Below are positions 1 through 64,000 of a stretch of DNA of 64,000 nt, in pieces; the first letter of the stretch is position 1, and every line of letters begins with the position of its first letter. The stretch is from assembly GCF_900230285.1 (NCBI RefSeq), contig NZ_OCNK01000003.1, positions 124,001-188,000 of the forward strand. Reading direction: 5' to 3'. The notes beneath the pieces were generated by a model. It saw nothing but the letters and a program-made list of their open reading frames with translations. It ran no database searches and was not told where the DNA came from. This stretch comes from Blastococcus haudaquaticus (GTDB lineage Bacteria > Actinomycetota > Actinomycetes > Mycobacteriales > Geodermatophilaceae). The translations under genes were made by a program, and so were the position numbers.

Positions 1-973
1 CGTAGCCCTGACCGACGTTGACGCCGTCCGCCGCGCCCTTGCGCAGCCGGTTCTGGGCGGCGAGCGCCAGCTGCTCGTCGAGCGGGGCGGCACCGGAGAG
101 GATCGACGTCAGCGACGACAGGTCGTACTGGTCGACCAGCGGGTGCTTGGCCATGGCCAGCAGGATCGGCGGGGCGACGAATGCCCGGGTGATCTTCTGG
201 TCCTGGATGGTGCGCAGGAAGTCCTCGAGGTCGAAGCGGGGAAGGGTCACCACCGCGCCGCCCCACGCCAGGCCCTGGTTCATCAGCACGGTCAGGCCGT
301 AGATGTGGAAGAACGGCAGGACGGCGATGATCCGCTCGTCCTCGCCCAGGCTGATCAGCGGCCGGCACTGCGCCACGTTGGCCACCAGGTTGCGGTGGGT
401 GAGCATGACGCCCTTGGGCAGGCCGGTCGTGCCGCTCGAGTAGGGCAGCGTGACCAGGTCGTTCGCCGGGTCGATGTCCACCTGGACCGACGGAGCGTCG
501 GCGCCCAGCAGGTCGAACAGGTTGGCGTGCCCCTCGGCGCCGTCCAGCACGACGATTTCGTCGAGCGGCGACTTCTCGGCCGCCGCTTTCGCGCGGTCGA
601 GGAACAGCGAGATGGTGATCAGGACCTTCGCGCCGGAGTCCTTGAGCTGGAACGCGATCTCGTCGGGCGTGTAGAGCGAGTTGATCGGGCTCATCACGCA
701 GCCGGCGGCGGCGATCCCGTGGAAGACCACCGGGAACCAGGGCGTGTTGGGGCAGAACACCGCGACGACGTCGCCCTTGCGCAGGCCGCGGGCGTGCAGG
801 TTCGCGGCGACCCGGTCGACGTAGGCGGCCAGCTGACCGTGCGTGATCACGTCACCCTTGAGGCCGTCGATCAGAGCGGGCGCGTCGGGCCGGTCCTTGC
901 CGGCCGCGAGCACGAACTCGGGCACCGACAGGTTCGGGATCTCGACATCGGGATACGGGCTGGCCAGGGCCAC
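1..973 (-). CDS. Acyl-CoA ligase (AMP-binding, 4-coumarate/fatty-acid CoA ligase type), 3' end cut by window
   Basis: The reverse strand reads open from a GTG at 973 to the window edge, giving 324 N-terminal residues. ANL-superfamily features seen are the P-loop-like motif YSSGTTGLPKGV, the following LTHRNL, and GQGYG at the cut end, the start of the family's A5 motif. A GAGGAGG ribosome site lies just before the GTG. The family adenylates a carboxylic acid and transfers it to CoA in the cytoplasm. The C-terminal lid domain is missing only because the window ends. Substrate cannot be told; the neighbouring thioesterase and MaoC hydratase fit acyl-CoA metabolism. Confidence 0.9.
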   Translation of the reverse strand, partial: MALASPYPDVEIPNLSVPEFVLAAGKDRPDAPALIDGLKGDVITHGQLAAYVDRVAANLHARGLRKGDVVAVFCPNTPWFPVVFHGIAAAGCVMSPINSLYTPDEIAFQLKDSGAKVLITISLFLDRAKAAAEKSPLDEIVVLDGAEGHANLFDLLGADAPSVQVDIDPANDLVTLPYSSGTTGLPKGVMLTHRNLVANVAQCRPLISLGEDERIIAVLPFFHIYGLTVLMNQGLAWGGAVVTLPRFDLEDFLRTIQDQKITRAFVAPPILLAMAKHPLVDQYDLSSLTSILSGAAPLDEQLALAAQNRLRKGAADGVNVGQGY

Positions 974-1056
974 GGTGGTCCTCCTCAGTGCTGGTGTGGC
1001 GCCAGTCTCACACCTGGAGTGTCCGCCGCCACAGGGGGGTTACCCGCCAGTTCGGT

Positions 1057-1482
1057 TCATCGGGGCCAGAGCACCGACTGCGTGCAGCGGAACAGCGCGA
1101 GCGTCTTCCCCGACTCCGCGTTCGTCACCACGGCGTCCCAGACCTGCGTCGTCCGGCCGGCGTGCACGTTGGTGGCGGTGCAGGCGATCCGCCCCTCGCG
1201 CGCCGTCCCCAGGTGGTTGCTCTTGAGCTCGATCGTGGTGAAGCCGCTGGCTCCCTCGGGCAGCAGCGCGCGGGTGGGCAGCCCGCAGCTGGTGTCGGCG
1301 AGCGTGACGACGGTGCCCGCGTGCAGGTAGCCGTTCGGGGCCAGCAGCTCGGGGCGGACGTCGAGGTGGCTGGTGAGCCGCCCCCGCTCGTGGGTGTCGA
1401 TGACGATGCCCAGGAGCCCGGGGAAGGTGCCCGGGAGGAGGGCGTTGAGCTCGTCGGCGGTGTGGAACCCGGTGGCGGCCAT
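1057..1482 (-). CDS. PaaI-like hotdog thioesterase
   Basis: A 141-aa hotdog-fold protein. The open frame continues further upstream, but family length and the start MAATGFHTADEL place the initiation at ATG 1482, with only a weak Shine-Dalgarno. The segment NGYLHAGTVVTLADTSCG is the typical helix of the PaaI/YbgC-type acyl-CoA thioesterases, with catalytic-site Asn, His-Ala-Gly and Asp/Thr positions. It probably hydrolyses aromatic or medium acyl-CoA esters. It lies behind and in the same direction as the acyl-CoA ligase (83 bp apart), suggesting co-expression. Confidence 0.85.
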   Translation of the reverse strand: MAATGFHTADELNALLPGTFPGLLGIVIDTHERGRLTSHLDVRPELLAPNGYLHAGTVVTLADTSCGLPTRALLPEGASGFTTIELKSNHLGTAREGRIACTATNVHAGRTTQVWDAVVTNAESGKTLALFRCTQSVLWPR

Positions 1483-1557
1483 GCGGGGCAACCTAACCCG
1501 GTCTCCCGGCACCCCGACGGCGGTAGCGTGCGCCCGCATCCCCTCGTGGAGGTCCCG

Positions 1558-2058
1558 ATGGACGACGCGGTCATGGCAGCAGCGCGCATCCTCCGGGCGG
1601 GCGACGGCGAGCCGCTGGGCGACCCGGCCGGCGTCCGCGACCGGTTCATGATCGACGGCGGCGACGCGGGCGGCCGGTTCGCGCTCGTGCAGCACCTGTT
1701 CCCGCCGAGGGCCCTGCTCGCGCCGCTGCACCGGCACCACCTGGAGGACGAGTACTCCTACGTCCTGTCGGGGCGCATCGGCGGGATCCTGGGCGAGCAG
1801 GAGGTGGTCGCCGAGCCCGGAGACCTCGTGTTCAAGCCGCGCAACCAGTGGCACACGATGTGGAACGCCTCCGACGAGCCCGCGGCCGTCCTCGAGCTGA
1901 TCTCCCCGGCGGGGCTCGAGCAGTTCTTCCGCTGGATCGACTCGCAGACGGAGTTCCCATCACCGGAGGAACTGGCCGAGAAGGGCGCGCCCTACCGGTG
2001 CGACGTCGACCCGGAGCGGACCGGCGCCCTGATCGAGCGGCACGGCCTGCGGTTCTGA
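1558..2058 (+). CDS. Cupin-domain protein
   Basis: 166 aa. The start at ATG 1558 has GGAGG at 1548-1552; longer readings of the frame run antisense into the thioesterase and are rejected. Residues about 45-105 form a single cupin barrel: HRHHLEDEYSYVLSG matches motif 1 (HxH, then Glu) and PGDLVFKPRNQWHTMWN matches motif 2 with its His. Such proteins bind a metal and are either small-molecule enzymes or sensors; no specific function can be given. It is divergent from the thioesterase gene with 75 bp between them. Confidence 0.85.
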   Translation: MDDAVMAAARILRAGDGEPLGDPAGVRDRFMIDGGDAGGRFALVQHLFPPRALLAPLHRHHLEDEYSYVLSGRIGGILGEQEVVAEPGDLVFKPRNQWHTMWNASDEPAAVLELISPAGLEQFFRWIDSQTEFPSPEELAEKGAPYRCDVDPERTGALIERHGLRF

Positions 2059-2083
2059 GCCGCCGTCCTCGCCCTCGGTCCGC

Positions 2084-2129
2084 CGACCTCGCGTTGCAGG
2101 GTGAGGTCGGCGGCCGTACCGCGAGGTCG
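2084..2129. terminator. Inverted repeat between convergent genes
   Basis: A perfect 10-bp inverted repeat, CGACCTCGCG (2084-2093) and its complement (2120-2129), lies between the 3' ends of the cupin gene and the folP2-like gene. There is no T-run. It is probably a bidirectional transcription stop. Confidence 0.5.
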
Positions 2130-2187
2130 ACGGGCTCAACGGCCTTCGTTCCGGTGCGGCGACGTCCTCCCGCGCGGTACGGAGCCC

Positions 2188-2206
2188 TGATCAGGAGACC
2201 TGATCA
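2188..2206. terminator. Short perfect palindrome before the folP2 stop
   Basis: TGATCAGG, a 3-nt spacer, then CCTGATCA: a perfect 8+3+8 hairpin ten bases downstream of the stop of the reverse-strand folP2-like gene. It may act with the neighbouring repeat as a terminator. Confidence 0.45.
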
Positions 2207-2215
2207 ACAGCGCCG

Positions 2216-3076
2216 TCAGGCGAGGCCGCGGACGGTGCGGACGGGGGCCCGGTCGCCGCGGATCGAGGCCACCATGTCCAGCGTCTGCCGGGTGGCGGCG
2301 ACGTCGTGCGCCCGGAAGACCCGCGCCCCCAGCCACGCGCTCACCGACGTCGCGGCGAGCGTGCCGGTGAGCCGCTCCTCGAGCGGGACGTCGAGGGTCT
2401 CGCCCACGAAGTCCTTGTTCGACAGCGCCACGAGCACCGGCCAGCCGGTCGCGACCAGCTCGTCGAGCCGGCGGGTGGCCTCCAGGGAGTGCCGGGTGTT
2501 CTTCCCGAAGTCGTGCCCCGGATCGACCAGCACGCGCTCGCGGTCGACCCCCGCGGCGACGGCGGCCTCGGCCAGCGCCGTCGTCCGGCGGACGATGTCG
2601 GCGACGACGTCGTCGTAGGCCACTCGATGCGGGCGGGTGCGTGGCGGCAGCCCGCCGGCGTGCGTGCAGACGATGCCCGCGCCCGCCTCGGCGGCGACGG
2701 CGGCCAGCTCCGGGTCGACCCCGCCCCAGGCGTCGTTGACGACGTCGGCGCCGGCGGCGAGGGCCTCCTTCGCGACGGACGCCCGCCAGGTGTCGATCGA
2801 GATCGGCAACGCGGGGTGGGCGGCACGGATCGCGGCGACCAGGTCGACGGTCCGGCGGATCTCCTCGGCGGCGTCGACGTCCTCGCCCGGCGCGGCCTTC
2901 ACCCCGCCGACGTCGACCATGTCGGCGCCCTCGGCGACCACCCGGTCGACGCGCTCCAGCGCGGCTCCCATGGCGTACGTGGCCCCGCGGTCGTAGAACG
3001 AGTCGGGTGTCCGGTTCACGATCGCCATCAGCACGAACGCGCCGTGCGGCACGTCCAGCGCACCGATCCGGAGCAA
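2216..3076 (-). CDS. folP2: Dihydropteroate synthase homologue, FolP2 type
   Basis: 286 aa TIM-barrel protein. MAIVNRTPDSFYDRG replaces the canonical MGIlNvTPDSFsDGG of true dihydropteroate synthase, and DVGGVKAAPGE replaces DIGGeStRPGa. DPGHDFGKN and the C-terminal RTVRGLA closely match the second mycobacterial paralogue as I recall it (FolP2, Rv1207), which is reported to lack dihydropteroate synthase activity. The name therefore reflects homology; the reaction is unknown. The gene stands alone, convergent with the cupin gene, and is divergent from the MaoC gene across 68 bp. Main-pathway folP is not in the window. Confidence 0.85.
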   Translation of the reverse strand: MLRIGALDVPHGAFVLMAIVNRTPDSFYDRGATYAMGAALERVDRVVAEGADMVDVGGVKAAPGEDVDAAEEIRRTVDLVAAIRAAHPALPISIDTWRASVAKEALAAGADVVNDAWGGVDPELAAVAAEAGAGIVCTHAGGLPPRTRPHRVAYDDVVADIVRRTTALAEAAVAAGVDRERVLVDPGHDFGKNTRHSLEATRRLDELVATGWPVLVALSNKDFVGETLDVPLEERLTGTLAATSVSAWLGARVFRAHDVAATRQTLDMVASIRGDRAPVRTVRGLA

Positions 3077-3144
3077 CCCGTGCCTCCCTCGACGACGCCG
3101 GTGTGGTGGAGTGCGCCAACGTAGTCGAGTCGGAGGAGACTTCC

Positions 3145-3606
3145 ATGGCGCAGACCACCGTCGAAGGCATCGAGGGCGTGCAGGGACTGGTCGGGCAGCA
3201 CCTCGGCCACAGCGACTGGGTGGAGATCACCCAGGAGCAGGTGAACCGGTTCGCCGACGCCACCGGCGACCACCAGTGGATCCACGTCGACCCCGAGCGG
3301 GCGGCGAAGGAGAGCCCGTTCGGCGGCCCGATCGCCCACGGCTACCTGACGCTGTCGCTGATCCCGTCGCTGGTTCCGCAGATCATCGAGATCACCGGCT
3401 TCCGCATGGGCGTGAACTACGGCACCGAGAGGGTGCGCTTCCCGTCGCCGGTACCCGTGGGCGCGCGCGTGCGCGCCGGTGCGACCCTCGAGGCCGCGAC
3501 GCCGTTCGACGGCGGCGTCGCGATGAACCTCGGCGTCACGATGGAGATCGAGGGCGGGACCAAGCCGGCGATGGTCGCCACCGTCGTCTACCGCCGCTAC
3601 CTCTGA
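3145..3606 (+). CDS. MaoC-family enoyl-CoA hydratase
   Basis: 153-aa single-hotdog protein starting at ATG 3145 behind GGAGGAG. FADATGDHQWIHVD followed by PFGGPIAHGYLTLSL is the hydratase-2 signature with catalytic Asp and His. The (R)-specific enoyl-CoA hydratases of this type add water to trans-2-enoyl-CoA. It is a lone gene ending against the repeat at 3615, with a small unknown gene convergent to it. Confidence 0.88.
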   Translation: MAQTTVEGIEGVQGLVGQHLGHSDWVEITQEQVNRFADATGDHQWIHVDPERAAKESPFGGPIAHGYLTLSLIPSLVPQIIEITGFRMGVNYGTERVRFPSPVPVGARVRAGATLEAATPFDGGVAMNLGVTMEIEGGTKPAMVATVVYRRYL

Positions 3607-3614
3607 GGCCCCCG

Positions 3615-3669
3615 GTGCAGGGGCCCGCCGCGCGCGTGCGAGCGGTGGGGGAAGCGGGGTCCTTCGTCA
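3615..3669 (-). repeat. Stop-adjacent interspersed repeat, copy A
   Basis: Read on the reverse strand this element starts with the TGA stop of the 3667 gene and continues CGAAGGACCCCG, then a CTCGCA-containing core and GGGCCCC. Two similar copies occur at 4048-4104 and 5486-5551, each starting at a stop codon. It probably folds and ends transcription. Confidence 0.6.
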
Positions 3670-3999
3670 CAGCTGGAGGATCTGCGCCGCGGTGAGGTAG
3701 GCCGCGGACACACCGTCCGGGTCGTGCAGATCCCCGGGATGCTCCACCGTCGCCCGGGCACGTCCGCGGACCGCGGCGCCGGGGTCCTCGGCCACGAGAT
3801 CGATGCACAGCCCGGCGACGACGGCGTCGGCGTCGTGCTCGTCCAGGCCGTCCAGTGCGAGGCCGTCGTGGAGCAGTGTCGCCGCCTCGCGGAACACCTC
3901 ACGGGCCAGTTCGGGGTCCACGTCGGGCCGCGCCCGTGCCACCGCCTCCGCGGCTGCGAGGAACTGGTCGAACGGCGGTCCCGCGGCGCCGAGGGCCAT
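3667..3999 (-). CDS. Small protein of unknown function
   Basis: 110 aa, acidic and helical, with no signal peptide or membrane segment. I do not recognise the family. The start ATG at 3999 (MALGAAGPP) is the best supported; the alternative longer frame lacks a ribosome site. Its TGA stop is the first triplet of repeat copy A. It lies between the MaoC gene (convergent) and the serine hydrolase gene (same strand, 102 bp upstream). Codon bias is normal for the window, which favours a real gene. Confidence 0.6.
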   Translation of the reverse strand: MALGAAGPPFDQFLAAAEAVARARPDVDPELAREVFREAATLLHDGLALDGLDEHDADAVVAGLCIDLVAEDPGAAVRGRARATVEHPGDLHDPDGVSAAYLTAAQILQL

Positions 4000-4047
4000 G
4001 CCGCGAAGGTCCCAGGGTGCCCCCGCCCCGGCAAGCGGTTATCGGCA

Positions 4048-4104
4048 CCCTGCAGGGGCCCGACGCGAGCTTGCGAGTGGTGGGGGGCAGGGGGTCCCTT
4101 CTCA
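4048..4104 (-). repeat. Stop-adjacent interspersed repeat, copy B
   Basis: Starts at the TGA of the serine hydrolase gene and reads GAAGGGACCCCC, ACTCGCAAGCTCGCG, then GGGCCCCTGC on the reverse strand. It shares the CTCGCAAGCTC core with copies A and C. The small inner palindrome CGCGAGCTTGCG-like core can form a hairpin. Confidence 0.6.
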
Positions 4105-5358
4105 GTCGACGAGGGCCTGGTTGACCAGCTGCCGCAGGTGGTTGCGGATCGGCAGGGTGCTCGAGGGCAGCAGTTGCGTGTAGAAGGTGACGGTCACGTC
4201 CTCGACCGGGTCCACGTAGAACGCCGTCGACGCCGCCCCGCCCCAGCTGTAGTCGCCGAGGCTGGCGACGACGCCGTAGCGGGCGGGGTCGATGATCATC
4301 GAGAACCCGAGACCGAAGCCGACCCCGCGCAGCGGCGTCTCGGCGAACAGCGGCCGCCCGAACGTCTCGAGGTCCTGGTTGCCCGGGATGTGGTTGCCGA
4401 CCATGTGCGCGATCGTGCGGGGCCCGAGCAGGCGGCCGCCGTCGTAGGAGCCGCCGCGGCGCAGCAGCTCCACGAACCGCAGGTAGTCGCCCGCGGTGGA
4501 CACCAGCCCGCCGCCGCCGGACAGGAACGTCGGCTTGGCGCGCGCCGCGGCGTCGAACGCCTCGAGGAGGGCGAATCCGGTGGCCGCGCCGCCGGGCTCG
4601 CCGGGGACGGCGCCGTAGAGGCGGGCCAGCGACTCGCCGTCGTCCTCCGGGCGCAGGCCGAACGACGTCTCCCGCATCCCGAGCGGCGCGAAGATCCGAG
4701 AGGCGAAGAACTCGTCCAGCGGCTGCCCGGAGAGCACCTCCACCAGTCGGCCGAGCACATCGGTGGACACGCCGTAGTTCCACTCGGTGCCCGGCTGGAA
4801 GACCAGCGGGACCGAGGCCCACTGCCGGCAGACCTCGGCGGAGTCGGCACCGGGCGGGGTGCCCCACTCGTGCCCCATCGCCCGGTACATCGCGTCGACC
4901 GGGTGGGCGTGGTGGAAGCCGTAGGTGAGGCCGGACATGTGGGTGAGCAGGTGCCGCACGCGGATCGGCTCGACCTGCGGTGCGGTGACGGGCTTCATCG
5001 CCGATCCGGCCACGTAGACGCGGGTCTCGGCGAACTCCGGCAGCCACTTGGCGATGGGGTCGTTCAGCTCGAACGCGCCCTCCTCGTACAGCATCATCGC
5101 CGCGACCGAGGTGACCGGCTTGGTCATGGAGAAGATCCGCCAGCGGGTGTCCTCCTCCACCGGCAGGGCGTTCTCGACGTCCCGCAGGCCCTGTCGCCCG
5201 ACGTGCACGAGCTTCCCGTGCCGCGCGACGGTGACCAGGAAGCCCGGGAGCTGCCCGTCGTCCACCCAGCGGGCCAGCCGTCGGTCGATGCGCCCGAGCC
5301 GGGCGGGGTCGAAGCCGACCTCTGCGGGGTCGGTGCTCACGGTCAGGTCGCTGGCCAC
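4102..5358 (-). CDS. Serine hydrolase, class C beta-lactamase-like (esterase EstB type)
   Basis: 418 aa from GTG 5358. The frame is open for 33 more codons upstream, but those are low complexity and lie in a structured repeat. FSMTK (Ser77, Lys80) is the SxxK motif, and WNYGVSTD carries the Tyr195 motif typical of the beta-lactamase/DD-peptidase/esterase fold. HLLTHMSGL is the usual family marker. There is no signal peptide, so an intracellular esterase or amidase is likelier than antibiotic resistance. The gene is single; its stop codon is the first triplet of repeat copy B. Confidence 0.88.
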   Translation of the reverse strand: MASDLTVSTDPAEVGFDPARLGRIDRRLARWVDDGQLPGFLVTVARHGKLVHVGRQGLRDVENALPVEEDTRWRIFSMTKPVTSVAAMMLYEEGAFELNDPIAKWLPEFAETRVYVAGSAMKPVTAPQVEPIRVRHLLTHMSGLTYGFHHAHPVDAMYRAMGHEWGTPPGADSAEVCRQWASVPLVFQPGTEWNYGVSTDVLGRLVEVLSGQPLDEFFASRIFAPLGMRETSFGLRPEDDGESLARLYGAVPGEPGGAATGFALLEAFDAAARAKPTFLSGGGGLVSTAGDYLRFVELLRRGGSYDGGRLLGPRTIAHMVGNHIPGNQDLETFGRPLFAETPLRGVGFGLGFSMIIDPARYGVVASLGDYSWGGAASTAFYVDPVEDVTVTFYTQLLPSSTLPIRNHLRQLVNQALVD

Positions 5359-5397
5359 GGGAGGCCCCCATGTCTGTCGATGGCGCCCGGAGGGCCG

Positions 5398-5485
5398 TCC
5401 GCCGTCGGGCGGCCCCTGCACCCGCATCCTGGCCCACGACGCTGTGGGCCGGACCACACGGGTCAGGAAGCCGCCCGACGGCGGA
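5398..5485. repeat. Nested inverted repeat upstream of the serine hydrolase gene
   Basis: TCCGCCGTCGGGCGGC (5398-5413) is perfectly complementary to 5470-5485. Inside the 56-nt loop a second perfect hairpin, GGCCCAC (5431-5437) with GTGGGCC (5444-5450), can form. The whole resembles a cruciform or structured RNA and directly abuts repeat copy C. Confidence 0.6.
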
Positions 5486-5551
5486 GGTGTGGCCCCGTCC
5501 GGAGGCTCGCCCTGAGCTTGCGAAGGGTGAGAGGGACGGGGTCCTTCGTCA
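5486..5551 (-). repeat. Stop-adjacent interspersed repeat, copy C
   Basis: Begins with the TGA stop of the HU gene. On the + strand GGCCCCGTCC (5491-5500) pairs with GGACGGGGTC (5534-5543), and an inner CTCGCCCT/AGGGTGAG stem closes over GAGCTTGCGA. It is the best folded of the three copies and probably a terminator. Confidence 0.65.
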
Positions 5552-5833
5552 GACCGGGACGGAGCTGGCGGCCTTCTTGAGGTTCGAGCCGGCGGTCACC
5601 TTGACGGTGTTCGCGGCGGGGATGTCGATCGACTCGCCGGTCTGCGGGTTGCGGCCGGTGCGCGCCGAGCGCTGCGTGCGCTCGACGGTCAGCAGGCCGG
5701 AGACGGCGACCTTGTCGCCGCGGGTGATCGCGTCGACGAGCTCCTCCTGGAGCCCGGCCAGGACGGAGTCCACGGTCGAGGCGGGGACGTCGGCGCGCTT
5801 GGCGATGGCGGAGACCAGTTCGGCCTTGTTCAT
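5549..5833 (-). CDS. HU-family DNA-binding protein
   Basis: 94 aa, start ATG 5833 after GAGAGGAAC. The core RSARTGRNPQTGESIDIP is the HU/IHF beta-arm signature, with the DNA-bending proline in NPQTG. The lysine-rich C-terminal tail of the long actinobacterial HupB is absent, so this is the short bacterial form. It binds and bends DNA as a dimer in the nucleoid. The GF.F segment of most HUs is replaced by SGLLTVERTQ. It is followed by repeat copy C and preceded by about 250 bp without a gene. Confidence 0.93.
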   Translation of the reverse strand: MNKAELVSAIAKRADVPASTVDSVLAGLQEELVDAITRGDKVAVSGLLTVERTQRSARTGRNPQTGESIDIPAANTVKVTAGSNLKKAASSVPV

Positions 5834-6082
5834 GAGGTTCCTCTCGTGTGTGCGGTGGCAGGTGCCAGGGCTCGGCACGCGGCCGGCTTCTTCCCCCGGT
5901 GGGGACCACCCGGCGTCCGCGCACGGGGCGCGGGGCAGGGCTCGCCCCCCGGTCTTCTGGGAAGGCGGACCCCGGGCACCGTGCCATGTCCGCCTGGGTC
6001 CTGGCCACCCAGGGGTCCCCGGAAGGCCGCGTGACGACACGGGACGACACGCTGACCACACCCGTACCAGGCCGGGGAACGA
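5834..6082. other. Gene-free stretch upstream of HU
   Basis: About 250 bp between the HU start and the DUF1059 terminator. It must hold the HU promoter on the reverse strand, but I could not pick out confident -35/-10 boxes. Forward ORFs here have poor codon bias and are not genes. Confidence 0.5.
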
Positions 6083-6114
6083 CGACGACCGGGCTGCGGA
6101 CAGCCCGGTCGTCG
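6083..6114 (-). terminator. Strong hairpin terminator after the DUF1059 gene
   Basis: A perfect 14-bp stem (arm 6083-6096, containing GACGACCGGGCTG) with a 4-nt loop CGGA, 17 bp downstream of the DUF1059 stop on the reverse strand. There is no clear T-run, as is common in high-GC actinobacteria. Confidence 0.7.
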
Positions 6115-6130
6115 GTGGTGCGTTGCTCGC

Positions 6131-6304
6131 TCAGACGCTGACGATGCGGTCCCGGACGGCCTGGACCAGCTCGGGCGTGATGCCGGTGACGCCGTGGTCG
6201 GCGGCCGCATGGCCGGCGACCTGGCCGAAGATGCCGTCCTCGTCGGCGGCGGAGAAGCGGGCGCCGCAGCCGGGGATGACGTCTCCGCAGGCGAAGGTCT
6301 TCAT
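6131..6304 (-). CDS. DUF1059 small protein
   Basis: 57 aa from ATG 6304, with AAGGAG eight bases upstream. It starts MKTFACGDVIPGCGARF and ends ITPELVQAVRDRIVSV, matching the DUF1059 pattern of paired cysteines and a conserved His-rich middle (AGHAAADHG). These are predicted small metal-binding proteins of unknown role. It lies 63 bp after the EAL gene in the same direction and has its own strong hairpin behind it. Confidence 0.85.
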   Translation of the reverse strand: MKTFACGDVIPGCGARFSAADEDGIFGQVAGHAAADHGVTGITPELVQAVRDRIVSV

Positions 6305-6367
6305 GGGGTGGACTCCTTGTCGTCGTGCTTCCGGGGTGAGCAGCCGGCCGAGGGCCGGGGCAGGGGG

Positions 6368-7465
6368 TCAGCTGCGCCGGGGGGCGGCGGCCGCGAGGTC
6401 CTCGATGCGCAGCAGGCCCAGCACGTGGCCGGACCGGTCGGTGCAGAGGACGGGGTCGAAACGGACGGCGGGCGGGCGGGTCAGGGCCCGCTGGAGCGCC
6501 TCGGTGATGTCGGTGGTCGGGTGGACGCGCAGGGAGACCGGGGCCTCGTAGGTGTCCCCGGTCCGGGGGTCGTGCAGCACCAGCACCGTCGGCTCGCCCT
6601 GGGCGCCGAGCAGCACGACGGGCGGGACGGCGGGCAGCTCCTCGTCCGGAGCGTGCTGGCGGATCGGGCGGATCAGCCCTGCCACGGTGTCGGAGAGCCG
6701 GGCCCGGGCCACCTGTGCCCGGACGAGCTCGGTGGCCTCGGCCGACAACGGCGCGAAACCGGCCGAGGGACGGCCGAGCAGCCAGCCCTGCGCCAGCGGG
6801 ACGCCGAGCTGGGCGAAGGCGGCCAGCTCGGCGGGCGTCTCGATGCCCTCCGCGAGCAGCCAGGCGTCGATGCGCCCGGCGAACTCGCCGAGCATCTCGG
6901 CCAGTGCCACCCGCACCGGATCGGTGTCGGCGTCGCTGACCAGCGCGCGGTCGAGCTTCACCACCTGCGGGCGCAGGGCGGCGAGCTGCTGCAGGCCCGA
7001 GTAGCCGCTCCCGGCGTCGTCGAGCGCGATGAGGGCGCCGCGGGCACGCAGCTCGTCGCACTGGCGGCGGAGGGCGGTGAGGTCGTGGACCGGCGTGTGC
7101 TCGGTCAGCTCGACGACGACGCGGCGCAGGTCGGGGCGGGTGGCGAGAGCGTCCTGTACCGGGGTGGAGCCGAGGATGTGCGGGCTGACGTTCACGGTGA
7201 GGAAGGTGTCGGCGGGCAGGGCGTCGACGACGGCGAGCGCCTTGTGGACGGCCAGCGCCTCGAGCTCGGCGGCGATCCCGGCCTCGGCGGCGGCGGCGAA
7301 CCAGACGTCGGGTCCCGCCGCGCCGGGGAACCGCGCCAGGGCCTCGTAGCCGGCGATCGTGGCGCCCGCGAGGTCGACGATGGGCTGGAAGACCAGCGTC
7401 AGGTCATCGGGGTCGGCGAGCAGCGGACGGCAGTCCGGGAGACGCGCCGTGTGCGTGCCGAGCAT
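6368..7465 (-). CDS. EAL-domain cyclic-di-GMP phosphodiesterase with C-terminal sensor-like region
   Basis: 365 aa from ATG 7465; a longer start at 7540 is possible but without ribosome site. EAL signature residues are present: EALAR (41-45), VNVSP, ELTEH, DDAGSGY, VKLDR, LLAEGIET and AQGWLLGRP, so hydrolysis of cyclic-di-GMP to pGpG is expected. Residues from about 240 form a second region ending with RFDPVLCTDRSGHVLGLLRIEDL, a C-terminal module often found after EAL in actinobacteria. There is no GGDEF domain and no membrane segment. It is divergent from the SpoIIE phosphatase gene across 189 bp. Confidence 0.9.
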   Translation of the reverse strand: MLGTHTARLPDCRPLLADPDDLTLVFQPIVDLAGATIAGYEALARFPGAAGPDVWFAAAAEAGIAAELEALAVHKALAVVDALPADTFLTVNVSPHILGSTPVQDALATRPDLRRVVVELTEHTPVHDLTALRRQCDELRARGALIALDDAGSGYSGLQQLAALRPQVVKLDRALVSDADTDPVRVALAEMLGEFAGRIDAWLLAEGIETPAELAAFAQLGVPLAQGWLLGRPSAGFAPLSAEATELVRAQVARARLSDTVAGLIRPIRQHAPDEELPAVPPVVLLGAQGEPTVLVLHDPRTGDTYEAPVSLRVHPTTDITEALQRALTRPPAVRFDPVLCTDRSGHVLGLLRIEDLAAAAPRRS

Positions 7466-7654
7466 GGGAGTCCATCGGCCGGCGGGCCCGATTCCTTGAC
7501 CTGGTGATTCGTGCCTCACCCCGCTGGGGGAACGCGTCACTGCGCGTCACGGCGATGGGCGCGGCCCCGGCAGGGGGCCCCGGGCGTGTCAGCATTACGC
7601 TCGACCAGCGCTCGGCCGGTCGTTCGCAAGGACAGCGGAGGGGGGCGGACAGCC

Positions 7655-10384
7655 ATGTCCGAGGATGCCGCGCGCCCCGAACCGGATGCTCTCCGGGACC
7701 CGCACCGCATCGCGGCGGCGCGCCGCCTGCTCGCCGAGGTCTCCGGCCCGGCCGCCTACGACCGGCTCTCGAACCTGGCCGCCCGGCTGCTCGGCGTGGG
7801 GCACGCCAAGGTCACCATCTTCACCGACCAGGACACCGTCGTCGGCGGCTTCGGGCTGCCGCCGGGGGTGATCGGTGGGCCGGCGCTGCTGACCGGCGCG
7901 CTCTCGGCCATCACCGTGCGCCAGCGCCGCCCGCTCGCGATCGACTCCGCGCAGGACGACGAGCGGGTGGCCGACCTCCCCGCGGTCACCTCGGGACAGG
8001 TGCGGGCCTACCTGGGCGCCCCCCTCGTCGCGGACTCGGGCCACGTCGTCGGTGTGCTGGCGGTGTACGACACGGAGCGGCAGGCGTGGTCCGACGACGC
8101 CGCGGAACTGCTGGACGAGCTGGGGGCCTCCGTGGTCGCCGAGCTCGAACTGGCGGCCGCCCGCACCGCCATCGGCACGTCCCTGGCCCGGCTCGACGTC
8201 GCCCTCGAGGCCAGTTCGGTCGGCACCTGGGAGGTCGACCTCGTCCGCAACAGCATGGACTGGGACGAGCGGTGCGCCGCGATCTTCGGCTACGAGGGCG
8301 CGGTCAACCTGCCCATGGACCGGCTGTTCGCCGAGCACGTGCACCCTGACGACCGCGAGGCCGCGCAGGCCGCGATGCAGGCGGCGATCGAGGCCCGGGC
8401 CCAGTACACGGTGGAAGTGCGCGTCGTCCGGGCCGGCGACGGCGGCATCCGCTGGACGGTGTCCCGCGGCCGGGTCCTGGCGAACCCCGACGGCGAGCCG
8501 GTCCGGATCCTGGGCACCGTCCTCGACGTCACCGACGCCCGCGAGGAGTCGGCCTCCCGGCTGGCCGCCATCCAGCGCGCAGCGGCGATCGCCGAGGTGG
8601 CGGCGCAGGCCGCCAACGCGGCCAGCATCGCCGAGCTGGCCGACATCACGCTGCGCGGCGCCGCCGTCCTCGGCGCGGAATCCGGCGGCGTCGCGGTCTT
8701 CGACCCCGAGGACGGGCTGCTGCGGGTGCACCTGGGCCACCGGCTCATCGCGTCCGTCCAGGCCGAGACGCACGAGCCGGTCCCGGCGGGCGGCCTCGTC
8801 ATCGACCTGGACGACACGCTGCCCACGCAGTACACCGCGCGGACGGGCGAGCGGGTGCTCCTCGGTTCGGCGGCGGCCGGCGCGGAGCGTTACCCGGCGA
8901 TGGCCCGGGTCACCGAGATCCTCGGCATCCATGCCCTGGCGTCCCTGCCCCTGGTCGTCGAGGGGCAGGTGCTCGGCAGTTTCGTGGCCACCTGGACGAC
9001 CGACCACCACTTCAGCGACGAGGACGTCGAACTGCTCGACGGCCTCACCGCGCAGATCGCCCTGAGCGTCTCTCGCCTGCAGGCGGACACGCAGCGGGCC
9101 GCCGCGGTGGCGGCGATGGCCGACGCGAACCGGCAGGTGCAGCTGCTGGCCGACGCCGGCCGGGTCCTCTCCGGGACGCTCGACATCGACCAGCAGATCG
9201 AGCAGCTGGCCGAGCTGGTCGTGCCCACGCTCAGCGACTGGTGCTGGATCATGGTCACCGACGAGCAGGGGCGGCTCAACGGGATCGCCTCGGGTCACGG
9301 CGATCCGGCCCGGCGCGAGGAGCTGGCGGCCTTCATCCGCCGGATGGTCGGGGTCATGACGGAGGACGCGGGCGCACGGATCGTGGCGAGCACCGGGCGC
9401 CCCATGGTCATGCCGACGATCGACCCGGCGCACGTCGAGCGGGCGCTGCCGGACGCCGACGTGCGCGCGGCCCTGGACCGGCTGGGCGCGGCCTCGGGCG
9501 CCATCGTCCCGCTGGCGGCCCGCGGCCAGTCGCTCGGTGCGCTGGGCCTCTTCAGCGGGCCGGAGCGGTCGCCGCTGACCGCCGCCGAGGTGGACACCGC
9601 GATCGAGATCGGCCGCCGGGCCGGGCTCTCGCTGCAGCACGCCCGGCTCTTCGGCCAGCAGCGGGCCCTCGCCGACGCCCTCCAGCGCAGCATGCTGACG
9701 GAGCCGCCGCTGATGGACGGCTGCGAGGTGGTCGTCCGGTACGTGCCGGCCGCCGAGGGGGCCGAGATCGGCGGCGACTGGTACGACGCCTTCTTCGACA
9801 GGTCGGGCCTCCCGGTGCTGGCCATCGGCGACGTCGTCGGCCACGACACCCGCGCCGCCGCGGCCATGGGTCAGGTCCGCGGGCTGCTGCGCGGGATCAG
9901 CTTCTCCAGCGGCGGGACGCCCGCCGAGGTGCTCCGCCGGGTGGACAAGGCGGTCGAGGGGCTCGCCCTGGACACCATGGCCACTGCCCTGGTCGCCCGT
10001 CTCGAGCGGGACGACGACGGTGGCGGGACCATCCTGCGCTGGTCGAACGCCGGGCATCCGTCCGCGGTCCTGATCGACGCGGCCGGCGAGATCACCGTGC
10101 TCGAACCCAAGCCGGCCGACCTGTTGCTGGGCGTCTCGCCCGAGGCCGCGCGCGAGGACCACATCGAGCTGCTCGAGCGCGGTGCCACGGTCCTGCTGTA
10201 CACCGACGGACTGGTCGAGCGGCGGGACCGCGACATCGACGCCGGCACCGACGCGCTGGTCGAGGCGCTGCGGGAGTCGGCCCACCTGCCCCTGGAGCAG
10301 CTCTGCGACCGGGTGCTGGACCGCCTGGTGCGGCCCGACGCGGAGGACGACGTGGCGGTGCTCGCCCTCCGGCTGAGCCGCTAG
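7655..10384 (+). CDS. Multi-sensor PAS/GAF protein phosphatase (SpoIIE/RsbU type)
   Basis: 909 aa, ATG 7655 behind GGAGGGGG. Domain order by reading: GAF (about 25-170), PAS (about 185-295, with HPDDREAAQAAM), GAF (about 310-465), GAF (about 490-670), and PP2C/SpoIIE phosphatase (about 685-905). Phosphatase motifs are GAEIGGDWYDAFF, IGDVVGHD, NAGHPSAVLI, YTDGLVERR and EDDVAVLALR, carrying the metal-binding Asp residues. Such proteins dephosphorylate STAS anti-anti-sigma factors and so release alternative sigma factors in response to sensed signals. Two STAS proteins lie at 41.8-42.4 kb, but no link is shown. It shares a 4-bp double stop with the next gene. Confidence 0.93.
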   Translation: MSEDAARPEPDALRDPHRIAAARRLLAEVSGPAAYDRLSNLAARLLGVGHAKVTIFTDQDTVVGGFGLPPGVIGGPALLTGALSAITVRQRRPLAIDSAQDDERVADLPAVTSGQVRAYLGAPLVADSGHVVGVLAVYDTERQAWSDDAAELLDELGASVVAELELAAARTAIGTSLARLDVALEASSVGTWEVDLVRNSMDWDERCAAIFGYEGAVNLPMDRLFAEHVHPDDREAAQAAMQAAIEARAQYTVEVRVVRAGDGGIRWTVSRGRVLANPDGEPVRILGTVLDVTDAREESASRLAAIQRAAAIAEVAAQAANAASIAELADITLRGAAVLGAESGGVAVFDPEDGLLRVHLGHRLIASVQAETHEPVPAGGLVIDLDDTLPTQYTARTGERVLLGSAAAGAERYPAMARVTEILGIHALASLPLVVEGQVLGSFVATWTTDHHFSDEDVELLDGLTAQIALSVSRLQADTQRAAAVAAMADANRQVQLLADAGRVLSGTLDIDQQIEQLAELVVPTLSDWCWIMVTDEQGRLNGIASGHGDPARREELAAFIRRMVGVMTEDAGARIVASTGRPMVMPTIDPAHVERALPDADVRAALDRLGAASGAIVPLAARGQSLGALGLFSGPERSPLTAAEVDTAIEIGRRAGLSLQHARLFGQQRALADALQRSMLTEPPLMDGCEVVVRYVPAAEGAEIGGDWYDAFFDRSGLPVLAIGDVVGHDTRAAAAMGQVRGLLRGISFSSGGTPAEVLRRVDKAVEGLALDTMATALVARLERDDDGGGTILRWSNAGHPSAVLIDAAGEITVLEPKPADLLLGVSPEAAREDHIELLERGATVLLYTDGLVERRDRDIDAGTDALVEALRESAHLPLEQLCDRVLDRLVRPDAEDDVAVLALRLSR

Positions 10385-11079
10385 CTGTCGTCGTGCCGCC
10401 GGCGACGGCGGCGCCCCAGCCGGTTGCGCGCGTGCAGCGGCAGGTCGACGGCCACCGGGGCCTCCCAGCCGCGCCAGACGGAGAGGATCCTCAGTACGGC
10501 GACCAGGACGATCACGATGGCGGCGACGGGCAGCGGGTCGAGGCCGACCGGCCCGGCGAGCACGGTCAGCGCGGCGGCCCCGATGAGGGCGGCCACGGCG
10601 TTGTAGGGCCCGGGTTGCACGATGTCGGCGCGCTGGGCGAGCAGGACGTCCCGGATCACGGCGCCGCCGACCGCGGTCAGCGTGCCGATGAAGACGACCG
10701 AGGCGCTGGGGAGCCCGACGAGCTGCGCCTTCTGCGCCCCGATCACGGTGAAGAAGCCCAGCGTGACGGCGTCGAGCCCGACCAGCAGGGCGGTGAGGCG
10801 GGACATCCACCCGGAGAAGAAGAAGGTGACGCCCGCGGTGATGGCGACCGTCGGCAGGTAGGCCGGGTTGGTGAGTGCGACGGGGGGTCCCTCGGCCAGC
10901 AGGACGTCGCGGATGAGTCCGCCGCCCAGCCCCGTGCTGACCGCCAGCAGGAGCACGCCCGAGACGGCGAAGCCCTCGCGCGCGGCGAGCAGCCCGCCGG
11001 TCAGGGCGCCGATGACGATGGCGGTCAGGTCGACCGCGGCAGGGACCCGCAGTGCCTCGGTCGCCGCAAGGATCTCCAC
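10381..11079 (-). CDS. TRIC-family (UPF0126) membrane channel protein
   Basis: 232 aa with about seven hydrophobic helices. The family is an internal duplication: GLGGGLIRDVLLAEGPP in the first half and AVGGAVIRDVLLAQRAD in the second. Bacterial homologues are trimeric cation channels of the TRIC type. The tail is basic (RRRRRRHDDS). Its TAG stop and that of the phosphatase gene are both supplied by the tetranucleotide CTAG at 10381-10384, so the genes are convergent with no spacer. Confidence 0.88.
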   Translation of the reverse strand: MEILAATEALRVPAAVDLTAIVIGALTGGLLAAREGFAVSGVLLLAVSTGLGGGLIRDVLLAEGPPVALTNPAYLPTVAITAGVTFFFSGWMSRLTALLVGLDAVTLGFFTVIGAQKAQLVGLPSASVVFIGTLTAVGGAVIRDVLLAQRADIVQPGPYNAVAALIGAAALTVLAGPVGLDPLPVAAIVIVLVAVLRILSVWRGWEAPVAVDLPLHARNRLGRRRRRRHDDS

Positions 11080-11166
11080 GGGCCGTCATTCTCCGTGCCC
11101 GGCGCCGCCGGGGTGCGCAGGCTCCCACTCCCGGTACACGGGAGCCCCGCCAGGGCACCCCACGCG

Positions 11167-11206
11167 CAGTCGTGCTCTGAGTCATCGGCGACTCAGAGCA
11201 CGACTG
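11167..11206 (-). terminator. 17-bp perfect hairpin after the acyl-CoA oxidase gene
   Basis: CAGTCGTGCTCTGAGTC (11167-11183), a 6-nt loop, then the exact complement (11190-11206). It lies 40 bp downstream of the stop of the reverse-strand acyl-CoA oxidase gene. No T-run. Confidence 0.75.
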
Positions 11207-11245
11207 TCCGCAGGGTGGCCCCCTGGCCGGGCTCGGCAGCCTCCG

Positions 11246-13297
11246 CTACTGGGCGGGGGCGACCTCGAGGGCGGTCGCCGTCCCCTCGGGGGCGTCCTCC
11301 CCGGTCGCAGCCTTCAGCTCGGCGTCGCGCGCCGCCATGGCCTCCTGGCGGTCGCCCTCCTCCTCGAGGATCTGCGCGGCCTTCCACGTCGGCGGGATGG
11401 CGAACCCGTCGACCAGCGTCACCATGTGCGGACGCAGCTGCTTGAGCAGCTGGTTCACCGTGCTGGTCAGCACCTTGGCGCGGGCCGGCGTCAGCTGGCC
11501 GTGCTCCATGAACCACGCCTTGTCCGCCTCGATGGTGGACAGGGCGTACAGGTCGCAGAGGGTGTCCAGCAGCTGCTGGGCCGCGGGGTCGGTGGCGCGG
11601 TCCACCCCGGCCACGAACGACTCCAGCACGACCCGCTCGATGTGCGTCTGCGCCGTCTTGAGCACGTGGTCCTGGACGTCGTTGAACATGTCGAACGGCG
11701 CCATGCCCTCGGTGGTCGAGTTCTTCCGCAGCCGCTTGATGGCGCCCTCGAGCGCGTGCTTCTCGCGGAACTCGAACATCTTCAGCTGCCAGCCGCGGTC
11801 GAGCATCGGCACGTCGTCGTCCCGGCCGGGGACGGCGTCGACGAGACGGGCGATCAGCGCCCGGGCCGCCGTCCGCTCCAGCACGGTCTCCCGGACCATG
11901 TCCGCGATGAAGCCGACGCGACCCCAGCCGTCCAGCGAGCCGAAGGTGTCGCGGTAGCCGGTCAGCAGGCCCTTGGCGACCAGCTGGAGCAGGACGGTGT
12001 TGTCGCCCTCGAAGGTGGTGAAGACGTCGGTGTCGGCCTTGAGGTGCGGCAGCCGGTTCTCCTGCAGGTAGCCGGCACCTCCGCACGCCTCGCGGCACAT
12101 CTGGATGGTCGCCGTCGCGTGTGCCGTCTGGGCCACCTTGAGCCCGGCGGCCCGCGACTCCAGCTCCCGCTGGGCGTTCTCGTCGACCTCCTCGCCGTGC
12201 ACGTGGACGGCGGTCTGGACATCGTGCATCGTCTCGACCAGGTGGCCCTGCGCGAAGTGCAGCGCGTACGTCTTGGCCAGCGCGGGCAGCAGCTTGCGCT
12301 GGTGGACGAGGTAGTCGTTGATGACGATCTCGCGGTCCTCGCCGGGGGCGGCGAACTGGCGGCGCACGTCGCCGTACCGGACGGCGATGTCCAGGGCCAG
12401 CTTGGTGGCCGAGGACGCCGAGCCACCGACGCTGACCCGGCCGCGGACCAGGGTGCCCAGCATGGTGAAGAAGCGACGGGTCTCGTTCTCGATCGACGAG
12501 GTGTAGGTGCCATCGGCGGCGACCTGGCCGTAGCGGTCCAGCAGCATGTCGCGCGGGACCGTGACGTGGTCGAAGCTCAGCCGGCCGTTGTCCACGCCGG
12601 GGAGTCCTGCCTTGGGGCCGTCGTCCCCGATCGTGACGCCCTCGCACGGCGTCCCGTCCTCGTTGCGGATCGGCACCAGCCAGGCGTGCACGCCGTGGTT
12701 CGTGCCCTGGGTGACGAGCTGGGCGAAGACGACGGCCATGCGCCCGTCCTTGGCCGCGTTGCCGATGTAGTCCTTGCGCGCGGCCTGGTGCGGGGTGTGC
12801 AGGTCGAAGGTCTCGGTGGCCGGGTCGTAGGTGCACGTCGTCCGCAGCTGCTGGACGTCGGACCCGTGACCGGTCTCGGTCATCGCGAAGCAACCCGGCA
12901 GGTCGAAGCTCATGACGTCGCGCAGGTACTTCTCGTGCTGCCGGCGGGTGCCCAGGAGCTCGAGCGCACCCCCGAACAGACCCCACTGGACGCCCGCCTT
13001 GACCATGAGGGAGAGGTCGGCGAAGGCGAGCATCTCGATGGACGTCACCGACGCGCCCGAGTCGGCCTCGCCGCCGAACTCCTTCGGGAAGCCGAAGCCG
13101 ACGCGGCCGGAGTCGGCCAGCTTCTTGGCCGCCCGCGTGACCCGCTCGCGGGCCTCCTGCATCGTCTCGCCGTAGACCGGCAGGAAGTCCTGGTCGCCGA
13201 GGTTCTCGCGGGCGTCGCGGCGGACGTGCGCCCAGCGGCCGTCCAGGACCTCCTGGAGCGCCTTCGGGTCGACCGACGTGGGCAGGCTGTTCGTCAC
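11246..13297 (-). CDS. Acyl-CoA oxidase/dehydrogenase family flavoenzyme
   Basis: 683 aa from GTG 13297, whose GTGA overlaps the TetR stop; AAGGAGG is just upstream. Length and the motifs TETGHGSDVQQLRTTCTYDP and CGGAGYLQEN...TFEGDN match the long acyl-CoA oxidase branch rather than the 380-aa dehydrogenases. The FAD-binding TETGHGSD segment and the C-terminal EGDN loop near the catalytic base are present. It would introduce the trans-2 double bond in acyl-CoA. It occupies the place of fadE5 beside fadA2-fabG4-htdX in mycobacteria, but its N-terminus does not look like FadE5. Confidence 0.9.
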   Translation of the reverse strand: MTNSLPTSVDPKALQEVLDGRWAHVRRDARENLGDQDFLPVYGETMQEARERVTRAAKKLADSGRVGFGFPKEFGGEADSGASVTSIEMLAFADLSLMVKAGVQWGLFGGALELLGTRRQHEKYLRDVMSFDLPGCFAMTETGHGSDVQQLRTTCTYDPATETFDLHTPHQAARKDYIGNAAKDGRMAVVFAQLVTQGTNHGVHAWLVPIRNEDGTPCEGVTIGDDGPKAGLPGVDNGRLSFDHVTVPRDMLLDRYGQVAADGTYTSSIENETRRFFTMLGTLVRGRVSVGGSASSATKLALDIAVRYGDVRRQFAAPGEDREIVINDYLVHQRKLLPALAKTYALHFAQGHLVETMHDVQTAVHVHGEEVDENAQRELESRAAGLKVAQTAHATATIQMCREACGGAGYLQENRLPHLKADTDVFTTFEGDNTVLLQLVAKGLLTGYRDTFGSLDGWGRVGFIADMVRETVLERTAARALIARLVDAVPGRDDDVPMLDRGWQLKMFEFREKHALEGAIKRLRKNSTTEGMAPFDMFNDVQDHVLKTAQTHIERVVLESFVAGVDRATDPAAQQLLDTLCDLYALSTIEADKAWFMEHGQLTPARAKVLTSTVNQLLKQLRPHMVTLVDGFAIPPTWKAAQILEEEGDRQEAMAARDAELKAATGEDAPEGTATALEVAPAQ

Positions 13298-14040
13298 GTG
13301 TCCTCCTTGATGCGAGATGCGGTGGCGCGGGGTGCGGGCGTTCCGACAGCCGACAGGCCGGCCCAGGCGAGATCGGTCAGGTGTGCGGTGAGCTCGGAGC
13401 GGAGCATGGGGTGCCCGGCGCGCAGCCACCAGTCGGCGGCCGAGCGGACCATGCCGACGACACCGTGCCCCCAGGGCGCGGCGGCCCGCCGGTCGTGGCC
13501 GGCCCGCTCGAGCGCCGGGCCCACGATGGCGGCGGCCTGCTCGCCGACGAGGTCGGAGAGGCTGCTGATCGGGTCGCGGCCGGCCGGCCGGTCGAGGGCC
13601 TGCTGGTGTACGACGAACCGGTAGAGCTCCGGGTCTGCCTCGAGGAAGCCCAGATAGGTGTCGATCGCGGCAGCGACCATCTCCCGGGGCTCGTCGCTGC
13701 TCCCGATCGCGTCCCGGAGCTTGGGCAGGAGCTGCGCGGCGACCCGGTTGCAGACGGCGACGTAGAGCTCGGTGCGGTCGGCGAAGTGCCGGTAGACGAC
13801 GGTCTTGCTGGTTCCCGCCTCCGCCGCGATCTCGTCCATCCCGACGCCTGCGCCGTGCCGTGAGACGGCGGCCACTGTCGCCTGGACGAGTTGTTCGCGG
13901 CGCTCGCGCCGGTGGTCGTCCCATCTCGAGTCGCGGCGGTCGCGGGTGCGCGCTATGTGTTCTGGGGCGCGGAGGTCGTCCGCAGGCACGTCGGGCTGCG
14001 CATCGACCTGCGACGAGCGTCTCACCGCCTCCGCTTTCAT
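13294..14040 (-). CDS. TetR-family transcriptional regulator
   Basis: 248 aa. Start chosen at ATG 14040; GTG 14049 is possible, and neither has a clear ribosome site, so a leaderless message is likely. The HTH lies at about residues 50-95: VGMDEIAAEAGTSKTVVYRHFADRTELY is the TetR signature. The C-terminal ligand domain is typical. It overlaps the acyl-CoA oxidase gene by four bases (one operon) and is divergent from the thiolase gene, so it probably represses this beta-oxidation locus with an acyl-CoA as inducer. The AGTAC/GTACT sites at 14050-14070 are its likely operator. Confidence 0.9.
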   Translation of the reverse strand: MKAEAVRRSSQVDAQPDVPADDLRAPEHIARTRDRRDSRWDDHRRERREQLVQATVAAVSRHGAGVGMDEIAAEAGTSKTVVYRHFADRTELYVAVCNRVAAQLLPKLRDAIGSSDEPREMVAAAIDTYLGFLEADPELYRFVVHQQALDRPAGRDPISSLSDLVGEQAAAIVGPALERAGHDRRAAAPWGHGVVGMVRSAADWWLRAGHPMLRSELTAHLTDLAWAGLSAVGTPAPRATASRIKEDT

Positions 14041-14049
14041 GTGAACCAC

Positions 14050-14070
14050 AGTACCGCGTACTCTCAGTAC
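14050..14070. promoter_or_regulatory. Candidate TetR operator (AGTAC repeats)
   Basis: AGTAC, a 3-nt spacer and GTACT (14050-14062) form an inverted repeat; a further AGTAC follows at 14066-14070. It lies in the 67-bp gap between the divergent tetR and thiolase genes, where an autoregulating TetR protein would bind. Confidence 0.5.
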
Positions 14071-14107
14071 CGGCCAACCGGCCGTTCATCACACTCTGGA
14101 GGTTCCG

Positions 14108-15406
14108 ATGGCTGACACCTCGAAGCCAGCGACTCGCAAGGCCGCGATCGTCGGCGGGAACCGGATCCCGTTCGCCCGCTCCAACTCCGCCTACGCGCAG
14201 GCGTCGAACCAGGACATGCTGACCGCGACCATCGACGGGCTCGTCGCCCGCTTCGGTCTGCAGGACAAGCAGCTGGGCGAGGTGGTCGCCGGCGCCGTCC
14301 TCAAGCACGCGCGCGACTTCAACTTGACCCGCGAGTCCGTGCTCGGCTCGAAGCTCTCGGCCACCACGCCGGCCTACGACGTCCAGCAGGCCTGCGGCAC
14401 GGGCCTGGAGGCGGCCATCCTGGTCGCCAACAAGATCGCGCTCGGCCAGATCGAGTCCGGCATCGCCGGCGGCGTGGACACCACCTCCGACGCCCCGCTC
14501 GCGGTGAGCGACGACCTGCGCCGCGTGCTGATCTCGCTGAACAACGCCAAGACCGTGCAGGACCGGCTCAAGGCACTGGCGAAGATCCGCCCCGGCATGA
14601 TCGCCCCGGAGATCCCGCGCAACGCCGAGCCCCGCACCGGCCTGGCGATGGGGGACCACGCGGCCATCACCGCCAAGGAGTGGGAGATTGGCCGCGAGGA
14701 GCAGGACGAGCTCGCCGTCCGTTCCCACCACAACATGGCCGCCGCCTACGACCGGGGCTTCTTCGACGACCTGGTGACGCCGTTCCTGGGGCTGTCGCGC
14801 GACAACAACCTGCGCCCGGACTCCTCGCTGGAGAAGCTCTCGACGCTCAAGCCCGTCTTCGGCAAGGGCGACCCGGCCGCGACGATGACGGCGGGCAACT
14901 CGACGCCGCTGACCGACGGTGCCTCCACCGTCCTGCTGGCCTCCGACGAGTGGGCCGCCGAGAACGGCCTGCCGGTGCTCGCCCACCTGGTCGACGCCCA
15001 GACCGCGGCCGTCGACTACGTGCACGGCGGGGAGGGCCTGCTCATGGCGCCGGTGTACGCGATGCCGGTGATGCTGGCCCGCAACGGCCTCACGCTGCAG
15101 GACTTCGACTACTACGAGATCCACGAGGCGTTCGCGTCGACCGTCCTCGCGACGATGAAGGCGTGGGAGGACCCGGCGTTCTGCAAGGGCAAGCTGGGCC
15201 TCGACTCCCCGCTCGGCCCGATCGACCGGTCGAAGCTCAACGTCAACGGCTCGTCGCTCGCGGCCGGGCACCCGTTCGCCGCGACCGGCGGCCGGATCGT
15301 CGCCCAGCTGGCCAAGATGCTGCACGAGAAGGGGCCGGGCTCCCGTGGCCTGATCTCCATCTGCGCGGCCGGCGGCCAGGGCGTCGTCGCCATCCTCGAG
15401 TCCTGA
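14108..15406 (+). CDS. fadA2: Thiolase (acetyl-CoA acyltransferase), FadA2-like
   Basis: 432 aa, ATG 14108 after TGGAGG. Catalytic residues are visible: Cys96 in QQACGTG, His339 in YEIHEAF, His388 in SLAAGHPFAATGGR and Cys419 in ISICAAGGQG. Length matches the FadI/FadA2 trifunctional-type thiolases. It cleaves 3-ketoacyl-CoA in the last step of beta-oxidation (or condenses in reverse). FabG4 and HtdX homologues follow, the same order as in mycobacteria (Rv0243-Rv0242c-Rv0241c neighbourhood, although strand arrangement differs). Confidence 0.92.
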   Translation: MADTSKPATRKAAIVGGNRIPFARSNSAYAQASNQDMLTATIDGLVARFGLQDKQLGEVVAGAVLKHARDFNLTRESVLGSKLSATTPAYDVQQACGTGLEAAILVANKIALGQIESGIAGGVDTTSDAPLAVSDDLRRVLISLNNAKTVQDRLKALAKIRPGMIAPEIPRNAEPRTGLAMGDHAAITAKEWEIGREEQDELAVRSHHNMAAAYDRGFFDDLVTPFLGLSRDNNLRPDSSLEKLSTLKPVFGKGDPAATMTAGNSTPLTDGASTVLLASDEWAAENGLPVLAHLVDAQTAAVDYVHGGEGLLMAPVYAMPVMLARNGLTLQDFDYYEIHEAFASTVLATMKAWEDPAFCKGKLGLDSPLGPIDRSKLNVNGSSLAAGHPFAATGGRIVAQLAKMLHEKGPGSRGLISICAAGGQGVVAILES

Positions 15407-15419
15407 CCACCCGCCCCGA

Positions 15420-15445
15420 GGGGCCGAAGTGGCCACTTCGGCCCC
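15420..15445. repeat. 26-bp perfect palindrome between thiolase and FabG4 genes
   Basis: A perfect palindrome beginning GGGGCCGAAGTGG. A related 26-bp element (21 of 26 identical) is found inside a coding sequence at 27195-27220. Lying 14 bp after the thiolase stop, it could attenuate transcription into fabG4. Confidence 0.8.
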
Positions 15446-15479
15446 CCGGACGGCACCCCGATCGAAGGGAACCCATCTC

Positions 15480-16835
15480 GTGAGCGACTGGTACCGCGAC
15501 TTCGCGAACTCCGGCTTCGGCACCACCCTGGTCAAGCAGCTCGGGCTGCCCCGGCCCGCCGTCCTGCGCCGGTTCGAGCCCGGCCAGCCGCTGCTGCCCG
15601 GCCCGGCGATCATCGGCTCCGCGGGGGAGGGGCGGCTCCGCGAGGCCCTGACCGAGCTCCTGCGGGCCGAGGGCGTGCACGTGCAGTCGCCGGTCACCGC
15701 CGACGGCGCGACCGACGGCGAGAAGCCGGCCGCGGTGATCCTCGACGCGACCGGGCTGCGCACCCCCGGCGACCTGGCCAGCGCGCACGACTTCCTGAGC
15801 CCGGCCGTGAAGCGGCTGCGGGCCACCGGCCGGGTGCTGATCCTGGCCGACCCGCCGTCCGACGCCGACTCCCCGGCCCAGGCAGCGGCGCGCCAGGCGC
15901 TGGACGGGCTGGTCCGCTCCATGGCGAAGGAGCTCCGCGGCGGTTCCACCGCGAACCTGGTCCACGTCCCCGAGGGGGCGGAGGCCTCGATCGCCTCGCC
16001 GGTGCGCTTCTTCCTCTCCGGCCGCTCGGCCTACGTCGACGGCCAGGTCATGTCGGTCTCGCCGGCCGAGCTGCCGAAGGCCGACGACGACGAGCAGCTG
16101 CTGGCCGGCAAGGTCGCCGTGGTCACGGGCGCGGCGCGGGGGATCGGCGCCGCCATCGCGAAGGTGATGGCCCGCGACGGCGCCCACGTGGTGGCCGTCG
16201 ACATCCCGGCCGCCGGCGACAAGCTCGCCGAGGTGGCCAACGAGATCGGCGGGACGGCGCTCCAGCTCGACATCACCGCCGCCGACGCCCCACAGCGGCT
16301 GATCGAGCACCTGCGGGAGCGCCACGGCGGGGTCGACGTCGTCGTCCACAACGCCGGGATCACCCGCGACAAGCTGCTGGTCAACATGGACGCCGCCCGC
16401 TGGAACTCGGTGATGGCGGTGAACCTGCAGGCCCAGCTGGACATCACGCAGGCGCTGCTGGACACCGAGGGTGCGCTCAAGCCGAACGCCCGGGTGGTCT
16501 GCGTGAGCTCGCAGTCGGGCATCGCCGGCAACCGCGGGCAGACCAACTACGCGGCGTCGAAGGCCGGCGTCATCGGCATGGTGCGCGCCTGGGCGCCGCA
16601 GTTCGCCGAGCGGGGCGCCACGATCAACGCCGTCGCCCCGGGCTTCATCGTCACCGAGATGACGGCGAAGATGCCCTTCGGCACCCGTGAGGTGGGGTCC
16701 CGGATCAACTCGCTGCAGCAGGGCGGGCTCCCGGTCGACGTCGCCGAGACCATCGCCTGGCTCTCCCAGCCGGGCAGCGGTGGGGTCAACGGGCAGACCG
16801 TGCGGGTGTGCGGCCAGTCGATGCTGGGGGCCTGA
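15480..16835 (+). CDS. fabG4: 3-oxoacyl reductase, high-molecular-weight FabG (FabG4)
   Basis: 451 aa, GTG 15480 after AAGGGAA. Residues 1-200 form an extra N-terminal flavodoxin-like domain; residues from about 210 are the SDR domain with TGAARGIGAAIAKVMA (cofactor loop), NAGITRD, the serine in VSSQSGIAGNRGQTNYAASKAG and the YAASK catalytic Tyr/Lys. This two-domain layout and length are those of mycobacterial FabG4, an NADH-dependent ketoacyl reductase. It would interconvert 3-hydroxyacyl- and 3-ketoacyl-CoA between HtdX and the thiolase. Only 1 bp separates it from the next gene. Confidence 0.92.
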   Translation: MSDWYRDFANSGFGTTLVKQLGLPRPAVLRRFEPGQPLLPGPAIIGSAGEGRLREALTELLRAEGVHVQSPVTADGATDGEKPAAVILDATGLRTPGDLASAHDFLSPAVKRLRATGRVLILADPPSDADSPAQAAARQALDGLVRSMAKELRGGSTANLVHVPEGAEASIASPVRFFLSGRSAYVDGQVMSVSPAELPKADDDEQLLAGKVAVVTGAARGIGAAIAKVMARDGAHVVAVDIPAAGDKLAEVANEIGGTALQLDITAADAPQRLIEHLRERHGGVDVVVHNAGITRDKLLVNMDAARWNSVMAVNLQAQLDITQALLDTEGALKPNARVVCVSSQSGIAGNRGQTNYAASKAGVIGMVRAWAPQFAERGATINAVAPGFIVTEMTAKMPFGTREVGSRINSLQQGGLPVDVAETIAWLSQPGSGGVNGQTVRVCGQSMLGA

Positions 16836-16836
16836 C

Positions 16837-17691
16837 GTGGCGGTCACCGTCCTCGACCAGGCCCCGAACCTCGGTCAGCTGTACGCCAAGGCCGCCGTCA
16901 CGGCGCGCGGCCGGGGCGGCGACCTGCCCGACACGCGGCTCGCGCGCCACGGCGTCCAGGTCGACCCGGCGCACCTGGCCGCCTACGCGCGGGTGTGCGG
17001 GATGCCGCTGAGCGACGTCCTGCCGGCGACCTACCCGCACATGCTCACCTTCCCGCTGCAGATGGCGCTGATGAGCGACCGCTCGTTCCCGCTCGCGCTG
17101 CCCGGGCTGGTGCACGTGCGCAACCGGATCGAGGTGCTCCGGGCCGTGCGGGCCCACGAGCCGCTCGACCTGGAGGTGTGGGCCGAGAACCTCGCCGCCC
17201 ACCGCAGCGGCGCCGTCGTCGACCTCCGCGCCACGGTGTCGGCCGGGGGTGAGGAGGTCTGGCGGTCCACGTCCAGCTACCTGGCCCGCGGGGCGACGGC
17301 TCCCGACGGCGCGCCGCAGGCCGACGTCGAGGTCTCCGTCGGCGGCCTGGAGCGGGTGGTCGCGACCTGGCGCGTCCCGGACGACGCCGGGCGCCGCTAC
17401 GCCAAGGTCTCCGGTGACGTGAACCCGATCCACCTGTCGGGGCTCACCGCCAAGGCGTTCGGGTTCAAGCGGGCGATCGCGCACGGGATGTGGGTCAAGG
17501 CCCGGGTGCTCGGCGCGCTGGCGGGTCGGCTGCCCGACGCCGTGACGGTCGACGTCCGGTTCACGAAGCCGCTGTTCCTCCCCTCGACGGTCACCCTCGC
17601 GACGGAGCAGCACGACGGCGGGTGGGACGTCGCCGTCCGCAACGAGAAGAGCGGGACCGAGCACGTCGTCGGGACCGTCCGCCCGCTGTAG
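16837..17691 (+). CDS. htdX: Double-hotdog 3-hydroxyacyl dehydratase (HtdX-like MaoC)
   Basis: 284 aa from GTG 16837, directly after the FabG4 stop. The N-terminal half is a degenerate hotdog; the C-terminal half carries [28 protein letters not shown], the hydratase-2 motif with Asp and His. This is the layout of HtdX/HtdY (R)-specific dehydratases of about 280 aa. It acts on 3-hydroxyacyl-thioesters in the same pathway as the upstream reductase. Translational coupling with fabG4 is likely. Confidence 0.9.
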
Positions 17692-17728
17692 TCAGCTCGA
17701 GGACCCCGTCCGGAGGAAGGCCCATCCC

Positions 17729-18943
17729 ATGCCCGTCTCGTTCGACCTCACCGAGGACCAGCTCGAGCTGCAGAAGTGGGTGCACGAGTTCGCCGCGAAC
17801 GTCGTCCGTCCGGCGGCGCACGAGTACGACGAGCGGGAGGCGTTCCCGTGGGAGGTCCTGCAGGAGGCGGCGAAGATCGGCCTGTACTCCCTCGACTTCT
17901 TCGCCACCCAGTGGTTCGACGAGTCCGGGCTCGGCATCCCGCTCACCATGGAGGAGCTCTTCTGGGGTGACGCCGGCATCGGCCTGGCGATCGTCGGCAC
18001 CACTCTCGCCGCGGCGTCCGTGCGGGCCAACGGCACCGACGAGCAGGTCGGGCAGTGGATCCCGGCCATGTTCGGCACGGAAGCCGAGCCGAAGGTCGCC
18101 GCGTTCTGCTCGAGCGAGCCCGACGCGGGGTCCGACGTCGGCGCGATGCGCACCCGGGCGGTCTACGACGAGGCCTCCGATGAATGGGTGCTCACCGGCA
18201 CCAAGACCTGGGCGACCAACGGCGGGATCGCCGACATCCACGTGGTGACCGCCGTCGTCGACCCGGAGCTGAAGGCCCGCGGGCACGCGAGCTTCGTCGT
18301 CCCGCCGGGCACACCGGGCATCAGCCAGGGGCAGAAGTTCCTCAAGCACGGCATCCGGGCCTCGCACACCGCCGAGGTCGTCCTCGACGACTGCCGGATC
18401 CCCGGCGACTGCCTGCTCGGCGGCCGGGAGAAGCTCGAGGAGCGTCTGGCGCGCGCCCGCGAGGGCGCGAAGAGCGGCCGCACCCAGCCGTCGATGGCCA
18501 CCTTCGAGCGCACCCGGCCGGCCGTCGGCGCGCAGGCCGTCGGCGTCGCCCGCGCGGCCTACGACTACGCGCTGGAGTACGCCAGGCAGCGGGTGCAGTT
18601 CGGCCGGCCGATCATCGAGAACCAGTCGATCGCGTTCATGCTCGCCGACATGAAGACGTCCATCGACGCCGCCCGGCTGCTGGTCTGGCGCGCCGCGTGG
18701 ATGGCCCGCGTCGGTCAGCAGTTCACCGCCGCCGAGGGCTCGATGTCCAAGCTGGTCGCGGGCGAGACCGCGGTCCGGGTGACGGAGAAGGCGATGCAGA
18801 TCCTCGGCGGCAACGGCTACACGCGGGAGTACCCGGTGGAGCGCATGGCCCGCGACGCCAAGATCTACACGATCTTCGAGGGCACGTCGGAGATCCAGCG
18901 CCTGGTCATCGCCCGCACGATCTCCGGCGTCCACGTGCGTTGA
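17729..18943 (+). CDS. Acyl-CoA dehydrogenase
   Basis: 404 aa, ATG 17729 after GGAGGAAGG. Classical ACAD features: [14 protein letters not shown] (FAD/substrate loop), [43 protein letters not shown] and [11 protein letters not shown] with the catalytic Glu. It oxidises acyl-CoA to trans-2-enoyl-CoA, passing electrons to ETF. It is the last gene of the fadA2-fabG4-htdX group (37 bp behind htdX) and gives the locus a second FadE-type enzyme. Confidence 0.93.
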
Positions 18944-19199
18944 CCGGAAGCCGGACGGCGGGTTGCCGTGAACCGTTGTGCACAACGCCCCTGCCTCGCC
19001 TTGTGACTTCTCGTCCTGGCTCTCCGGCGCCCTGACCTGCTGGTTCGGGCCGATGATCTCGATCGGATAACGCCGCGCCCCACTGGTGGACGGGAGCGTG
19101 GCGGCACGGTTCCGGCCCCGCTCCGCGTGATCTCGTGCACGCCGTCCGGACCGCCGGGCCACCGCCCCGGCGATTCCGGGTTCCTCTCAGGGAGTCGAC
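18944..19199. other. Gene-free stretch with a 14-bp palindrome
   Basis: 256 bp before the surface-protein gene. It contains the perfect palindrome CGTTGTGCACAACG at 18974-18987, which may be an operator or part of the upstream terminator. Otherwise I see nothing definite; the surface-protein promoter must lie here. Confidence 0.5.
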
Positions 19200-20378
19200 G
19201 TGCAATTCACGTCATCACCCCGTCGTGCGCTCGGCATCCTGGCCGCCGGCACGATCGGGCTGTCCTCAGCACTGCTCGGCGTCGCCGGGGTCGCGAGCGC
19301 GACCCCGGGCGGCGCCGTGGCGACCGATGCCGAGGTCGCGGCGGCGCTGAGCGTCCCCGCCGCGCCCCAGTACCTGGAAGTCGACGGCGTCGGCGACGGC
19401 ACCTTGGATGTCTCGTTCCTCGTGGGCTTCTACGACGCCGATGTGGAGTCCCCGACCACGGGATACGAGGTCAGCACGGACAACGGTTCGACCTGGGCCC
19501 CGCTGACCACCACGACGCCCTACGGCAACAACGAGCACGAGGGGACGGTGTCCGGCCTCACCAACAAGACCACCTACACCGTGATCGTGCGGGCGACCAG
19601 CGCTGCCGGTCCGAGCGCCAACAGCAACTCGGACACCGGCACCCCGGCCAAGCCCGTCGGCGCGCCCGTCGGACTCACCGTGACCACCTCCCCGGGCAAG
19701 GTGACCGCCAGCTGGACCGCACCCACGGTCGCCGGCTCGTACGAGGTGGACGGCTACGTCGCCTCGATCTTCCAGGGCGAGATGGGTGACCTCCTCTGCG
19801 CGACCACCGCGGCCGTCGTCACGTGCACCGGTGACGCGGACTTCGGTACCGAGTGGCAGATCGCCGTGGTCGCGATCGACACGGAGGGCAATGCGGGGGT
19901 TCGGTCGGCGCCCGTCGCGACCGGGGTCATCCCCTTCCCCGCCGCTGTCCCTGCGTCCGACGGACCCCTGACCCCCGTCGCCGGCTCGTCCGACAAGGTC
20001 GTCGCGGGCACGTCGATGACCGTGACCGGGAGCGGCTACGAGCCCGGCTCGACCGTCACCGTCCTGATCTACTCCTCGCCCCAGATCCTGACCACGGTCG
20101 TCGCCGACTCCTCCGGGAACTTCACCGCCACCGTCACCGTGCCGGCCGGTATCGCGCCCGGACAGCACACGCTGGTCGCCTCCGGTTACGACACGAACGG
20201 TGACTACCGATTCACCACGATGTCGGTCACGGTCTCCGCCGCCGGCGTCGCGACGGTCGCGACGCCCAAGCTGGCCGCGACCGGTGCCGACGTCACCGTC
20301 CCCGCGCTCGGTGGCATCGCCGTGCTGGGTCTGGGTGCGGGTCTCATCGCCGTCGCCCGCCGTCGCACGAACGCCTGA
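19200..20378 (+). CDS. Secreted fibronectin-type surface protein with LAATG sortase signal
   Basis: 392 aa, GTG 19200 after AGGGAG. A signal peptide (residues 1 to about 35, cut near VASA) is followed by two fibronectin-III-like domains (about 50-150 and 155-240) and an Ig-like repeat (about 245-345, GSGYEPGSTVTVLIYS). The C-terminus is LAATG (358-362), a hydrophobic helix, and RRRTNA, that is a complete cell-wall sorting signal of the LAxTG type used by class E sortases. The next gene is such a sortase. It is probably covalently anchored to peptidoglycan as an adhesin or scaffold. Confidence 0.85.
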   Translation: MQFTSSPRRALGILAAGTIGLSSALLGVAGVASATPGGAVATDAEVAAALSVPAAPQYLEVDGVGDGTLDVSFLVGFYDADVESPTTGYEVSTDNGSTWAPLTTTTPYGNNEHEGTVSGLTNKTTYTVIVRATSAAGPSANSNSDTGTPAKPVGAPVGLTVTTSPGKVTASWTAPTVAGSYEVDGYVASIFQGEMGDLLCATTAAVVTCTGDADFGTEWQIAVVAIDTEGNAGVRSAPVATGVIPFPAAVPASDGPLTPVAGSSDKVVAGTSMTVTGSGYEPGSTVTVLIYSSPQILTTVVADSSGNFTATVTVPAGIAPGQHTLVASGYDTNGDYRFTTMSVTVSAAGVATVATPKLAATGADVTVPALGGIAVLGLGAGLIAVARRRTNA

Positions 20379-20395
20379 CCCCACCAGCACCACCT

Positions 20396-20438
20396 GGGAG
20401 CCCGGGTCCGTTCCGTCACGGAGCGGACCCGGGCTCCC
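20396..20438 (+). terminator. 15-bp hairpin after the surface-protein gene
   Basis: GGGAGCCCGGGTCCG (20396-20410) is perfectly complementary to 20424-20438, with a further short TTCC/GGA pairing in the loop. It lies 17 bp past the stop and probably separates the abundant surface-protein message from the sortase. Confidence 0.8.
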
Positions 20439-20522
20439 GGCGCGTGCGGCCCGGAACGGCGCGACCGCGCACCTAGCATCTGGAAGCAGGCGGCGAGGCC
20501 GCAGCTCGACTCGGGGAGTGAC

Positions 20523-21272
20523 GTGCACACCTTGGACGCGGACGTGCGCAGTCCGGAACCGCGACCGGCGCCCGTGGAGCGGTGGCGCACGGTCGCCCAG
20601 GTGGTCGGCGAGGCGCTCGTGACCGCGGGGCTCGTCGTCCTGCTGTTCGTCGTCTACGAGCTCCTCGTGACCGACGTGATCACCGACCGCCGCCAGGACG
20701 AGCTGTCCCAGCAGCTCCACGAGGACTGGGACCGGTCACCGACCGTGCTGCCCGTCCACGAGAGCAAGGTCGGCGACGCCTTCGGGGTGCTGCACATCCC
20801 GCGCCTCGGCCTGGACTACGAGCGCGTCGTCCTCGAGGGCACGCAGGAGCGGCAGCTCTCCCAGGGCCCCGGCCACTACGAGGGCACGGCCATGCCGGGC
20901 GAGCAGGGCAACGTCTCCTTCGCCGGCCACCGCGTCGGCAAGGGATCCCCGTTCCTCGAGCTCGACATCCTGCAGGCCGGGGACCCGATCGTCGTCGAGA
21001 CCTCCGACACCTGGTTCGTCTACCGGATGCTGGGCGACGCGGACCCCAGCGGCATCCCGGGACGGCAGATCGTGCGGCCCGAGGACATCGAGGTCATCTC
21101 GCCGACGCCGGGCGCCGCCGAGAACGCCCCGCCGACCGGGGCCTACCTGACCCTGACGACCTGCCACCCCCGCTACTCCGCGGAGCAGCGCATGATCATC
21201 CACGCGCGCCTGGACGCCACCGTCAGCAAGGCGGAGTCGCCCAACGGGCCCGCCGCCCTCAACGAGCGCTGA
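20523..21272 (+). CDS. Class E sortase
   Basis: 249 aa, GTG 20523 after GGGGAG. A single N-terminal membrane helix (about 28-48) precedes the catalytic barrel. His136 (SFAGHR), Cys214 (TLTTCHP) and Arg223 (YSAEQRM) form the transpeptidase triad. Class E sortases of high-GC actinobacteria recognise LAxTG and link proteins to lipid II; the upstream gene product ends in LAATG, so it is the obvious substrate. Confidence 0.92.
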   Translation: MHTLDADVRSPEPRPAPVERWRTVAQVVGEALVTAGLVVLLFVVYELLVTDVITDRRQDELSQQLHEDWDRSPTVLPVHESKVGDAFGVLHIPRLGLDYERVVLEGTQERQLSQGPGHYEGTAMPGEQGNVSFAGHRVGKGSPFLELDILQAGDPIVVETSDTWFVYRMLGDADPSGIPGRQIVRPEDIEVISPTPGAAENAPPTGAYLTLTTCHPRYSAEQRMIIHARLDATVSKAESPNGPAALNER

Positions 21273-21284
21273 GCAGGAGGACGC

Positions 21285-21443
21285 ATGTACGGCTGGATCT
21301 GGCGGCACCTGCCCGGCGCGACGCCCGTCAAGGCGCTGACCGCCCTCGTGCTGGTGCTCGCCGTCGTGGCGCTGCTGCTGTTCGTCGTCTTCCCGTGGGT
21401 CGAGCCGCACCTGCCCTTCAACGACGTGACCGTCGGCGGCTGA
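21285..21443 (+). CDS. 52-aa membrane protein following the sortase
   Basis: ATG 21285 with AGGAGG ideally spaced; 12 bp after the sortase stop. MYGWIWRHLPGATPVKA is followed by one hydrophobic helix (about 18-37) and FPWVEPHLPFNDVTVGG. Short proteins of this exact pattern (YGWLWR...PWVEP..PFNDVTV) commonly follow class E sortase genes in actinobacteria. The function is unknown; a sortase partner or topology factor is possible. Confidence 0.85.
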   Translation: MYGWIWRHLPGATPVKALTALVLVLAVVALLLFVVFPWVEPHLPFNDVTVGG

Positions 21444-21463
21444 CGGGCCGCTGACGGGCTGCC

Positions 21464-22651
21464 CTAGCGGTTGCGGCCGAGGGCGTCGTGGCTGGTGACC
21501 CAGTCGCCGGCCAGGATGGCCGAGGTCAGCGAGATGTCCCCGGCGAGGACGACGCCGGCGCAGATCTCGGCGAACTTCTGCACCTTGCCGGCGCCGTAGC
21601 AGCCCAGCATCTCCAGGCACTCCCGCTGGGTGGCCAGCCCGGTGCCCCCGCCGTAGGTCGCGACGATGAGCGACGTGAGGGTCGTCGACCAGTAGTAGTC
21701 GCCGTTCTCGCGCAGCTGCGTGTACGTGACGCCGGAGTGCGACTCGGCGACGTTGGCGACGTCCTGGCCGGTGGCGATGAACATCGCGGTCAGGCCGTTC
21801 GCCGCGTGCGCACCGTTGTAGGCCGCGCCCGACATGAACGCCCCCGCCATCCCGATCTGCCGGTACTCGAACAGCTGCCGGGTGTCGACGCCGGTGACGC
21901 GCCGGAGGACCTCGTCCGGGATCGTCACCTCGGCCACGACCCGCTTCCCCCGGGTCATGAGCATGTTGATCTGCGAGTGCTTCTTGTCCGTGTCGATGGC
22001 GCCCGACAGCACGTAGCGAGGGTGGTCGGGATGGTTCTCCCGGATCCACTCGCAGGCGGCCAGCGTCGCCTTGCCGGTCATGTTCTGCCCGGCCGCGTCG
22101 CCGGTCGTGTAGTTGACCCGCAGGTAGCGCAGCGGGCCGATCTGGTGCTGGCCGATGTAGGTGAGGCGGCCCGAGCGGGTCGTCGTCCCGGCGGCCGCCC
22201 GGATGCCGTCGAGGTGCTCGTCCACCCAGCGGCCGAACTCGCGCGCCTGCAGGGCGTCGTCGAACAGGAAGGCCGGCGCGCGCTGCATGTGGTCGTCGAC
22301 GACGGTCGCGCGGACGCCGCCGCACTCGCCGATGAGCCGCATCCCGCGGTTGTAGCTGGCCACCAGGGTGCCCTCCGTGGTGGCCATCGGGACGAAGAAG
22401 TCGCCCTGGGCGTGCTCGCCCCGCATCGCCAGCGGCCCGGCGACGCCGATGGGCACCTGGGCGACGCCGGTGAAGTTCTCCACGTTGCCCGGCAGCACGG
22501 CCGGGTCGAACGAGTACCTGCCCACGTGGTGGAGGTCGGCGCCGGTCTGCTCGGCGACGAAGGACTGCCGCTGGTGGGCCATCTCGTCGGTGTAGTCGTG
22601 CTCCCGGTCGCGCGGGATGCGGGCCCGGTGCGTGGACTGGACGTCGGTCAT
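21464..22651 (-). CDS. Hydroxymethylglutaryl-CoA reductase
   Basis: 395 aa, ATG 22651. HMGR motifs are complete: ATTEGTLVASYNRG with catalytic Glu93, TGDAAGQNMTGKA (NADPH loop, normally GDAMGMN), Lys223/224 in DTDKKHSQIN, Asp297 in IATGQDVANVAESH and His388 in TSHDALGRNR near the C-terminus. It would reduce HMG-CoA to mevalonate. No other mevalonate-pathway gene is in the window; actinobacteria normally use the MEP pathway, so its role is unclear. The GDAAGQN variant of the nucleotide loop is notable. Confidence 0.9.
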   Translation of the reverse strand: MTDVQSTHRARIPRDREHDYTDEMAHQRQSFVAEQTGADLHHVGRYSFDPAVLPGNVENFTGVAQVPIGVAGPLAMRGEHAQGDFFVPMATTEGTLVASYNRGMRLIGECGGVRATVVDDHMQRAPAFLFDDALQAREFGRWVDEHLDGIRAAAGTTTRSGRLTYIGQHQIGPLRYLRVNYTTGDAAGQNMTGKATLAACEWIRENHPDHPRYVLSGAIDTDKKHSQINMLMTRGKRVVAEVTIPDEVLRRVTGVDTRQLFEYRQIGMAGAFMSGAAYNGAHAANGLTAMFIATGQDVANVAESHSGVTYTQLRENGDYYWSTTLTSLIVATYGGGTGLATQRECLEMLGCYGAGKVQKFAEICAGVVLAGDISLTSAILAGDWVTSHDALGRNR

Positions 22652-22856
22652 GGGGCACCTTCTCGGGGCGACGGGCGGTCAGCTCCAGTGTGAGCCGGAT
22701 CACTTCCGGCCGCTCGCCACCGGCTCATGCGCCCGCCGGACGCCCACATCTCGAAGCCGCAACGATCGCGACGGCGCCGGACTTGGGGTGGACGCCCCGG
22801 CCCCTGGGCGCGAAGGTCGGGGGCGGACCTGCACTTCCGAGCCCCGGGGGACCACC
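22652..22856. other. Divergent promoter region, HMGR and peptide importer
   Basis: 205 bp between divergent genes. TGAGCCGG (22691-22698) and CCGGCTCA (22720-22727) form an inverted repeat close to the HMGR start, a possible operator. No further signal could be supported. Confidence 0.4.
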
Positions 22857-24383
22857 GTGCGCGCCTACCGACCACTCGCTCTCGCCGCTGCCGGCGGCCT
22901 CCTGCTCACCGCGTGCGGTGGAGGGGACAGCGTCGACACCGGCGGGGGCGGCGGGGGTGGCGGGGACAACGTCCTCGTCGCCGCCGTCAGCGCGCAGCCC
23001 GACCAGTTCGACCCGCACGTGACGAGCGCCTACCCGAGCTTCCAGGTGCTGGAGAACGTCTACGACACCCTGGTCGTCCCCAATGCCGAGGACCTCACGA
23101 TGGAGGCGAGCCTGGCGGAGTCCTGGGAGACCAGCGAGGACGGCCTCACCTGGACGTTCGCCCTCCGCGAGGGCGTGACCTTCCACGACGGCAGCGAGTT
23201 CGACTCCGCCGACGTCGTCTACTCCTACAACCGGATCATCGACGAGGAGCTGGCCAACTCCTACCGGTTCGCCAACGTCACCGCCGTCGAGGCCGACGGC
23301 CCGCAGAGCGTCGTCATCCGGGTGAGCCAGCCGACCCCGAACCTGCTGTCGCTGATCGGCGCCTTCAAGGGCATGGCGATCCTGCCGGAGGGTGCCGCCG
23401 AGGACCTCGACCTGACGACGGAGGCCAACGGGACCGGCCCCTTCCAGCTGGAGAGCTCCGACGCGAGCAGCACCGTCCTCACCGCCTACGAGGACTACTG
23501 GGGCGGGGCGCCGGCCATCGACGGCGTCGAGTACCGCTACATCACCGAGCCGGCCGCCGCGCTCACCGCGCTGGAGAACGGTGAGGTCCAGTGGACCGAC
23601 AACGTGCCGCCGCAGCAGGTGGAGTCCCTCGGTGAGAACGAGGACGTCGAGCTGGCCAGCACCCCGAGCGTCGACTACTGGTACATGTCGATGAACTACG
23701 CCCGGGAGCCCTTCGGCAACCCGCAGGTGCGCCGGGCCATCGCGACCGCCATCGACCGCGAGGAGGTCACCGAGGCGGCCCGCTTCGAGGCCGCCCGGGC
23801 CAACCAGACGGCGATCCCCGAGGACTCGTTCTTCTACTCCGACTACGCGCCGTTCGACGCCGACGAGGACGCCGCCCGTCAGCTGATGGAGGAGTCCGGC
23901 GTCACCACCCCGCTCACGATGGGGCTGATGGTCACCGACGAGTTCCCCGAGTCGGTCACCGCGGCGCAGGTCATCGCCAGCCAGCTCGAGGCGATCGGCA
24001 TCACCGTCGAGGTGGAGGTGCTCGACTTCGCCACCTGGCTCGACCGCCAGGACCAGGGCGACTTCGACGCCTTCATGCTCAGCTGGCTCGGCAACATCGA
24101 CCCCGCCGACTTCTACGAGGCCCAGCACATCACCGACGGGTCCAGCAACTACCAGGGCTACAGCAACCCGGAGGTCGACCGGCTGCTCACCGAGGCGTCC
24201 ACCGAGACCGACCAGGACGCGCGCAAGCAGCTCTACGACCAGGCCGCGAAGCTGATCGTCGACGACGTCAGCTACCTGTACCTCTACAACCCCGACGTCG
24301 TGCAGGCCTGGGTCCCGGGTCTCGAGGGCTACCGGATCCGGGCCGACCGCGCGATCAACTTCGAGGAAGTGGAGCTGCCCTGA
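22857..24383 (+). CDS. Peptide/nickel-type ABC transporter substrate-binding lipoprotein
   Basis: 508 aa, GTG 22857 with GGGGGA upstream. The N-terminus is a lipoprotein signal with lipobox LLTACGGG, then a glycine-rich linker and an SBP_bac_5 (DppA/OppA) fold: SAYPSFQVLENVYDTLV, TWTFALREGVTFHDG, then RRAIATAIDREEV. Residues 75 onward cover the full family. It captures peptides or similar solutes outside the membrane. It is the first gene of a five-gene importer operon. Confidence 0.93.
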   Translation: MRAYRPLALAAAGGLLLTACGGGDSVDTGGGGGGGGDNVLVAAVSAQPDQFDPHVTSAYPSFQVLENVYDTLVVPNAEDLTMEASLAESWETSEDGLTWTFALREGVTFHDGSEFDSADVVYSYNRIIDEELANSYRFANVTAVEADGPQSVVIRVSQPTPNLLSLIGAFKGMAILPEGAAEDLDLTTEANGTGPFQLESSDASSTVLTAYEDYWGGAPAIDGVEYRYITEPAAALTALENGEVQWTDNVPPQQVESLGENEDVELASTPSVDYWYMSMNYAREPFGNPQVRRAIATAIDREEVTEAARFEAARANQTAIPEDSFFYSDYAPFDADEDAARQLMEESGVTTPLTMGLMVTDEFPESVTAAQVIASQLEAIGITVEVEVLDFATWLDRQDQGDFDAFMLSWLGNIDPADFYEAQHITDGSSNYQGYSNPEVDRLLTEASTETDQDARKQLYDQAAKLIVDDVSYLYLYNPDVVQAWVPGLEGYRIRADRAINFEEVELP

Positions 24384-25321
24384 CCGGGTTCCTGCTCCGG
24401 CGGGCCGGCCAGTCCCTCGTGGTCCTGGCTGGTGTCAGCGTGCTGGTCTTCTCGCTGATCCACCTGGTCAAGGGGGACCCGGTCCGCCGGGCGCTCGGCA
24501 CGCGGTACTCCCAGGAGGCCTACGACGCCCTGCGGGCGCGCAACGGTCTGGACCTGCCGCTGGTCGAGCAGTACTTCACCTGGGCCGGGCGGGCGCTGAC
24601 CGGCGACCTCGGGGTCAGCTTCCGCAGCGGTGAGCCGGTGACGACGCTGATCGCCGAGCGGCTGCCGGCGACGCTGACCCTGGCGCTCGCCGCCATCGTG
24701 CTGGCCCTGCTGATCGCCGTTCCGCTCGGGACGATCTCGGCGCTGCGGCCCCGGTCGGTCGTCGACCGGATCGCCACCGTGATCAGCCAGTTCGGCATCT
24801 CCGTGCCGGACTTCTGGCTGGCCATCGTGCTGATCCTGGTGTTCGCCGGGACACTGGGCTGGCTGCCGTCCGGCGGCTACGTGCCGCTGACGGAGAACCC
24901 GGTCGAGTGGGCCCAGCGGCTGATCCTCCCGGCGATCGCCACCGGTGTGGTCTCCGGTTCGGTGCTCACCCGGTTCGTGCGGTCCAGCGTGCTGGAGGCG
25001 CTCGGCTCCGACCACGTGCGGACGGCGCAGGCGAAGGGTCTCCCGACCCGGCAGGTCTTCACCTGGCACGTGCTGCGCAACGCCCTGCTGCCCCTGGTCA
25101 CGGTGACCGGTGTCCAGCTGGCCTACCTGCTGTCCGGCGTCGTCGTCGTGGAGATCGTCTTCTCCTGGCCCGGGCTCGGCCAGCTGGCCCTGCAGGCGGT
25201 CGAGGCCCGCGACTACCCGGTGCTGCAGGGCGCCGTCCTGCTGTTCGCGCTGGTCTTCCTGGTGATCAACCTGCTCGTCGACCTGCTGTACACCCGGATC
25301 GACCCGAGGATCCGGCAATGA
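24380..25321 (+). CDS. Peptide-type ABC transporter permease (DppB-like)
   Basis: 313 aa if translation begins at CTG 24380, which overlaps the binding-protein stop (CTGA) and has GGAG five bases upstream; this gives the expected DppB N-terminus (MTGFLLRRAGQSLVV). The nearest conventional start, GTG 24419, would remove the first 13 residues. Six membrane helices are visible, and GSDHVRTAQAKGLPTRQVFTWHVLRNALLP is the EAA loop that contacts the ATPases. Confidence 0.88.
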   Translation: MTGFLLRRAGQSLVVLAGVSVLVFSLIHLVKGDPVRRALGTRYSQEAYDALRARNGLDLPLVEQYFTWAGRALTGDLGVSFRSGEPVTTLIAERLPATLTLALAAIVLALLIAVPLGTISALRPRSVVDRIATVISQFGISVPDFWLAIVLILVFAGTLGWLPSGGYVPLTENPVEWAQRLILPAIATGVVSGSVLTRFVRSSVLEALGSDHVRTAQAKGLPTRQVFTWHVLRNALLPLVTVTGVQLAYLLSGVVVVEIVFSWPGLGQLALQAVEARDYPVLQGAVLLFALVFLVINLLVDLLYTRIDPRIRQ

Positions 25322-25340
25322 CATTCAGCCGAGTCCTGCT

Positions 25341-26234
25341 GTGACCGCGGAACCCGTGCCGCTGCGGCCCGTCCGGCCGCGCTGGCGGGAGACCCTCGGG
25401 CTGCTCGTCCGCAACAAGGTCGCGCTCGGCGCGGCGCTGGTCCTGCTCGCGATCATCGTGGTGGCGGTCTTCGACCGGGCCTTCGCGCCGCAGTCGGCCA
25501 ACGCGCAGGACATCGCCGACCGGCTGCAGGCGCCCAGCTGGAGCCATCCCTTCGGCACCGACAACCTCGGGCGCGACATCCTCAGCCGGGTGATCATCGG
25601 CGCCTCGGTGTCGCTGAAGGTGGGCTTCCTGTCCGTCGGGCTGGCCCTCGTGGTCGGCACCCTGCTGGGGCTGCTGGCGGGCTACTACGGCGGGTGGGTG
25701 GACGACGTCCTCATGCGGCTGATGGACATGCTGTTCGCGTTCCCCGCGGTGCTGCTGGCCATCGCGATCCTGGCGATCCGCGGCCCGGGGACGTCGAACA
25801 CGATCATCGCGATCGCCGTCGTCTACGTGCCGATCTTCGCCCGCGTGACCCGGGCCAGCGTGCTCGGCGTCCGCGAGGAGGTCTACGTCCGCGCGTCCCG
25901 GTCGGTGGGCGCCTCGGACTTCCGGCTGCTGACCCGGCACGTGTTGCCCAACGCCGCGCCGCCGATCATCGTGCAGACGTCGGTCAGCCTCGCGTTCGCC
26001 GTCCTGGCCGAGGCGGCGCTGTCCTTCCTCGGGCTGGGCACCCAGCCGCCGAACCCGTCGTGGGGGCTCATGCTCGCCGAGGGCCGTGAGTTCATCGGGC
26101 TGGCCTGGTGGCTCGCCTTCTTCCCGGGCATGGCGATCGTGGTGACGGTGCTGTGCTTCAACCTGCTGGGCGACGGGCTGCGCGACGTGCTGGATCCGCG
26201 GCAGCGGACGCTGATGGCCGGTGGTGGGCGATGA
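25341..26234 (+). CDS. Peptide-type ABC transporter permease (DppC-like)
   Basis: 297 aa, GTG 25341. A long N-terminal helix and the FGTDNLGRDILSRVIIGAS motif mark the DppC/OppC family; VYVRASRSVGASDFRLLTRHVLPN is the EAA loop. An 8-codon ORF (25318-25344) overlaps both the DppB stop and this start and may pass ribosomes from one gene to the next, as this gene has no good ribosome site. It ends in an ATGA overlap with the ATPase gene. Confidence 0.92.
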   Translation: MTAEPVPLRPVRPRWRETLGLLVRNKVALGAALVLLAIIVVAVFDRAFAPQSANAQDIADRLQAPSWSHPFGTDNLGRDILSRVIIGASVSLKVGFLSVGLALVVGTLLGLLAGYYGGWVDDVLMRLMDMLFAFPAVLLAIAILAIRGPGTSNTIIAIAVVYVPIFARVTRASVLGVREEVYVRASRSVGASDFRLLTRHVLPNAAPPIIVQTSVSLAFAVLAEAALSFLGLGTQPPNPSWGLMLAEGREFIGLAWWLAFFPGMAIVVTVLCFNLLGDGLRDVLDPRQRTLMAGGGR

Positions 26235-27259
26235 GCGGGTCGATGGCCGGGCCCGTGCTCGAGGTCGATGACCTGCGGGTGCAGCTGCGCACCCCGCGGG
26301 GGACGGCGCACGTGGTGAACGGGCTCTCGTACACCGTCGGCCCGGGCGAGACGGTCGCGGTCGTGGGGGAGTCGGGCAGCGGCAAGAGCGTCTCGGTGCT
26401 GGCCCTGCTCGGGCTGCTGCCCCCGCGGGTGGCGACGGTGACCGGGCGGGCGCTGCTGGAGGGGGAGGACCTGCTGGCGATGTCGCCCGAGCGGCTGCGC
26501 CAGGTGCGTGGCCCCGGCGCCGGCATGGTGTTCCAGGACCCGATGACGTCGCTCAACCCCGTGCTGACGGTCGGCAAGCAGATCGTCGAGGGCCTGCGCG
26601 CGCACGCCGACGTCTCCAAGGAGGCGGCCCGCCGCCGGGCCGCGGAGCTGCTCGCCGAGGTGGGCCTGCCCGACCCGGAGGGCGCGCTGGACCGCTATCC
26701 GCACGAGCTGTCCGGCGGCATGCGCCAGCGCGTCGTGATCGCCATCGCGCTGTCGAACTCGCCGTCGCTGCTGATCGCCGACGAGGCCACCACGGCCCTC
26801 GACGTGACGGTGCAGGCGCAGATCATCGACCTGGTGGAGAAGCTGCAGGCCGACCACGGCACCGGCGTCATCTGGATCACCCACGACCTCGGCGTCGTCG
26901 CGGGCATCGCCGACCGGGTGCTGGTCATGTACGGCGGCCGTTGCGTGGAGGACGGCACGGTGGACGACGTCCTCGAGCGGCCGGCGCACCCGTACACGCG
27001 GGGCCTGCTCGGGTCGCTGCCCGACCTGGCGGCGCCGGTGGGGCCGGACGGCGAACTGCCGGACCTGACGACCGTGCCGGGCCTCCCGCCGGCACCCACC
27101 GATCTGCCCACCGGGTGCGTGTTCTGGCCGCGGTGCCCGGTGCGCGGTGATGCGCGGTGCGAGACCGAGCAGCCTCCGCTCGTCGTCGTCCCCAGGGGCC
27201 AGAAGGGCCATTTCGGCCCCGAGCTGCCGCACCGGGCGGCGACGTGGTGCGGCGGATGA
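26231..27259 (+). CDS. Peptide-type ABC transporter ATPase (DppD-like)
   Basis: 342 aa, ATG 26231 in an ATGA overlap. Walker A GESGSGKS, Q-loop FQDPMTSLNP, signature LSGGMRQRV, Walker B LLIADEATTALD and H-loop ITHDLGVV are intact. The C-terminal oligopeptide-transporter region has the CVFWPRCPV cysteines. Near the end, about ten extra residues (RGQKGHFGPE) are encoded by a 26-bp interspersed repeat (27195-27220) inserted in frame. Confidence 0.93.
   Translation: MSGSMAGPVLEVDDLRVQLRTPRGTAHVVNGLSYTVGPGETVAVVGESGSGKSVSVLALLGLLPPRVATVTGRALLEGEDLLAMSPERLRQVRGPGAGMVFQDPMTSLNPVLTVGKQIVEGLRAHADVSKEAARRRAAELLAEVGLPDPEGALDRYPHELSGGMRQRVVIAIALSNSPSLLIADEATTALDVTVQAQIIDLVEKLQADHGTGVIWITHDLGVVAGIADRVLVMYGGRCVEDGTVDDVLERPAHPYTRGLLGSLPDLAAPVGPDGELPDLTTVPGLPPAPTDLPTGCVFWPRCPVRGDARCETEQPPLVVVPRGQKGHFGPELPHRAATWCGG
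27195..27220. repeat. 26-bp interspersed repeat inside the DppD-like coding sequence
   Basis: GGGGCC, a middle with AGAAGGGCCATTTC, and GGCCCC: 21 of 26 bases match the perfect palindrome at 15420-15445. It adds the residues GQKGHFGP near the C-terminus without breaking the frame. Confidence 0.7.
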
Positions 27260-27338
27260 GCGCTGTGAGAGCGACGGGCGAGCGAGCATCGCAGGGAGCG
27301 CCAGCGACCGAGGAGCGGAACGAGTCCGGAGCCGAACG
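27260..27338 (+). repeat. Purine-rich GAGCGA/GGAGCG spacer
   Basis: The 79-bp gap between the two ATPase genes is built of repeats of GAGCG, GGAGCG and GCGAGCGAGC. It looks like a low-complexity interspersed element. It offers several poor GGAG ribosome sites to the following ATG. Confidence 0.45.
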
Positions 27339-28379
27339 ATGAGCAACGTCCTGGTGTCGGCCCGCGGGCTGGAGGTGCACTTCCCGATCGGCGGCGGCGG
27401 GCTGCGGCGCACACCGGCCGGGCTGCTGCGCGCCGTCGACGGCGTCGACCTCGACATCCACCGCGGCGAGACGCTCGGCCTCGTGGGGGAGTCCGGGTGT
27501 GGGAAGTCGACGCTCGGCAACGCGCTGCTCAAGCTGGTGCCGTCCACCGGGGGGACGGTGACCTTCGACGGCACGGACATCACCTCGCTGGACCGCCGCG
27601 GGCTCAAGGAGATGCGCCGCCGGGCCGGGATGGTGTTCCAGGACCCGTTCGCCTCCCTCGACCCCCGCCGCACGGTGGCGCAGACGATCGCCGAGCCGCT
27701 GGAGGTGCACGGCCTGCACGGCGGGCGGCGGGAGCGGGCGGCGCGGGTGGGCGAGCTGCTGGAGCTGGTCGGCCTGGACCGCTCGGTGGCCGGCCGGTAC
27801 CCGCACGAGTTCTCCGGCGGGCAGCGGCAGCGCGTCGGGATCGCCCGGGCACTGGCGGGGGAGCCGGACTTCCTGGTCTGCGACGAGGCGATCGCGTCCC
27901 TCGACGTCAGCGTGCAGGCGCAGGTGCTCAACCTGCTGCGGCGGCTGCAGCGCCGGCTCGGGCTGACGCTGCTCTTCATCTCCCACGACCTGTCCGCCGT
28001 CCGGCACCTGTCGGACCGGATCGCGGTCATGTACCTGGGGCGGGTCGTGGAGATCGGGCCGGCCGCGGCGGTCGGCTCGGACCCGCAGATGCCGTACACG
28101 CAGGCGTTGCTGTCCGCCGTCCCGCTCCCGCACCCGGCCATGGAGCGGGAGCGGAAGCGGATCGTCCTGCGGGGCGACGTGCCCTCGCCGGCCGCCGTCC
28201 CCAGCGGCTGCCGGTTCCGGACCCGCTGCCCGTACGCCTTCGAGCCCTGTCCGACGGTGGACCCGGCGCTGCAGCCGGCCGGCGCGGCCGGTCAGCTCGC
28301 GGCCTGCCACCTGCACGGCGTCGTCGGCCGCCCGGTGGACGAGGAGACGCCCCAGGGGATCGCCCCGGCGGCCGAGTGA
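27339..28379 (+). CDS. Peptide-type ABC transporter ATPase (DppF-like)
   Basis: 346 aa, ATG 27339. Walker A GESGCGKST, Q-loop FQDPFASLDPRRTV, signature FSGGQRQRVGIAR, Walker B LVCDEAIASLDVS and H-loop ISHDLSAV are present, with the C-terminal cysteine-containing RFRTRCPYAFEPC region. It forms a heterodimer with the DppD-like ATPase and powers the two permeases. Its TGA stop lies inside the 14-bp hairpin at 28373. Confidence 0.93.
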   Translation: MSNVLVSARGLEVHFPIGGGGLRRTPAGLLRAVDGVDLDIHRGETLGLVGESGCGKSTLGNALLKLVPSTGGTVTFDGTDITSLDRRGLKEMRRRAGMVFQDPFASLDPRRTVAQTIAEPLEVHGLHGGRRERAARVGELLELVGLDRSVAGRYPHEFSGGQRQRVGIARALAGEPDFLVCDEAIASLDVSVQAQVLNLLRRLQRRLGLTLLFISHDLSAVRHLSDRIAVMYLGRVVEIGPAAAVGSDPQMPYTQALLSAVPLPHPAMERERKRIVLRGDVPSPAAVPSGCRFRTRCPYAFEPCPTVDPALQPAGAAGQLAACHLHGVVGRPVDEETPQGIAPAAE

Positions 28380-28440
28380 GCAGTTGCGGTCGCCCGCACC
28401 GGCGGGTCGGCGCGTGTCGGCGACGTCAACTGCTCACTCG
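28373..28440. terminator. 14-bp inverted repeat between convergent genes
   Basis: CGAGTGAGCAGTTG (28373-28386, containing the dppF-like stop) pairs exactly with CAACTGCTCACTCG (28427-28440). The MFS gene ends 10 bp further on the other strand, so the hairpin can stop transcription from both sides. Confidence 0.75.
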
Positions 28441-28450
28441 CCCAGGTGGC

Positions 28451-29641
28451 TCAGGCGTCGGCGCGCACCAGGAGGGGGCGGCCGGCCACCAGACCCGCGG
28501 CCACCTGACCGGCCAGCGCGACCAGCAGCAGGAGGAGGCTGGCGGTCCAGCCGCCGGTGACCTCGTGCAGGAGGCCGACGAACAGCGGGCCGGTCGCCGC
28601 CAGCAGGTAGCCCAGGCTCTGCGAGGCGGCGGACAGCCGGCCGGTCTGGGCGGCATCGCGGCTGCGCAGGAGGACCAGGGTCATGGCGAGGGGGAACGAC
28701 GCGCCGGTACCCAGGCCGTACAGAACCGCCCACAGGGCCGGTGCCGCTTCGGGGGCGAGCAGGAGGCCCAGGATGCCGGCCGCGATGGGGACGGCGGCCC
28801 CCACGACCCAGACCACCTGGCTCGGACGGCGGGCGGCGAGCGGCGGGACGAGCAGGGACAGCGGGGCACCGACGAGCGCGGCGAGCGCCACCAGCGTTCC
28901 GGCGGTGACGGGGCCGACGCCCGCGTCGTCCTCGAGGATCGCGGCCAGCCAGGTGAGCAGGGCGTAGAAGGACAGCGACTGGAGACCGAAGAACGCCATC
29001 ACGGCCAGGCCTACCCGGTCGCGCAGGATCGCGGTGCGTCGACCCGAGGCCGGAGGCGGAGCGGGGGCGGGGGGACGGCGGCGGACCAGCAGGGCGAGCG
29101 CAACGATGGCCAGCCCCACCGGGATCACCCAGAGCGCCAGCCCGCCCATCGCGCTCCCGGCCAGGACGGCCAGCGGCTGGGCCAGCCCCGCGCCGAGGCT
29201 GGCCGAGAGCGCCATCGACCCGACCACCGCCCCGACGACGGCGGCGCTGCGGCTGCCGTACTCGGCCCGGGCGACGGCGGGCAGCAGCACGTTCGCGATC
29301 GCAATGCCGCCGCTCAGGACGACGGTGCCGGCGAACAGGCCGACGCTGCCGGCCGAGCGCAGACCGATGCCGAGCGCGAGCGCCACGGCGCCGGCGAGGA
29401 CGGCGCGGTGCAGCCCGATGCGGGCCGCGAGCGCCGGGGCGAAGGGGGAGAGCAGGCCGAAGCAGACCAGGGGCAGCGAGGTGACCACGGCCAGGGCGCC
29501 GGTGGACAGCGACACCTCGTCCCCGACGTCGCCCAGCACCGGCCCGACGGCGGCGAACGGGCCACGGAGGCACAGCGCGGTGAGGACGAGCACCGCCGCG
29601 GGGGCGACCACCGTCCAGCCGACGCGCCTCGCCGTCGTCAC
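28451..29641 (-). CDS. MFS transporter, CynX/NimT-like
   Basis: 396 aa, GTG 29641 in a GTGA overlap with the IclR gene. About 12 membrane helices can be read. The family match rests on the overall CynX-type pattern (LRGPFAAVGPVLGDVGDEVSLS near the N-terminus, a motif-A-like arginine loop between helices 2 and 3). It is probably an exporter or importer of a small anion or drug, controlled by the adjacent IclR protein. Confidence 0.82.
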   Translation of the reverse strand: MTTARRVGWTVVAPAAVLVLTALCLRGPFAAVGPVLGDVGDEVSLSTGALAVVTSLPLVCFGLLSPFAPALAARIGLHRAVLAGAVALALGIGLRSAGSVGLFAGTVVLSGGIAIANVLLPAVARAEYGSRSAAVVGAVVGSMALSASLGAGLAQPLAVLAGSAMGGLALWVIPVGLAIVALALLVRRRPPAPAPPPASGRRTAILRDRVGLAVMAFFGLQSLSFYALLTWLAAILEDDAGVGPVTAGTLVALAALVGAPLSLLVPPLAARRPSQVVWVVGAAVPIAAGILGLLLAPEAAPALWAVLYGLGTGASFPLAMTLVLLRSRDAAQTGRLSAASQSLGYLLAATGPLFVGLLHEVTGGWTASLLLLLVALAGQVAAGLVAGRPLLVRADA

Positions 29642-30474
29642 GCGGGGCGACCGAGGTCGCGGGAGATCTGTGCGGCGGTCTCGAGCAGCGGCGGCACGAA
29701 CCGGTCCTCCAGGTGGCGCAGCGAGGTCCGGCTCGCGCTGACCGACAGGTTCACCGCCGCGACGACCGCACCCTCCCGGTTGCGCACCGGGGCGGCCGCG
29801 GAGCGCAGCCCCTCCTCCAGCTCCTGGTCCACCAGCGCGTACCCCTGGTCCCGCACCTGCTCCAGCATCGCCCCGAGCCTGCCCCGGTCGGTGACGGTCC
29901 GCGAGGTCAGGGGTGCCGGCTGGACCCGCGCCAGGTAGTCCGCCAGCTCCCGGGCGGGCAGTCCGGCCAGCAGCACCCGCCCCATCGACGTCGCGTGGGC
30001 CGGGAACCGGGTCCCGACCGTGATCATCACGGTCATGATCCGCTTCGTGTGCACCCGCGCCACGTAGACGACGTCGTCGCCGTCGAGGACCGACAGCGAC
30101 GACGACTCGTCCACCCGGCCCACCAGCGACTCGAGGTGCGGCTGGGCCACCTCGGGCAGCGTCAGGCCGGACAGGTACGCGTACCCGAGCTCCAGCACAC
30201 GGGGTCGGAGCGAGAACTCGCGCCCCTCGACCCGCACGTACCCGAGCTGCACGAGCGTCAGGAGGAAGCGGCGGGCGGCCGCCCGGGTCAGGCCGGTCTT
30301 CCGGGCGACCTCGCTGAGCGGGAGCCGGGGGTGCTGCGCGTCGAAGGCGCGGATCACCGCCAGCCCGCGGTCCAGGGACTGCACGAAGTTGCTGTCCCGC
30401 CCCGGTCCGGCGCCCGCGGCGACCGTCGCGACGCCCTCGGCGGCCGGTTCCACGGCGACCTCTTCCTCGATCAT
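29638..30474 (-). CDS. IclR-family regulator (PcaR/PobR-like)
   Basis: 278 aa, ATG 30474 (GTG 30477 also possible). The HTH at about residues 30-80 reads SLDRGLAVIRAFDAQHPRLP...VARKTGLTRAAARRFLLTLVQLGYV, like the PcaR/PcaU/PobR subgroup controlling aromatic catabolism. The effector domain (about 105-275) includes PAHATSMGRVLLAGLP. It is divergent from an importer operon, with a perfect GTTCGC/GCGAAC operator between them, so it likely regulates both sides. Confidence 0.92.
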   Translation of the reverse strand: MIEEEVAVEPAAEGVATVAAGAGPGRDSNFVQSLDRGLAVIRAFDAQHPRLPLSEVARKTGLTRAAARRFLLTLVQLGYVRVEGREFSLRPRVLELGYAYLSGLTLPEVAQPHLESLVGRVDESSSLSVLDGDDVVYVARVHTKRIMTVMITVGTRFPAHATSMGRVLLAGLPARELADYLARVQPAPLTSRTVTDRGRLGAMLEQVRDQGYALVDQELEEGLRSAAAPVRNREGAVVAAVNLSVSASRTSLRHLEDRFVPPLLETAAQISRDLGRPA

Positions 30475-30551
30475 CACCCCGGACCCCAGCGCTCCGGCCA
30501 CCCCGGTTGACGTGACGCCCCTCACCTGCGAGCGTCCACTGTGCACACACA

Positions 30552-30568
30552 CGTTCGCAAAGCGAACG
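30552..30568. promoter_or_regulatory. Candidate IclR operator
   Basis: CGTTCGC, 3-nt AAA spacer, GCGAACG: a perfect 7+3+7 palindrome with the GTTCGC half-site typical of IclR/PcaR-type boxes. Another GAACG half-site lies at 30581-30587. It sits between the divergent iclR and importer genes. Confidence 0.7.
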
Positions 30569-30607
30569 CCTGGACACAAGAACGAACGCCGGTCGGGGGA
30601 GGGTCCG

Positions 30608-30757
30608 ATGCCTCGCGACAGCGGGACCGCGGTGCCGGACGTCGCAGCGGGGCTCGCGCGCCCCGAGCGCGCGGAGGAGCATGCGGACCACAGCGAACAG
30701 GTGGTGAAGGCAGCGATGACGCGTCCGGTGCCCGGCGCCCCGACGGTGGCGCGATGA
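30608..30757 (+). CDS. 49-aa ORF translationally coupled to the importer permease
   Basis: ATG 30608 lies behind a strong GGGGGAGGG site, and the TGA stop overlaps the permease ATG (ATGA 30754-30757). The peptide is hydrophilic (MPRDSGTAVPDVAAGLARP at its start), with no signal or membrane helix, and I recognise no family. It may be a leader that delivers ribosomes to the permease gene or a real small subunit. Confidence 0.55.
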   Translation: MPRDSGTAVPDVAAGLARPERAEEHADHSEQVVKAAMTRPVPGAPTVAR

Positions 30758-31614
30758 GCGGCCCACCCGCGGTCGTGTCGCCCGCCGGGAGCCCGCCGGT
30801 CAGCGACACCTCCGCCGCCCTGCCCCGCGCCCCCCGGCGGCGCAGCGTCCCGCAGGTGGTGCTGGGCCTGCTGGGGCTGCTCGCGCTCGTCGCGCTCGTG
30901 GAGATCCTGCCGCGCATCGGCGTCCTGCCCCACGAGTACTTCCCGACGTCGTCGGAGATCGGCTCCGCCCTGGTCGAGCTGGTCGGGCAGTCCACCTTCT
31001 GGACGGCGGTGCTCGACACCCTGCAGGGCTGGGCGCTGGGCCTGGCGATCGCCGCGGTCGCCGGCGTGGTCCTGGGCATCCTCATCGGCAGCTCGCGCAT
31101 CACCCGCGAGCTCACGGCGTCCACCATCGAGTTCCTGCGGCCGATCCCGTCGGTGGCGCTGATCCCGATCGCCGTCCTGCTCTTCGGCACCGAGATCGAG
31201 AGCAAGCTGCTGCTGGTCGTCTACGCGTCCTTCTGGCAGGTGCTCATCCAGGTCCTCTACGGGGTCCAGGACATCGACCCGGTCGCGCAGGACACCGCGC
31301 GCGCCTACGGGCTGGGCCGGTGGGCGCGGGTGCGCTACCTGACCTGGCCGACGGCGCTGCCGTACGTGATGACCGGCCTCCGGCTGGCCGCGGCGGTGGC
31401 GCTGATCCTGGCGGTGACCTCGGAACTGGTCATCGGCAACCCGGGGCTGGGCAAGCTGCTGGGCACCGCGCAGAGCAGCGGGGCCATCGCGCCGACCTAC
31501 GCCATCGTCGTCGTCACCGGGATCCTGGGCGTGCTGGTCAACCTCGTGTTCCGGGCGATCGAACGCCGGGCGCTGTCCTGGCACCCGTCGCAGCGAGGGG
31601 AGCTGCCCGCATGA
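30754..31614 (+). CDS. ABC transporter permease (SsuC/TauC-like) 1
   Basis: 286 aa, ATG 30754 overlapping the upstream small ORF stop. A proline-rich cytoplasmic N-terminus of about 30 residues precedes six helices. DTARAYGLGRWARVRYLTWPTALPYVMTG is the EAA loop of the nitrate/sulfonate/taurine/aromatic permease family. It pairs with the next permease, giving an unusual two-permease importer. No binding protein gene is in the operon. Confidence 0.9.
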   Translation: MSGPPAVVSPAGSPPVSDTSAALPRAPRRRSVPQVVLGLLGLLALVALVEILPRIGVLPHEYFPTSSEIGSALVELVGQSTFWTAVLDTLQGWALGLAIAAVAGVVLGILIGSSRITRELTASTIEFLRPIPSVALIPIAVLLFGTEIESKLLLVVYASFWQVLIQVLYGVQDIDPVAQDTARAYGLGRWARVRYLTWPTALPYVMTGLRLAAAVALILAVTSELVIGNPGLGKLLGTAQSSGAIAPTYAIVVVTGILGVLVNLVFRAIERRALSWHPSQRGELPA

Positions 31615-32387
31615 CCGGGGTGCTGCGCCGGCTCGGGCTGGCCCTCGGCCTGCCGATCGTGCTGCTCGCCGCCTGGTGGTTCGCCAGCGCCAACAGCACC
31701 GACTTCTTCTTCCCCCCGCTGTCGGAGATCCTGCAGAGCCTGGTCGAGGAGTGGTTCGGACCGCGGCTGGCCGCCGACGTCGTCCCCAGCGTGCTGCGCC
31801 TGGCCGCCGGCTACGCCCTCGCCGTCGTGGTCTCCATCTCCCTCGGCGTCCTCATCGGGACGTCGCGGACGGTGCGGGGGCTGCTGGAGCCGGTCCTGGA
31901 GTTCTTCCGGGCGATCCCGCCGCCGGTGCTCGTGCCGATCTTCATGCTGCTGTTCGGCATCGGCGACGGGATGAAGGTCGTCGTCATCGCCTTCGGCTGC
32001 ATGTGGCCGATCCTGCTCAACACCGTCGAGGGCGTCCGCGCCGTCGACACCGTGCTCAGCGACACCGCGCGGACCTACGGCATCACCGGCGCCGCGCGGT
32101 TGCGCACGCTGGTGCTCCCGGCGGCGAGTCCGCAGATCTTCGCCGGCCTCCGCCAGGGGCTGAGCGTCGCGATCATCCTCATGGTCATCAGCGAGCTGTT
32201 CGCGGCGTCGAACGGCCTCGGCTTCGCCGTCGTCCAGGCGCAGCGCAGCTTCGCCATCGCCGAGACGTGGGCCGGCATGTTGATGCTCGGCCTGCTCGGG
32301 TTCCTGCTGGCCCTGCTGTTCCGCGTCGTGGAGAACCGCCAGCTGCGCTGGTACCACGGCCTGCGCCGCGCCCAGCGCTCCTCCTGA
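31611..32387 (+). CDS. ABC transporter permease (SsuC/TauC-like) 2
   Basis: 258 aa, ATG 31611 in an ATGA overlap. SDTARTYGITGAARLRTLVLPAASPQIFAG is the EAA loop. Paralogue of the preceding permease; together they probably form a heterodimeric channel. The ATPase follows after 20 bp. Confidence 0.9.
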   Translation: MTGVLRRLGLALGLPIVLLAAWWFASANSTDFFFPPLSEILQSLVEEWFGPRLAADVVPSVLRLAAGYALAVVVSISLGVLIGTSRTVRGLLEPVLEFFRAIPPPVLVPIFMLLFGIGDGMKVVVIAFGCMWPILLNTVEGVRAVDTVLSDTARTYGITGAARLRTLVLPAASPQIFAGLRQGLSVAIILMVISELFAASNGLGFAVVQAQRSFAIAETWAGMLMLGLLGFLLALLFRVVENRQLRWYHGLRRAQRSS

Positions 32388-32407
32388 ACCTCTCGAAAGG
32401 CTGACCC

Positions 32408-33244
32408 GTGCTCGACGTCCGTGGCATCAAGAAGGTGTACGAGAGCAAGGACCGCACGGTCGAGGCGGTGCGCGACCTGACGTTCACCCTCCAGGCAGGC
32501 GAGCTCGCCTGCCTCGTGGGCCCGTCCGGCTGCGGCAAGACGACGCTGCTCAAGATCATGTCCGGGCTGCTGGAGCCGACGTCCGGCGAGGTGCTGCTCG
32601 AGGGCAAGCGCGTCGAGGGGCCGCCGCCGGGCATGGCCGTCGTCTTCCAGGAGTACGGCCGCAGCCTCTTCCCGTGGATGACCGTCCGCGAGAACGTGGA
32701 GCTGCCGCTCAAGCAGAAGAAGCTGGCCGCCGCCCGCCGCACGGAACTGGTCGAGGAGTCGCTGGCCGCGGTGGGGCTGGCGGAGGCGCACGCGGCCTAC
32801 CCGTGGCAGCTGTCGGGCGGCATGCAGCAGCGCGTGGCCATCGCCCGCGCCGTGGCCTACGAGCCGCACGTCCTGCTGATGGACGAGCCGTTCGCCGCCG
32901 TCGACGCGCAGACCCGCGCCGACCTCGAGGACCTCATCCGCGACCTCTGGCACAAGTTCCAGGTCACGACCCTCTTCGTCACCCACGACATCGACGAGGC
33001 GGTCTACCTGGGGCAGCGGGTGCTGATCCTGTCCAACTCGCCGACGGTGATCCGCGACGACCTGGCGGTCGACCTGCCCGACCAGCGCGACCAGCTCACC
33101 ACCCGGTCCTCGCCGCGGTTCGCCGAGCTGCGGGCGCGGGTCTACGAGCAGATCCACCGCGCGAAGACGCCGGCCGCCGAGCCGGTGGGCGCGGGTGCGA
33201 CTGCGCTGCCGACGTCGGCCGACCACGGCAGCACGGAGTTCTGA
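32408..33244 (+). CDS. ABC transporter ATPase (SsuB/TauB-like)
   Basis: 278 aa, GTG 32408, ribosome site GAAAGG. Walker A GPSGCGKTT, Q-loop FQEYGRSLFPWMTV, signature LSGGMQQRVAIARA, Walker B LLMDEPFAAVD and H-loop VTHDIDEAV are intact. FQEYGRSLFPW is typical of the nitrate/sulfonate/taurine subfamily. The last 25 residues are a low-complexity tail. The solute is unknown; the IclR regulator hints at an aromatic acid or related compound. Confidence 0.92.
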   Translation: MLDVRGIKKVYESKDRTVEAVRDLTFTLQAGELACLVGPSGCGKTTLLKIMSGLLEPTSGEVLLEGKRVEGPPPGMAVVFQEYGRSLFPWMTVRENVELPLKQKKLAAARRTELVEESLAAVGLAEAHAAYPWQLSGGMQQRVAIARAVAYEPHVLLMDEPFAAVDAQTRADLEDLIRDLWHKFQVTTLFVTHDIDEAVYLGQRVLILSNSPTVIRDDLAVDLPDQRDQLTTRSSPRFAELRARVYEQIHRAKTPAAEPVGAGATALPTSADHGSTEF

Positions 33245-33261
33245 CCGCTGCGTCGGTCCCC

Positions 33262-33323
33262 TGATCAGCACTGGTCCACCGGGGTCTCGTCGCGATCGAG
33301 GGCCCGCTGGCCAGTGCTGATCA
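33262..33323 (+). terminator. 13-bp inverted repeat after the importer operon
   Basis: TGATCAGCACTGG (33262-33274) and its exact complement CCAGTGCTGATCA (33311-33323), separated by 36 nt. It ends the importer operon before the tRNA gene. Confidence 0.7.
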
Positions 33324-33381
33324 CCTCCCGGACCCGCGCGCGGCGCCGAGCGGCAGCGGGGCACTAGCCTCGACGGCGCCA

Positions 33382-33469
33382 GGAGGGCTCGCCTAGTGGC
33401 CGATGGCGGCGGTCTTGAAAACCGCTAGGAGTTCACAGCTCCTCGTGGGTTCGAATCCCACGCCCTCCG
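33382..33469 (+). tRNA. tRNA-Ser, anticodon TGA
   Basis: 88 nt. The acceptor stem GGAGGGC pairs with GCCCTCC (33462-33468), discriminator G at 33469; CCA is not encoded. Anticodon loop CTTGAAA gives anticodon TGA (33416-33418), reading UCA/UCG serine codons. The long variable arm (TAGGAGTTCACAGCTCCTCG) and the T-arm GTGGGTTCGAATCCCAC confirm a class II serine tRNA. Confidence 0.97.
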
Positions 33470-33787
33470 CACTGCTGGACCGACGGCGTACGCATCCTCC
33501 GGGCGACTGCCGATAGGGAGAGAGCGCCCGACACGCCGCGGCGCGGGGTCGCCGGGGATGACCGCACGCCGAAACGCCGTGTTCGCGCTGGTGGGCGGGC
33601 GGTTTGTCGACAAGACGGCGACCCGGGAGACGGGTCACCGACCCCCCGGGACGGCGCTCGCAACGATCCGGTGACGGGCCCCTCCCCGCCCCGTCGCAGC
33701 CGGCCGTCAGCCACCCCCGCCGACCTACCTTTCCCCTTGTCCGCGGCACTTCCCCGCCGCGGCGACGGGGTACTGAGGAGTCCGCGC
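33470..33787. other. Gene-free stretch after tRNA-Ser
   Basis: 318 bp without a gene. There is no direct repeat of the tRNA 3' end and no integrase, so no integrated element. ORFs here lack codon bias. The promoter of the following gene must be in its last part. Confidence 0.6.
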
Positions 33788-34624
33788 GTGGACATGGGTG
33801 TGACGGTGGGATGGCCGGCGACGGCGGTTCTGGGCTTCCTCGTTCTGACCGGTCTGGTGGTGGCTCTGGCCACCAGCTCGACCGCTCGCTACGAGTTCGA
33901 GCGCAACGGTGCGCGGGAGGCGCAGCGCTCGGCCGCGCAGCAGTCCGGCACGCACCCCGCCGGGAGCCGGCTCGGCAGCTGGGAGGCGGGTGCCACCGAG
34001 ACGCAGGCGCGCCCCCACGCCGTCGACGCCGCCGTCGACGTCGCCGTCCGTCCCGGCCCGGCGCCGGCGGGCCGCGGGCCCGGCTGGTGGCTGGTCGACG
34101 ACTCCGCGCAGGCCGTGGCCGGCCCGTTCGCCGACCGGATCGACGCCGACTGGGCGGCCCTGGCCGACGACCTGCCGGTGGTCGCGGTCTTCGGTGCCCG
34201 GCACGCCGACGGCACCGTGGCCCCGCGGCCCTCGCCGGAGGAGCGCGCCTGGCTGAGCGACCTCGGCGACCAGCTGGACCGGCTGCCCCGCGACTGGGAC
34301 GAGCTGCTGTCGGACACCGACCCGCTGACGACGCTGGTCGTCGAGGTCGCGGCGGCCCTGATCGAGGCCGGCCTGCCGCTGCACGACCCGCAGGGTTCCC
34401 CGGCGGGCGGCGTCTGCCTGATGCCCGACACCGCCTTCTGCGGAGTCGTCGTCAGCTGGCGCGGCCACGACCGGATGACGGTGCACCAGCTGCGGGGCGC
34501 CGCGGCCGACGCCACGATCCAGCAGTCGATGAACGCCGCGATCGCCGACGTCCTCGCCAACCTGGGTTTCGTCCTCGAGCCGGTGGGCGGGACGGGCGGG
34601 TCGCTCGTCACGGCCCTCGGCTGA
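33788..34624 (+). CDS. Membrane-anchored protein of unknown function
   Basis: 278 aa, GTG 33788 behind GAGGAG. One N-terminal membrane helix (about residues 8-28), then a charged, Ala-rich linker (30-90) and a globular domain (about 95-275) with GWWLVDDSAQAVAGPFADRIDADWAAL and CLMPDTAFCGVVVSWRGHDRM. I do not recognise the family. The PxFxxRIDADWAAL region resembles nothing I can name. It precedes the surface-glycan operon by 175 bp, in the same direction, and may belong with it. Confidence 0.75.
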   Translation: MDMGVTVGWPATAVLGFLVLTGLVVALATSSTARYEFERNGAREAQRSAAQQSGTHPAGSRLGSWEAGATETQARPHAVDAAVDVAVRPGPAPAGRGPGWWLVDDSAQAVAGPFADRIDADWAALADDLPVVAVFGARHADGTVAPRPSPEERAWLSDLGDQLDRLPRDWDELLSDTDPLTTLVVEVAAALIEAGLPLHDPQGSPAGGVCLMPDTAFCGVVVSWRGHDRMTVHQLRGAAADATIQQSMNAAIADVLANLGFVLEPVGGTGGSLVTALG

Positions 34625-34799
34625 CCCGCGCCGGACGACGGGGCACGACGTGACGGCCCAGCCGCCCGGGGGGTCGGACGCCCGATCCGGGCGTCGTTCC
34701 GGGACTTCGCGCTACAGGACTGCCGTCGACGTGCCGATCATCCGGCCGAGTGAGGGATGGGACGTCCTCCCAGAGCCGCTCAGTCGACAGGAAGAGACC
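34625..34799 (+). promoter_or_regulatory. Probable promoter region of the exosortase/glycan operon
   Basis: 175 bp between the unknown gene and the PIG-L gene. There is no hairpin after the upstream gene, so read-through is possible. I could not pick -35/-10 boxes with confidence. A GGAAGAG ribosome site closes the region. Confidence 0.35.
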
Positions 34800-35498
34800 A
34801 TGGCCGGGAAGTCGGTACTGGCAGTCGGGGCCCATCCCGACGACATCGAGCTGGGATGCGGCGCGTCGCTGCTGGCGCACGCCGCGGCCGGTGACGTCGT
34901 GACCATGCTCGTGATGACCGGCGGGGAGAGCGGTCCGGGAGCCGGCGAGCGGCACGCCGAGCAGCGCACCGCCGCCCGCACCCTCGGCGCCGCCCTGCGC
35001 TGGGGCGGTCTGCGCGACTGCGCCGTCGTCTCCGACACGACCACCATCGGCATCATCGAGGCGGTCGTCGCGGAGACGCAGGCCGACCTGGTCTACGTGC
35101 ACGCCCCCGAGGACAGCCACCAGGACCACCGGGCCACCGCCGCCGCCACCCTGTCGGCCGCCCGCCGCCTGTCCCGCGTCCTGCACTACCAGAGCCCCTC
35201 CACCCTGGCCTTCGCCCCGACGGTGTTCGTCGACATCACCGCCTTCCTCTCCGGCAAGCTCGCCGCCCTGGGCGCCCACGGCTCGCAGGTCGAGTTCTCC
35301 GCCATGGTGGAGCCGGACGCGGTCCAGGCGTCGGCGCGGCACTGGGGCGCCCAGGCCCGCATCGGCTACGCCGAGGCCTTCGCGCCCACCCGGATGGTCC
35401 TCGACCTCGCACCCGTCCCCGCCCGCCCCGCCGACCGCCGGCGGTCCGGGAGCCGGGTCGTGCCCGCGCCGCGTCGTCCGGCCGCCGCCGGCCGATGA
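34800..35498 (+). CDS. PIG-L family N-deacetylase
   Basis: 232 aa, ATG 34800 after AGGAAG. AHPDDIELGCG (His12, Asp14, Asp15) and HQDH (107-110) are the zinc and catalytic residues of LmbE/PIG-L deacetylases, which remove acetyl from GlcNAc-containing conjugates (MshB, BshB, GPI deacetylase). The C-terminal 25 residues are basic and disordered. It overlaps the glycosyltransferase gene by ATGA and so begins a six-gene overlapping operon. Confidence 0.92.
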   Translation: MAGKSVLAVGAHPDDIELGCGASLLAHAAAGDVVTMLVMTGGESGPGAGERHAEQRTAARTLGAALRWGGLRDCAVVSDTTTIGIIEAVVAETQADLVYVHAPEDSHQDHRATAAATLSAARRLSRVLHYQSPSTLAFAPTVFVDITAFLSGKLAALGAHGSQVEFSAMVEPDAVQASARHWGAQARIGYAEAFAPTRMVLDLAPVPARPADRRRSGSRVVPAPRRPAAAGR

Positions 35499-36901
35499 GC
35501 GCAGCCCCGGCGACCGCCGATCACCTCGCGGCGCCGACCGCACCCCCGGCCCACGAGAGCCGGCCCGACGGCCGCCGCCTCGTCCTGGTGGCCTACGTGG
35601 TCCTGCTCGCGGCGTCGCTGGCCGCCTTCGGGGTCGACCCGGTGCTCGGGTACATCGCCGGCGCGCTCAACATCGTCTTCGCCATCTACTTCTTCCGGCA
35701 CCTCGCCTTCGCGGTGTCGGCCGCCCGCTGGGCCGAGGCCGACCTGCTGGCCGCCGACGTCGACCTGGACGGGTACACCCCGTCGGTCGCGGTGCTGGTC
35801 GGCTGCAAGAACGAGGAACTCGTCGTCGACGGGATGCTGACCGCGCTGCTGGCGCTGGAGTACCCGGCGGACCGGCTCACCCTCGTCGTCGTGGACGACG
35901 GGTCCGACGACGGCACCGGCGCGGTCCTCGACGCCCGGGCGTCGGTCGAGCCGCGCCTGCGGGTGCTGCACCGCCCCCCGAACGCCGGTGGCGGCAAGTC
36001 CGGCGCGCTCAACGAGGCCCTGGCGACGATCGACGCCGAGGTCGTCCTGGTGTTCGACGCCGACCACGAACCGGAGCCGAACGCGCTGCGCCGCCTGGTC
36101 CGCCACTTCCGGGACCCGAGCGTCGGCGCGGTGATGGGCCGGTGCGTCATCCGCAACGGCAAGGAGTCGACGATGGCCACCACGGTCTTCGTCGACTTCC
36201 TCTCCGGTTACCTGGTCAACGAGTACGGCCGGCAGGCCCTGTTCGAGCTGCCCGCGTACGGCGGCGCGAACTGCGCGGTGCGGATGTCGACCCTCCGGGC
36301 CCTCGGGGGCTGGAACCTCGAGACGGTCACCGAGGACACCGACCTGACCCTCCGGGTGCTGCTCTCCGGCCAGCGCGTCCGCTACGACGTCTCGGCGATC
36401 GACTACGAGGAGGCGGTGGTCACCGCCCGGCGCTTCTGGACGCAGCGCTACCGCTGGGCCCGGGGCCACCAGAAGTGCTTCCGCGACTACTCGTGGCCGA
36501 TGCTGCGCTCACCGCACCTCACGGTCATGGAGAAGATCGAGTCGCTGCTGTTCCTGCTCGGCTACCACGTGCCGGTGCTCAGCGGCATCGGCGTGCTGCT
36601 GACCGTCCTGCGCGCGTTCGACATCGGTGACCAGCCGATCATCGGCCTGCTGCCGCTGTCCATGCTGCTGTTCGTCGGTCCGCTGGCCGAGCTGACCGTC
36701 GGGCTGCTCGTCGGCCGGGTGGAGCGGCGCGCTGCCTGGTCGTTGCTCGGCTTCCTGCCCGCGTTCGCGCTCTCCATCTGGATCACCACCCGCGCCTACC
36801 TCGACGGGATGCTGGGCCGGCCCTACACCTGGGTCAAGACCACCCGCTCGGGATCGACGTCCACGGTCGCCCCAGTCCTCGTGGCGGTGCAGAAGCGATG
36901 A
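35495..36901 (+). CDS. Membrane glycosyltransferase family 2
   Basis: 468 aa, ATG 35495. Two N-terminal helices (about 28-70), the GT-A domain with DDGSDD (134-139), FDAD (187-190), TED (279-281, catalytic base) and QRYRW (317-321, processive-type motif), then about four C-terminal helices. This layout is that of poly-GlcNAc/cellulose/hyaluronan-type synthases (PgaC-like) that polymerise a sugar and thread it across the membrane. The PIG-L gene before it could deacetylate the product. Confidence 0.93.
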   Translation: MSAAPATADHLAAPTAPPAHESRPDGRRLVLVAYVVLLAASLAAFGVDPVLGYIAGALNIVFAIYFFRHLAFAVSAARWAEADLLAADVDLDGYTPSVAVLVGCKNEELVVDGMLTALLALEYPADRLTLVVVDDGSDDGTGAVLDARASVEPRLRVLHRPPNAGGGKSGALNEALATIDAEVVLVFDADHEPEPNALRRLVRHFRDPSVGAVMGRCVIRNGKESTMATTVFVDFLSGYLVNEYGRQALFELPAYGGANCAVRMSTLRALGGWNLETVTEDTDLTLRVLLSGQRVRYDVSAIDYEEAVVTARRFWTQRYRWARGHQKCFRDYSWPMLRSPHLTVMEKIESLLFLLGYHVPVLSGIGVLLTVLRAFDIGDQPIIGLLPLSMLLFVGPLAELTVGLLVGRVERRAAWSLLGFLPAFALSIWITTRAYLDGMLGRPYTWVKTTRSGSTSTVAPVLVAVQKR

Positions 36902-38115
36902 CCGCCACCGTCGTCCCGCGGGAGATCCGCGGCCGCGTCGTGGTCCGCGGCGGTGCCCGGCGGCGCCTGGTGGTGCTCGTCGAGCTGATCGTCGCCGTTT
37001 CCATCTGCCTGGTCGGCTACCGCTACGGCGCCACGTGGTTCAAGGAGCACGAGGCCCGCTGGACCGTCGCGATCCTCCGGTTCTTCGGCGAGGAGCGCGT
37101 CTCTGCGGCGATCCCCGGCCACATCCTCATGTTCCGGGACGACGGCCAGATCCTCGACGGTGCGGTGACGACGTCCTGCTCGTCGATCCTGACCGTCATC
37201 GGGCTCACGGCCCTCACCGTCTCGGTGCTGCGCAAGCGGCGCTGGCACGCCGTCTACGGCCTGGCCGTCGGCCTCGTCGCGGTGGTGATCGCCAACGACC
37301 TGCGCCTGATCGCCTCGGCGCTGGCGGGCGTGCACTGGGGCCAGCCGGCGATGGTGCTCTTCCACGACTGGGTCGGCACGGTCTGGACCCTCGCGGCGAC
37401 CCTCATGGGTTTCCTGATCATGGTCTGGCTGACGCTGCCGATCTCGGAGCGGGCCGAGCAGGACGTGGCCGGCCGGCACACCGCCCGCCGGCCCAACAGC
37501 TGGGCGCGTCCGGGCCTGGGCTACCGGACCGAGGAGCAGGAGGCCGGCCCGAACGCCCGCCGCCGCACGATCACCGGGCTGATGCACCGCTACGTCCTGC
37601 CGAGCCGGGTGTCGCGCCGGCTGGCGGCGCGCCGCGAGGCCGGCCGCATCGACTACCGGATCGGTCACCTCCCGCCGGAGGAGCGGGCCGCGACGGTGCG
37701 GGCCCTGGTCGCCGACGGCCTGGGCGCCCACATCGCCTCGCTGCTGGCGGTCGCCACCTACGAGGAGGACGTCACCGTCCTCGACGCCCTGGCCGACGCG
37801 ATCGCCGCCCGTCAGTGGGAGCCGGTGACCAACGACCGCATCGCCGCGGTGCGCCTGTGGGCGCGCGGCTGGCTGTTCGGCCGCCGCAGCGGCCGCGCCG
37901 AAGCAGCGGCGGAGCACGCCGGGCTCGACGACGACACCCAGCAGTTCGCGGTCCCCCCGGACGACGACGGAACGCTGGTCCGGAGCGTGCGGGCCATCCC
38001 GCCCGTCCCCGTGCCCGCCCCCCGCCCCGTCCCGCGGCAGCCCGAGCGGCCGGCGCACCCCCGCAGCTTCGCCCGCCCCGCACCGGGCACCGCCCAGACC
38101 GAGGACGTCCGATGA
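36898..38115 (+). CDS. Exosortase/archaeosortase-like membrane protein with C-terminal extension
   Basis: 405 aa, ATG 36898 in an ATGA overlap. Residues 20-185 contain several helices and the triad spacing of exosortases: Cys94 in TTSCSSILTV, Arg136 in ANDLRLIAS and His156 in LFHDWVGTVW. Exosortases (EpsH family) cleave C-terminal sorting tails of secreted proteins and are normally encoded with polysaccharide genes, as here. Residues about 190-405 are a cytoplasmic-looking extension of unknown function, rich in Arg/Ala and ending in a proline-rich tail. The family is identified from motif and context; sequence similarity is distant. Confidence 0.75.
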   Translation: MTATVVPREIRGRVVVRGGARRRLVVLVELIVAVSICLVGYRYGATWFKEHEARWTVAILRFFGEERVSAAIPGHILMFRDDGQILDGAVTTSCSSILTVIGLTALTVSVLRKRRWHAVYGLAVGLVAVVIANDLRLIASALAGVHWGQPAMVLFHDWVGTVWTLAATLMGFLIMVWLTLPISERAEQDVAGRHTARRPNSWARPGLGYRTEEQEAGPNARRRTITGLMHRYVLPSRVSRRLAARREAGRIDYRIGHLPPEERAATVRALVADGLGAHIASLLAVATYEEDVTVLDALADAIAARQWEPVTNDRIAAVRLWARGWLFGRRSGRAEAAAEHAGLDDDTQQFAVPPDDDGTLVRSVRAIPPVPVPAPRPVPRQPERPAHPRSFARPAPGTAQTEDVR

Positions 38116-39185
38116 CCCGCATGCCCGTCCCGCTGCCGCCGGTGCCCCGGTCACCGCTCGACGCGCAGATCCCGTTCCATGCCCGGCCGTCCCGGGGCGC
38201 CGTCCTGGTGACCGGCTCCGGTGGTCCCGCGGGGATCGCGGTCATCCGTCGGCTCGTCGCCGTCGGGCACCGGGTCGTCGCGGCCGACGCCGACGGCGCG
38301 GCGGCCGGGGGAGCGCTGGCCCAGGCCGCCGTCACGGTGCCGACCGCCGACCACCCGCGGTTCCTGGACGCGCTGCTCGGTGCGGCCGCGGCCTACGGCG
38401 CGGACGCGCTGATCGGCACGGTCGCCGAGGAGCTGCCCGCGCTCACCGCCGGCGTCGACCGGCTGACCGCCGCCGGCGTGGCCACCTGGCTGCCCGGTCT
38501 CGCCGCGGTCGACGTCTGCTGCGACAAGGCGGCGTTCTCCACCCGGATGCGGGCCGCCGGCGTTCCCCACCCCCGGACGGCGACCCGGCCGGAGCAGGTC
38601 GCCCAGCTGCCCGGGCCGTGGATCGTGAAGCCGAACGCGGGGCGGGGCAGCCGCGGCCTGCAGCTGCTCGACAGCGGTCCGGACGTCGTCGCCGCCCTGG
38701 CCGCCGACCCGGGGCTGATCGCGCAGACCCGGCTGTCCGGCCGGGAGTTCACCGCCGACGCGCTGGTGGACCGCGACGGCCGGCTGGTGACCGTCGTCCC
38801 CCGCTGGCGGGACGAGACCAAGGCCGGGATCTCGGTCAAGGGGACGACCTTCTCCTCCGAGGCCGTCACCGACCTGGTCTCCGCAGCGCTCGCCGCGGTG
38901 CAGCTGACCGGGCCGGCGAACGTGCAGGGGTTCGTGGCCGACGACGGGACGGCGACGGTGGTCGAGATCAACCCGCGCTTCTCCGGCGGGCTGCCGCTCA
39001 CCCTCGCCGCCGGTGCCGACGTCGTCTCCGCCTACCTGGCCGGCATCCGCGACCCCCAGGCGGAGCTGCCCTTCCTCTGGTTCACCCCGGGCGTGCGGAT
39101 GAGCCGCTACTTCGCCGAGACCTACACCGGCCCCGACGGGTCGCCGGTCGCGGATCCGTCGTCCCCGCTCGCGGTCCTGGCGTGA
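38112..39185 (+). CDS. ATP-grasp ligase
   Basis: 357 aa, ATG 38112 in an ATGA overlap. Rossmann-like N-terminus (VLVTGSGGPAGIAVIRRL), central PWIVKPNAGRGSRGL (ATP lysine loop) and EINPRFSGGLPLTLAAGAD (Mg/ATP site, Glu and Asn). It resembles CarB-type ATP-grasp proteins of surface-polysaccharide loci, which join an amino or carboxyl group to a sugar or peptide with ATP. The exact substrates are unknown. Confidence 0.88.
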   Translation: MTRMPVPLPPVPRSPLDAQIPFHARPSRGAVLVTGSGGPAGIAVIRRLVAVGHRVVAADADGAAAGGALAQAAVTVPTADHPRFLDALLGAAAAYGADALIGTVAEELPALTAGVDRLTAAGVATWLPGLAAVDVCCDKAAFSTRMRAAGVPHPRTATRPEQVAQLPGPWIVKPNAGRGSRGLQLLDSGPDVVAALAADPGLIAQTRLSGREFTADALVDRDGRLVTVVPRWRDETKAGISVKGTTFSSEAVTDLVSAALAAVQLTGPANVQGFVADDGTATVVEINPRFSGGLPLTLAAGADVVSAYLAGIRDPQAELPFLWFTPGVRMSRYFAETYTGPDGSPVADPSSPLAVLA

Positions 39186-40330
39186 GCCGGGTCCGGCACG
39201 TCCTGGTGCCGTTCGGCACCCGCCCGGAGGTCGTGAAGCTCGCTCCGGTCGTGGCCGCGCTCCGCGCCGCCGGGCACCGGGTGACGGCCGTGGACACCGG
39301 TCAGCACACCGACCCGGCGCTGAGCTCCCAGCTGCAGGACGTGCTGGGGCTGACCCCCACGTACCGGTTCACGCTGCCCACCGAGCAGCCGGCCCGCACC
39401 GGTGCCCTGCACGCCGACGCGGCGGAGGCCCTGACCCGCTCCCGGCCCGACCTCGTGCTGGCGCTCGGCGACACCAACACCGTGCCCGCCTACGCGCTGG
39501 CCGCCCGCGCCGCCGGGGTGCCCTTCGGGCACGTGGAGGCCGGGCTCCGCAGCCTCAACCAGCGCAGCGTCGAGGAGGTCAACCGCCGGGTCGCCGGGGC
39601 GATCGCCCAGGTGCACTTCGCACCGACCGCCCGCGCCGCCGCGTTCCTCGCCGCCGAGGGCGTGGCCCCGGAGCGGGTCTTCGTCGTCGGCAACCCGGTC
39701 ATCGACACGCTCGTCCAGCGCGGGATCGCCCCCCGGCCGGTCGCGGACCGCGACGGCGTCCTGGTCACCGCGCACCGGCCGACCAACGTCGACGACCCCG
39801 CCCGGCTGGGTCGCCTGGTCGACGTGGTCCGCGGGCTGGCCGACCGGATCGGCCCGGTGACCTTCCCGGTGCACCCGCGGACGGCCCGGCGGCTGGAGGA
39901 GACCGGGCTCACCGGACGGCTCGTACACCCGAACGTCAGCGTGACGGAACCCATGGACTACGACACCCTGCTCGCGACCCTGGCCGGGTGCCGCCTGGCG
40001 GTCACCGACTCCGGCGGGATCCAGGAGGAGGCGGCGTTCCTCGGCGTTCCCGTCGTCGTCCTCCGGGCGTCGACGCCGCGCTGGGAGGGCGTCGAGGCCG
40101 GCACCACCACCCTGGCCGGGCTCGCCGACGACGACGCGCCCGCCGGGATCCTCGCGGCGGCGGAGGCGCACGCGACGCCGGAGGCCCAGGCCCGCGCCGC
40201 CGCGCTGCCCTGCCCGTACGGGGACGGCACGACCGGGGTGCGCGTCGCGGAGATCCTCGCCGATCCGCGCACCGACGCGCTGCTGGCCCTGACCGAGCCC
40301 GACTTCACCGACGGCCGGCTGCCGTGGTGA
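39182..40330 (+). CDS. wecB: UDP-N-acetylglucosamine 2-epimerase
   Basis: 382 aa, GTG 39182 in a GTGA overlap. GTRPEVVKLAPVV, QHTDPAL, GDTNTV, GHVEAGLRS, VEEVNRRVAG and TDSGGIQEEAAFLGVP are WecB/MnaA motifs, including the two catalytic acids near GDTNTV and HVEAGLRS. It makes UDP-ManNAc from UDP-GlcNAc, supplying the glycosyltransferase or a modified-glycan pathway in the same operon. Confidence 0.93.
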   Translation: MSRVRHVLVPFGTRPEVVKLAPVVAALRAAGHRVTAVDTGQHTDPALSSQLQDVLGLTPTYRFTLPTEQPARTGALHADAAEALTRSRPDLVLALGDTNTVPAYALAARAAGVPFGHVEAGLRSLNQRSVEEVNRRVAGAIAQVHFAPTARAAAFLAAEGVAPERVFVVGNPVIDTLVQRGIAPRPVADRDGVLVTAHRPTNVDDPARLGRLVDVVRGLADRIGPVTFPVHPRTARRLEETGLTGRLVHPNVSVTEPMDYDTLLATLAGCRLAVTDSGGIQEEAAFLGVPVVVLRASTPRWEGVEAGTTTLAGLADDDAPAGILAAAEAHATPEAQARAAALPCPYGDGTTGVRVAEILADPRTDALLALTEPDFTDGRLPW

Positions 40331-41073
40331 CGGACCCATCCGCACCGCCGTGGGACGGCGCGCCTCCGCTGGGCGTCGTCGTGGACCTCGACGACACGCT
40401 GTACCCCCAGGCCGAGTACCTCGCCGGTGCGGCCGTGGCGGTGGGCCGGGCGGCGACCCGGCTGGGCCTGGACGGCGACGCGGTCGCCGGCGCCCTCGCC
40501 GCCTGCCTGGCCGCGGGCTCCGACGCCGGCGGCACCATCGACCGGGCGTTGCTGGCCGTGGGCGTGCCGGAGACCGACCTGCCCGGTCTGGTGCCGCCGC
40601 TGGTGACGGCGTTCACCGGGCACGCGCCGGCCCGGCTCAGCCCCTATCCGGGCGTGGAGGCGGCGTTGCGGTCGCTGCTCGCCGTCGTGCCGGTGGGCTG
40701 CCTGACCGACGGCAACCCGGACATCCAGGCGGCCAAGTTCGCCGCGACCGGCCTGGAGATCCCGTTCGTCGTCGTCACCGACGCACTGGGCGGTCGTGCG
40801 ATGCGCAAGCCCGAGCCCGCGGGGTTGACCGCGCTGGCCGGGCGGATGGGCGTGCCGGCCGGACGGCTGCTGGTCATCGGCGACCGCCCCGGCAAGGACG
40901 TCGCCGTCGCGGCCGCGGTCGGGGCGCGGGCCGTCCGCATCCGCCAGGGCGAGTACGCGTCCGCGCCGGACGTCCCGCAGGCCTGGGCCGTCGTGGACTC
41001 CTTCCCGGCCGCGGCGGCACTGGCCCTGTCCGTGCTCCGGCGGCCGGCGGTGGCCGGTCACTCCTCCGGGTGA
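40327..41073 (+). CDS. HAD-superfamily hydrolase
   Basis: 248 aa, GTG 40327 overlapping the epimerase stop. DLDDTLYP (nucleophile and acid Asp), LTDGNPD, KPEPAG and GDRPGKDV are HAD motifs I-IV. It may dephosphorylate a sugar phosphate in this pathway, or act as a general phosphatase. It is the last gene of the overlapping operon; a gap of 89 bp follows before the secreted protein gene. Confidence 0.88.
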   Translation: MTDPSAPPWDGAPPLGVVVDLDDTLYPQAEYLAGAAVAVGRAATRLGLDGDAVAGALAACLAAGSDAGGTIDRALLAVGVPETDLPGLVPPLVTAFTGHAPARLSPYPGVEAALRSLLAVVPVGCLTDGNPDIQAAKFAATGLEIPFVVVTDALGGRAMRKPEPAGLTALAGRMGVPAGRLLVIGDRPGKDVAVAAAVGARAVRIRQGEYASAPDVPQAWAVVDSFPAAAALALSVLRRPAVAGHSSG

Positions 41074-41162
41074 CTCCGGTCGGCCGTCGCTACAGGAGCG
41101 CGCCGGAGGAGCCGATGGCGTTCCTACGGGTGGGACAGCCGCCCCTGAACAGAGGTGTGTCC

Positions 41163-41678
41163 ATGAGTGCGGAGCCGACCCGTCGTACGAGGTCCCTCGG
41201 GGTCCTCGTCGTCGTCTGCCTCGCCGTGCTGCTGTCGGCCGTCCCCGGCGTCGCCTCGGCGGCCACGGTGACCCCGTTCGTCGACTGCTACCGGGCGAAC
41301 GCCAACGGCACCATCACGGTGGTGCTCGGCTACACGAACCCCAACACGCGGAACACGGCCATCCCCCTCGGGACCCGGAACAGCATCACCCCGACCAAGT
41401 TCCAGGGCGCGCAGCCCACCGTCTTCAAGCCGGGGACCCAGCGCGGTGTCTTCTCCATCACGGCCACGCAGGCGGACATGTGGGCCAACCCCCGCTGGGT
41501 GCTCGACGGGAACACCCTGGACCAGTGGTCGGCCGGTTCGGTCGCACAGTGCTCGCCGTCCACGCCGCTCCCGGCCATCGGCAACGGGACGGGCCTCGCC
41601 GTCGCCCTGCTGGCCGGCGGAGCGTTCGGCGTCTTCTTCGTCCGCCGGCTGAGGCGCCGCGCGGCCGCCGCCGGCTGA
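41163..41678 (+). CDS. Small secreted protein with motif-TM-Arg C-terminal sorting tail
   Basis: 171 aa, ATG 41163 (ATG 41115 with a better GGAGGA site is possible, extending the N-region by 16 residues). Signal peptide to about residue 33 (VPGVASAA), then a compact domain with two cysteines (VDCYRANANGTITVVLGY...QPTVFKPGTQRG). The tail is LPAIG (136-140), a hydrophobic helix (about 145-160) and RRLRRR, the layout of exosortase/sortase substrates. With an exosortase-like gene upstream, it is a candidate sorted protein. Its sorting motif is unusual (LPAIGNG). Confidence 0.75.
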   Translation: MSAEPTRRTRSLGVLVVVCLAVLLSAVPGVASAATVTPFVDCYRANANGTITVVLGYTNPNTRNTAIPLGTRNSITPTKFQGAQPTVFKPGTQRGVFSITATQADMWANPRWVLDGNTLDQWSAGSVAQCSPSTPLPAIGNGTGLAVALLAGGAFGVFFVRRLRRRAAAAG

Positions 41679-41726
41679 CGGCCGCCCCCAGACCCGAGTT
41701 CCTCCTCGGAGCAGGACTCCTGCCTG

Positions 41727-41759
41727 CGTGGCCCGGTTCCCCCGTGGGACCGGGCCACG
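41727..41759 (+). terminator. 11-bp hairpin ending the glycan/sorting operon
   Basis: CGTGGCCCGGT (41727-41737) pairs exactly with ACCGGGCCACG (41749-41759), loop 11 nt, 49 bp past the secreted protein stop. Confidence 0.75.
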
Positions 41760-41801
41760 TGGCATGTCCGGGGGATCCCGCGGTGCGGCGTGCGCCCGGG
41801 G

Positions 41802-42050
41802 TCAGGCCTCCGGGGCGCCGTGGACGACGAGCTCGCCGCCGCGCGCGGCGAGGTCCTCACCGAGGCCGCGGATGACCTCGAGGCCGGCGTCGTCGGCGTC
41901 GCGGACGTCGCGCAGGTCGAGGACGATCCGGTGGTGGCCGCTGCCGTGCAGGGATTCCGCGGTGCCGCGCAGCAGGTCGGCGCCGAGCACGGTGAGGCGC
42001 CCGCTGGCGCGGATGGACCCGGTGCGCCGGTCGACGGTCTCGCTGAGCAT
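41802..42050 (-). CDS. STAS-domain protein (anti-sigma antagonist-like)
   Basis: 82 aa, ATG 42050 with TGATG overlap to the upstream STAS gene. IVLDLRDVRDADDAGLEVIRGLGEDL matches the STAS core, but the serine usually phosphorylated (in DSSGL) is replaced by Asp/Ala (DADDAGL). It may bind its partner constitutively. It forms an operon with the longer STAS protein. Confidence 0.85.
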   Translation of the reverse strand: MLSETVDRRTGSIRASGRLTVLGADLLRGTAESLHGSGHHRIVLDLRDVRDADDAGLEVIRGLGEDLAARGGELVVHGAPEA

Positions 42051-42403
42051 CAGGCGGCCCGGCCGCGGGCGGGCTCGAGCTCCAGGACCCGCCAGAGGCC
42101 CGTCCGGTGCAGCAGGTCCAGCGTCCGCCGGTTCGCCCCCCGCAGGACGACGCTCCCGCCACGGGCCCGGCAGGTGCGGTGGGCGGAGAGGAAGCTGGCC
42201 ACGGCCGGGCTGGCGAGCTGCTGCACCCCGCTCAGGTCGATGACGAGCTGACGTGCCCCGGCGAGCAGGGCGTCGTGCAGCAGCCAGCGGACGTCGGCCA
42301 GCCCCTCGGCGAGCAGGGCGTCGTCCAGCCGGATCGTCACCTCGTCCAGGTCGGCGTCCAGCCGGCTGTGCGCCGCGGCGCGCACGGCGGTGGCTCCTGT
42401 CAT
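42050..42403 (-). CDS. STAS-domain protein
   Basis: 117 aa, ATG 42403 behind GGAGGAG. LVIDLSGVQQLASPAVASFLSAHR is the anti-sigma antagonist core with serine at the usual site region. It could be a substrate of the SpoIIE-type phosphatase class found at 7.7 kb; no direct link is shown. It is divergent from the response-regulator gene across 130 bp. Confidence 0.85.
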   Translation of the reverse strand: MTGATAVRAAAHSRLDADLDEVTIRLDDALLAEGLADVRWLLHDALLAGARQLVIDLSGVQQLASPAVASFLSAHRTCRARGGSVVLRGANRRTLDLLHRTGLWRVLELEPARGRAA

Positions 42404-42533
42404 CCCGCATCTCCTCCCGGCTCGGTGCGTGCCCCGAGCCTGGTCCGCGGACATTGCGATCCGCCGGGACGCGGCTTTGCGATTGCATGACGGCTGCCGT
42501 GCGCCCGACGGGGCGGTGGCAGCATGGGTGGCG

Positions 42534-43238
42534 ATGGCGCTGCGACTGCTGGTGGTGGAGGACGACGACCACATCCGGACCGCGCTGCGGTGGGCGCTGG
42601 AGGACGAGGGCTACGACGTCGCCGAGGCCGGATCCGGCGAGGAGGCGTGCCAGGCCGTCGCGGTGAGCGCGCCCGACCTGATGATCGTGGACCTGATGCT
42701 CGGGTCGATGGACGGGTTCCAGGTGATCCGCCACGTCCGCCGGACCCTGGACCTGCCGATCATCGTGGTGAGCGCCCGCGCCGACACCAGCGACATCGAG
42801 ACCGCGCTCGACGCGGGGGCCGACGACTACGTGACCAAGCCGTTCGCGGTCAAGGAGATCACCGCGCGGCTGCGGGCGCTGCGCCGCCGGGTGTCGCCCG
42901 TCCCAACCGAGCCCGAGCCGGAGGCCGTCGTGCTGGAGCACGACCCGGTGGCGCCGCTGGTGCTGCGGGAGGCGAGCGGCACGGTGCACCGCGGTGACGA
43001 GCTGCTGCCCCTGACGCTGACGGAGTTCCGGCTGCTCTGCGAGCTGGCGGCGGCGCCAAGCCGGGTCTTCAGCCGGCAGGCGCTGCTCGAGCGGGTGTGG
43101 CAGCACGGCTTCTTCGGCGACGAGCGGCTCGTCGACGTGCACGTGCGGCGGCTGCGCACCAAGGTCGAGCGCGACCCCGGCGCGCCGCGCGTGGTGGTCA
43201 CCGTCCGCGGCCTGGGGTACCGGCTGGACCTCCAGTGA
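42534..43238 (+). CDS. OmpR-family response regulator
   Basis: 234 aa, ATG 42534 (upstream readings run into the noncoding gap). The receiver domain has the phospho-acceptor Asp53 (MIVDLMLG), Lys102 (VTKPFA) and Asp9-11. The C-terminal winged helix (about 135-232) has VDVHVRRLRTKVERDP and GLGYRL. It is translated as one unit with the kinase (GTGA overlap). Target genes are unknown. Confidence 0.94.
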   Translation: MALRLLVVEDDDHIRTALRWALEDEGYDVAEAGSGEEACQAVAVSAPDLMIVDLMLGSMDGFQVIRHVRRTLDLPIIVVSARADTSDIETALDAGADDYVTKPFAVKEITARLRALRRRVSPVPTEPEPEAVVLEHDPVAPLVLREASGTVHRGDELLPLTLTEFRLLCELAAAPSRVFSRQALLERVWQHGFFGDERLVDVHVRRLRTKVERDPGAPRVVVTVRGLGYRLDLQ

Positions 43239-44593
43239 GGAAGGGCCTGCGGGCGCGCATCGTGCTCGGGTACGCCGCCGGCACGCTGATCGTCTCGATC
43301 GTCCTGGTGACCGTGACGTTCCTGCTGGCCCGCAGCTACCTGCTCGACCAGCGCGAGGCGTCGCTGACCCGGCAGGCCTTCGCCGACGCCAACGTCCTGG
43401 ACAGCCGGCTGGCGACGGCGGGCACCGAGGTCGGCGACGTGCTCGACGAGTTGGTGCCGTCGGGCGGAGCCGACGTCGTCCTGCACAACGGCGACTCCTG
43501 GTACTCCTCCAGCCTGGACGTCGGCGCCCGGGACGTCCCCGCGGACCTGCGGGAACTGGTCGGGACCGAGCCCGCCGCGAGCGTCGTCGTGGAGACGGCG
43601 GACGGGCCCCGGCTCATCGTCGGGGTGACCCTGCGCAGCGCGGACGTGGAGTTCTACGAGCTGGCGCCGCTGACCGAGCTGCGGCAGGTGCTCAGCACGC
43701 TGGCCGCGGTGCTGGCCGCGGGGGCGCTGTCCGCGACCGCGGCGGGTGCGGCCTTCGGCGTGTGGGCCAGCCGCCGTGCCGTGCACCCCCTGGAGCAGGT
43801 CGCGGCGGCGGCGACCCGGATCGCCGGCGGGGAGCTGACCACCCGGCTGCCGGCCACCGACGACCCCGACCTGGTCGGGATCGTGGCCGGCTTCAACAGC
43901 ATGGTGGACGCCCTGGCGGCGCGGATCGAGCGGGACGCCCGGTTCGTCGGCGACGTGAGCCACGAGCTGCGCAGCCCCCTGACCACGCTGGTCACCAGCG
44001 TCGAGGTCCTCGGGACCCGGCGGGACGAGCTGTCCCCGCGGAGCCGTGAGGCGCTGGGGATGGTGGAGGGGGAGCTGGCCCGCTTCCGCCGCACCCTGGA
44101 CGACCTGCTGCAGCTCGCCCGCCTCGACGGGGCCGCCGTCCAGGAGTCCGCGCAGCCGGTGTGCCTCGCGGCCCTGGTGCGGCAGGTGCTCGCCGACAGC
44201 GACCGGCCGGCGGAGCTGCTCACGGTGCCCGGCGGCGGCGACACCACCGTCCGAGCGGACAAGACGAGCCTCGAGCGGGCCGTCCGCAACCTCCTGGACA
44301 ACGCCGACCGGCACGCCGGGGGACCGCGCGCCGTCCGCGTGGAGCGCAGGGACGGCGCCGTCGTGGTCACCGTGGACGACGCCGGACCGGGTGTCGCGAC
44401 GGCGGACCGCGAACGGATCTTCGAGCGGTTCGCCCGTGGGCCGCGGGCCGCCCGCCGCTCCCTGCCCGGCGCGGGCCTGGGCCTGGCGATCGTGGCGGAG
44501 ACCGCGACCCGGCACGGCGGGGCCGCGTGGTGCTCCGACGCCCCGGACGGCGGAGCCCGCTTCACCCTGTCGGTCCCGGCGGTGCCGCGATGA
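43235..44593 (+). CDS. Sensor histidine kinase
   Basis: 452 aa, GTG 43235. Two membrane helices (about 8-32 and 152-176) flank an extracytoplasmic sensor; HAMP about 178-230; phospho-acceptor His243 in DVSHELRSPLTT; N-box NLLDNADRHAG, G-boxes DDAGPGV and GAGLGLAIV. It phosphorylates the preceding response regulator. A GerMN lipoprotein follows, an arrangement like mtrA-mtrB-lpqB but with smaller, different proteins. Confidence 0.94.
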   Translation: MRKGLRARIVLGYAAGTLIVSIVLVTVTFLLARSYLLDQREASLTRQAFADANVLDSRLATAGTEVGDVLDELVPSGGADVVLHNGDSWYSSSLDVGARDVPADLRELVGTEPAASVVVETADGPRLIVGVTLRSADVEFYELAPLTELRQVLSTLAAVLAAGALSATAAGAAFGVWASRRAVHPLEQVAAAATRIAGGELTTRLPATDDPDLVGIVAGFNSMVDALAARIERDARFVGDVSHELRSPLTTLVTSVEVLGTRRDELSPRSREALGMVEGELARFRRTLDDLLQLARLDGAAVQESAQPVCLAALVRQVLADSDRPAELLTVPGGGDTTVRADKTSLERAVRNLLDNADRHAGGPRAVRVERRDGAVVVTVDDAGPGVATADRERIFERFARGPRAARRSLPGAGLGLAIVAETATRHGGAAWCSDAPDGGARFTLSVPAVPR

Positions 44594-44631
44594 CCGGCGC
44601 TGCCGCGATGACCGGCGCTGCCGCGATGACG
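44584..44631 (+). repeat. 18-bp tandem repeat over the lipoprotein start
   Basis: GCCGCGATGACCGGCGCT is repeated twice exactly (44584-44601, 44602-44619), with a third partial copy. It gives three in-frame ATG codons (44590, 44608, 44626), the first of which overlaps the kinase stop. Confidence 0.8.
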
Positions 44632-45258
44632 GCCGGCCGTGCGCTGCTGGTGACGGGCCTCGTGCTGGGCCTGACCGCCTGCGGGGTGCCCGCCGGCGGC
44701 CCGCCCCAGGCGATCCCGTCGTCGGAGGTCCCGTACGGGCTGGCCGACTCCCGCCCGTCGTCGAGCGCGCCGGCCACCACCGGAGCGGTGGAGGCGCCGT
44801 CCCAGGTGTTCCTGTTCGCGGCCGACGAGGTCCTCGTCGGCCGGCCCCGGGACGTGGAGGGGACGACGGTCCGCGAGCGGCTGACCGATCTGCTGGCCGC
44901 ACTCGTCGAGGGCCCGACCACCGCGGAACGGGACGAGCAGCTGTCCACCCTGCTGACCCCGGACGTGCGGCTGACGGTGACCGACCTGACCCAGCGCACC
45001 GCGACCGTCGACATCGGGCAGCCCGCCGGAGCTCCGTCCGGCCCGGCAGGCCGCCGGGCCGTCGCGCAGCTGGTGCTGACCGCGACGAGCCTGCAGGGTG
45101 TCGACGCCGTCCAGCTGACCATCGGCGGCGACCCGGTGGAGGCGCCGCTGCCCATGGGCGAGCTGACGTCGGCGCCGCTCACCGCGGCGGACTACGCCGC
45201 GTTCCTGACCGCACCGGAGCCCCCGGCGGCCACCACCCCGCCGGCCCCGCCGTCCTGA
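44590..45258 (+). CDS. GerMN-domain lipoprotein
   Basis: 222 aa from ATG 44590 (ATGA overlap); ATG 44626 gives the better N-region of the signal peptide. The lipobox is GLTACGVP. The domain at about 70-190 (FLFAADEVLVG...LLAALVEGPTTAE) is GerMN, found in spore germination proteins and in LpqB-type lipoproteins. It ends with a proline-rich tail. As part of the two-component operon it may modulate the sensor kinase outside the membrane. Confidence 0.85.
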   Translation: MTGAAAMTGAAAMTAGRALLVTGLVLGLTACGVPAGGPPQAIPSSEVPYGLADSRPSSSAPATTGAVEAPSQVFLFAADEVLVGRPRDVEGTTVRERLTDLLAALVEGPTTAERDEQLSTLLTPDVRLTVTDLTQRTATVDIGQPAGAPSGPAGRRAVAQLVLTATSLQGVDAVQLTIGGDPVEAPLPMGELTSAPLTAADYAAFLTAPEPPAATTPPAPPS

Positions 45259-45295
45259 CGCCAGGGTGCCGCGGCGCGCGTCGCCGTCCGCGTGC

Positions 45296-46210
45296 TCAGG
45301 CGTTCAGGAGCTTCGCCTTCTGCGCGGCGAACTCCTCGTCGGTGAGGATGCCGGCGTCCCGCAGGTCGGCCAGCCTCCGGAGCTGATCCACCATGTCCGT
45401 CTGCGGTGGGGCGGCCGGCGGGGGAGCGGCGGGGGCGGGCGCACCGAACGCGGCGCCGGCCATGCCCGGGTTCACGTGCAGGTACTGCGACTGCCGCTCG
45501 ACGGTCTTCTTCTGCCGCGCCTCGCTGATCAGCGGGGACAGGATGTCCATGACGGCGTAGGGGCTCTCGACGTTGTCGAGCACGACCTGGCCGGTCGTCG
45601 TCCCCTCGACGTTGCCGCTCAGGGAGAACATGTCGGCCTTCGCCCCGTAGGACGGGTCCTCGAGGTTGAGGACGACGTCGCCGATGTCGTTGCCGCGCTG
45701 CCAGACGGCCTGCCGCACGTCCATGTCGTTGATCGCCCACAGCGGGACGCTCTCGGTCCGGGTGCCCAGCAGTCCGCTCTCGATCCAGACCCGGTCGCGG
45801 GTGATCCGGTAGCGGGCCTTCGAGACGCCGGCCGCGCTGGTGGCAGCGTTCTTGCTCTCGCCGAACCACAGGGTGTTCGGGTCGTTCGCCCACTGCTCGG
45901 TGCGCTTGGCGTTCTGCTCGGCCAGCTTCTGCTTGCCCTGGTCGGCCATGGCCTTGCCCTGGTCGGCGACCTGCTTGAGGCGGTCCTTCCAGCTGACCTT
46001 GCCGCCCGCGGGCGCCGCGGTGGGGACCGTGTCGGCGGGGGGAGGGGTCGGCGGCGGAGGGAACGCGTCCGCCGGGGGCGGCAGCTCGGTGGTCAGGGGA
46101 TCCTGTCCCGTCGTCCCCCGGTCGGAGACGTGCTCGGTCCAGGAGCTGCCGTTCCAGTACCGCAGCTCGTGCGCCCCGCTCGGGTCGCGCAGCCAGCTCG
46201 CATCCGCCAT
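45296..46210 (-). CDS. DUF2510/PH-like/SHOCT domain protein
   Basis: 304 aa, ATG 46210 behind GGAGGAG. The N-terminus (SWLRDPSGAHELRYWNGSSWTEHV) is a DUF2510 motif; a proline-rich and charged linker follows; residues about 130-235 resemble a bacterial PH domain (RYRITRDRVWIESGLLGTR); the end (MVDQLRRLADLRDAGILTD) is SHOCT. Such proteins are cytoplasmic or membrane-associated scaffolds of unknown function. It is convergent with the GerMN gene and divergent from the ROK regulator. Confidence 0.85.
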   Translation of the reverse strand: MADASWLRDPSGAHELRYWNGSSWTEHVSDRGTTGQDPLTTELPPPADAFPPPPTPPPADTVPTAAPAGGKVSWKDRLKQVADQGKAMADQGKQKLAEQNAKRTEQWANDPNTLWFGESKNAATSAAGVSKARYRITRDRVWIESGLLGTRTESVPLWAINDMDVRQAVWQRGNDIGDVVLNLEDPSYGAKADMFSLSGNVEGTTTGQVVLDNVESPYAVMDILSPLISEARQKKTVERQSQYLHVNPGMAGAAFGAPAPAAPPPAAPPQTDMVDQLRRLADLRDAGILTDEEFAAQKAKLLNA

Positions 46211-46287
46211 GGGTCTCTCCTCCGTGTCCGCGTGACGGCGAGAGGATGCCAGCGGAGGACCGTCTTCGGGGGGCCCTGACGCACGGC

Positions 46288-46343
46288 GAGATCTGCACAT
46301 TCGCCCCCGTCAGGCAGCCGATGAGGGCGAGTGTGCAGATCTC
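46288..46343. repeat. 56-bp hairpin repeat, copy 1
   Basis: GAGATCTGCACATTCGCCC (46288-46306) pairs with 46325-46343, one mismatch, loop 18 nt ending CCGATGA. Nearly the same element occurs at 49032-49093. Confidence 0.8.
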
Positions 46344-46385
46344 TGGGGCAGAAGGTCACGATGAGGTCACGGGGCGGACCGCCTC

Positions 46386-46391
46386 TTGACA
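46386..46391 (+). promoter_or_regulatory. Possible -35 box of the ROK regulator gene
   Basis: TTGACA, a perfect -35 consensus, lies 36 bp before the GTG start. The matching -10 is not clear, perhaps near 46410, so that the operator covers the promoter and the message could be leaderless. Confidence 0.4.
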
Positions 46392-46394
46392 GCA

Positions 46395-46421
46395 GTTTGT
46401 AAGGACGGTGTCCTAACAAAC
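46395..46421. promoter_or_regulatory. ROK-type operator abutting the ROK regulator start
   Basis: GTTTGTAAGGAC, GGT, GTCCTAACAAAC: an inverted repeat with 11 of 12 bases matched. It directly precedes the GTG start (46422) and overlaps the promoter, so it is probably the autoregulatory operator. Confidence 0.75.
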
Positions 46422-47594
46422 GTGACGGCGGACACCCACTCCCAGCGGCGCCTCCTGCGCCCGACGTCCAAGGTGCTGCCCGAGCACGCCCGGGCGCACA
46501 ACCGCTCGATGGTGCTGCAGCAGCTCTTCCACTCCGGGGAGCAGTCGCGGGCCGACCTGGCCCGGGCCACCGGCCTCACCCGCGTCACCGTCTCCGACCT
46601 GGTCGCCTCGCTGCTCGCCGAGGGGCTGGTCACCGAGCTGGAGCTGCGGGCCGAGGGGAAGGTCGGCAAGCCCGGCACACCGATCGGCCTGCGCGCCGAC
46701 GCCTTCCAGATCGTGGCGGTCGACCTGGCCGACGACGAGCGCATGCACGGTGCGGTGCTCGATCTCTCCGGGAAGGTCCGCGAGCGGCGCTCGGCCGCCG
46801 TCGCCGGGCGGACCGGCCAGGCAGCAGTCGACGCACTGCTCGGGCTCTGCCGCGACCTCGTCGCCGCGGCCACCTGCCCCGTCCTCGGCGTCGGCGTGGG
46901 GTCACCCGGCGTCGTCGACCCGGCGGGCACGGTCGTGCAGGCGCCGAACCGCGGCTGGTACGACGTGGCGCTGGCCGCCGACCTCGGCGACGCCCTCGGG
47001 CTGCCGGTGCACGTGGCGAACGACGCGAACACCGCTGCGCTGGGGGAGTTCACCTACGGCGGCGCCGGCGGCGGCGGGCTGCTCGTCCTCACCGTGGGCG
47101 GCGGTGTCGGGGCCGGGATCGTGCTGGACGGCGCCCTGGTCCAGGGTCACGAGCACGCGGCCGGCGAGCTCGGCCACGTCACCGCGGTCGACGAGCGCGA
47201 CGACATCGACGGCGCCCCGCTGGGCCGGCCGCAGCAGTGCGCGTGCGGCCGCTCCGGGTGCCTGGAGACCGTGCTCTCCGTCCCGGCGATCCGCCGCCGG
47301 ATCGAGGGCCTGGCGCCCGAGGCCCGGGACGCCGCGCTGGCGTCGGTCGGCCGGCGGCTCGGCATCGTGCTGGCCCCGGTGGTCAGCGCGCTCAATCTCT
47401 CCGAGGTCGTGGTCAGCGGACCCCGGGAGCTCCTGGACGGCCCCTTGCGCTCCGCTGCGCTGGCGGCCCTCCGCGAGCGCACCATGCCGGTCATCAGCAG
47501 GGATCTGGATCTGCGGATGACCTCGCTCGGCGAGGACGGCGCCCTGTCCGGGGCCGCCGTGCTCGTGCTCTCCGGTCAGCTCGGGGTCTCGTGA
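46422..47594 (+). CDS. ROK-family transcriptional repressor
   Basis: 390 aa, GTG 46422 without a ribosome site (probably leaderless). The winged HTH at about 25-72 has SRADLARATGLTRVTVSDLVASLLAEGLV; the ROK kinase-fold domain follows (about 85-385) with the zinc motif CACGRSGCLE. It would sense an amino sugar or its phosphate and repress the importer that follows. The operator at 46395 supports autoregulation. Confidence 0.93.
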   Translation: MTADTHSQRRLLRPTSKVLPEHARAHNRSMVLQQLFHSGEQSRADLARATGLTRVTVSDLVASLLAEGLVTELELRAEGKVGKPGTPIGLRADAFQIVAVDLADDERMHGAVLDLSGKVRERRSAAVAGRTGQAAVDALLGLCRDLVAAATCPVLGVGVGSPGVVDPAGTVVQAPNRGWYDVALAADLGDALGLPVHVANDANTAALGEFTYGGAGGGGLLVLTVGGGVGAGIVLDGALVQGHEHAAGELGHVTAVDERDDIDGAPLGRPQQCACGRSGCLETVLSVPAIRRRIEGLAPEARDAALASVGRRLGIVLAPVVSALNLSEVVVSGPRELLDGPLRSAALAALRERTMPVISRDLDLRMTSLGEDGALSGAAVLVLSGQLGVS

Positions 47595-47687
47595 CGACCC
47601 CGAGCCGGCCAGTTGCAGGTCGGAGAACCCACACCCTCATGGCGGCGCTGTCCGGCACCGTCCGCGCAACGGGAAGGAACCCCAACG

Positions 47688-49019
47688 ATGACCAGAGTAC
47701 GTAAGGGCGGAGTGGCCGTCATGGCTGCCGCCCTGGTGGCGGTGAGCGCGTGCGGCGGCGGCGACGACGACGGCGGCGGCGGGTCCGGCGGCGACGAGGT
47801 CCGCCTCTGGCTCAGCGGCACCGACACCCCTCAGGAACTGCGGGACTACCTCGTCGAGACCTTCGAGGAGGAGACGGGCGCGACGCTCGTCATCGAGGAG
47901 CAGGACTGGAACGGTCTGGTGCCCCGGCTGCAGACCGCCCTGGCGTCGGAGGACCAGACGCCGGACCTGGTCGAGATCGGCAACACCCAGAGCCCCACCT
48001 TCACCTACGCCGGCGCGTTCGCCGACATCAGCGACCTCTACGAGGAGATCGGCGGCGAGAAGCTGCTCCCGGGCTTCGTCGAGGCCGGGACGGTCGACGA
48101 CACCGTCTACGCGGTGCCCTACTACTCGGGAGCCCGGGCGGTGTTCTACCGCAAGGACTTCTTCGCCGCCGCGAACGTCCAGGTGCCCACCACGCTCGAC
48201 GAGTTCGCCGCCGCCGCGGTCGCCCTCCAGGCGGCCAACCCCGCCGGCAAGCCCAACTTCTCGGGCTTCTGGTTCCCCGGCCAGGACTGGTACAACGGCA
48301 TCGCCTGGATCTTCTCCGCCGGCGGTGACCTCGCCGTGCAGGAGGGCGACCAGTGGGTCGGCGCGCTGTCGAGCCCCGAGTCCCAGGCGGGGCTGGCCCA
48401 GGTCCAGCAGCTGTTCTCCAGCGCGACGGCGGCCCCGCGCGACGCCGACTCCGAGGAGCCGTGGATCCCGTTCAACAACGGCGAGTCGGCGATGTTCTCC
48501 GCACCCACCTGGGCCCGCTGGAGCATCGACCTCCCCGAGTGCAACAAGGGCGTCGACCCGGAGGACGAGTCCGCGGAGGCCGAGGCGCTGCTGGCCGAGC
48601 AGCAGGCCTGCAACGAGGAGAAGACCGGGGTCTTCCCGCTGCCGGGCAACCAGCCGGGCGAGGCGGCGGCCGTCTTCGCCGGCGGCTCGAACATCGCGAT
48701 CCCGGCGAAGTCGGGCAACCAGGAGCTGGCCCGCGACCTGATGCGGATCATCTTCAGCGCGGAGTACCAGACGATGCTCGCCGAGAACGGGCTGATCCCC
48801 GGCAACCAGGACTACGCCGGCGCCCTCGGTGACGACGTCTACGCCCAGGCCGCGCTCGCGGCGGGGGTCGACGCGAAGCTCACCCCGGCGGCCGAGAAGT
48901 GGGCCGACGTGGAGGGCGCCCGCATCCTCGAGGACTTCTTCCAGGAGATCGCGAGCGGGACCGACCCTGCCGAGGCGGCGGCCGAGGCGGACCAGCTCAT
49001 CAGCGACACGCTCAACTGA
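47688..49019 (+). CDS. Sugar ABC transporter substrate-binding lipoprotein
   Basis: 443 aa, ATG 47688 behind GGGAAGGAA. Lipobox VSACGGG, then Asp/Gly-rich linker and an SBP_bac_1 fold (VRLWLSGTDTPQELRDYLVETF at the start; WIPFNNGESAMFSAPTWARW near the hinge). Similar to the NgcE/DasA group for N-acetylglucosamine and chitobiose. The locus (NagA, NagB, hexosaminidase, ROK kinase) supports an amino-sugar ligand. Confidence 0.92.
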   Translation: MTRVRKGGVAVMAAALVAVSACGGGDDDGGGGSGGDEVRLWLSGTDTPQELRDYLVETFEEETGATLVIEEQDWNGLVPRLQTALASEDQTPDLVEIGNTQSPTFTYAGAFADISDLYEEIGGEKLLPGFVEAGTVDDTVYAVPYYSGARAVFYRKDFFAAANVQVPTTLDEFAAAAVALQAANPAGKPNFSGFWFPGQDWYNGIAWIFSAGGDLAVQEGDQWVGALSSPESQAGLAQVQQLFSSATAAPRDADSEEPWIPFNNGESAMFSAPTWARWSIDLPECNKGVDPEDESAEAEALLAEQQACNEEKTGVFPLPGNQPGEAAAVFAGGSNIAIPAKSGNQELARDLMRIIFSAEYQTMLAENGLIPGNQDYAGALGDDVYAQAALAAGVDAKLTPAAEKWADVEGARILEDFFQEIASGTDPAEAAAEADQLISDTLN

Positions 49020-49031
49020 CCGGCTGACGTC

Positions 49032-49093
49032 GACGAGATCTGCACACTCGCCCGCTTCGGGCGTCCGATGAGGGCGAATGTGCAGATCTCGTC
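49032..49093 (+). repeat. 62-bp hairpin repeat, copy 2, inside the importer operon
   Basis: Arms of 22 bp (49032-49053 and 49072-49093) with one mismatch; it shares GAGATCTGCACA and the CCGATGAGGGCGA loop end with the copy at 46288. Sitting between the binding-protein and permease genes, it probably limits transcription or stabilises the upstream message. Confidence 0.85.
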
Positions 49094-49117
49094 CGGTCCT
49101 TCCTGGGGAGCCCGCCC

Positions 49118-50122
49118 GTGACCGCTCCACGCTCACCCGTGCCCACCGCTCCGGTGGCGCCGGTGGCCGCCCCGCCGGTGCCGGTCCCGCGGGTGCCGGC
49201 CGTCGCCCCACCGGAGGCCCCCGCGTCGAGGCGTAAGCCGCTGCGCTCGCGGCTCGGGCCCTACCTCCTGCTCGTCCCGGCACTCGTGCCGATCGTGGTG
49301 GGGCTCGGCTACCCGCTGGTCCGGCAGTTCGTCATCTCCTTCCAGGAGTTCGGTCTCGCGCAGCAGTTCGGCCGGCCGGCCGAGTGGGTGGGCCTGCAGA
49401 ACTACGTCGAGCTGCTCGGCGACTCCTACGTCTGGGGCGTGATCGCCCGGTCGATCGCCTTCTGCCTGGTCAACGCCGCCCTGACGATGGTGGTGGGGGT
49501 CGCCCTCGCGGTGCTCATGACCAAGGTGGGCCGGGCCGCCCGGATCACGCTCCAGGTCGGGATGCTGCTGGCCTGGGGCACCCCTGTCCTGGCCACCATG
49601 ACCGTCTGGCAGTGGCTGTTCGACTCGCAGTACGGCGTCGTCAACTGGCTGCTGGCCGAGCCGCTCGGCATGGAGTCCATGCGGTACCACTCCTGGCTCA
49701 TCGAGCCGCTGTCCTTCTACGGGGTGGCCACGGTCATCGTGGTCTGGATGAGCGTCCCGTTCGTCGTGTTCACCGTCTACGCCGGGCTGCTCCAGGTTCC
49801 CGAGGAGTGCATGGAGGCCGCGCAGCTCGACGGCGCCAACGCCTGGCAGCGGCTGTGGAACCTGGCCATCCCCATGGTGAAGCCGGTGCTCTTCGTGGTG
49901 GCCCTGCTCCAGATCATCTGGGACCTGCGGGTCTTCACCCAGATCTACGTGCTCCAGCGCGCGGGCGCCCCGACGCGCGAGACGCACCTGCTGGGCACCT
50001 ACATCTACTCACTGGCGAAGGAGTTCTCGATGGCCGGCGCCATGGCCACGATCATGCTGGTGATCACCCTGGGGCTGACCACCTTCTACATCCGCCGGAT
50101 GCTGCGGCAGGAGGAGGTGTGA
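49118..50122 (+). CDS. Sugar ABC transporter permease 1
   Basis: 334 aa, GTG 49118, GGGGAG upstream. A proline/alanine-rich cytoplasmic N-terminus (about 40 residues) precedes six helices. EECMEAAQLDGANAWQRLWNLAIPMVKP is the EAA loop of MalF/UgpA-type permeases. Pairs with the next permease. The proline-rich tail is longer than usual. Confidence 0.92.
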   Translation: MTAPRSPVPTAPVAPVAAPPVPVPRVPAVAPPEAPASRRKPLRSRLGPYLLLVPALVPIVVGLGYPLVRQFVISFQEFGLAQQFGRPAEWVGLQNYVELLGDSYVWGVIARSIAFCLVNAALTMVVGVALAVLMTKVGRAARITLQVGMLLAWGTPVLATMTVWQWLFDSQYGVVNWLLAEPLGMESMRYHSWLIEPLSFYGVATVIVVWMSVPFVVFTVYAGLLQVPEECMEAAQLDGANAWQRLWNLAIPMVKPVLFVVALLQIIWDLRVFTQIYVLQRAGAPTRETHLLGTYIYSLAKEFSMAGAMATIMLVITLGLTTFYIRRMLRQEEV

Positions 50123-50970
50123 GCGCCCCCGTCCGCCGCCGCCGGCCGTCCGCCGGCCGTCGGCTGCTCGGCGTCCTCGCGGTCGTCGTCGCGCTGGTAT
50201 GGGTCTTCCCGGTCTACTGGATGGTGAGCAGCGCCTTCCTGCCGACCAACCGGCTGCGGACCGCCGAGCCCACCTTCTTCCCGGTGGACGGCACGCTGTC
50301 CAACTTCCGGCGGGTCTTCGCCGATCCGGCGTTCCTCGACTCGTTCCGGGTCTCGCTCGCCGTCACGGCGCTGACCCTTGCCGCGGCCATCCTGTTCGCA
50401 TTCGTCGCGGCACTGGCGATCAGCCGTTTCCGGTTCCGCGGCAGGAAGACATTCATCGTGACCATTCTCGTGGTCCAGATGATCCCGGCCGAGGGCTTGT
50501 TCATCTCGCAGTACCAATTGCTCGACGGATGGGGGCTCGTGAATGCAGTCCTCGGCCTCACCATCGTGTACGTCGCCGCCATTCTGCCGTTCACCATCTG
50601 GATGCTGCGCGGATTCGTGAGCGGCGTCCCGATCGAGCTGGAGGAGGCGGCGATGGTCGACGGCCTGTCGCGCACCGCGGCGTTCTTCCGGATCACCTTC
50701 CCGCTGCTGGCGCCGGGCCTGGTCGCCTCGGGCGTCTACGGTTTCCTGCAGGCGTGGAACGAGTACACCCTCGCCCTGGTGGTCATGACCGATCCCGGGC
50801 AGCGCACCGTCCCGCTGTGGCTGCAGGGCCTGGTCGAGGCGAACCGGGCAACCGACTGGGGGGTCGTCATGGCCGGGGCCACGCTGGTCACGGTGCCGGT
50901 CATCGTGTTCTTCCTCTTCGTGCAGCGCAGGATGAGCGCCGGCCTCGTCGCCGGGGCGGTGAAGGGGTGA
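50119..50970 (+). CDS. Sugar ABC transporter permease 2
   Basis: 283 aa, GTG 50119 in a GTGA overlap. MalG/UgpE type with IELEEAAMVDGLSRTAAFFRITFPLLAPG as EAA loop. The stretch 50395-50640 uses many AT-ending codons (ATT, TTG, GGA, GCA, CAA, AAT) unlike the rest of the gene and window, suggesting gene conversion or transfer of a segment. Confidence 0.92.
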   Translation: MSAPVRRRRPSAGRRLLGVLAVVVALVWVFPVYWMVSSAFLPTNRLRTAEPTFFPVDGTLSNFRRVFADPAFLDSFRVSLAVTALTLAAAILFAFVAALAISRFRFRGRKTFIVTILVVQMIPAEGLFISQYQLLDGWGLVNAVLGLTIVYVAAILPFTIWMLRGFVSGVPIELEEAAMVDGLSRTAAFFRITFPLLAPGLVASGVYGFLQAWNEYTLALVVMTDPGQRTVPLWLQGLVEANRATDWGVVMAGATLVTVPVIVFFLFVQRRMSAGLVAGAVKG

Positions 50971-51944
50971 CCGCCGACGGGCACCCGTCCGGTTCCTGGT
51001 CGATCGGGCTCGACATCGGCGGCACGAAGGTCCTCGGGGTCCTCCTGGACGACGACGCCACGGTGCGCGGCAGCGTCCGGGTGCCCACCCGGCTGGGCAC
51101 CGACGGCGTGGTCGCGGCGGCGGCCGAGGTGGTCGAGCGGCTCTGCGGGGCGGCCGGCATCACCCCGGCGGAGCTCGCCGGCGTGGGAGCGGGCGTCCCC
51201 GGGCTGGTCGACCCGGTGACCGGGGAGGTGTCGCACGCGCTCAACCTGGACATCCACGAGCACGGCGTGCGGCTGGCCCCGCTGCTCGCCGCCGAGCTGC
51301 AGGGTGTCCCGGTGAGCGTGGAGAACGACCTGAACGTGGCGGCGGTCGGCGCCGCGCGGGTCCTGGGCCTGCGCGGTGACCTGGCCTTCCTCGCCCTGGG
51401 CACCGGGGTCGCGGCCGGTCTGCTGCTCGGCGGCGAGCTGCGCCGGGGCCACGGGGGCGGGGCGGGGGAGATCGGGCACCTGCCCTACGACTCCACCGGC
51501 CCGCTGTGCCCGTGCGGTCAGCGGGGCTGCCTCGAGCTGTACGCCTCCGGGTCCGCGATCGACGCCGCGTGGCCCAGCCGCACCGGGCGTCCAGCCGCCG
51601 CCGAGGTGTTCGCCGCTGCCTCCGAGGGCGACGCCACCGCGATCGGCATCCGCGACCGGTTCACCGATGCCGTGGCCGCGGCGGTGCGGCTGCTGGTGCT
51701 GACCTGCGACGTCGAGCACGTCGTGCTCGGCGGGGGCGTGGCGGAGGTCGGCGCACCGCTGCTGGACGCCGTCTGCCGGCAGGTGCGTGCCCAGGCCGAC
51801 GGCTCGCCGTTCCTCCGCAGCTTCCGGATCGCCGACCGCGTCCAGGTCGTGCCCGGCGGCGTCCCGGTGGCACCGATCGGTGCGGCCCTCACCGCGCGGG
51901 GTGCGGTGCGCCGCCGGTCGTCGGTGGAGCCGGTCGGGTCGTGA
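50967..51944 (+). CDS. ROK-family sugar kinase
   Basis: 325 aa, GTG 50967 overlapping the permease stop. No HTH, so a kinase. GLDIGGTKVLGV (ATP loop), VENDLNVAA (catalytic Asp), GGGAGEIGHLPYD and CPCGQRGCLE (zinc). It probably phosphorylates GlcNAc or glucosamine after import, giving the substrate for NagA/NagB. Confidence 0.9.
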   Translation: MTADGHPSGSWSIGLDIGGTKVLGVLLDDDATVRGSVRVPTRLGTDGVVAAAAEVVERLCGAAGITPAELAGVGAGVPGLVDPVTGEVSHALNLDIHEHGVRLAPLLAAELQGVPVSVENDLNVAAVGAARVLGLRGDLAFLALGTGVAAGLLLGGELRRGHGGGAGEIGHLPYDSTGPLCPCGQRGCLELYASGSAIDAAWPSRTGRPAAAEVFAAASEGDATAIGIRDRFTDAVAAAVRLLVLTCDVEHVVLGGGVAEVGAPLLDAVCRQVRAQADGSPFLRSFRIADRVQVVPGGVPVAPIGAALTARGAVRRRSSVEPVGS

Positions 51945-51948
51945 CCGC

Positions 51949-52731
51949 GTGGAGGTGATCATCCTGCCGGGCCCGGAGGAGGTGGGCCGCCTCGGCGCCG
52001 ACCGGGTCGCGGCGGTCGTCGCCCGCAACCCGCGGGCGGTACTCGGCCTGGCCACGGGGTCCTCGCCGACCGGCATCTACGCCGAGCTCGCCCGGCGGGT
52101 GGCGGCCGGCACGCTGGACCTCTCCGGCGTCAGCGGGTTCGCCCTGGACGAGTACGTCGGCATCCCGGCGGACCATCCCGAGAGCTACTCCGCGGTGATC
52201 GACCGGGAGGTGGTCGGCCCGTTGGGGCTGGACCCCGCGCGCGTCCGGGTGCCCGACGGCCGGGCCGCCGACCTCGCGGCCGCGGCGGAGGAGTACGACG
52301 CGGCGATCGCGGCGGCCGGTGGCGTGGACCTCCAGCTCCTCGGCATCGGCACCAACGGCCACATCGGGTTCAACGAGCCGACGTCGTCCTTCGCGTCGCG
52401 CACCCGCATCAAGACCCTCGCGCCGCGGACGCGCACGGACAACGCCCGGTTCTTCGCCTCGCCCGCGGAGGTGCCCACCCACTGCCTCACCCAGGGTCTC
52501 GGGACGATCCTCGAGGCCCGGGAGCTGCTGCTCGTCGCGCAGGGGGAGGGCAAGGCCGACGCGGTGGCGGCTGCCGTGGAGGGGCCGCTGAGCAGCATGT
52601 GCCCGGCCTCGGCGCTGCAGCTGCACCGGCGGGCGAGCGTCGTCGTCGACGAGGCGGCCGCGTCGCGGCTCCGGCTGGCCGACTACTACCGCTTCACGCA
52701 CGAGCACAAGCCGCGCTGGCAGGGGCCCTAG
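51949..52731 (+). CDS. nagB: Glucosamine-6-phosphate deaminase
   Basis: 260 aa, GTG 51949. LDEYVG with Asp67, GIGTNGHIGFNEP with His138 and Glu143 are the NagB active site, and LGLATGSSPTGIY the phosphate loop. It converts glucosamine-6-phosphate to fructose-6-phosphate and ammonia. It is the last forward gene of the importer operon, followed by the convergent nagA. Confidence 0.95.
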   Translation: MEVIILPGPEEVGRLGADRVAAVVARNPRAVLGLATGSSPTGIYAELARRVAAGTLDLSGVSGFALDEYVGIPADHPESYSAVIDREVVGPLGLDPARVRVPDGRAADLAAAAEEYDAAIAAAGGVDLQLLGIGTNGHIGFNEPTSSFASRTRIKTLAPRTRTDNARFFASPAEVPTHCLTQGLGTILEARELLLVAQGEGKADAVAAAVEGPLSSMCPASALQLHRRASVVVDEAAASRLRLADYYRFTHEHKPRWQGP

Positions 52732-52737
52732 CAGGGA

Positions 52738-53871
52738 TCAGCGGGGGACCGGCTCCCCGTCCGCCCAGACCGCCCGGACCGACCAGTCGTCGCCCAGGAC
52801 GACGGCGTCCGCGGCGTAGCCCGGCGCCAGCCGTCCGAAGCGGTTCCCGAGGCCGATGGCCCGGGCCGGCGTGGCCGTCAGCGCCGTCACCGTGGTGACC
52901 GGGTCCAGGCCCGCGACGTCGACGGCGAGCCGCAGCGCGGTGTCCAGGGTGAGCGTGGAGCCGGCGATCGTGCCGGTTCCCTCGAGCACGGCGCGCCCGT
53001 CCCGCACGTCGACGCGCAGGCCGCCGAGCGCGTAGCTGCCGTCGCCCGTGCCCGCGGCCGCCATCGCGTCGCTGACCAGCGCGATCCGGCCCGGCGCCCC
53101 GGCCGCCAGCAGGGCCACGAGGCCCGGGTGCACGTGCACGCCGTCCAGGACCACCTCCAGGGTGACCCGCTCGTCGGCGACGGCGGCCAGCACCGGCCCC
53201 GGCGCGCGGTGGTGCAACCCCGGCATGGCGTTGAAGGCGTGGGTGAGCAGGCGCGCGCCGGCGTCGAACGCCCGGCCGGTGGTCGCGAGATCGGCCTCGG
53301 TGTGGCCGACCGCGACGGTGACGCCGGCGGCGGCGAGCTGCTCGATCGCCGCGACCGCCCCGGGCAGCTCGGGCGCGACCGTGAGCTGGCGCAGCGTGCC
53401 GCGGGCGGCGTCCAGCAGCCGGTCGACGTCGGCGACGGCCGGGGTGCGCAGGAACCGCGGGTCGTGCGCACCGCAGCGGGACGGCGCGAGGAACGGCCCC
53501 TCGAGGTGGGCGCCGAGCACGCCGTGGGTTCCGGTCAGGCCGGCGATCTCGTCCAGCCGCGCCTCGAGGACCTCCAGGGGGTTCGCGACCAGGCTCACCA
53601 CCGAGCGCGTGGTGCCGTGCGCGCGGTGCGTGCGGAGCGCGGCGACGATGCTCGCCGTTCCGTCGTCGAACGCGGAGCCACCGCCGCCGTGCAGGTGCAG
53701 GTCGACGAACCCGGGCGTCAGCCAGGCGCCCGCCAGGTCGACGGCGCGGTCCGCCGGGGGCGGCTCCCCGGTTCCGGTCGCGGCGATCAGCGGCCCGTCG
53801 AAGAGCACCCACCCGTCCGCGACGATCCCCGCGGCGTCGAGGACGCGGGCGCCGTGCAGCAGGACGGTCAC
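52738..53871 (-). CDS. nagA: N-acetylglucosamine-6-phosphate deacetylase
   Basis: 377 aa, GTG 53871 in a GTGA overlap with the hexosaminidase gene. VDLHLHGGGG (57-65 region), LEGPFLAP with Glu124, VGHTEAD, THAFNAMPG, VLDGVHVHPG and VSDAMAAAGTG match NagA. It removes acetate from GlcNAc-6-phosphate, feeding NagB. The gene is convergent with nagB (6 bp apart). Confidence 0.95.
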   Translation of the reverse strand: MTVLLHGARVLDAAGIVADGWVLFDGPLIAATGTGEPPPADRAVDLAGAWLTPGFVDLHLHGGGGSAFDDGTASIVAALRTHRAHGTTRSVVSLVANPLEVLEARLDEIAGLTGTHGVLGAHLEGPFLAPSRCGAHDPRFLRTPAVADVDRLLDAARGTLRQLTVAPELPGAVAAIEQLAAAGVTVAVGHTEADLATTGRAFDAGARLLTHAFNAMPGLHHRAPGPVLAAVADERVTLEVVLDGVHVHPGLVALLAAGAPGRIALVSDAMAAAGTGDGSYALGGLRVDVRDGRAVLEGTGTIAGSTLTLDTALRLAVDVAGLDPVTTVTALTATPARAIGLGNRFGRLAPGYAADAVVLGDDWSVRAVWADGEPVPR

Positions 53872-55337
53872 GGTGCCGTCCCGGCCAGCAGCTCCGCCGC
53901 CGCGTCGGTGTTCACCCGGCCCGCGCCGTGGGTCAGGACCACCGGCCCGGGGGCGAGCGCGGCGTCGTCGGGCATGCCGACGGCGACGACGACCGCGTCG
54001 GGCCGCTGCTCGCCCAGGCGGCGCAGCCACGCGCGCTGCCAGTCGCTGCGGTAGGCGTCCCGGACCGCGACCACGAGCGGCGTCCCGGCCGCGGCGGCCA
54101 GGACGTCCTCGACCGTTCCGTCCTCGTGGACCGTCCGGACGGCGGCGGCCAGGCCGGCGCGCGCCAGCGGCTCGGCCACGCTCCACTTGGCGGAGCCGAC
54201 GGCCATGTTGGTCCCCGCCCGCAGCTCCACCACGAGCGCGGGGGCGGTCAGCGCCACCGGTTCCCGCGTCCGGAGGGCGCGGCGGGCCGCATCCAGGCCG
54301 ACGTCGCCGTCGGGTGCCTCGGCTCCCTCGTCGTGGGCGGCCAGCCGGGCGCGCAGCGCGGCGACCCGGTCGGCGGCCTCCCGCAGGCGCGACTCCGGGA
54401 CGGTGCCCTCGCGGACGGCGTCGCCGATCGCCCGGCGCAGGTCGGCGCAGTGCTGCTCGCCGTCCTCCGCGCCCAGGAGCAGCAGGTCGGCGCCGGCCGC
54501 CAGGGCGAGGACGCCGGCGCCGGCCAGGCCGTGCGCCGCCCGCACCCCGGCCATGTCGAGCGCATCGGTGACGACGACCCCGGCGAACCCGAGTTCGTCG
54601 CGCAGCAGGTCGACCAGCAGCCGGCGGCTCAGGGTGGCCGGGTGCTCGTCGAGCGCGGGGAAGACCACGTGCGACGTCATCACCAGCTCGACGCCGGCCC
54701 GGACGGCGGCGGTGAAGGGCGGCAGCTCCCGGCGGCGGAACGTCGCCTCGTCCGCGTCGATGGTCGGCAGCCCGAGGTGGGAGTCGACGGTGGTGGCCCC
54801 GTGCCCGGGGAAGTGCTTGGCGGTGGCGGCGACGCCGGCCGACTGCAGTCCGCGCAGGTAGGCGACGCCGTGCCGCGCCACCGCCCCGGGGTCGGGGCCG
54901 AACGAGCGGACGCCGATCACCGGGTTGCGGCTGTCGCTGTTCACGTCGACCGACGGCGCGAAGTCCACCGTCACGCCCGCACGGCGCAGGTCGGCACCGA
55001 TGGCGGCGGCCACGGCGGTGGTGGTCGCCTCGTCGTCGACCACCCCGAGGGCGAGGTTGCCCGGGTAGCTGCTGCCGGTCAGGTACTCGAGGCGGGTCAC
55101 GTCCCCGCCCTCCTCGTCGAGGGCCACCAGGGCGTCGGAGCGCACCGCCCGGATCCGGGCGCCCAGGTCGGTCACCTGCTCCGCGGCCGAGCCGGCCCGG
55201 CCGCCGGTGAGGTTGTCGCCGTACAGGCAGACGCCCGCCAGACCGTGCCCGAGGGCGTCCTCGACCCACCCCGGGACGACGGGTCCGGCGAAGCCGGGCA
55301 TGAGGCAGGAATTGACGAGCTCGTCCAGTTCCGACAT
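53868..55337 (-). CDS. nagZ: GH3 beta-N-acetylhexosaminidase (NagZ-like)
   Basis: 489 aa, ATG 55337 (ATG 55376 is an alternative). KHFPGHG (174-180), DSHLGLPTI (Asp185, His187) and VVVTDALDM (nucleophile Asp258) are the GH3 NagZ motifs; the His in the DSH loop is the unusual acid/base. No signal peptide, so it acts in the cytoplasm on imported chitobiose or muropeptide sugars. The C-terminal 140 residues form an extra domain found in long actinobacterial forms. Confidence 0.93.
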   Translation of the reverse strand: MSELDELVNSCLMPGFAGPVVPGWVEDALGHGLAGVCLYGDNLTGGRAGSAAEQVTDLGARIRAVRSDALVALDEEGGDVTRLEYLTGSSYPGNLALGVVDDEATTTAVAAAIGADLRRAGVTVDFAPSVDVNSDSRNPVIGVRSFGPDPGAVARHGVAYLRGLQSAGVAATAKHFPGHGATTVDSHLGLPTIDADEATFRRRELPPFTAAVRAGVELVMTSHVVFPALDEHPATLSRRLLVDLLRDELGFAGVVVTDALDMAGVRAAHGLAGAGVLALAAGADLLLLGAEDGEQHCADLRRAIGDAVREGTVPESRLREAADRVAALRARLAAHDEGAEAPDGDVGLDAARRALRTREPVALTAPALVVELRAGTNMAVGSAKWSVAEPLARAGLAAAVRTVHEDGTVEDVLAAAAGTPLVVAVRDAYRSDWQRAWLRRLGEQRPDAVVVAVGMPDDAALAPGPVVLTHGAGRVNTDAAAELLAGTAP

Positions 55338-55598
55338 GGTCCTCTGCTTCGTCGACGGAGCCTGCCCGGCGGTCATCCGCGCATTTCCGGCACCGCCATT
55401 CCCGGAGCCTCGGACGGGGCGAGAATAGACGACCGGGGAAGCATTTCGCGCGACCCCGGCAACAATCCGTCCGGAGCCGCGGGTACGCCCCTCCGCGCTG
55501 CACTTTCCAACGTTGTCGAGCGGCGGTATCTTCGCCGCACCCGGAAAGGCGCGGGCTCTCGGCACGCAGGCCTTCCACGACCGCTCGGAGGACGCCCG
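55338..55598. promoter_or_regulatory. Divergent promoter region between nagZ and msiK
   Basis: 261 bp with lower G+C than its surroundings. No DasR-type or ROK-type operator like that at 46395 was seen. A GGAGG ribosome site precedes the msiK ATG. Confidence 0.4.
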
Positions 55599-56669
<1,071 letters not shown>

Positions 56670-56678
56670 CCCGGCGGA

Positions 56679-58601
56679 TCAGCGGGCCCGGCCGGACCGC
56701 CCCGTCCCGGGACGGCCGCGGGTCGTCGGGGCCGCTCCGCGGCCGCGTCGTCCCCCCTCGGAGGCCGCTGCCCGGCCGCCACCGCTCCGGGACTGGCGCG
56801 GATGGCGGTCGTGCCCGTCGTGGTGGCGGTCGCCCGTGTGGTGTCCGGTGCGCTCGCGTCCCGGGCCGCGGCCGGCCGAGCCCACCGAGCAGTCGCGGCA
56901 GGTGCTGAACCAGGGCGCGATCCCGGCGCCGCACGACGTGCACCGTCCGGACGAGGACAGCCCGATGGCCTCGGGCAGCAGTTCGGTGATCCGGTCGGCG
57001 CAGGCGTCCTCGACGTCGGCGGCGTCCTCGCTGGTCAGGCCGGCCACACCGGGGAAGGACCGGAGCAGCGTCTGCGCGTCGCGCGCGGCCGCGGCGGCCT
57101 GCTCGTAGTCCTCGACCATGCCCTTGGCCGGCATGGGCTCGAGGACGGACTCCGGGTCCACGGCCAGCCCGGCGGCGTGCCGCAGGGCTGCCTTGGCCAG
57201 CACCAGCCACCGGGTGCGCCGCGGCGGGTTGTAGTCGATCGGCAGGTTGATCAGCCGCCACACCGTCCAGAGGTCGCCGGCCGCACCGAGCGGGCCGCGC
57301 AGCAGCGGCAGCAGGGCGTGCACGCGGACGATCAGGCTGGTGACGTCGTCGGCGGTCATGGCCGCGCCCTGGTCCTTGGTCGCCTCGCGGGCCCACGCCA
57401 TCCAGCGGGTGAGCGCCTCGGGCAGGTCGACCGGCTCGAACGCACCCAGGTCGTCCAGCTCCGGGCGCAGGCGGGGACGGCGCTTGGGGAGGTCGCTCAT
57501 CGCGTCGCCGCGGGCCACCTCGGCGCCGGCCTTGAGCAGCCCGGCGTCGGCACGCATGCCGGTGACGCCGGCCAGGACGCCGACCGCGCCGTGGCCGGTC
57601 AGCCCGTAGCGCCCGGCCCGGCCGGCGATCTGCGCGGTCTCCCAGGTGCGCAGCGCGCGGCGTTCCACGCCGTCGAACTTCGTCGTCTCGGCGAAGAGCA
57701 CGGTGGTGGCGGGGACGTTGATGCCGTGACCGATGACGTCGGTGGTCACCAGGACCTCGGTCTCGCCGCGGGTGAACCGGTCGATGACGTCGCGGCGCGT
57801 GGCCGGCGGCAGCGCGCCGTAGAGGACGCCGACCTTGCCGGGACGGTACGGGTCGAGAGCGGCGGCGACGCCGTACACGGCCTTGCGGGAGAAGGCGACG
57901 ACGAGCGTCTGCGGCCGGACGCCGTCGGCGCGGACCGGCGCCTTGAGGACGTCGAGGCGCGACAACCGCTTGTGGTTGACGACGGTGATCTTCTTCGCGT
58001 CCGCCACCAGCGGCTTCAGCAGCAGGTAGGCCTCGGCCGCGGAGATCAGGTGCATCTCGCGGTAGTCGCCGGTCAGGACCAGGCGGGCCCAGTGGTGGCC
58101 GCGGTCGGGGTCGGCGACCCAGTGCGACTCGTCCAGCACCAGGAGGTCGCCGCGCATCGGCGCCTTCTCCACGGTGCAGCAGACGATCGGCGCGTCGGGG
58201 TCGATCTCCTCCTCGCCGGTGGAGAGGCCGACGGTGCCGGGCGGGAGCTGCGCGGACAGCCGGGTGTACGCCTCGTGGGCGAGCTGGCGCAGGGGCGCGG
58301 CGTAGACGCCGGACCGGTTCTCGGCCAGCGCGACGAGGGACTCGTAGGTCTTGCCGGAGTTCGTGGGGCCGAGGTGGAAGACCACGTTCTCGGGACGGGT
58401 GGTGCGGACGGGGAGCTCGGGCTCGGCGCCGTCCACCCAGCTCTGCTGGGCGAGCGTCTCGACGCGCGCGGCCGCGCGGTCGTCGTCGCGGACGCGGAGG
58501 TCGCGCGCGACGTTGCGCTTACGGCGCCGGTCGGGGCGGCGTGGATCCGAGTGCTGTCGATCCGGGTGCTGTCGATCGGGGAACTGCGGGGGAACACTCA
58601 C
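56679..58601 (-). CDS. Suv3-like DEXD/H RNA helicase with RG-rich tail
   Basis: 640 aa from GTG 58601; the upstream frame (to 59462) is antisense-like low complexity. FHLGPTNSGKTYESL (Walker A), LLVLDESHWV (DExH motif II), TTDVIGHGINVPATTVL and QIAGRAGRYG (motifs V, VI) match the Suv3/mitochondrial degradosome helicase family, not the Ski2 type. Residues about 545-570 hold a CxxC zinc knuckle (CTSCGAG...CRDC), and the last 60 residues are RG/H-rich, likely RNA-binding. Probably acts in RNA turnover. Confidence 0.9.
   Translation of the reverse strand: MSVPPQFPDRQHPDRQHSDPRRPDRRRKRNVARDLRVRDDDRAAARVETLAQQSWVDGAEPELPVRTTRPENVVFHLGPTNSGKTYESLVALAENRSGVYAAPLRQLAHEAYTRLSAQLPPGTVGLSTGEEEIDPDAPIVCCTVEKAPMRGDLLVLDESHWVADPDRGHHWARLVLTGDYREMHLISAAEAYLLLKPLVADAKKITVVNHKRLSRLDVLKAPVRADGVRPQTLVVAFSRKAVYGVAAALDPYRPGKVGVLYGALPPATRRDVIDRFTRGETEVLVTTDVIGHGINVPATTVLFAETTKFDGVERRALRTWETAQIAGRAGRYGLTGHGAVGVLAGVTGMRADAGLLKAGAEVARGDAMSDLPKRRPRLRPELDDLGAFEPVDLPEALTRWMAWAREATKDQGAAMTADDVTSLIVRVHALLPLLRGPLGAAGDLWTVWRLINLPIDYNPPRRTRWLVLAKAALRHAAGLAVDPESVLEPMPAKGMVEDYEQAAAAARDAQTLLRSFPGVAGLTSEDAADVEDACADRITELLPEAIGLSSSGRCTSCGAGIAPWFSTCRDCSVGSAGRGPGRERTGHHTGDRHHDGHDRHPRQSRSGGGRAAASEGGRRGRGAAPTTRGRPGTGRSGRAR
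58544..58573 (-). repeat. 15-bp tandem repeat in the helicase N-terminus
   Basis: GATCCGAGTGCTGTC and GATCCGGGTGCTGTC in tandem (14 of 15 identical), encoding DRQHP and DRQHS on the reverse strand. A partial third copy follows. Confidence 0.8.
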
Positions 58602-58726
58602 AGTGCGGATGCGGCCTTTGGTCGGCGGAGGTCGGGGCGGGTCCGCACGCGTGGCGGTGCCAGCTGCCGCGGACCCTACGGAGGGCAACACCGGGGACCG
58701 GCCGAACATGCCCGGACGGCGTGGGT

Positions 58727-59296
58727 TCAGGCCGCACGCTGTTCCGTCCCGAGCGCCGCGAGGAGCCGGACCTCGATGACCAGGTCGCGGAGCTCGACGA
58801 CCTCGGTCAGCGTTCGCGGCGGGACGAGCAGCGGACCGGTGGCCGAGCCGAACCCGATGCGCACGGGGCAGACGACGGCGTCGGTGACGTCCCGGAGCCG
58901 AGCGCGGGCGGTCGTCCGGACGGGGAGCACCCGGTCGGCGACGTCGGACCACCCCGCGGCGGTCCGGGGGACGCCGACGAGCAGGGCCAGGTCGCCGAAG
59001 ACCCCGGCCGAGTTCTCGACCAGCAGCCGGTGCGGCCGCTCCCGCGGCCACGGCGTCGCCGGCTGGACGACCTGGACGCGGATGCCCAGCGCGGTGAGCA
59101 GGTTGGCGGCGCCGCAGACCTGCAGGGCCCGGCGGCGCTGCACCGAGGTGGCGGGCAGGATCGCCGCCCGGGTGCGGATGCCGGCGAGGGTGGCCTGGAA
59201 GCGCAGCCGGCGCTGCTGCTGCGTGGTGGGGGTGACCCGGCCGGGCCTGATCCGGGGCCTGGTCCGGGGCTGGGTGCGGGGCGGGGCGGAGGTCAT
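58727..59296 (-). CDS. Degenerate PlsC-like acyltransferase
   Basis: 189 aa, ATG 59296 behind GAGGAG. The region RALQVCGAANLLTALGIRV...LLVENSAGVFGD aligns with the glycerol-3-phosphate/lysophosphatidate acyltransferase fold, but the HxxxxD motif is replaced by NSAGVFGD and the EGT motif is missing; AVVCPVRIGFGSATG and the end (VIEVRLLAALG) resemble PlsC motif IV and C-terminus. An active acyltransferase is unlikely. Family assignment is tentative. Confidence 0.65.
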   Translation of the reverse strand: MTSAPPRTQPRTRPRIRPGRVTPTTQQQRRLRFQATLAGIRTRAAILPATSVQRRRALQVCGAANLLTALGIRVQVVQPATPWPRERPHRLLVENSAGVFGDLALLVGVPRTAAGWSDVADRVLPVRTTARARLRDVTDAVVCPVRIGFGSATGPLLVPPRTLTEVVELRDLVIEVRLLAALGTEQRAA

Positions 59297-59536
59297 GGCT
59301 CTCCTCGCGGACCGGGGGCCGGGGCCGGCCCTGAACGCGATCAGCGTCCCCCCGAGGAGTGACCGGCTCGTGGCGCCCGGGCGACGCCCGGAAAACCGCC
59401 GGAAAAACACCGCGAGAAGTCGCCTGAGCACGGTGCGTGACAAGTGAGGTTTCTGAGGTCACGGGTACGGGTGAATCGATTGTTGACCCTTTCGTGATCT
59501 GCGCATACTTCGCGACCTTCCGTGAAGGGACGGTCC
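59297..59536. promoter_or_regulatory. Promoter region of phoD
   Basis: TTGACC (59483-59488), 17-nt spacer, TACTTC (59506-59511) is a plausible sigma-A-type promoter 26 bp before the PhoD start. The other 180 bp serve the divergent acyltransferase-like gene; nothing more is supported. Confidence 0.45.
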
Positions 59537-61231
59537 GTGGCCACCCGTATGCACAAGCTCACCCGCCGACAGGTACTCCAGATGAGTGCCGTCGCCGGTG
59601 TCGGGTTGATGGTGGCCACCGCCGATCCCGCCACCGCCGACCCGGTCTCCGTCGACCCCGTCTCCACCGGTGGCGTGGCCACGGGTGGATCGGTCTTCGT
59701 CCACGGTGTCGCCTCCGGGGACCCACTGCCGGACGCGATCCTGCTCTGGACCCGGGTGACCCCGCGGCCGGAGGACGTCCCCGGATCGGGCACCGGCCCG
59801 GACGTCTCCGTGCGCTGGGAGGTGGCCACCGACCCCCGCTTCGAGGAGATCGTCCGGAGCGGGACGGTGCGGACCGGTCCCGGCCGCGACCACACGGTCA
59901 AGGTCGACGTCACCGGCCTGGAGCCGGGCACCGACTACTGGTACCGCTTCCGGTACGGCGGCGTGGGCTCGCCCGTCGGCCGTTCGCACACCGCGCCCGC
60001 GCCCGGCGCCGCCGTCGACAAGCTGACGATGGCGGTCGTGTCCTGCGCCAACCTGCAGGCCGGGTGGTTCGCGGCGTACCGGCACCTGGCCGCCCGTGAG
60101 GACCTCGACCTGGTGGTGCACCTCGGCGACTACTTCTACGAGTACGGCCCGGGCACGTACCAGGCGCGCGACGTCGTCGTCCGCCCCCACGACCCGCCGC
60201 ACGAGCTGTTCACCCTCTCCGACTACCGGCGCCGGCACGCGCAGTACAAGTCCGACGCCGACCTGCAGGCGCTGCACGCCGCCGCTCCGTGGGTGGTGAC
60301 CTGGGACGACCACGAGACGGCCAACGACGCCTGGTCCGGCGGCGCCCAGGGCCACACCGCCGGCGTCGAGGGGGAGTGGCAGAGCCGCCGCGCCATCGCG
60401 CAGCAGGCCTACGCCGAGTGGATGCCCGTGCGGTACACCCCCGGCGGCCGGCTGTACCGGCGGCTGACGTTCGGGCGGCTGGCCAGCCTGTCGATGCTGG
60501 ACCTGCGCAGCTACCGCGACGAGCAGGTGCTCACCCCGGACGACCCCGCCCTGGACGACAGCGACCGCACCATGACCGGGGCGCGGCAGATGGACTTCCT
60601 GCTCGACTCGCTGGACGACGGGGAGGTGCAGTGGAAGCTCGTCGGCAACCCCGTGATGATGTCGCCGCTGAAGTACCCGCCGCTCCTGGACGCCGAGGTG
60701 ATCGACCACATGGCGAAGATGGTCGGCTTCCCGGTGCCGCCGGTCGAGGGGCAGCCCTACAGCCTCGACCAGTGGGACGGCTACCCGGCCGACCGGGCGC
60801 GGATCGTCGACCACCTGCGCGAGGAGCAGATCCGCGACGTGGTCTTCCTGACCGGTGACATCCACTCCGGCTGGGCGAACGAGATCCCGGCCGACCCCGC
60901 GACCTACCGGAGCACCCGGGAGACCGTCGCGGTGGAGCTGGTGTGCGCCTCGGTCACCAGCGACAACCTCGACGACGGTCTGCGCACGGCGCCGCGGACG
61001 TCGTCGCTGGTGGTGGAGCGGACGGTCCGGGCCACCAACCCGCACGTGAAGTACGTCGACCTCGACTCCCACGGCTACTCCGTGCTGCAGCTGACGGAGG
61101 ACGGGGCGCAGATGGACTGGTTCGTGCTCACCGACCGGACCGATCCGCACTCGGCCGCCATCTGGTCGACGTCGCGGCGGGTGCCCGCCGGATCGAGCCG
61201 CGTGCAGTCCGCGGAGCGGCGCCTGCCCTGA
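59537..61231 (+). CDS. phoD: Tat-exported alkaline phosphatase D
   Basis: 564 aa, GTG 59537 behind GAAGGGA. N-terminal Tat signal LTRRQVLQMSAVAG, cut near ATA (residue about 34). PhoD motifs: VHGVASGDPLPDAILLWTRV, CANLQAGWFAAYRHL, HLGDYFYEYG, TWDDHETANDAW, TGDIHSGW, with the metal ligands of the Ca/Fe phosphoesterase. It hydrolyses phosphate mono- and diesters outside the membrane. Regulation by phosphate (PhoP) is likely for the family, but no PHO box was confirmed. Confidence 0.95.
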   Translation: MATRMHKLTRRQVLQMSAVAGVGLMVATADPATADPVSVDPVSTGGVATGGSVFVHGVASGDPLPDAILLWTRVTPRPEDVPGSGTGPDVSVRWEVATDPRFEEIVRSGTVRTGPGRDHTVKVDVTGLEPGTDYWYRFRYGGVGSPVGRSHTAPAPGAAVDKLTMAVVSCANLQAGWFAAYRHLAAREDLDLVVHLGDYFYEYGPGTYQARDVVVRPHDPPHELFTLSDYRRRHAQYKSDADLQALHAAAPWVVTWDDHETANDAWSGGAQGHTAGVEGEWQSRRAIAQQAYAEWMPVRYTPGGRLYRRLTFGRLASLSMLDLRSYRDEQVLTPDDPALDDSDRTMTGARQMDFLLDSLDDGEVQWKLVGNPVMMSPLKYPPLLDAEVIDHMAKMVGFPVPPVEGQPYSLDQWDGYPADRARIVDHLREEQIRDVVFLTGDIHSGWANEIPADPATYRSTRETVAVELVCASVTSDNLDDGLRTAPRTSSLVVERTVRATNPHVKYVDLDSHGYSVLQLTEDGAQMDWFVLTDRTDPHSAAIWSTSRRVPAGSSRVQSAERRLP

Positions 61232-61252
61232 CGGGTGCCGGCCGCCCGCGCG

Positions 61253-62383
61253 TCAGCGCAGGCGGCGGGCCGCCGCGGCGAGCGTCCGAGCGGTGAGCCG
61301 GCCGTCGGCCAGCCCCAGGTCGACGACGTCGTCGAACACCCGCTGGTCGTCGTCGGCGGCGCGGAAGACGGCGTCCATCACCCGCGGCCAGCGGCTCGCC
61401 CAGGACGCCGTCGACGAGTGCCGCAGGTGCCGGCCGAGCCGCCGGTGCAGTGCCGCGCGGTACTCCGCACCCGCGGCGGCGCCCCGCACCGCTGCCGCAC
61501 CGGCCAGCGCGCCGGAGAGGACGGCGTAGAAGATCCCCTCCCCGGTGAGCGGGTTGATCAGCGACGCGGCGTCCCCCGCGAGGAGCACCCGTCCGTCCGG
61601 CAGCCGGGGCCGGCCGGTCGAGAGCGGCAGGCGGTGGGCCTTGAGCTCGGCCGCCCCGACGTCCGGCAGCAGCCGCTCGAGCCCGGCCAGCAGCCCCTCG
61701 CGGTTGACGCCGCCGGAGACCAGCTCGCCGTAACCGACGTTCGCCCGCCCGTCCCCGATCGGGAACGACCACGCGTACGCCGGCCAGCGCTGCTCGGTCG
61801 TCGCGATCAGCTGCACGTCCTCCAGGCCGGCCGGCACCGGCGCGTAGCCGCGGATGGCGATCGCCAGCCGGCTCGGTCCGTTCGGGGCGATGCCGAGCGC
61901 CCGCCGGACGACGGACTCCGCGCCGTCGGCACCGACCAGGACGTCCGCGCTCAGGACGCCGTCGATCTGCACGCCGTCCGGGCGCACCTCGATCCGGCGG
62001 ACGACGTGCCGGCGGAACTGCGCGCCCGTGGCGAGCGCCGCGTCCAGCAGCCGGGCGTCGAGGACGGCGCGGGGGACCACCCGTGCCGGCCGGTGCATCG
62101 TCCGCTCGACGGTGGCTCCGCCGGGCGAGCGGAGCCGCAGCCGCGGGATGCTCGCGTAGCCCTCCGTCAGCGCGTCCGGATCGAGCCCCAGCCCGGCCAG
62201 GACGTCGAGGGCCTCCGGGGCGATGCCGTCGCCGCAGACCTTGTCGCGGGGGAACTCGGCGCGGTCGAGCACGAGCACGCGCGCGGCCGGGTCGGCCCGG
62301 CGGGCGGCCGTGGCGCAGGCCGCGCCGGCGGGCCCGCCGCCCACGACGACGACGTCCCAGTGCTCGGCGCCGGTGGACTGCAT
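61253..62383 (-). CDS. Geranylgeranyl reductase-family flavoprotein
   Basis: 376 aa, ATG 62383. FAD-binding GGGPAGAACA at the N-terminus, KVCGDGIAPEAL (geranylgeranyl-reductase motif), VLVGADGAESVVRRALG, and VLLAGDAASLINPLTGEGI near the C-terminus. These enzymes reduce isoprenoid double bonds, for example in menaquinone side chains, or act as related hydroxylases. Convergent with phoD. Substrate is unknown. Confidence 0.9.
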   Translation of the reverse strand: MQSTGAEHWDVVVVGGGPAGAACATAARRADPAARVLVLDRAEFPRDKVCGDGIAPEALDVLAGLGLDPDALTEGYASIPRLRLRSPGGATVERTMHRPARVVPRAVLDARLLDAALATGAQFRRHVVRRIEVRPDGVQIDGVLSADVLVGADGAESVVRRALGIAPNGPSRLAIAIRGYAPVPAGLEDVQLIATTEQRWPAYAWSFPIGDGRANVGYGELVSGGVNREGLLAGLERLLPDVGAAELKAHRLPLSTGRPRLPDGRVLLAGDAASLINPLTGEGIFYAVLSGALAGAAAVRGAAAGAEYRAALHRRLGRHLRHSSTASWASRWPRVMDAVFRAADDDQRVFDDVVDLGLADGRLTARTLAAAARRLR

Positions 62384-62410
62384 GGCAGGAACGCTAGGCA
62401 GTGCCGGCGG

Positions 62411-63346
62411 TCACTGCCCGACCGGCCGCGCGACGCCGTCCCAGTTCTGGGCGAGCAGCCGCCGCCAGCTGTCCAGGTCGTGCGCCGCGGGCTCGGTGCC
62501 GCCGATCCAGTCCAGCAGGACGTCGCAGAAGCGGTCGGGGTCGTCGAGGTGCGGCCAGTGGCCGGCGCCGTCGAAGACCTCGATGCGGGCGCTGGGCACC
62601 AGTGACCGCACGGTCTCGGCGTGCTGGGCGGGGACGATCGGGTCGCGGCTGCCCCAGATGACGAGCAGCGGGATGGAGTCGGCGAGGTACAGCCGGTCCA
62701 GCGCGGTGACCGCCTGGCCGCGGGCGTCCACGACCCCGCGCAGGGTGCGCAGGAAGGCCCGGCGCGCCTCCACGTCCTTCAGGGCCAGCAGGGCGTCGCC
62801 GGCCTCGGCGAGATCGCCGACCCGACGCCAGCCCGCCGCCCGGCCGACCTTCTCCACGGCCTGCAGGCCGAACCGCAGGGGGCCGGAGACGCTCGCCAGG
62901 GCGGTGACGACCAGCTCGGCGCCGGGCAGGGTGGCGGCACGCAGGCCCGCCGAGAGCTCGGGGCCGAGGCCGCCGCTGCCCACCAGAGCCAGCCGCTGGC
63001 AGCGCTCGGGGAACTGGTAGGCGAACTGCAGTGCGATGCCGCCGCCGAGGGAGTGGCCGACGACCGTCGCCTGCTCGATGTCCAGGACGGAGAGCAGGTC
63101 GCGCATCCCGTTGGCGTAGGCGGCGATGGAGTAGTCGCCGCGGGGCTTGTCGGAGTTGCCGTGGCCCAGGAGGTCCGGCGCGATGACGGTGTAGGTCTCG
63201 GCCAGCCGGTCGATGACCCCGGCCCAGGTCTGGCAGTTGTTCCCGATGCCGTGCAGGAGCAGCAGCGCGGGACCGTCGCCCGCCCGGATGAAGGCTCGTC
63301 TGTGCCCGTGGACCACTCGGGTCTCGGACACCTGGCGGGGCGGCAT
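62411..63346 (-). CDS. Alpha/beta-fold hydrolase
   Basis: 311 aa, ATG 63346. LLLHGIGNN (oxyanion hole), GHSLGGG (nucleophile Ser), then an Asp near WGSRDPIVP and His in FDGAGHWPHLDDPD complete the triad. A typical cytoplasmic esterase or C-C hydrolase (MhpC-like); substrate unknown. It lies 27 bp upstream of and in the same direction as the geranylgeranyl-reductase-like gene, so the two are probably co-transcribed. Confidence 0.92.
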   Translation of the reverse strand: MPPRQVSETRVVHGHRRAFIRAGDGPALLLLHGIGNNCQTWAGVIDRLAETYTVIAPDLLGHGNSDKPRGDYSIAAYANGMRDLLSVLDIEQATVVGHSLGGGIALQFAYQFPERCQRLALVGSGGLGPELSAGLRAATLPGAELVVTALASVSGPLRFGLQAVEKVGRAAGWRRVGDLAEAGDALLALKDVEARRAFLRTLRGVVDARGQAVTALDRLYLADSIPLLVIWGSRDPIVPAQHAETVRSLVPSARIEVFDGAGHWPHLDDPDRFCDVLLDWIGGTEPAAHDLDSWRRLLAQNWDGVARPVGQ

Positions 63347-63406
63347 GCCTCCAGTGCACCACGAACCTGTTGCCGACGAGTTACAGGCAACCCCGGCGGA
63401 CGTCGT

Positions 63407-63982
63407 TCAGGCGCGCTTCTGTGGGGCGGTCCACTTGCGCGGCGGGTGCTCGTAGCCCTCGACGAACGTGAGCAGGCCCTGCGCGTCGGACACGACGCCG
63501 AACGCGTCGAGGCGGGCGGCGTCCAGGTACCCGTCGTCGACCATGCGGTGCAACTGCGCGATCAGCGGCTGCCAGAAGCCGTCGACGTCGAACAGCGCGG
63601 TGGGCTTGGCGTGCAGGCCCAGCATCCCCCAGGTCCACGCCTCGAAGAGCTCCTCGAGGGTGCCCGCGGCGCCGGGGAGAGCGACGAAGGCGTCCGCGAG
63701 GTCGGCCATCACCGCCTTGCGCTCGTGCATCGACTGCACGACCTCCAGCCGCGGCAGGCCGGGGTGGGCCACCTCGTCGTCGACCAGGTGCTGGGGGATC
63801 ACGCCGACGACCTCGCCGCCGGCGGCCAGGGCAGCGTCGGCGACGACGCCCATCATCCCGACGTGCCCGCCGCCGTAGACGATGCCGACGCCGGCCTCGG
63901 CGAGCTCACGGGCGAAGGTGGCCGCCGCTTCGGCGTGCGACGGCGGACCGGCGTGTGAACCGGTGAAGACCGCGACGCGCAT
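63407..63982 (-). CDS. LOG-family protein (putative cytokinin riboside monophosphate phosphoribohydrolase)
   Basis: 191 aa, ATG 63982. [56 protein letters not shown] match LOG/TIGR00730. The usual PGGxGTxxE motif reads PGAAGTLEE, with Ala for the second Gly. It cleaves nucleotide 5'-monophosphates (AMP or cytokinin nucleotides) in characterised members. Often called lysine decarboxylase in error. Confidence 0.9.
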
Positions 63983-63985
63983 GCG

Positions 63986-64000
63986 TCAGCCGCCGTAGTA
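63986..64000 (-). CDS. Last codons of a gene entering from the right
   Basis: The reverse strand reads TAC TAC GGC GGC TGA. The stop lies 3 bp upstream of the LOG gene start, an operon-like spacing, so a real gene probably ends here. Nothing more can be said. Confidence 0.35.
   Translation of the reverse strand, partial: YYGG

Follow-up and report, generated by a model that had tools for sequence, protein, structure and literature searches.

What do exosortases join to the cleaved end of the proteins they process? The gene cassette described here allows this to be asked directly: its seven genes form a unit encoding the substrate, the exosortase and candidate enzymes for making the acceptor, and its own genome holds only this one substrate. 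The cassette lies in a 64,000-nucleotide stretch of DNA (the window) from a soil actinobacterium of the Gram-positive type. Positions 34800-41678 carry six overlapping genes followed by the gene for a secreted protein (SEC), all seven on the + strand. ATGA overlaps are found at 35495, 36898 and 38112 and GTGA overlaps at 39182 and 40327, with a gap of 89 bases between the HAD gene and SEC. The initial annotation had described six genes with such overlaps, and their locations, joins and families were all confirmed. In order, the features are:

34800..35498, + strand: PIG-L family N-deacetylase, 232 aa (PF02585 78.9 bits, cut-off 28.2; HPDD at residue 12)
35495..36901, + strand: membrane GT2 synthase, 468 aa (PF13641 87.2 bits, cut-off 27)
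36898..38115, + strand: exosortase, 405 aa (TIGR04178 33.2 bits, cut-off 23; PF09721 28.9 bits, cut-off 25.7)
38112..39185, + strand: ATP-grasp ligase, 357 aa (PF02655 53.9 bits, cut-off 23.2; PF15632 also above cut-off)
39182..40330, + strand: WecB non-hydrolysing UDP-GlcNAc 2-epimerase, 382 aa (TIGR00236 255.3 bits, above the cut-off of 210.15)
40327..41073, + strand: HAD-family phosphatase-like hydrolase, 248 aa (PF00702 50.3 bits, cut-off 26.4)
41163..41678, + strand: SEC, secreted beta-rich protein, 171 aa (signal peptide; two invariant cysteines, 42 and 130)
41568..41675, + strand: C-terminal sorting tail of SEC, residues 136-171 (LPAIGNGTG, helix, RRLRRR)
41726..41761 (about), + strand: strong hairpin 3' of SEC without a T-run, possible terminator

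The longest open reading frame for PIG-L begins at 34650, and a composition-guided call agrees with the ATG at 34800. The hairpin, which had also been reported before, lies in a 115-nt stretch with a folding energy of -68.1 kcal/mol (z -3.34); a tRNA is the sole Rfam match at gathering score in the whole window. The cassette genes are clustered in 42-49 of 49 loci. The best flanking candidate for an additional part (33857-34624) is the next neighbour, near only 14 of the 49, and was therefore excluded.

The central gene had been annotated as exosortase-like with a Cys94/Arg136/His156 triad. Profile searches agree, with both TIGR04178 and PF09721 above cut-off, and C94, N133, R136, H156 and G160 do not vary in alignments of 20 and of 30 homologues. 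By its profiles, its invariant residues and the fit of the cognate tail profile, the protein belongs to the exosortase/archaeosortase superfamily. It misses the cut-off of every named subtype giving a match, including classical 8-helix EpsH (TIGR02602, 13.4 bits against 105.55) and XrtS (NF033767, 45.9 bits against 145; five homologues 22.1 to 39.5 bits), and XrtP and XrtG gave no match to it at E-values up to 1. Two of three distant homologues tested (L137 and L128) fall below the PF09721 cut-off, yet pass TIGR04178. The architecture consists of a core of about four helices, a conserved cytosolic region (about residues 182-330) and a proline-rich tail. Helix prediction is compatible with a triad at the outer membrane face, the topology being a predicted one. 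The structure model has a mean pLDDT of 78.2 (< 50 at residues 192-216), and its search against the PDB gave no convincing fold match (best E-value 0.41).

For SEC, the previously described combination of motif, transmembrane helix and arginines was confirmed, and the general form of the tail is P-x-x-G/A-N-G, helix, arginines. Across 39 sequences the mean entropy is 0.74 bits for motif columns 136-144 vs 2.13 bits for columns 34-129; by this measure the tail motif is far better conserved than the rest of the protein. A threonine occupies column 143 in 22 of the 39, so that roughly half of the copies have T-G after the motif. The body of SEC is modeled with ten-residue pLDDT means above 90 over residues 41 to 120, with no convincing fold match in the PDB (best E-value 0.27). 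SEC of the window has no Pfam family above cut-off, and in a scan of all 39 proteins every Pfam family was matched by at most two members.

The exosortase was found in 37 of 112 family genomes, and ATP-grasp orthologues (at least 68% identity) are co-inherited with it, occurring in the same 37. The SEC tail is present in 36 of these 37 genomes and in 0 of the other 75; the corresponding Fisher value, 1.3e-28, ignores the relatedness of the genomes and is not taken as a probability. The sole exosortase-positive genome without a tail is a MAG in which a contig end falls inside the cassette. Genomes carry one to three tail copies, the only full-length match in the host's own genome being SEC. Of the 56 tail places, 10 are separated from the cassette, either by 39 kb or more or by being on a different contig; they belong to 9 genomes, all exosortase-positive. 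This co-occurrence, together with the distant copies bearing the same tail, supports SEC as the probable substrate of the exosortase, as had been suggested.

The same neighbours recur elsewhere, as the initial reading requires: in 52 of 56 loci a stretch of 8 kb holds the complete set of six core genes, and the other four are interrupted by contig ends. The exosortase's own 56/56 is by construction, because most loci were chosen by exosortase similarity; the cassettes L139 and L140 were found with an ATP-grasp bait, blind to the exosortase. Co-occurrence of the neighbours is far above chance. The cassette is kept in Micromonosporaceae and also in distant actinobacteria whose exosortase is only some 26-36% identical, depending on the query. 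In distant relatives the motif-helix-basic end is found on other neighbours (a choice-of-anchor P protein, a purple acid phosphatase and a 753-aa protein); at L137 no tailed protein was found nearby. The most telling observation is that a HEAT-like domain also changes place: among the 56 loci it belongs to the exosortase in 45 and to the ATP-grasp protein in 4, stands by itself in 1, is fused with both enzymes in 3, is disrupted in 2 and was not found in 1. Its movement between exosortase and ATP-grasp ligase gives a tangible hint that a soluble enzyme physically cooperates with an exosortase.

Which acceptor the remaining five enzymes might build is suggested by their families. PIG-L has BshB1 as its closest NCBIfam model (88 bits, below the cut-off of 182.5) and scores 23.7 bits against MshB (cut-off 224.35). 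The GT2 protein contains DDG, DADH, TED and QRYRW, which we take to be motifs of processive synthases, and stays below the cut-offs of PgaC (TIGR03937, 123.8 bits against 422.3), of the XrtP-associated glycosyltransferase (NF053846, 104.3 bits against 520) and of the XrtG-associated one (61.1 bits). WecB contains GDT, EAGLR, EEVNR and HRPTN, and HAD has DLDDT at residue 20 and GDRPGKD at 185.

We propose, at roughly even odds, that the locus is a self-contained protein-sorting cassette, in which the exosortase moves cleaved SEC onto an amine acceptor built by the other five enzymes. SEC would be exported and retained in the membrane by its C-terminal helix. Cys94 would cleave it at P-x-x-G-N-G, forming a thioester with the new C-terminus. 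WecB would provide UDP-ManNAc, GT2 would assemble a lipid-linked or extruded amino-sugar glycan, putatively containing ManNAc/GlcNAc, and PIG-L would strip an N-acetyl group to expose an amine. ATP-grasp could then join an amino acid or other carboxylate to this amine, HAD would take off a phosphate, and the HEAT-like domain may dock ATP-grasp at the exosortase. Finally, the exosortase would hand SEC to the acceptor amine, linking it covalently to the glycan, so that glycan and tail cleavage would meet in one product. The initial reading as an exosortase-linked surface-glycan operon largely holds: the conditions that it named as refuting were checked, and the exosortase profile match, the invariant triad and the recurring neighbours all favour it. 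In this acceptor model the cytosolic enzymes act on the membrane face opposite the predicted triad, and a flipped intermediate is therefore needed; no flippase was found among the conserved neighbours of 49 loci. GT2 looks processive and may produce free polymer, an observation that speaks against the acceptor model.

In eukaryotic GPI anchoring, a PIG-L-type enzyme deacetylates the glycan and a Cys enzyme transfers the tail-cleaved protein to an anchor amine. The cassette may, tentatively and with some doubt, be a convergent bacterial counterpart, in which an exosortase-ATP-grasp assembly would transamidate a tail-cleaved protein onto an operon-made, aminoacylated and PIG-L-deacetylated glycan. 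If so, substrate, transamidase and acceptor would all be encoded by one cassette. The likeness is one of analogy only, as the cassette contains neither evidence of phosphatidylinositol nor a sign of a GPI-type transamidase.

An unlikely but serious alternative is that the exosortase cleaves SEC and then either releases it or attaches it to an ordinary amine lipid of the membrane, with the glycan as a separate, co-expressed surface polymer. In five Blastococcus-group loci a PIG-L/ATP-grasp pair, mostly accompanied by GT2, is present with no exosortase nearby, so the glycan part is able to stand alone, which also speaks against the acceptor model. According to PMC1569441, EpsH disruption left methanolan production unaffected despite the setting in an exopolysaccharide locus. 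For ArtA, PMC7157517 proposes an ethanolamine lipid; the speculative model given there, in which an amine lipid attacks the ArtA thioester, is at the same time a precedent for the acceptor model. ArtA with PssA/PssD resembles the cassette in pairing an exosortase relative with enzymes that are proposed to supply a membrane acceptor carrying an amine (PMC7157517). The acceptor proposed here differs in being a deacetylated, ATP-grasp-modified glycan, with its genes next to the exosortase in each of the 52 complete loci. Against a separate polymer, 3 of 56 loci encode ATP-grasp and exosortase in fused form and in 4 more the swapping HEAT-like domain sits on ATP-grasp, which points to direct cooperation, and the six core genes remain together even where their order is shuffled (L138).

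It is improbable that the glycan genes instead glycosylate SEC, or the cell wall in some other way, with the exosortase then releasing the completed glycoprotein from the membrane. Such a role would involve the same gene content and would suit a small, secreted, beta-rich protein, but no further enzyme is found among the conserved neighbours, and thus no oligosaccharyltransferase (nor a flippase), and processive-type GT2 motifs do not suggest protein glycosylation. We give still less credence to a plain exopolysaccharide operon whose exosortase homologue is no longer a peptidase; although in distant branches the exosortase has changed more rapidly than the genes around it, 55 of 56 loci retain the Cys-Arg-His pattern (L139 judged by eye, the other 54 by pattern match) and the tail motif is conserved far above the protein body. 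The remaining locus, L052, is a broken MAG stretch. That the LP-x-x-G-N-G tail is an unusual LPXTG signal handled by a sortase is very unlikely, although a specialised sortase subtype might have such a role: the tail has some likeness to sortase signals (16.9 bits against NF041528, under its cut-off of 30), has the T-G pair in about half of the copies and occurs in a genome with six sortase matches, but the L-P-x-T-G spacing is lost, and sortase is present in 108/108 family genomes searched (4 of the 112 were not drawn) and so does not track a tail found in 36/112 and absent from 75/75 exosortase-negative genomes, a pattern that its mere presence fails to explain.

The mycothiol and bacillithiol pathways use a glycosyltransferase, a phosphatase, a PIG-L deacetylase and an ATP-dependent ligase. 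The cassette shares these chemical steps on a hexosamine, and its PIG-L is closest to BshB1, but it has a membrane GT2, ATP-grasp in place of MshC/BshC and an exosortase, and does not represent a thiol pathway. PEP-CTERM exosortases are located in exopolysaccharide loci (PMC1569441), and the cassette resembles the PEP-CTERM/EpsH systems described there in the invariant Cys, N-x-x-R and H-x-x-x-G, in polysaccharide gene linkage and in motif-helix-basic substrates. EpsH has at least eight helices and a C-x-G active site, and the median number of its substrates is eight (PMC1569441), whereas the cassette exosortase has about four helices, C-S-S, an extra cytosolic domain and few tail copies per genome, in a host that is Gram-positive-type in contrast to those systems. 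Other exosortase fusions, EpsI-like and CAAX-protease-like, are also on record (PMC1569441). Among the literature matches listed, the seven-gene set appears in no title or abstract start, and earlier mention in other literature is possible; in one of the searches XrtG is absent from the 40 of 102 matches listed, and those that mention XrtP or XrtS all have titles on other subjects.

The XrtP/XrtG systems (NF012139, NF053846, TIGR03110, TIGR03111) likewise have a small exosortase adjoining a PgaC-like GT2, but differ in that the cassette GT2 scores just 104 bits against NF053846, where 520 are required, and its exosortase is unmatched. Weak exosortase matches from an order-wide search (G182, G234 and G080) have neighbourhoods that differ from this cassette. 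The weakly similar exosortases L067, L129 and L130 have GT2 nearby and, in two cases, WecB, with no match to PIG-L, ATP-grasp or HAD. At L130, GT2 scores 586 bits against NF053846 (cut-off 520) and the exosortase 68.8 bits against XrtP (cut-off 200); L067 is similar, with 469 and 54.5 bits, respectively.

Seven genes proposed in the initial annotation to form an exosortase-linked surface-glycan operon were confirmed at their positions in the window, and each enzyme assignment is backed by Pfam and NCBIfam profile searches:

34800-35498, + strand, PIG-L
35495-36901, + strand, GT2
36898-38115, + strand, exosortase
38112-39185, + strand, ATP-grasp
39182-40330, + strand, WecB
40327-41073, + strand, HAD
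41163-41678, + strand, SEC, a secreted, tailed protein

The ATGA/GTGA overlaps described for these genes are indeed present, at five gene joins of 4 bases each. Directly downstream, a STAS/anti-sigma-like pair (-) and a response regulator with a kinase (+) were identified by eye (41802-44593); none of these is among the neighbors that recur with the cassette in 49 loci.

The exosortase exceeds the cut-offs of TIGR04178 (33.2 against 23 bits) and PF09721 (28.9 against 25.7), in agreement with its initial assignment. The proposed catalytic residues Cys94, Arg136 and His156 are unchanged in 20 sequences of the Geodermatophilaceae (the family, 112 genomes) and in 30 sequences including Micromonosporaceae and MAGs, and Asn133 and Gly160 are likewise invariant in both sets. 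EpsH is defined by Cys, N-x-x-R and H-x-x-x-G motifs, all shared by the window exosortase, but has C-x-G where the latter has C-S-S (PMC1569441, in excerpt). No named exosortase subtype with a match at E up to 1 reached its cut-off (best XrtS, 45.9 against 145 bits). The cassette exosortase is a real, conserved subtype in a fixed glycan cassette, for which NCBIfam release 20 has no model of its own; it is a variant of the exosortase systems and not XrtP, XrtG, XrtS or EpsH proper.

In SEC, a signal peptide precedes a beta-rich domain, in which two cysteines are invariant, and a tail of the form P-x-x-[GA]-N-G-x-G, helix, Arg. Mean entropy over 39 sequences is 0.74 bits in the motif columns versus 2.13 in the body. 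The profile of the whole protein has strong matches in 36 of the 112 family genomes, and matches G003 and G106 only over a short N-terminal stretch (E 0.004-0.009). A profile built from the tail alone matches 56 places in the 36 strongly matching genomes at E up to 6.1e-8, with one to three in each; the window genome has one full tail only. The weaker matches listed (E 5.8e-4 and above) begin no earlier than profile position 10, and so are without the motif; the one exception is in G072 (positions 2-24, E 0.03). The cassette exosortase is present in 37 of the 112 genomes (leaving out a 38th hit, G080, which is a different exosortase), and these include all 36 tail-positive genomes; the one without a tail, G037, is a MAG with a contig end within the cassette. 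Ten of the 56 tail places, in nine genomes, are either on a contig other than that of the cassette or 39 kb or more away from it, and in G055 such a copy is the only one. Among the SEC copies inspected, L035 and L057 each hold an extra broken copy without a tail, one copy in L042 has GNS, and that of a Frankiales MAG (L112) has a different motif; all others have P-x-x-[GA]-N-G. Sortase does not track the tail, since it was found in all 108 family genomes searched (4 of the 112 were not drawn). The window genome has six sortase matches, and a sortase domain lies approximately 14 kb upstream of the cassette (20790-21212, +; PF04203, E 1.2e-29).

The grouping of these genes recurs elsewhere: clusters of cassette genes occur in 42 to 49 of 49 loci (exosortase and ATP-grasp forming one cluster, owing to fusions), and the next neighbor in 14. 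Of 56 loci free of near-identical pairs, 52 hold the six core genes inside 8 kb, the other four (L043, L051, L052, L139) being cut by contig ends; most loci were retrieved with the exosortase as query, so that it is there by construction. A search of 396 phylum genomes with the ATP-grasp part of L136 as query gave matches at E up to 1e-50 in four, namely the window genome, two further cassettes (L139, L140) and G1066, where the 42% match lies outside any cassette. In the family, GT2-exosortase-ATP-grasp-WecB-HAD is followed by SEC, and PIG-L lies either ahead of this block, as in the window, or after SEC; L058 lacks SEC at that place, and L043, L051 and L052 end early. Micromonosporaceae and several MAGs have SEC-PIG-L-GT2-exosortase-ATP-grasp-WecB-HAD. 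Exosortase hits were obtained in 28 of 298 genomes of the order sample (several being weak hits to other exosortases), in 13 of 200 Micromonosporaceae, the family of G169 (12 strong and one divergent, G364, with all six core genes in shuffled order), and in 3 of 394 genomes of the class sample, the window genome included. As this distribution is patchy, a tRNA-Ser (TGA) gene upstream of the cassette (33382-33470, +) is a possible insertion landmark.

The exosortase is modeled as a core of approximately four membrane helices followed by a helical region to about residue 343, with 192-216 poorly predicted; 47 of the 66 invariant columns in the 30-sequence alignment fall after the core. We call this region HEAT-like after weak, sub-cut-off PF13646 matches of its counterparts in L136 and L128 (E 6.5e-5 and 2.7e-4). 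It lies in the exosortase open frame in 45 of 56 loci, and in L035, L037 and L066 exosortase, HEAT-like domain and ATP-grasp form a single open frame. In L112, L136, L137 and L139 the exosortase has only a core of 174-178 residues, and the ATP-grasp protein carries the domain in its N-terminal part, after a hydrophobic stretch; L140 encodes the domain as a gene of its own, on the opposite strand. A pattern search assigned just L112 and L137 to the ATP-grasp-borne group; L136, L139 and L140 were placed by BLAST and reading frames. Across the 56 loci, the domain was not found in L138, and L050 and L052 (one isolate, one MAG) have disrupted frames in the exosortase region, reflecting decay or sequencing error. 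A domain exchanged in this way between the two genes speaks for exosortase and ATP-grasp being physical partners at the membrane.

Gene content, co-inheritance, the invariant triad, the conserved tail and the fusions are observed; in the mechanism we propose, the exosortase would cut the SEC tail, the five other enzymes would make an amino-glycan acceptor, and the acceptor amine would attack the exosortase thioester. Mycothiol synthesis uses a glycosyltransferase, a phosphatase, a PIG-L protein and an ATP-dependent ligase, a logic that the cassette gene set follows. Because of this analogy, and because the cassette PIG-L is nearest to BshB1 in NCBIfam, an amide on a deacetylated hexosamine would be the natural guess. 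For ArtA, an amine acceptor has already been proposed in print, explicitly as speculation (PMC7157517, in excerpt).

In distant relatives, candidate substrates were assigned by position and tail shape only. The adjacent tailed protein is a SEC relative ending in PVSVVGS-helix-RRSR in L136, a choice-of-anchor P protein in L139 (131.3 against a cut-off of 27 bits) and a protein of 753 residues in L140; none was found near the L137 cassette. Adjoining the shuffled cassette of L138 is a purple acid phosphatase (13843-15495, -) with a Tat-type signal, a C-terminal helix and a basic tail, possibly an alternative substrate. What the system conserves appears to be the tail rather than the body.

The glycan part can exist by itself, as a related set occurs in four genomes without the cassette exosortase. 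In all five Blastococcus group g2 loci looked at (L131-L135; for example L131:8096-12608), a response-regulator/PIG-L fusion lies beside an ATP-grasp of approximately 37-40% identity and a PHP-like protein (one tested, at 21 bits against a cut-off of 26.4), with GT2 in four; the fifth genome, G002, has both sets. A camelysin-like gene lies nearby (one tested), and the set is possibly a glycan module linked with a locus for matrix proteins. Other exosortases adjoin XrtP-type GT2 genes in L130:5317-16229 and L067:1-3158, and L130 also holds WecB and two surface proteins with DUF11 repeats, one of which has a weak sortase-like tail.
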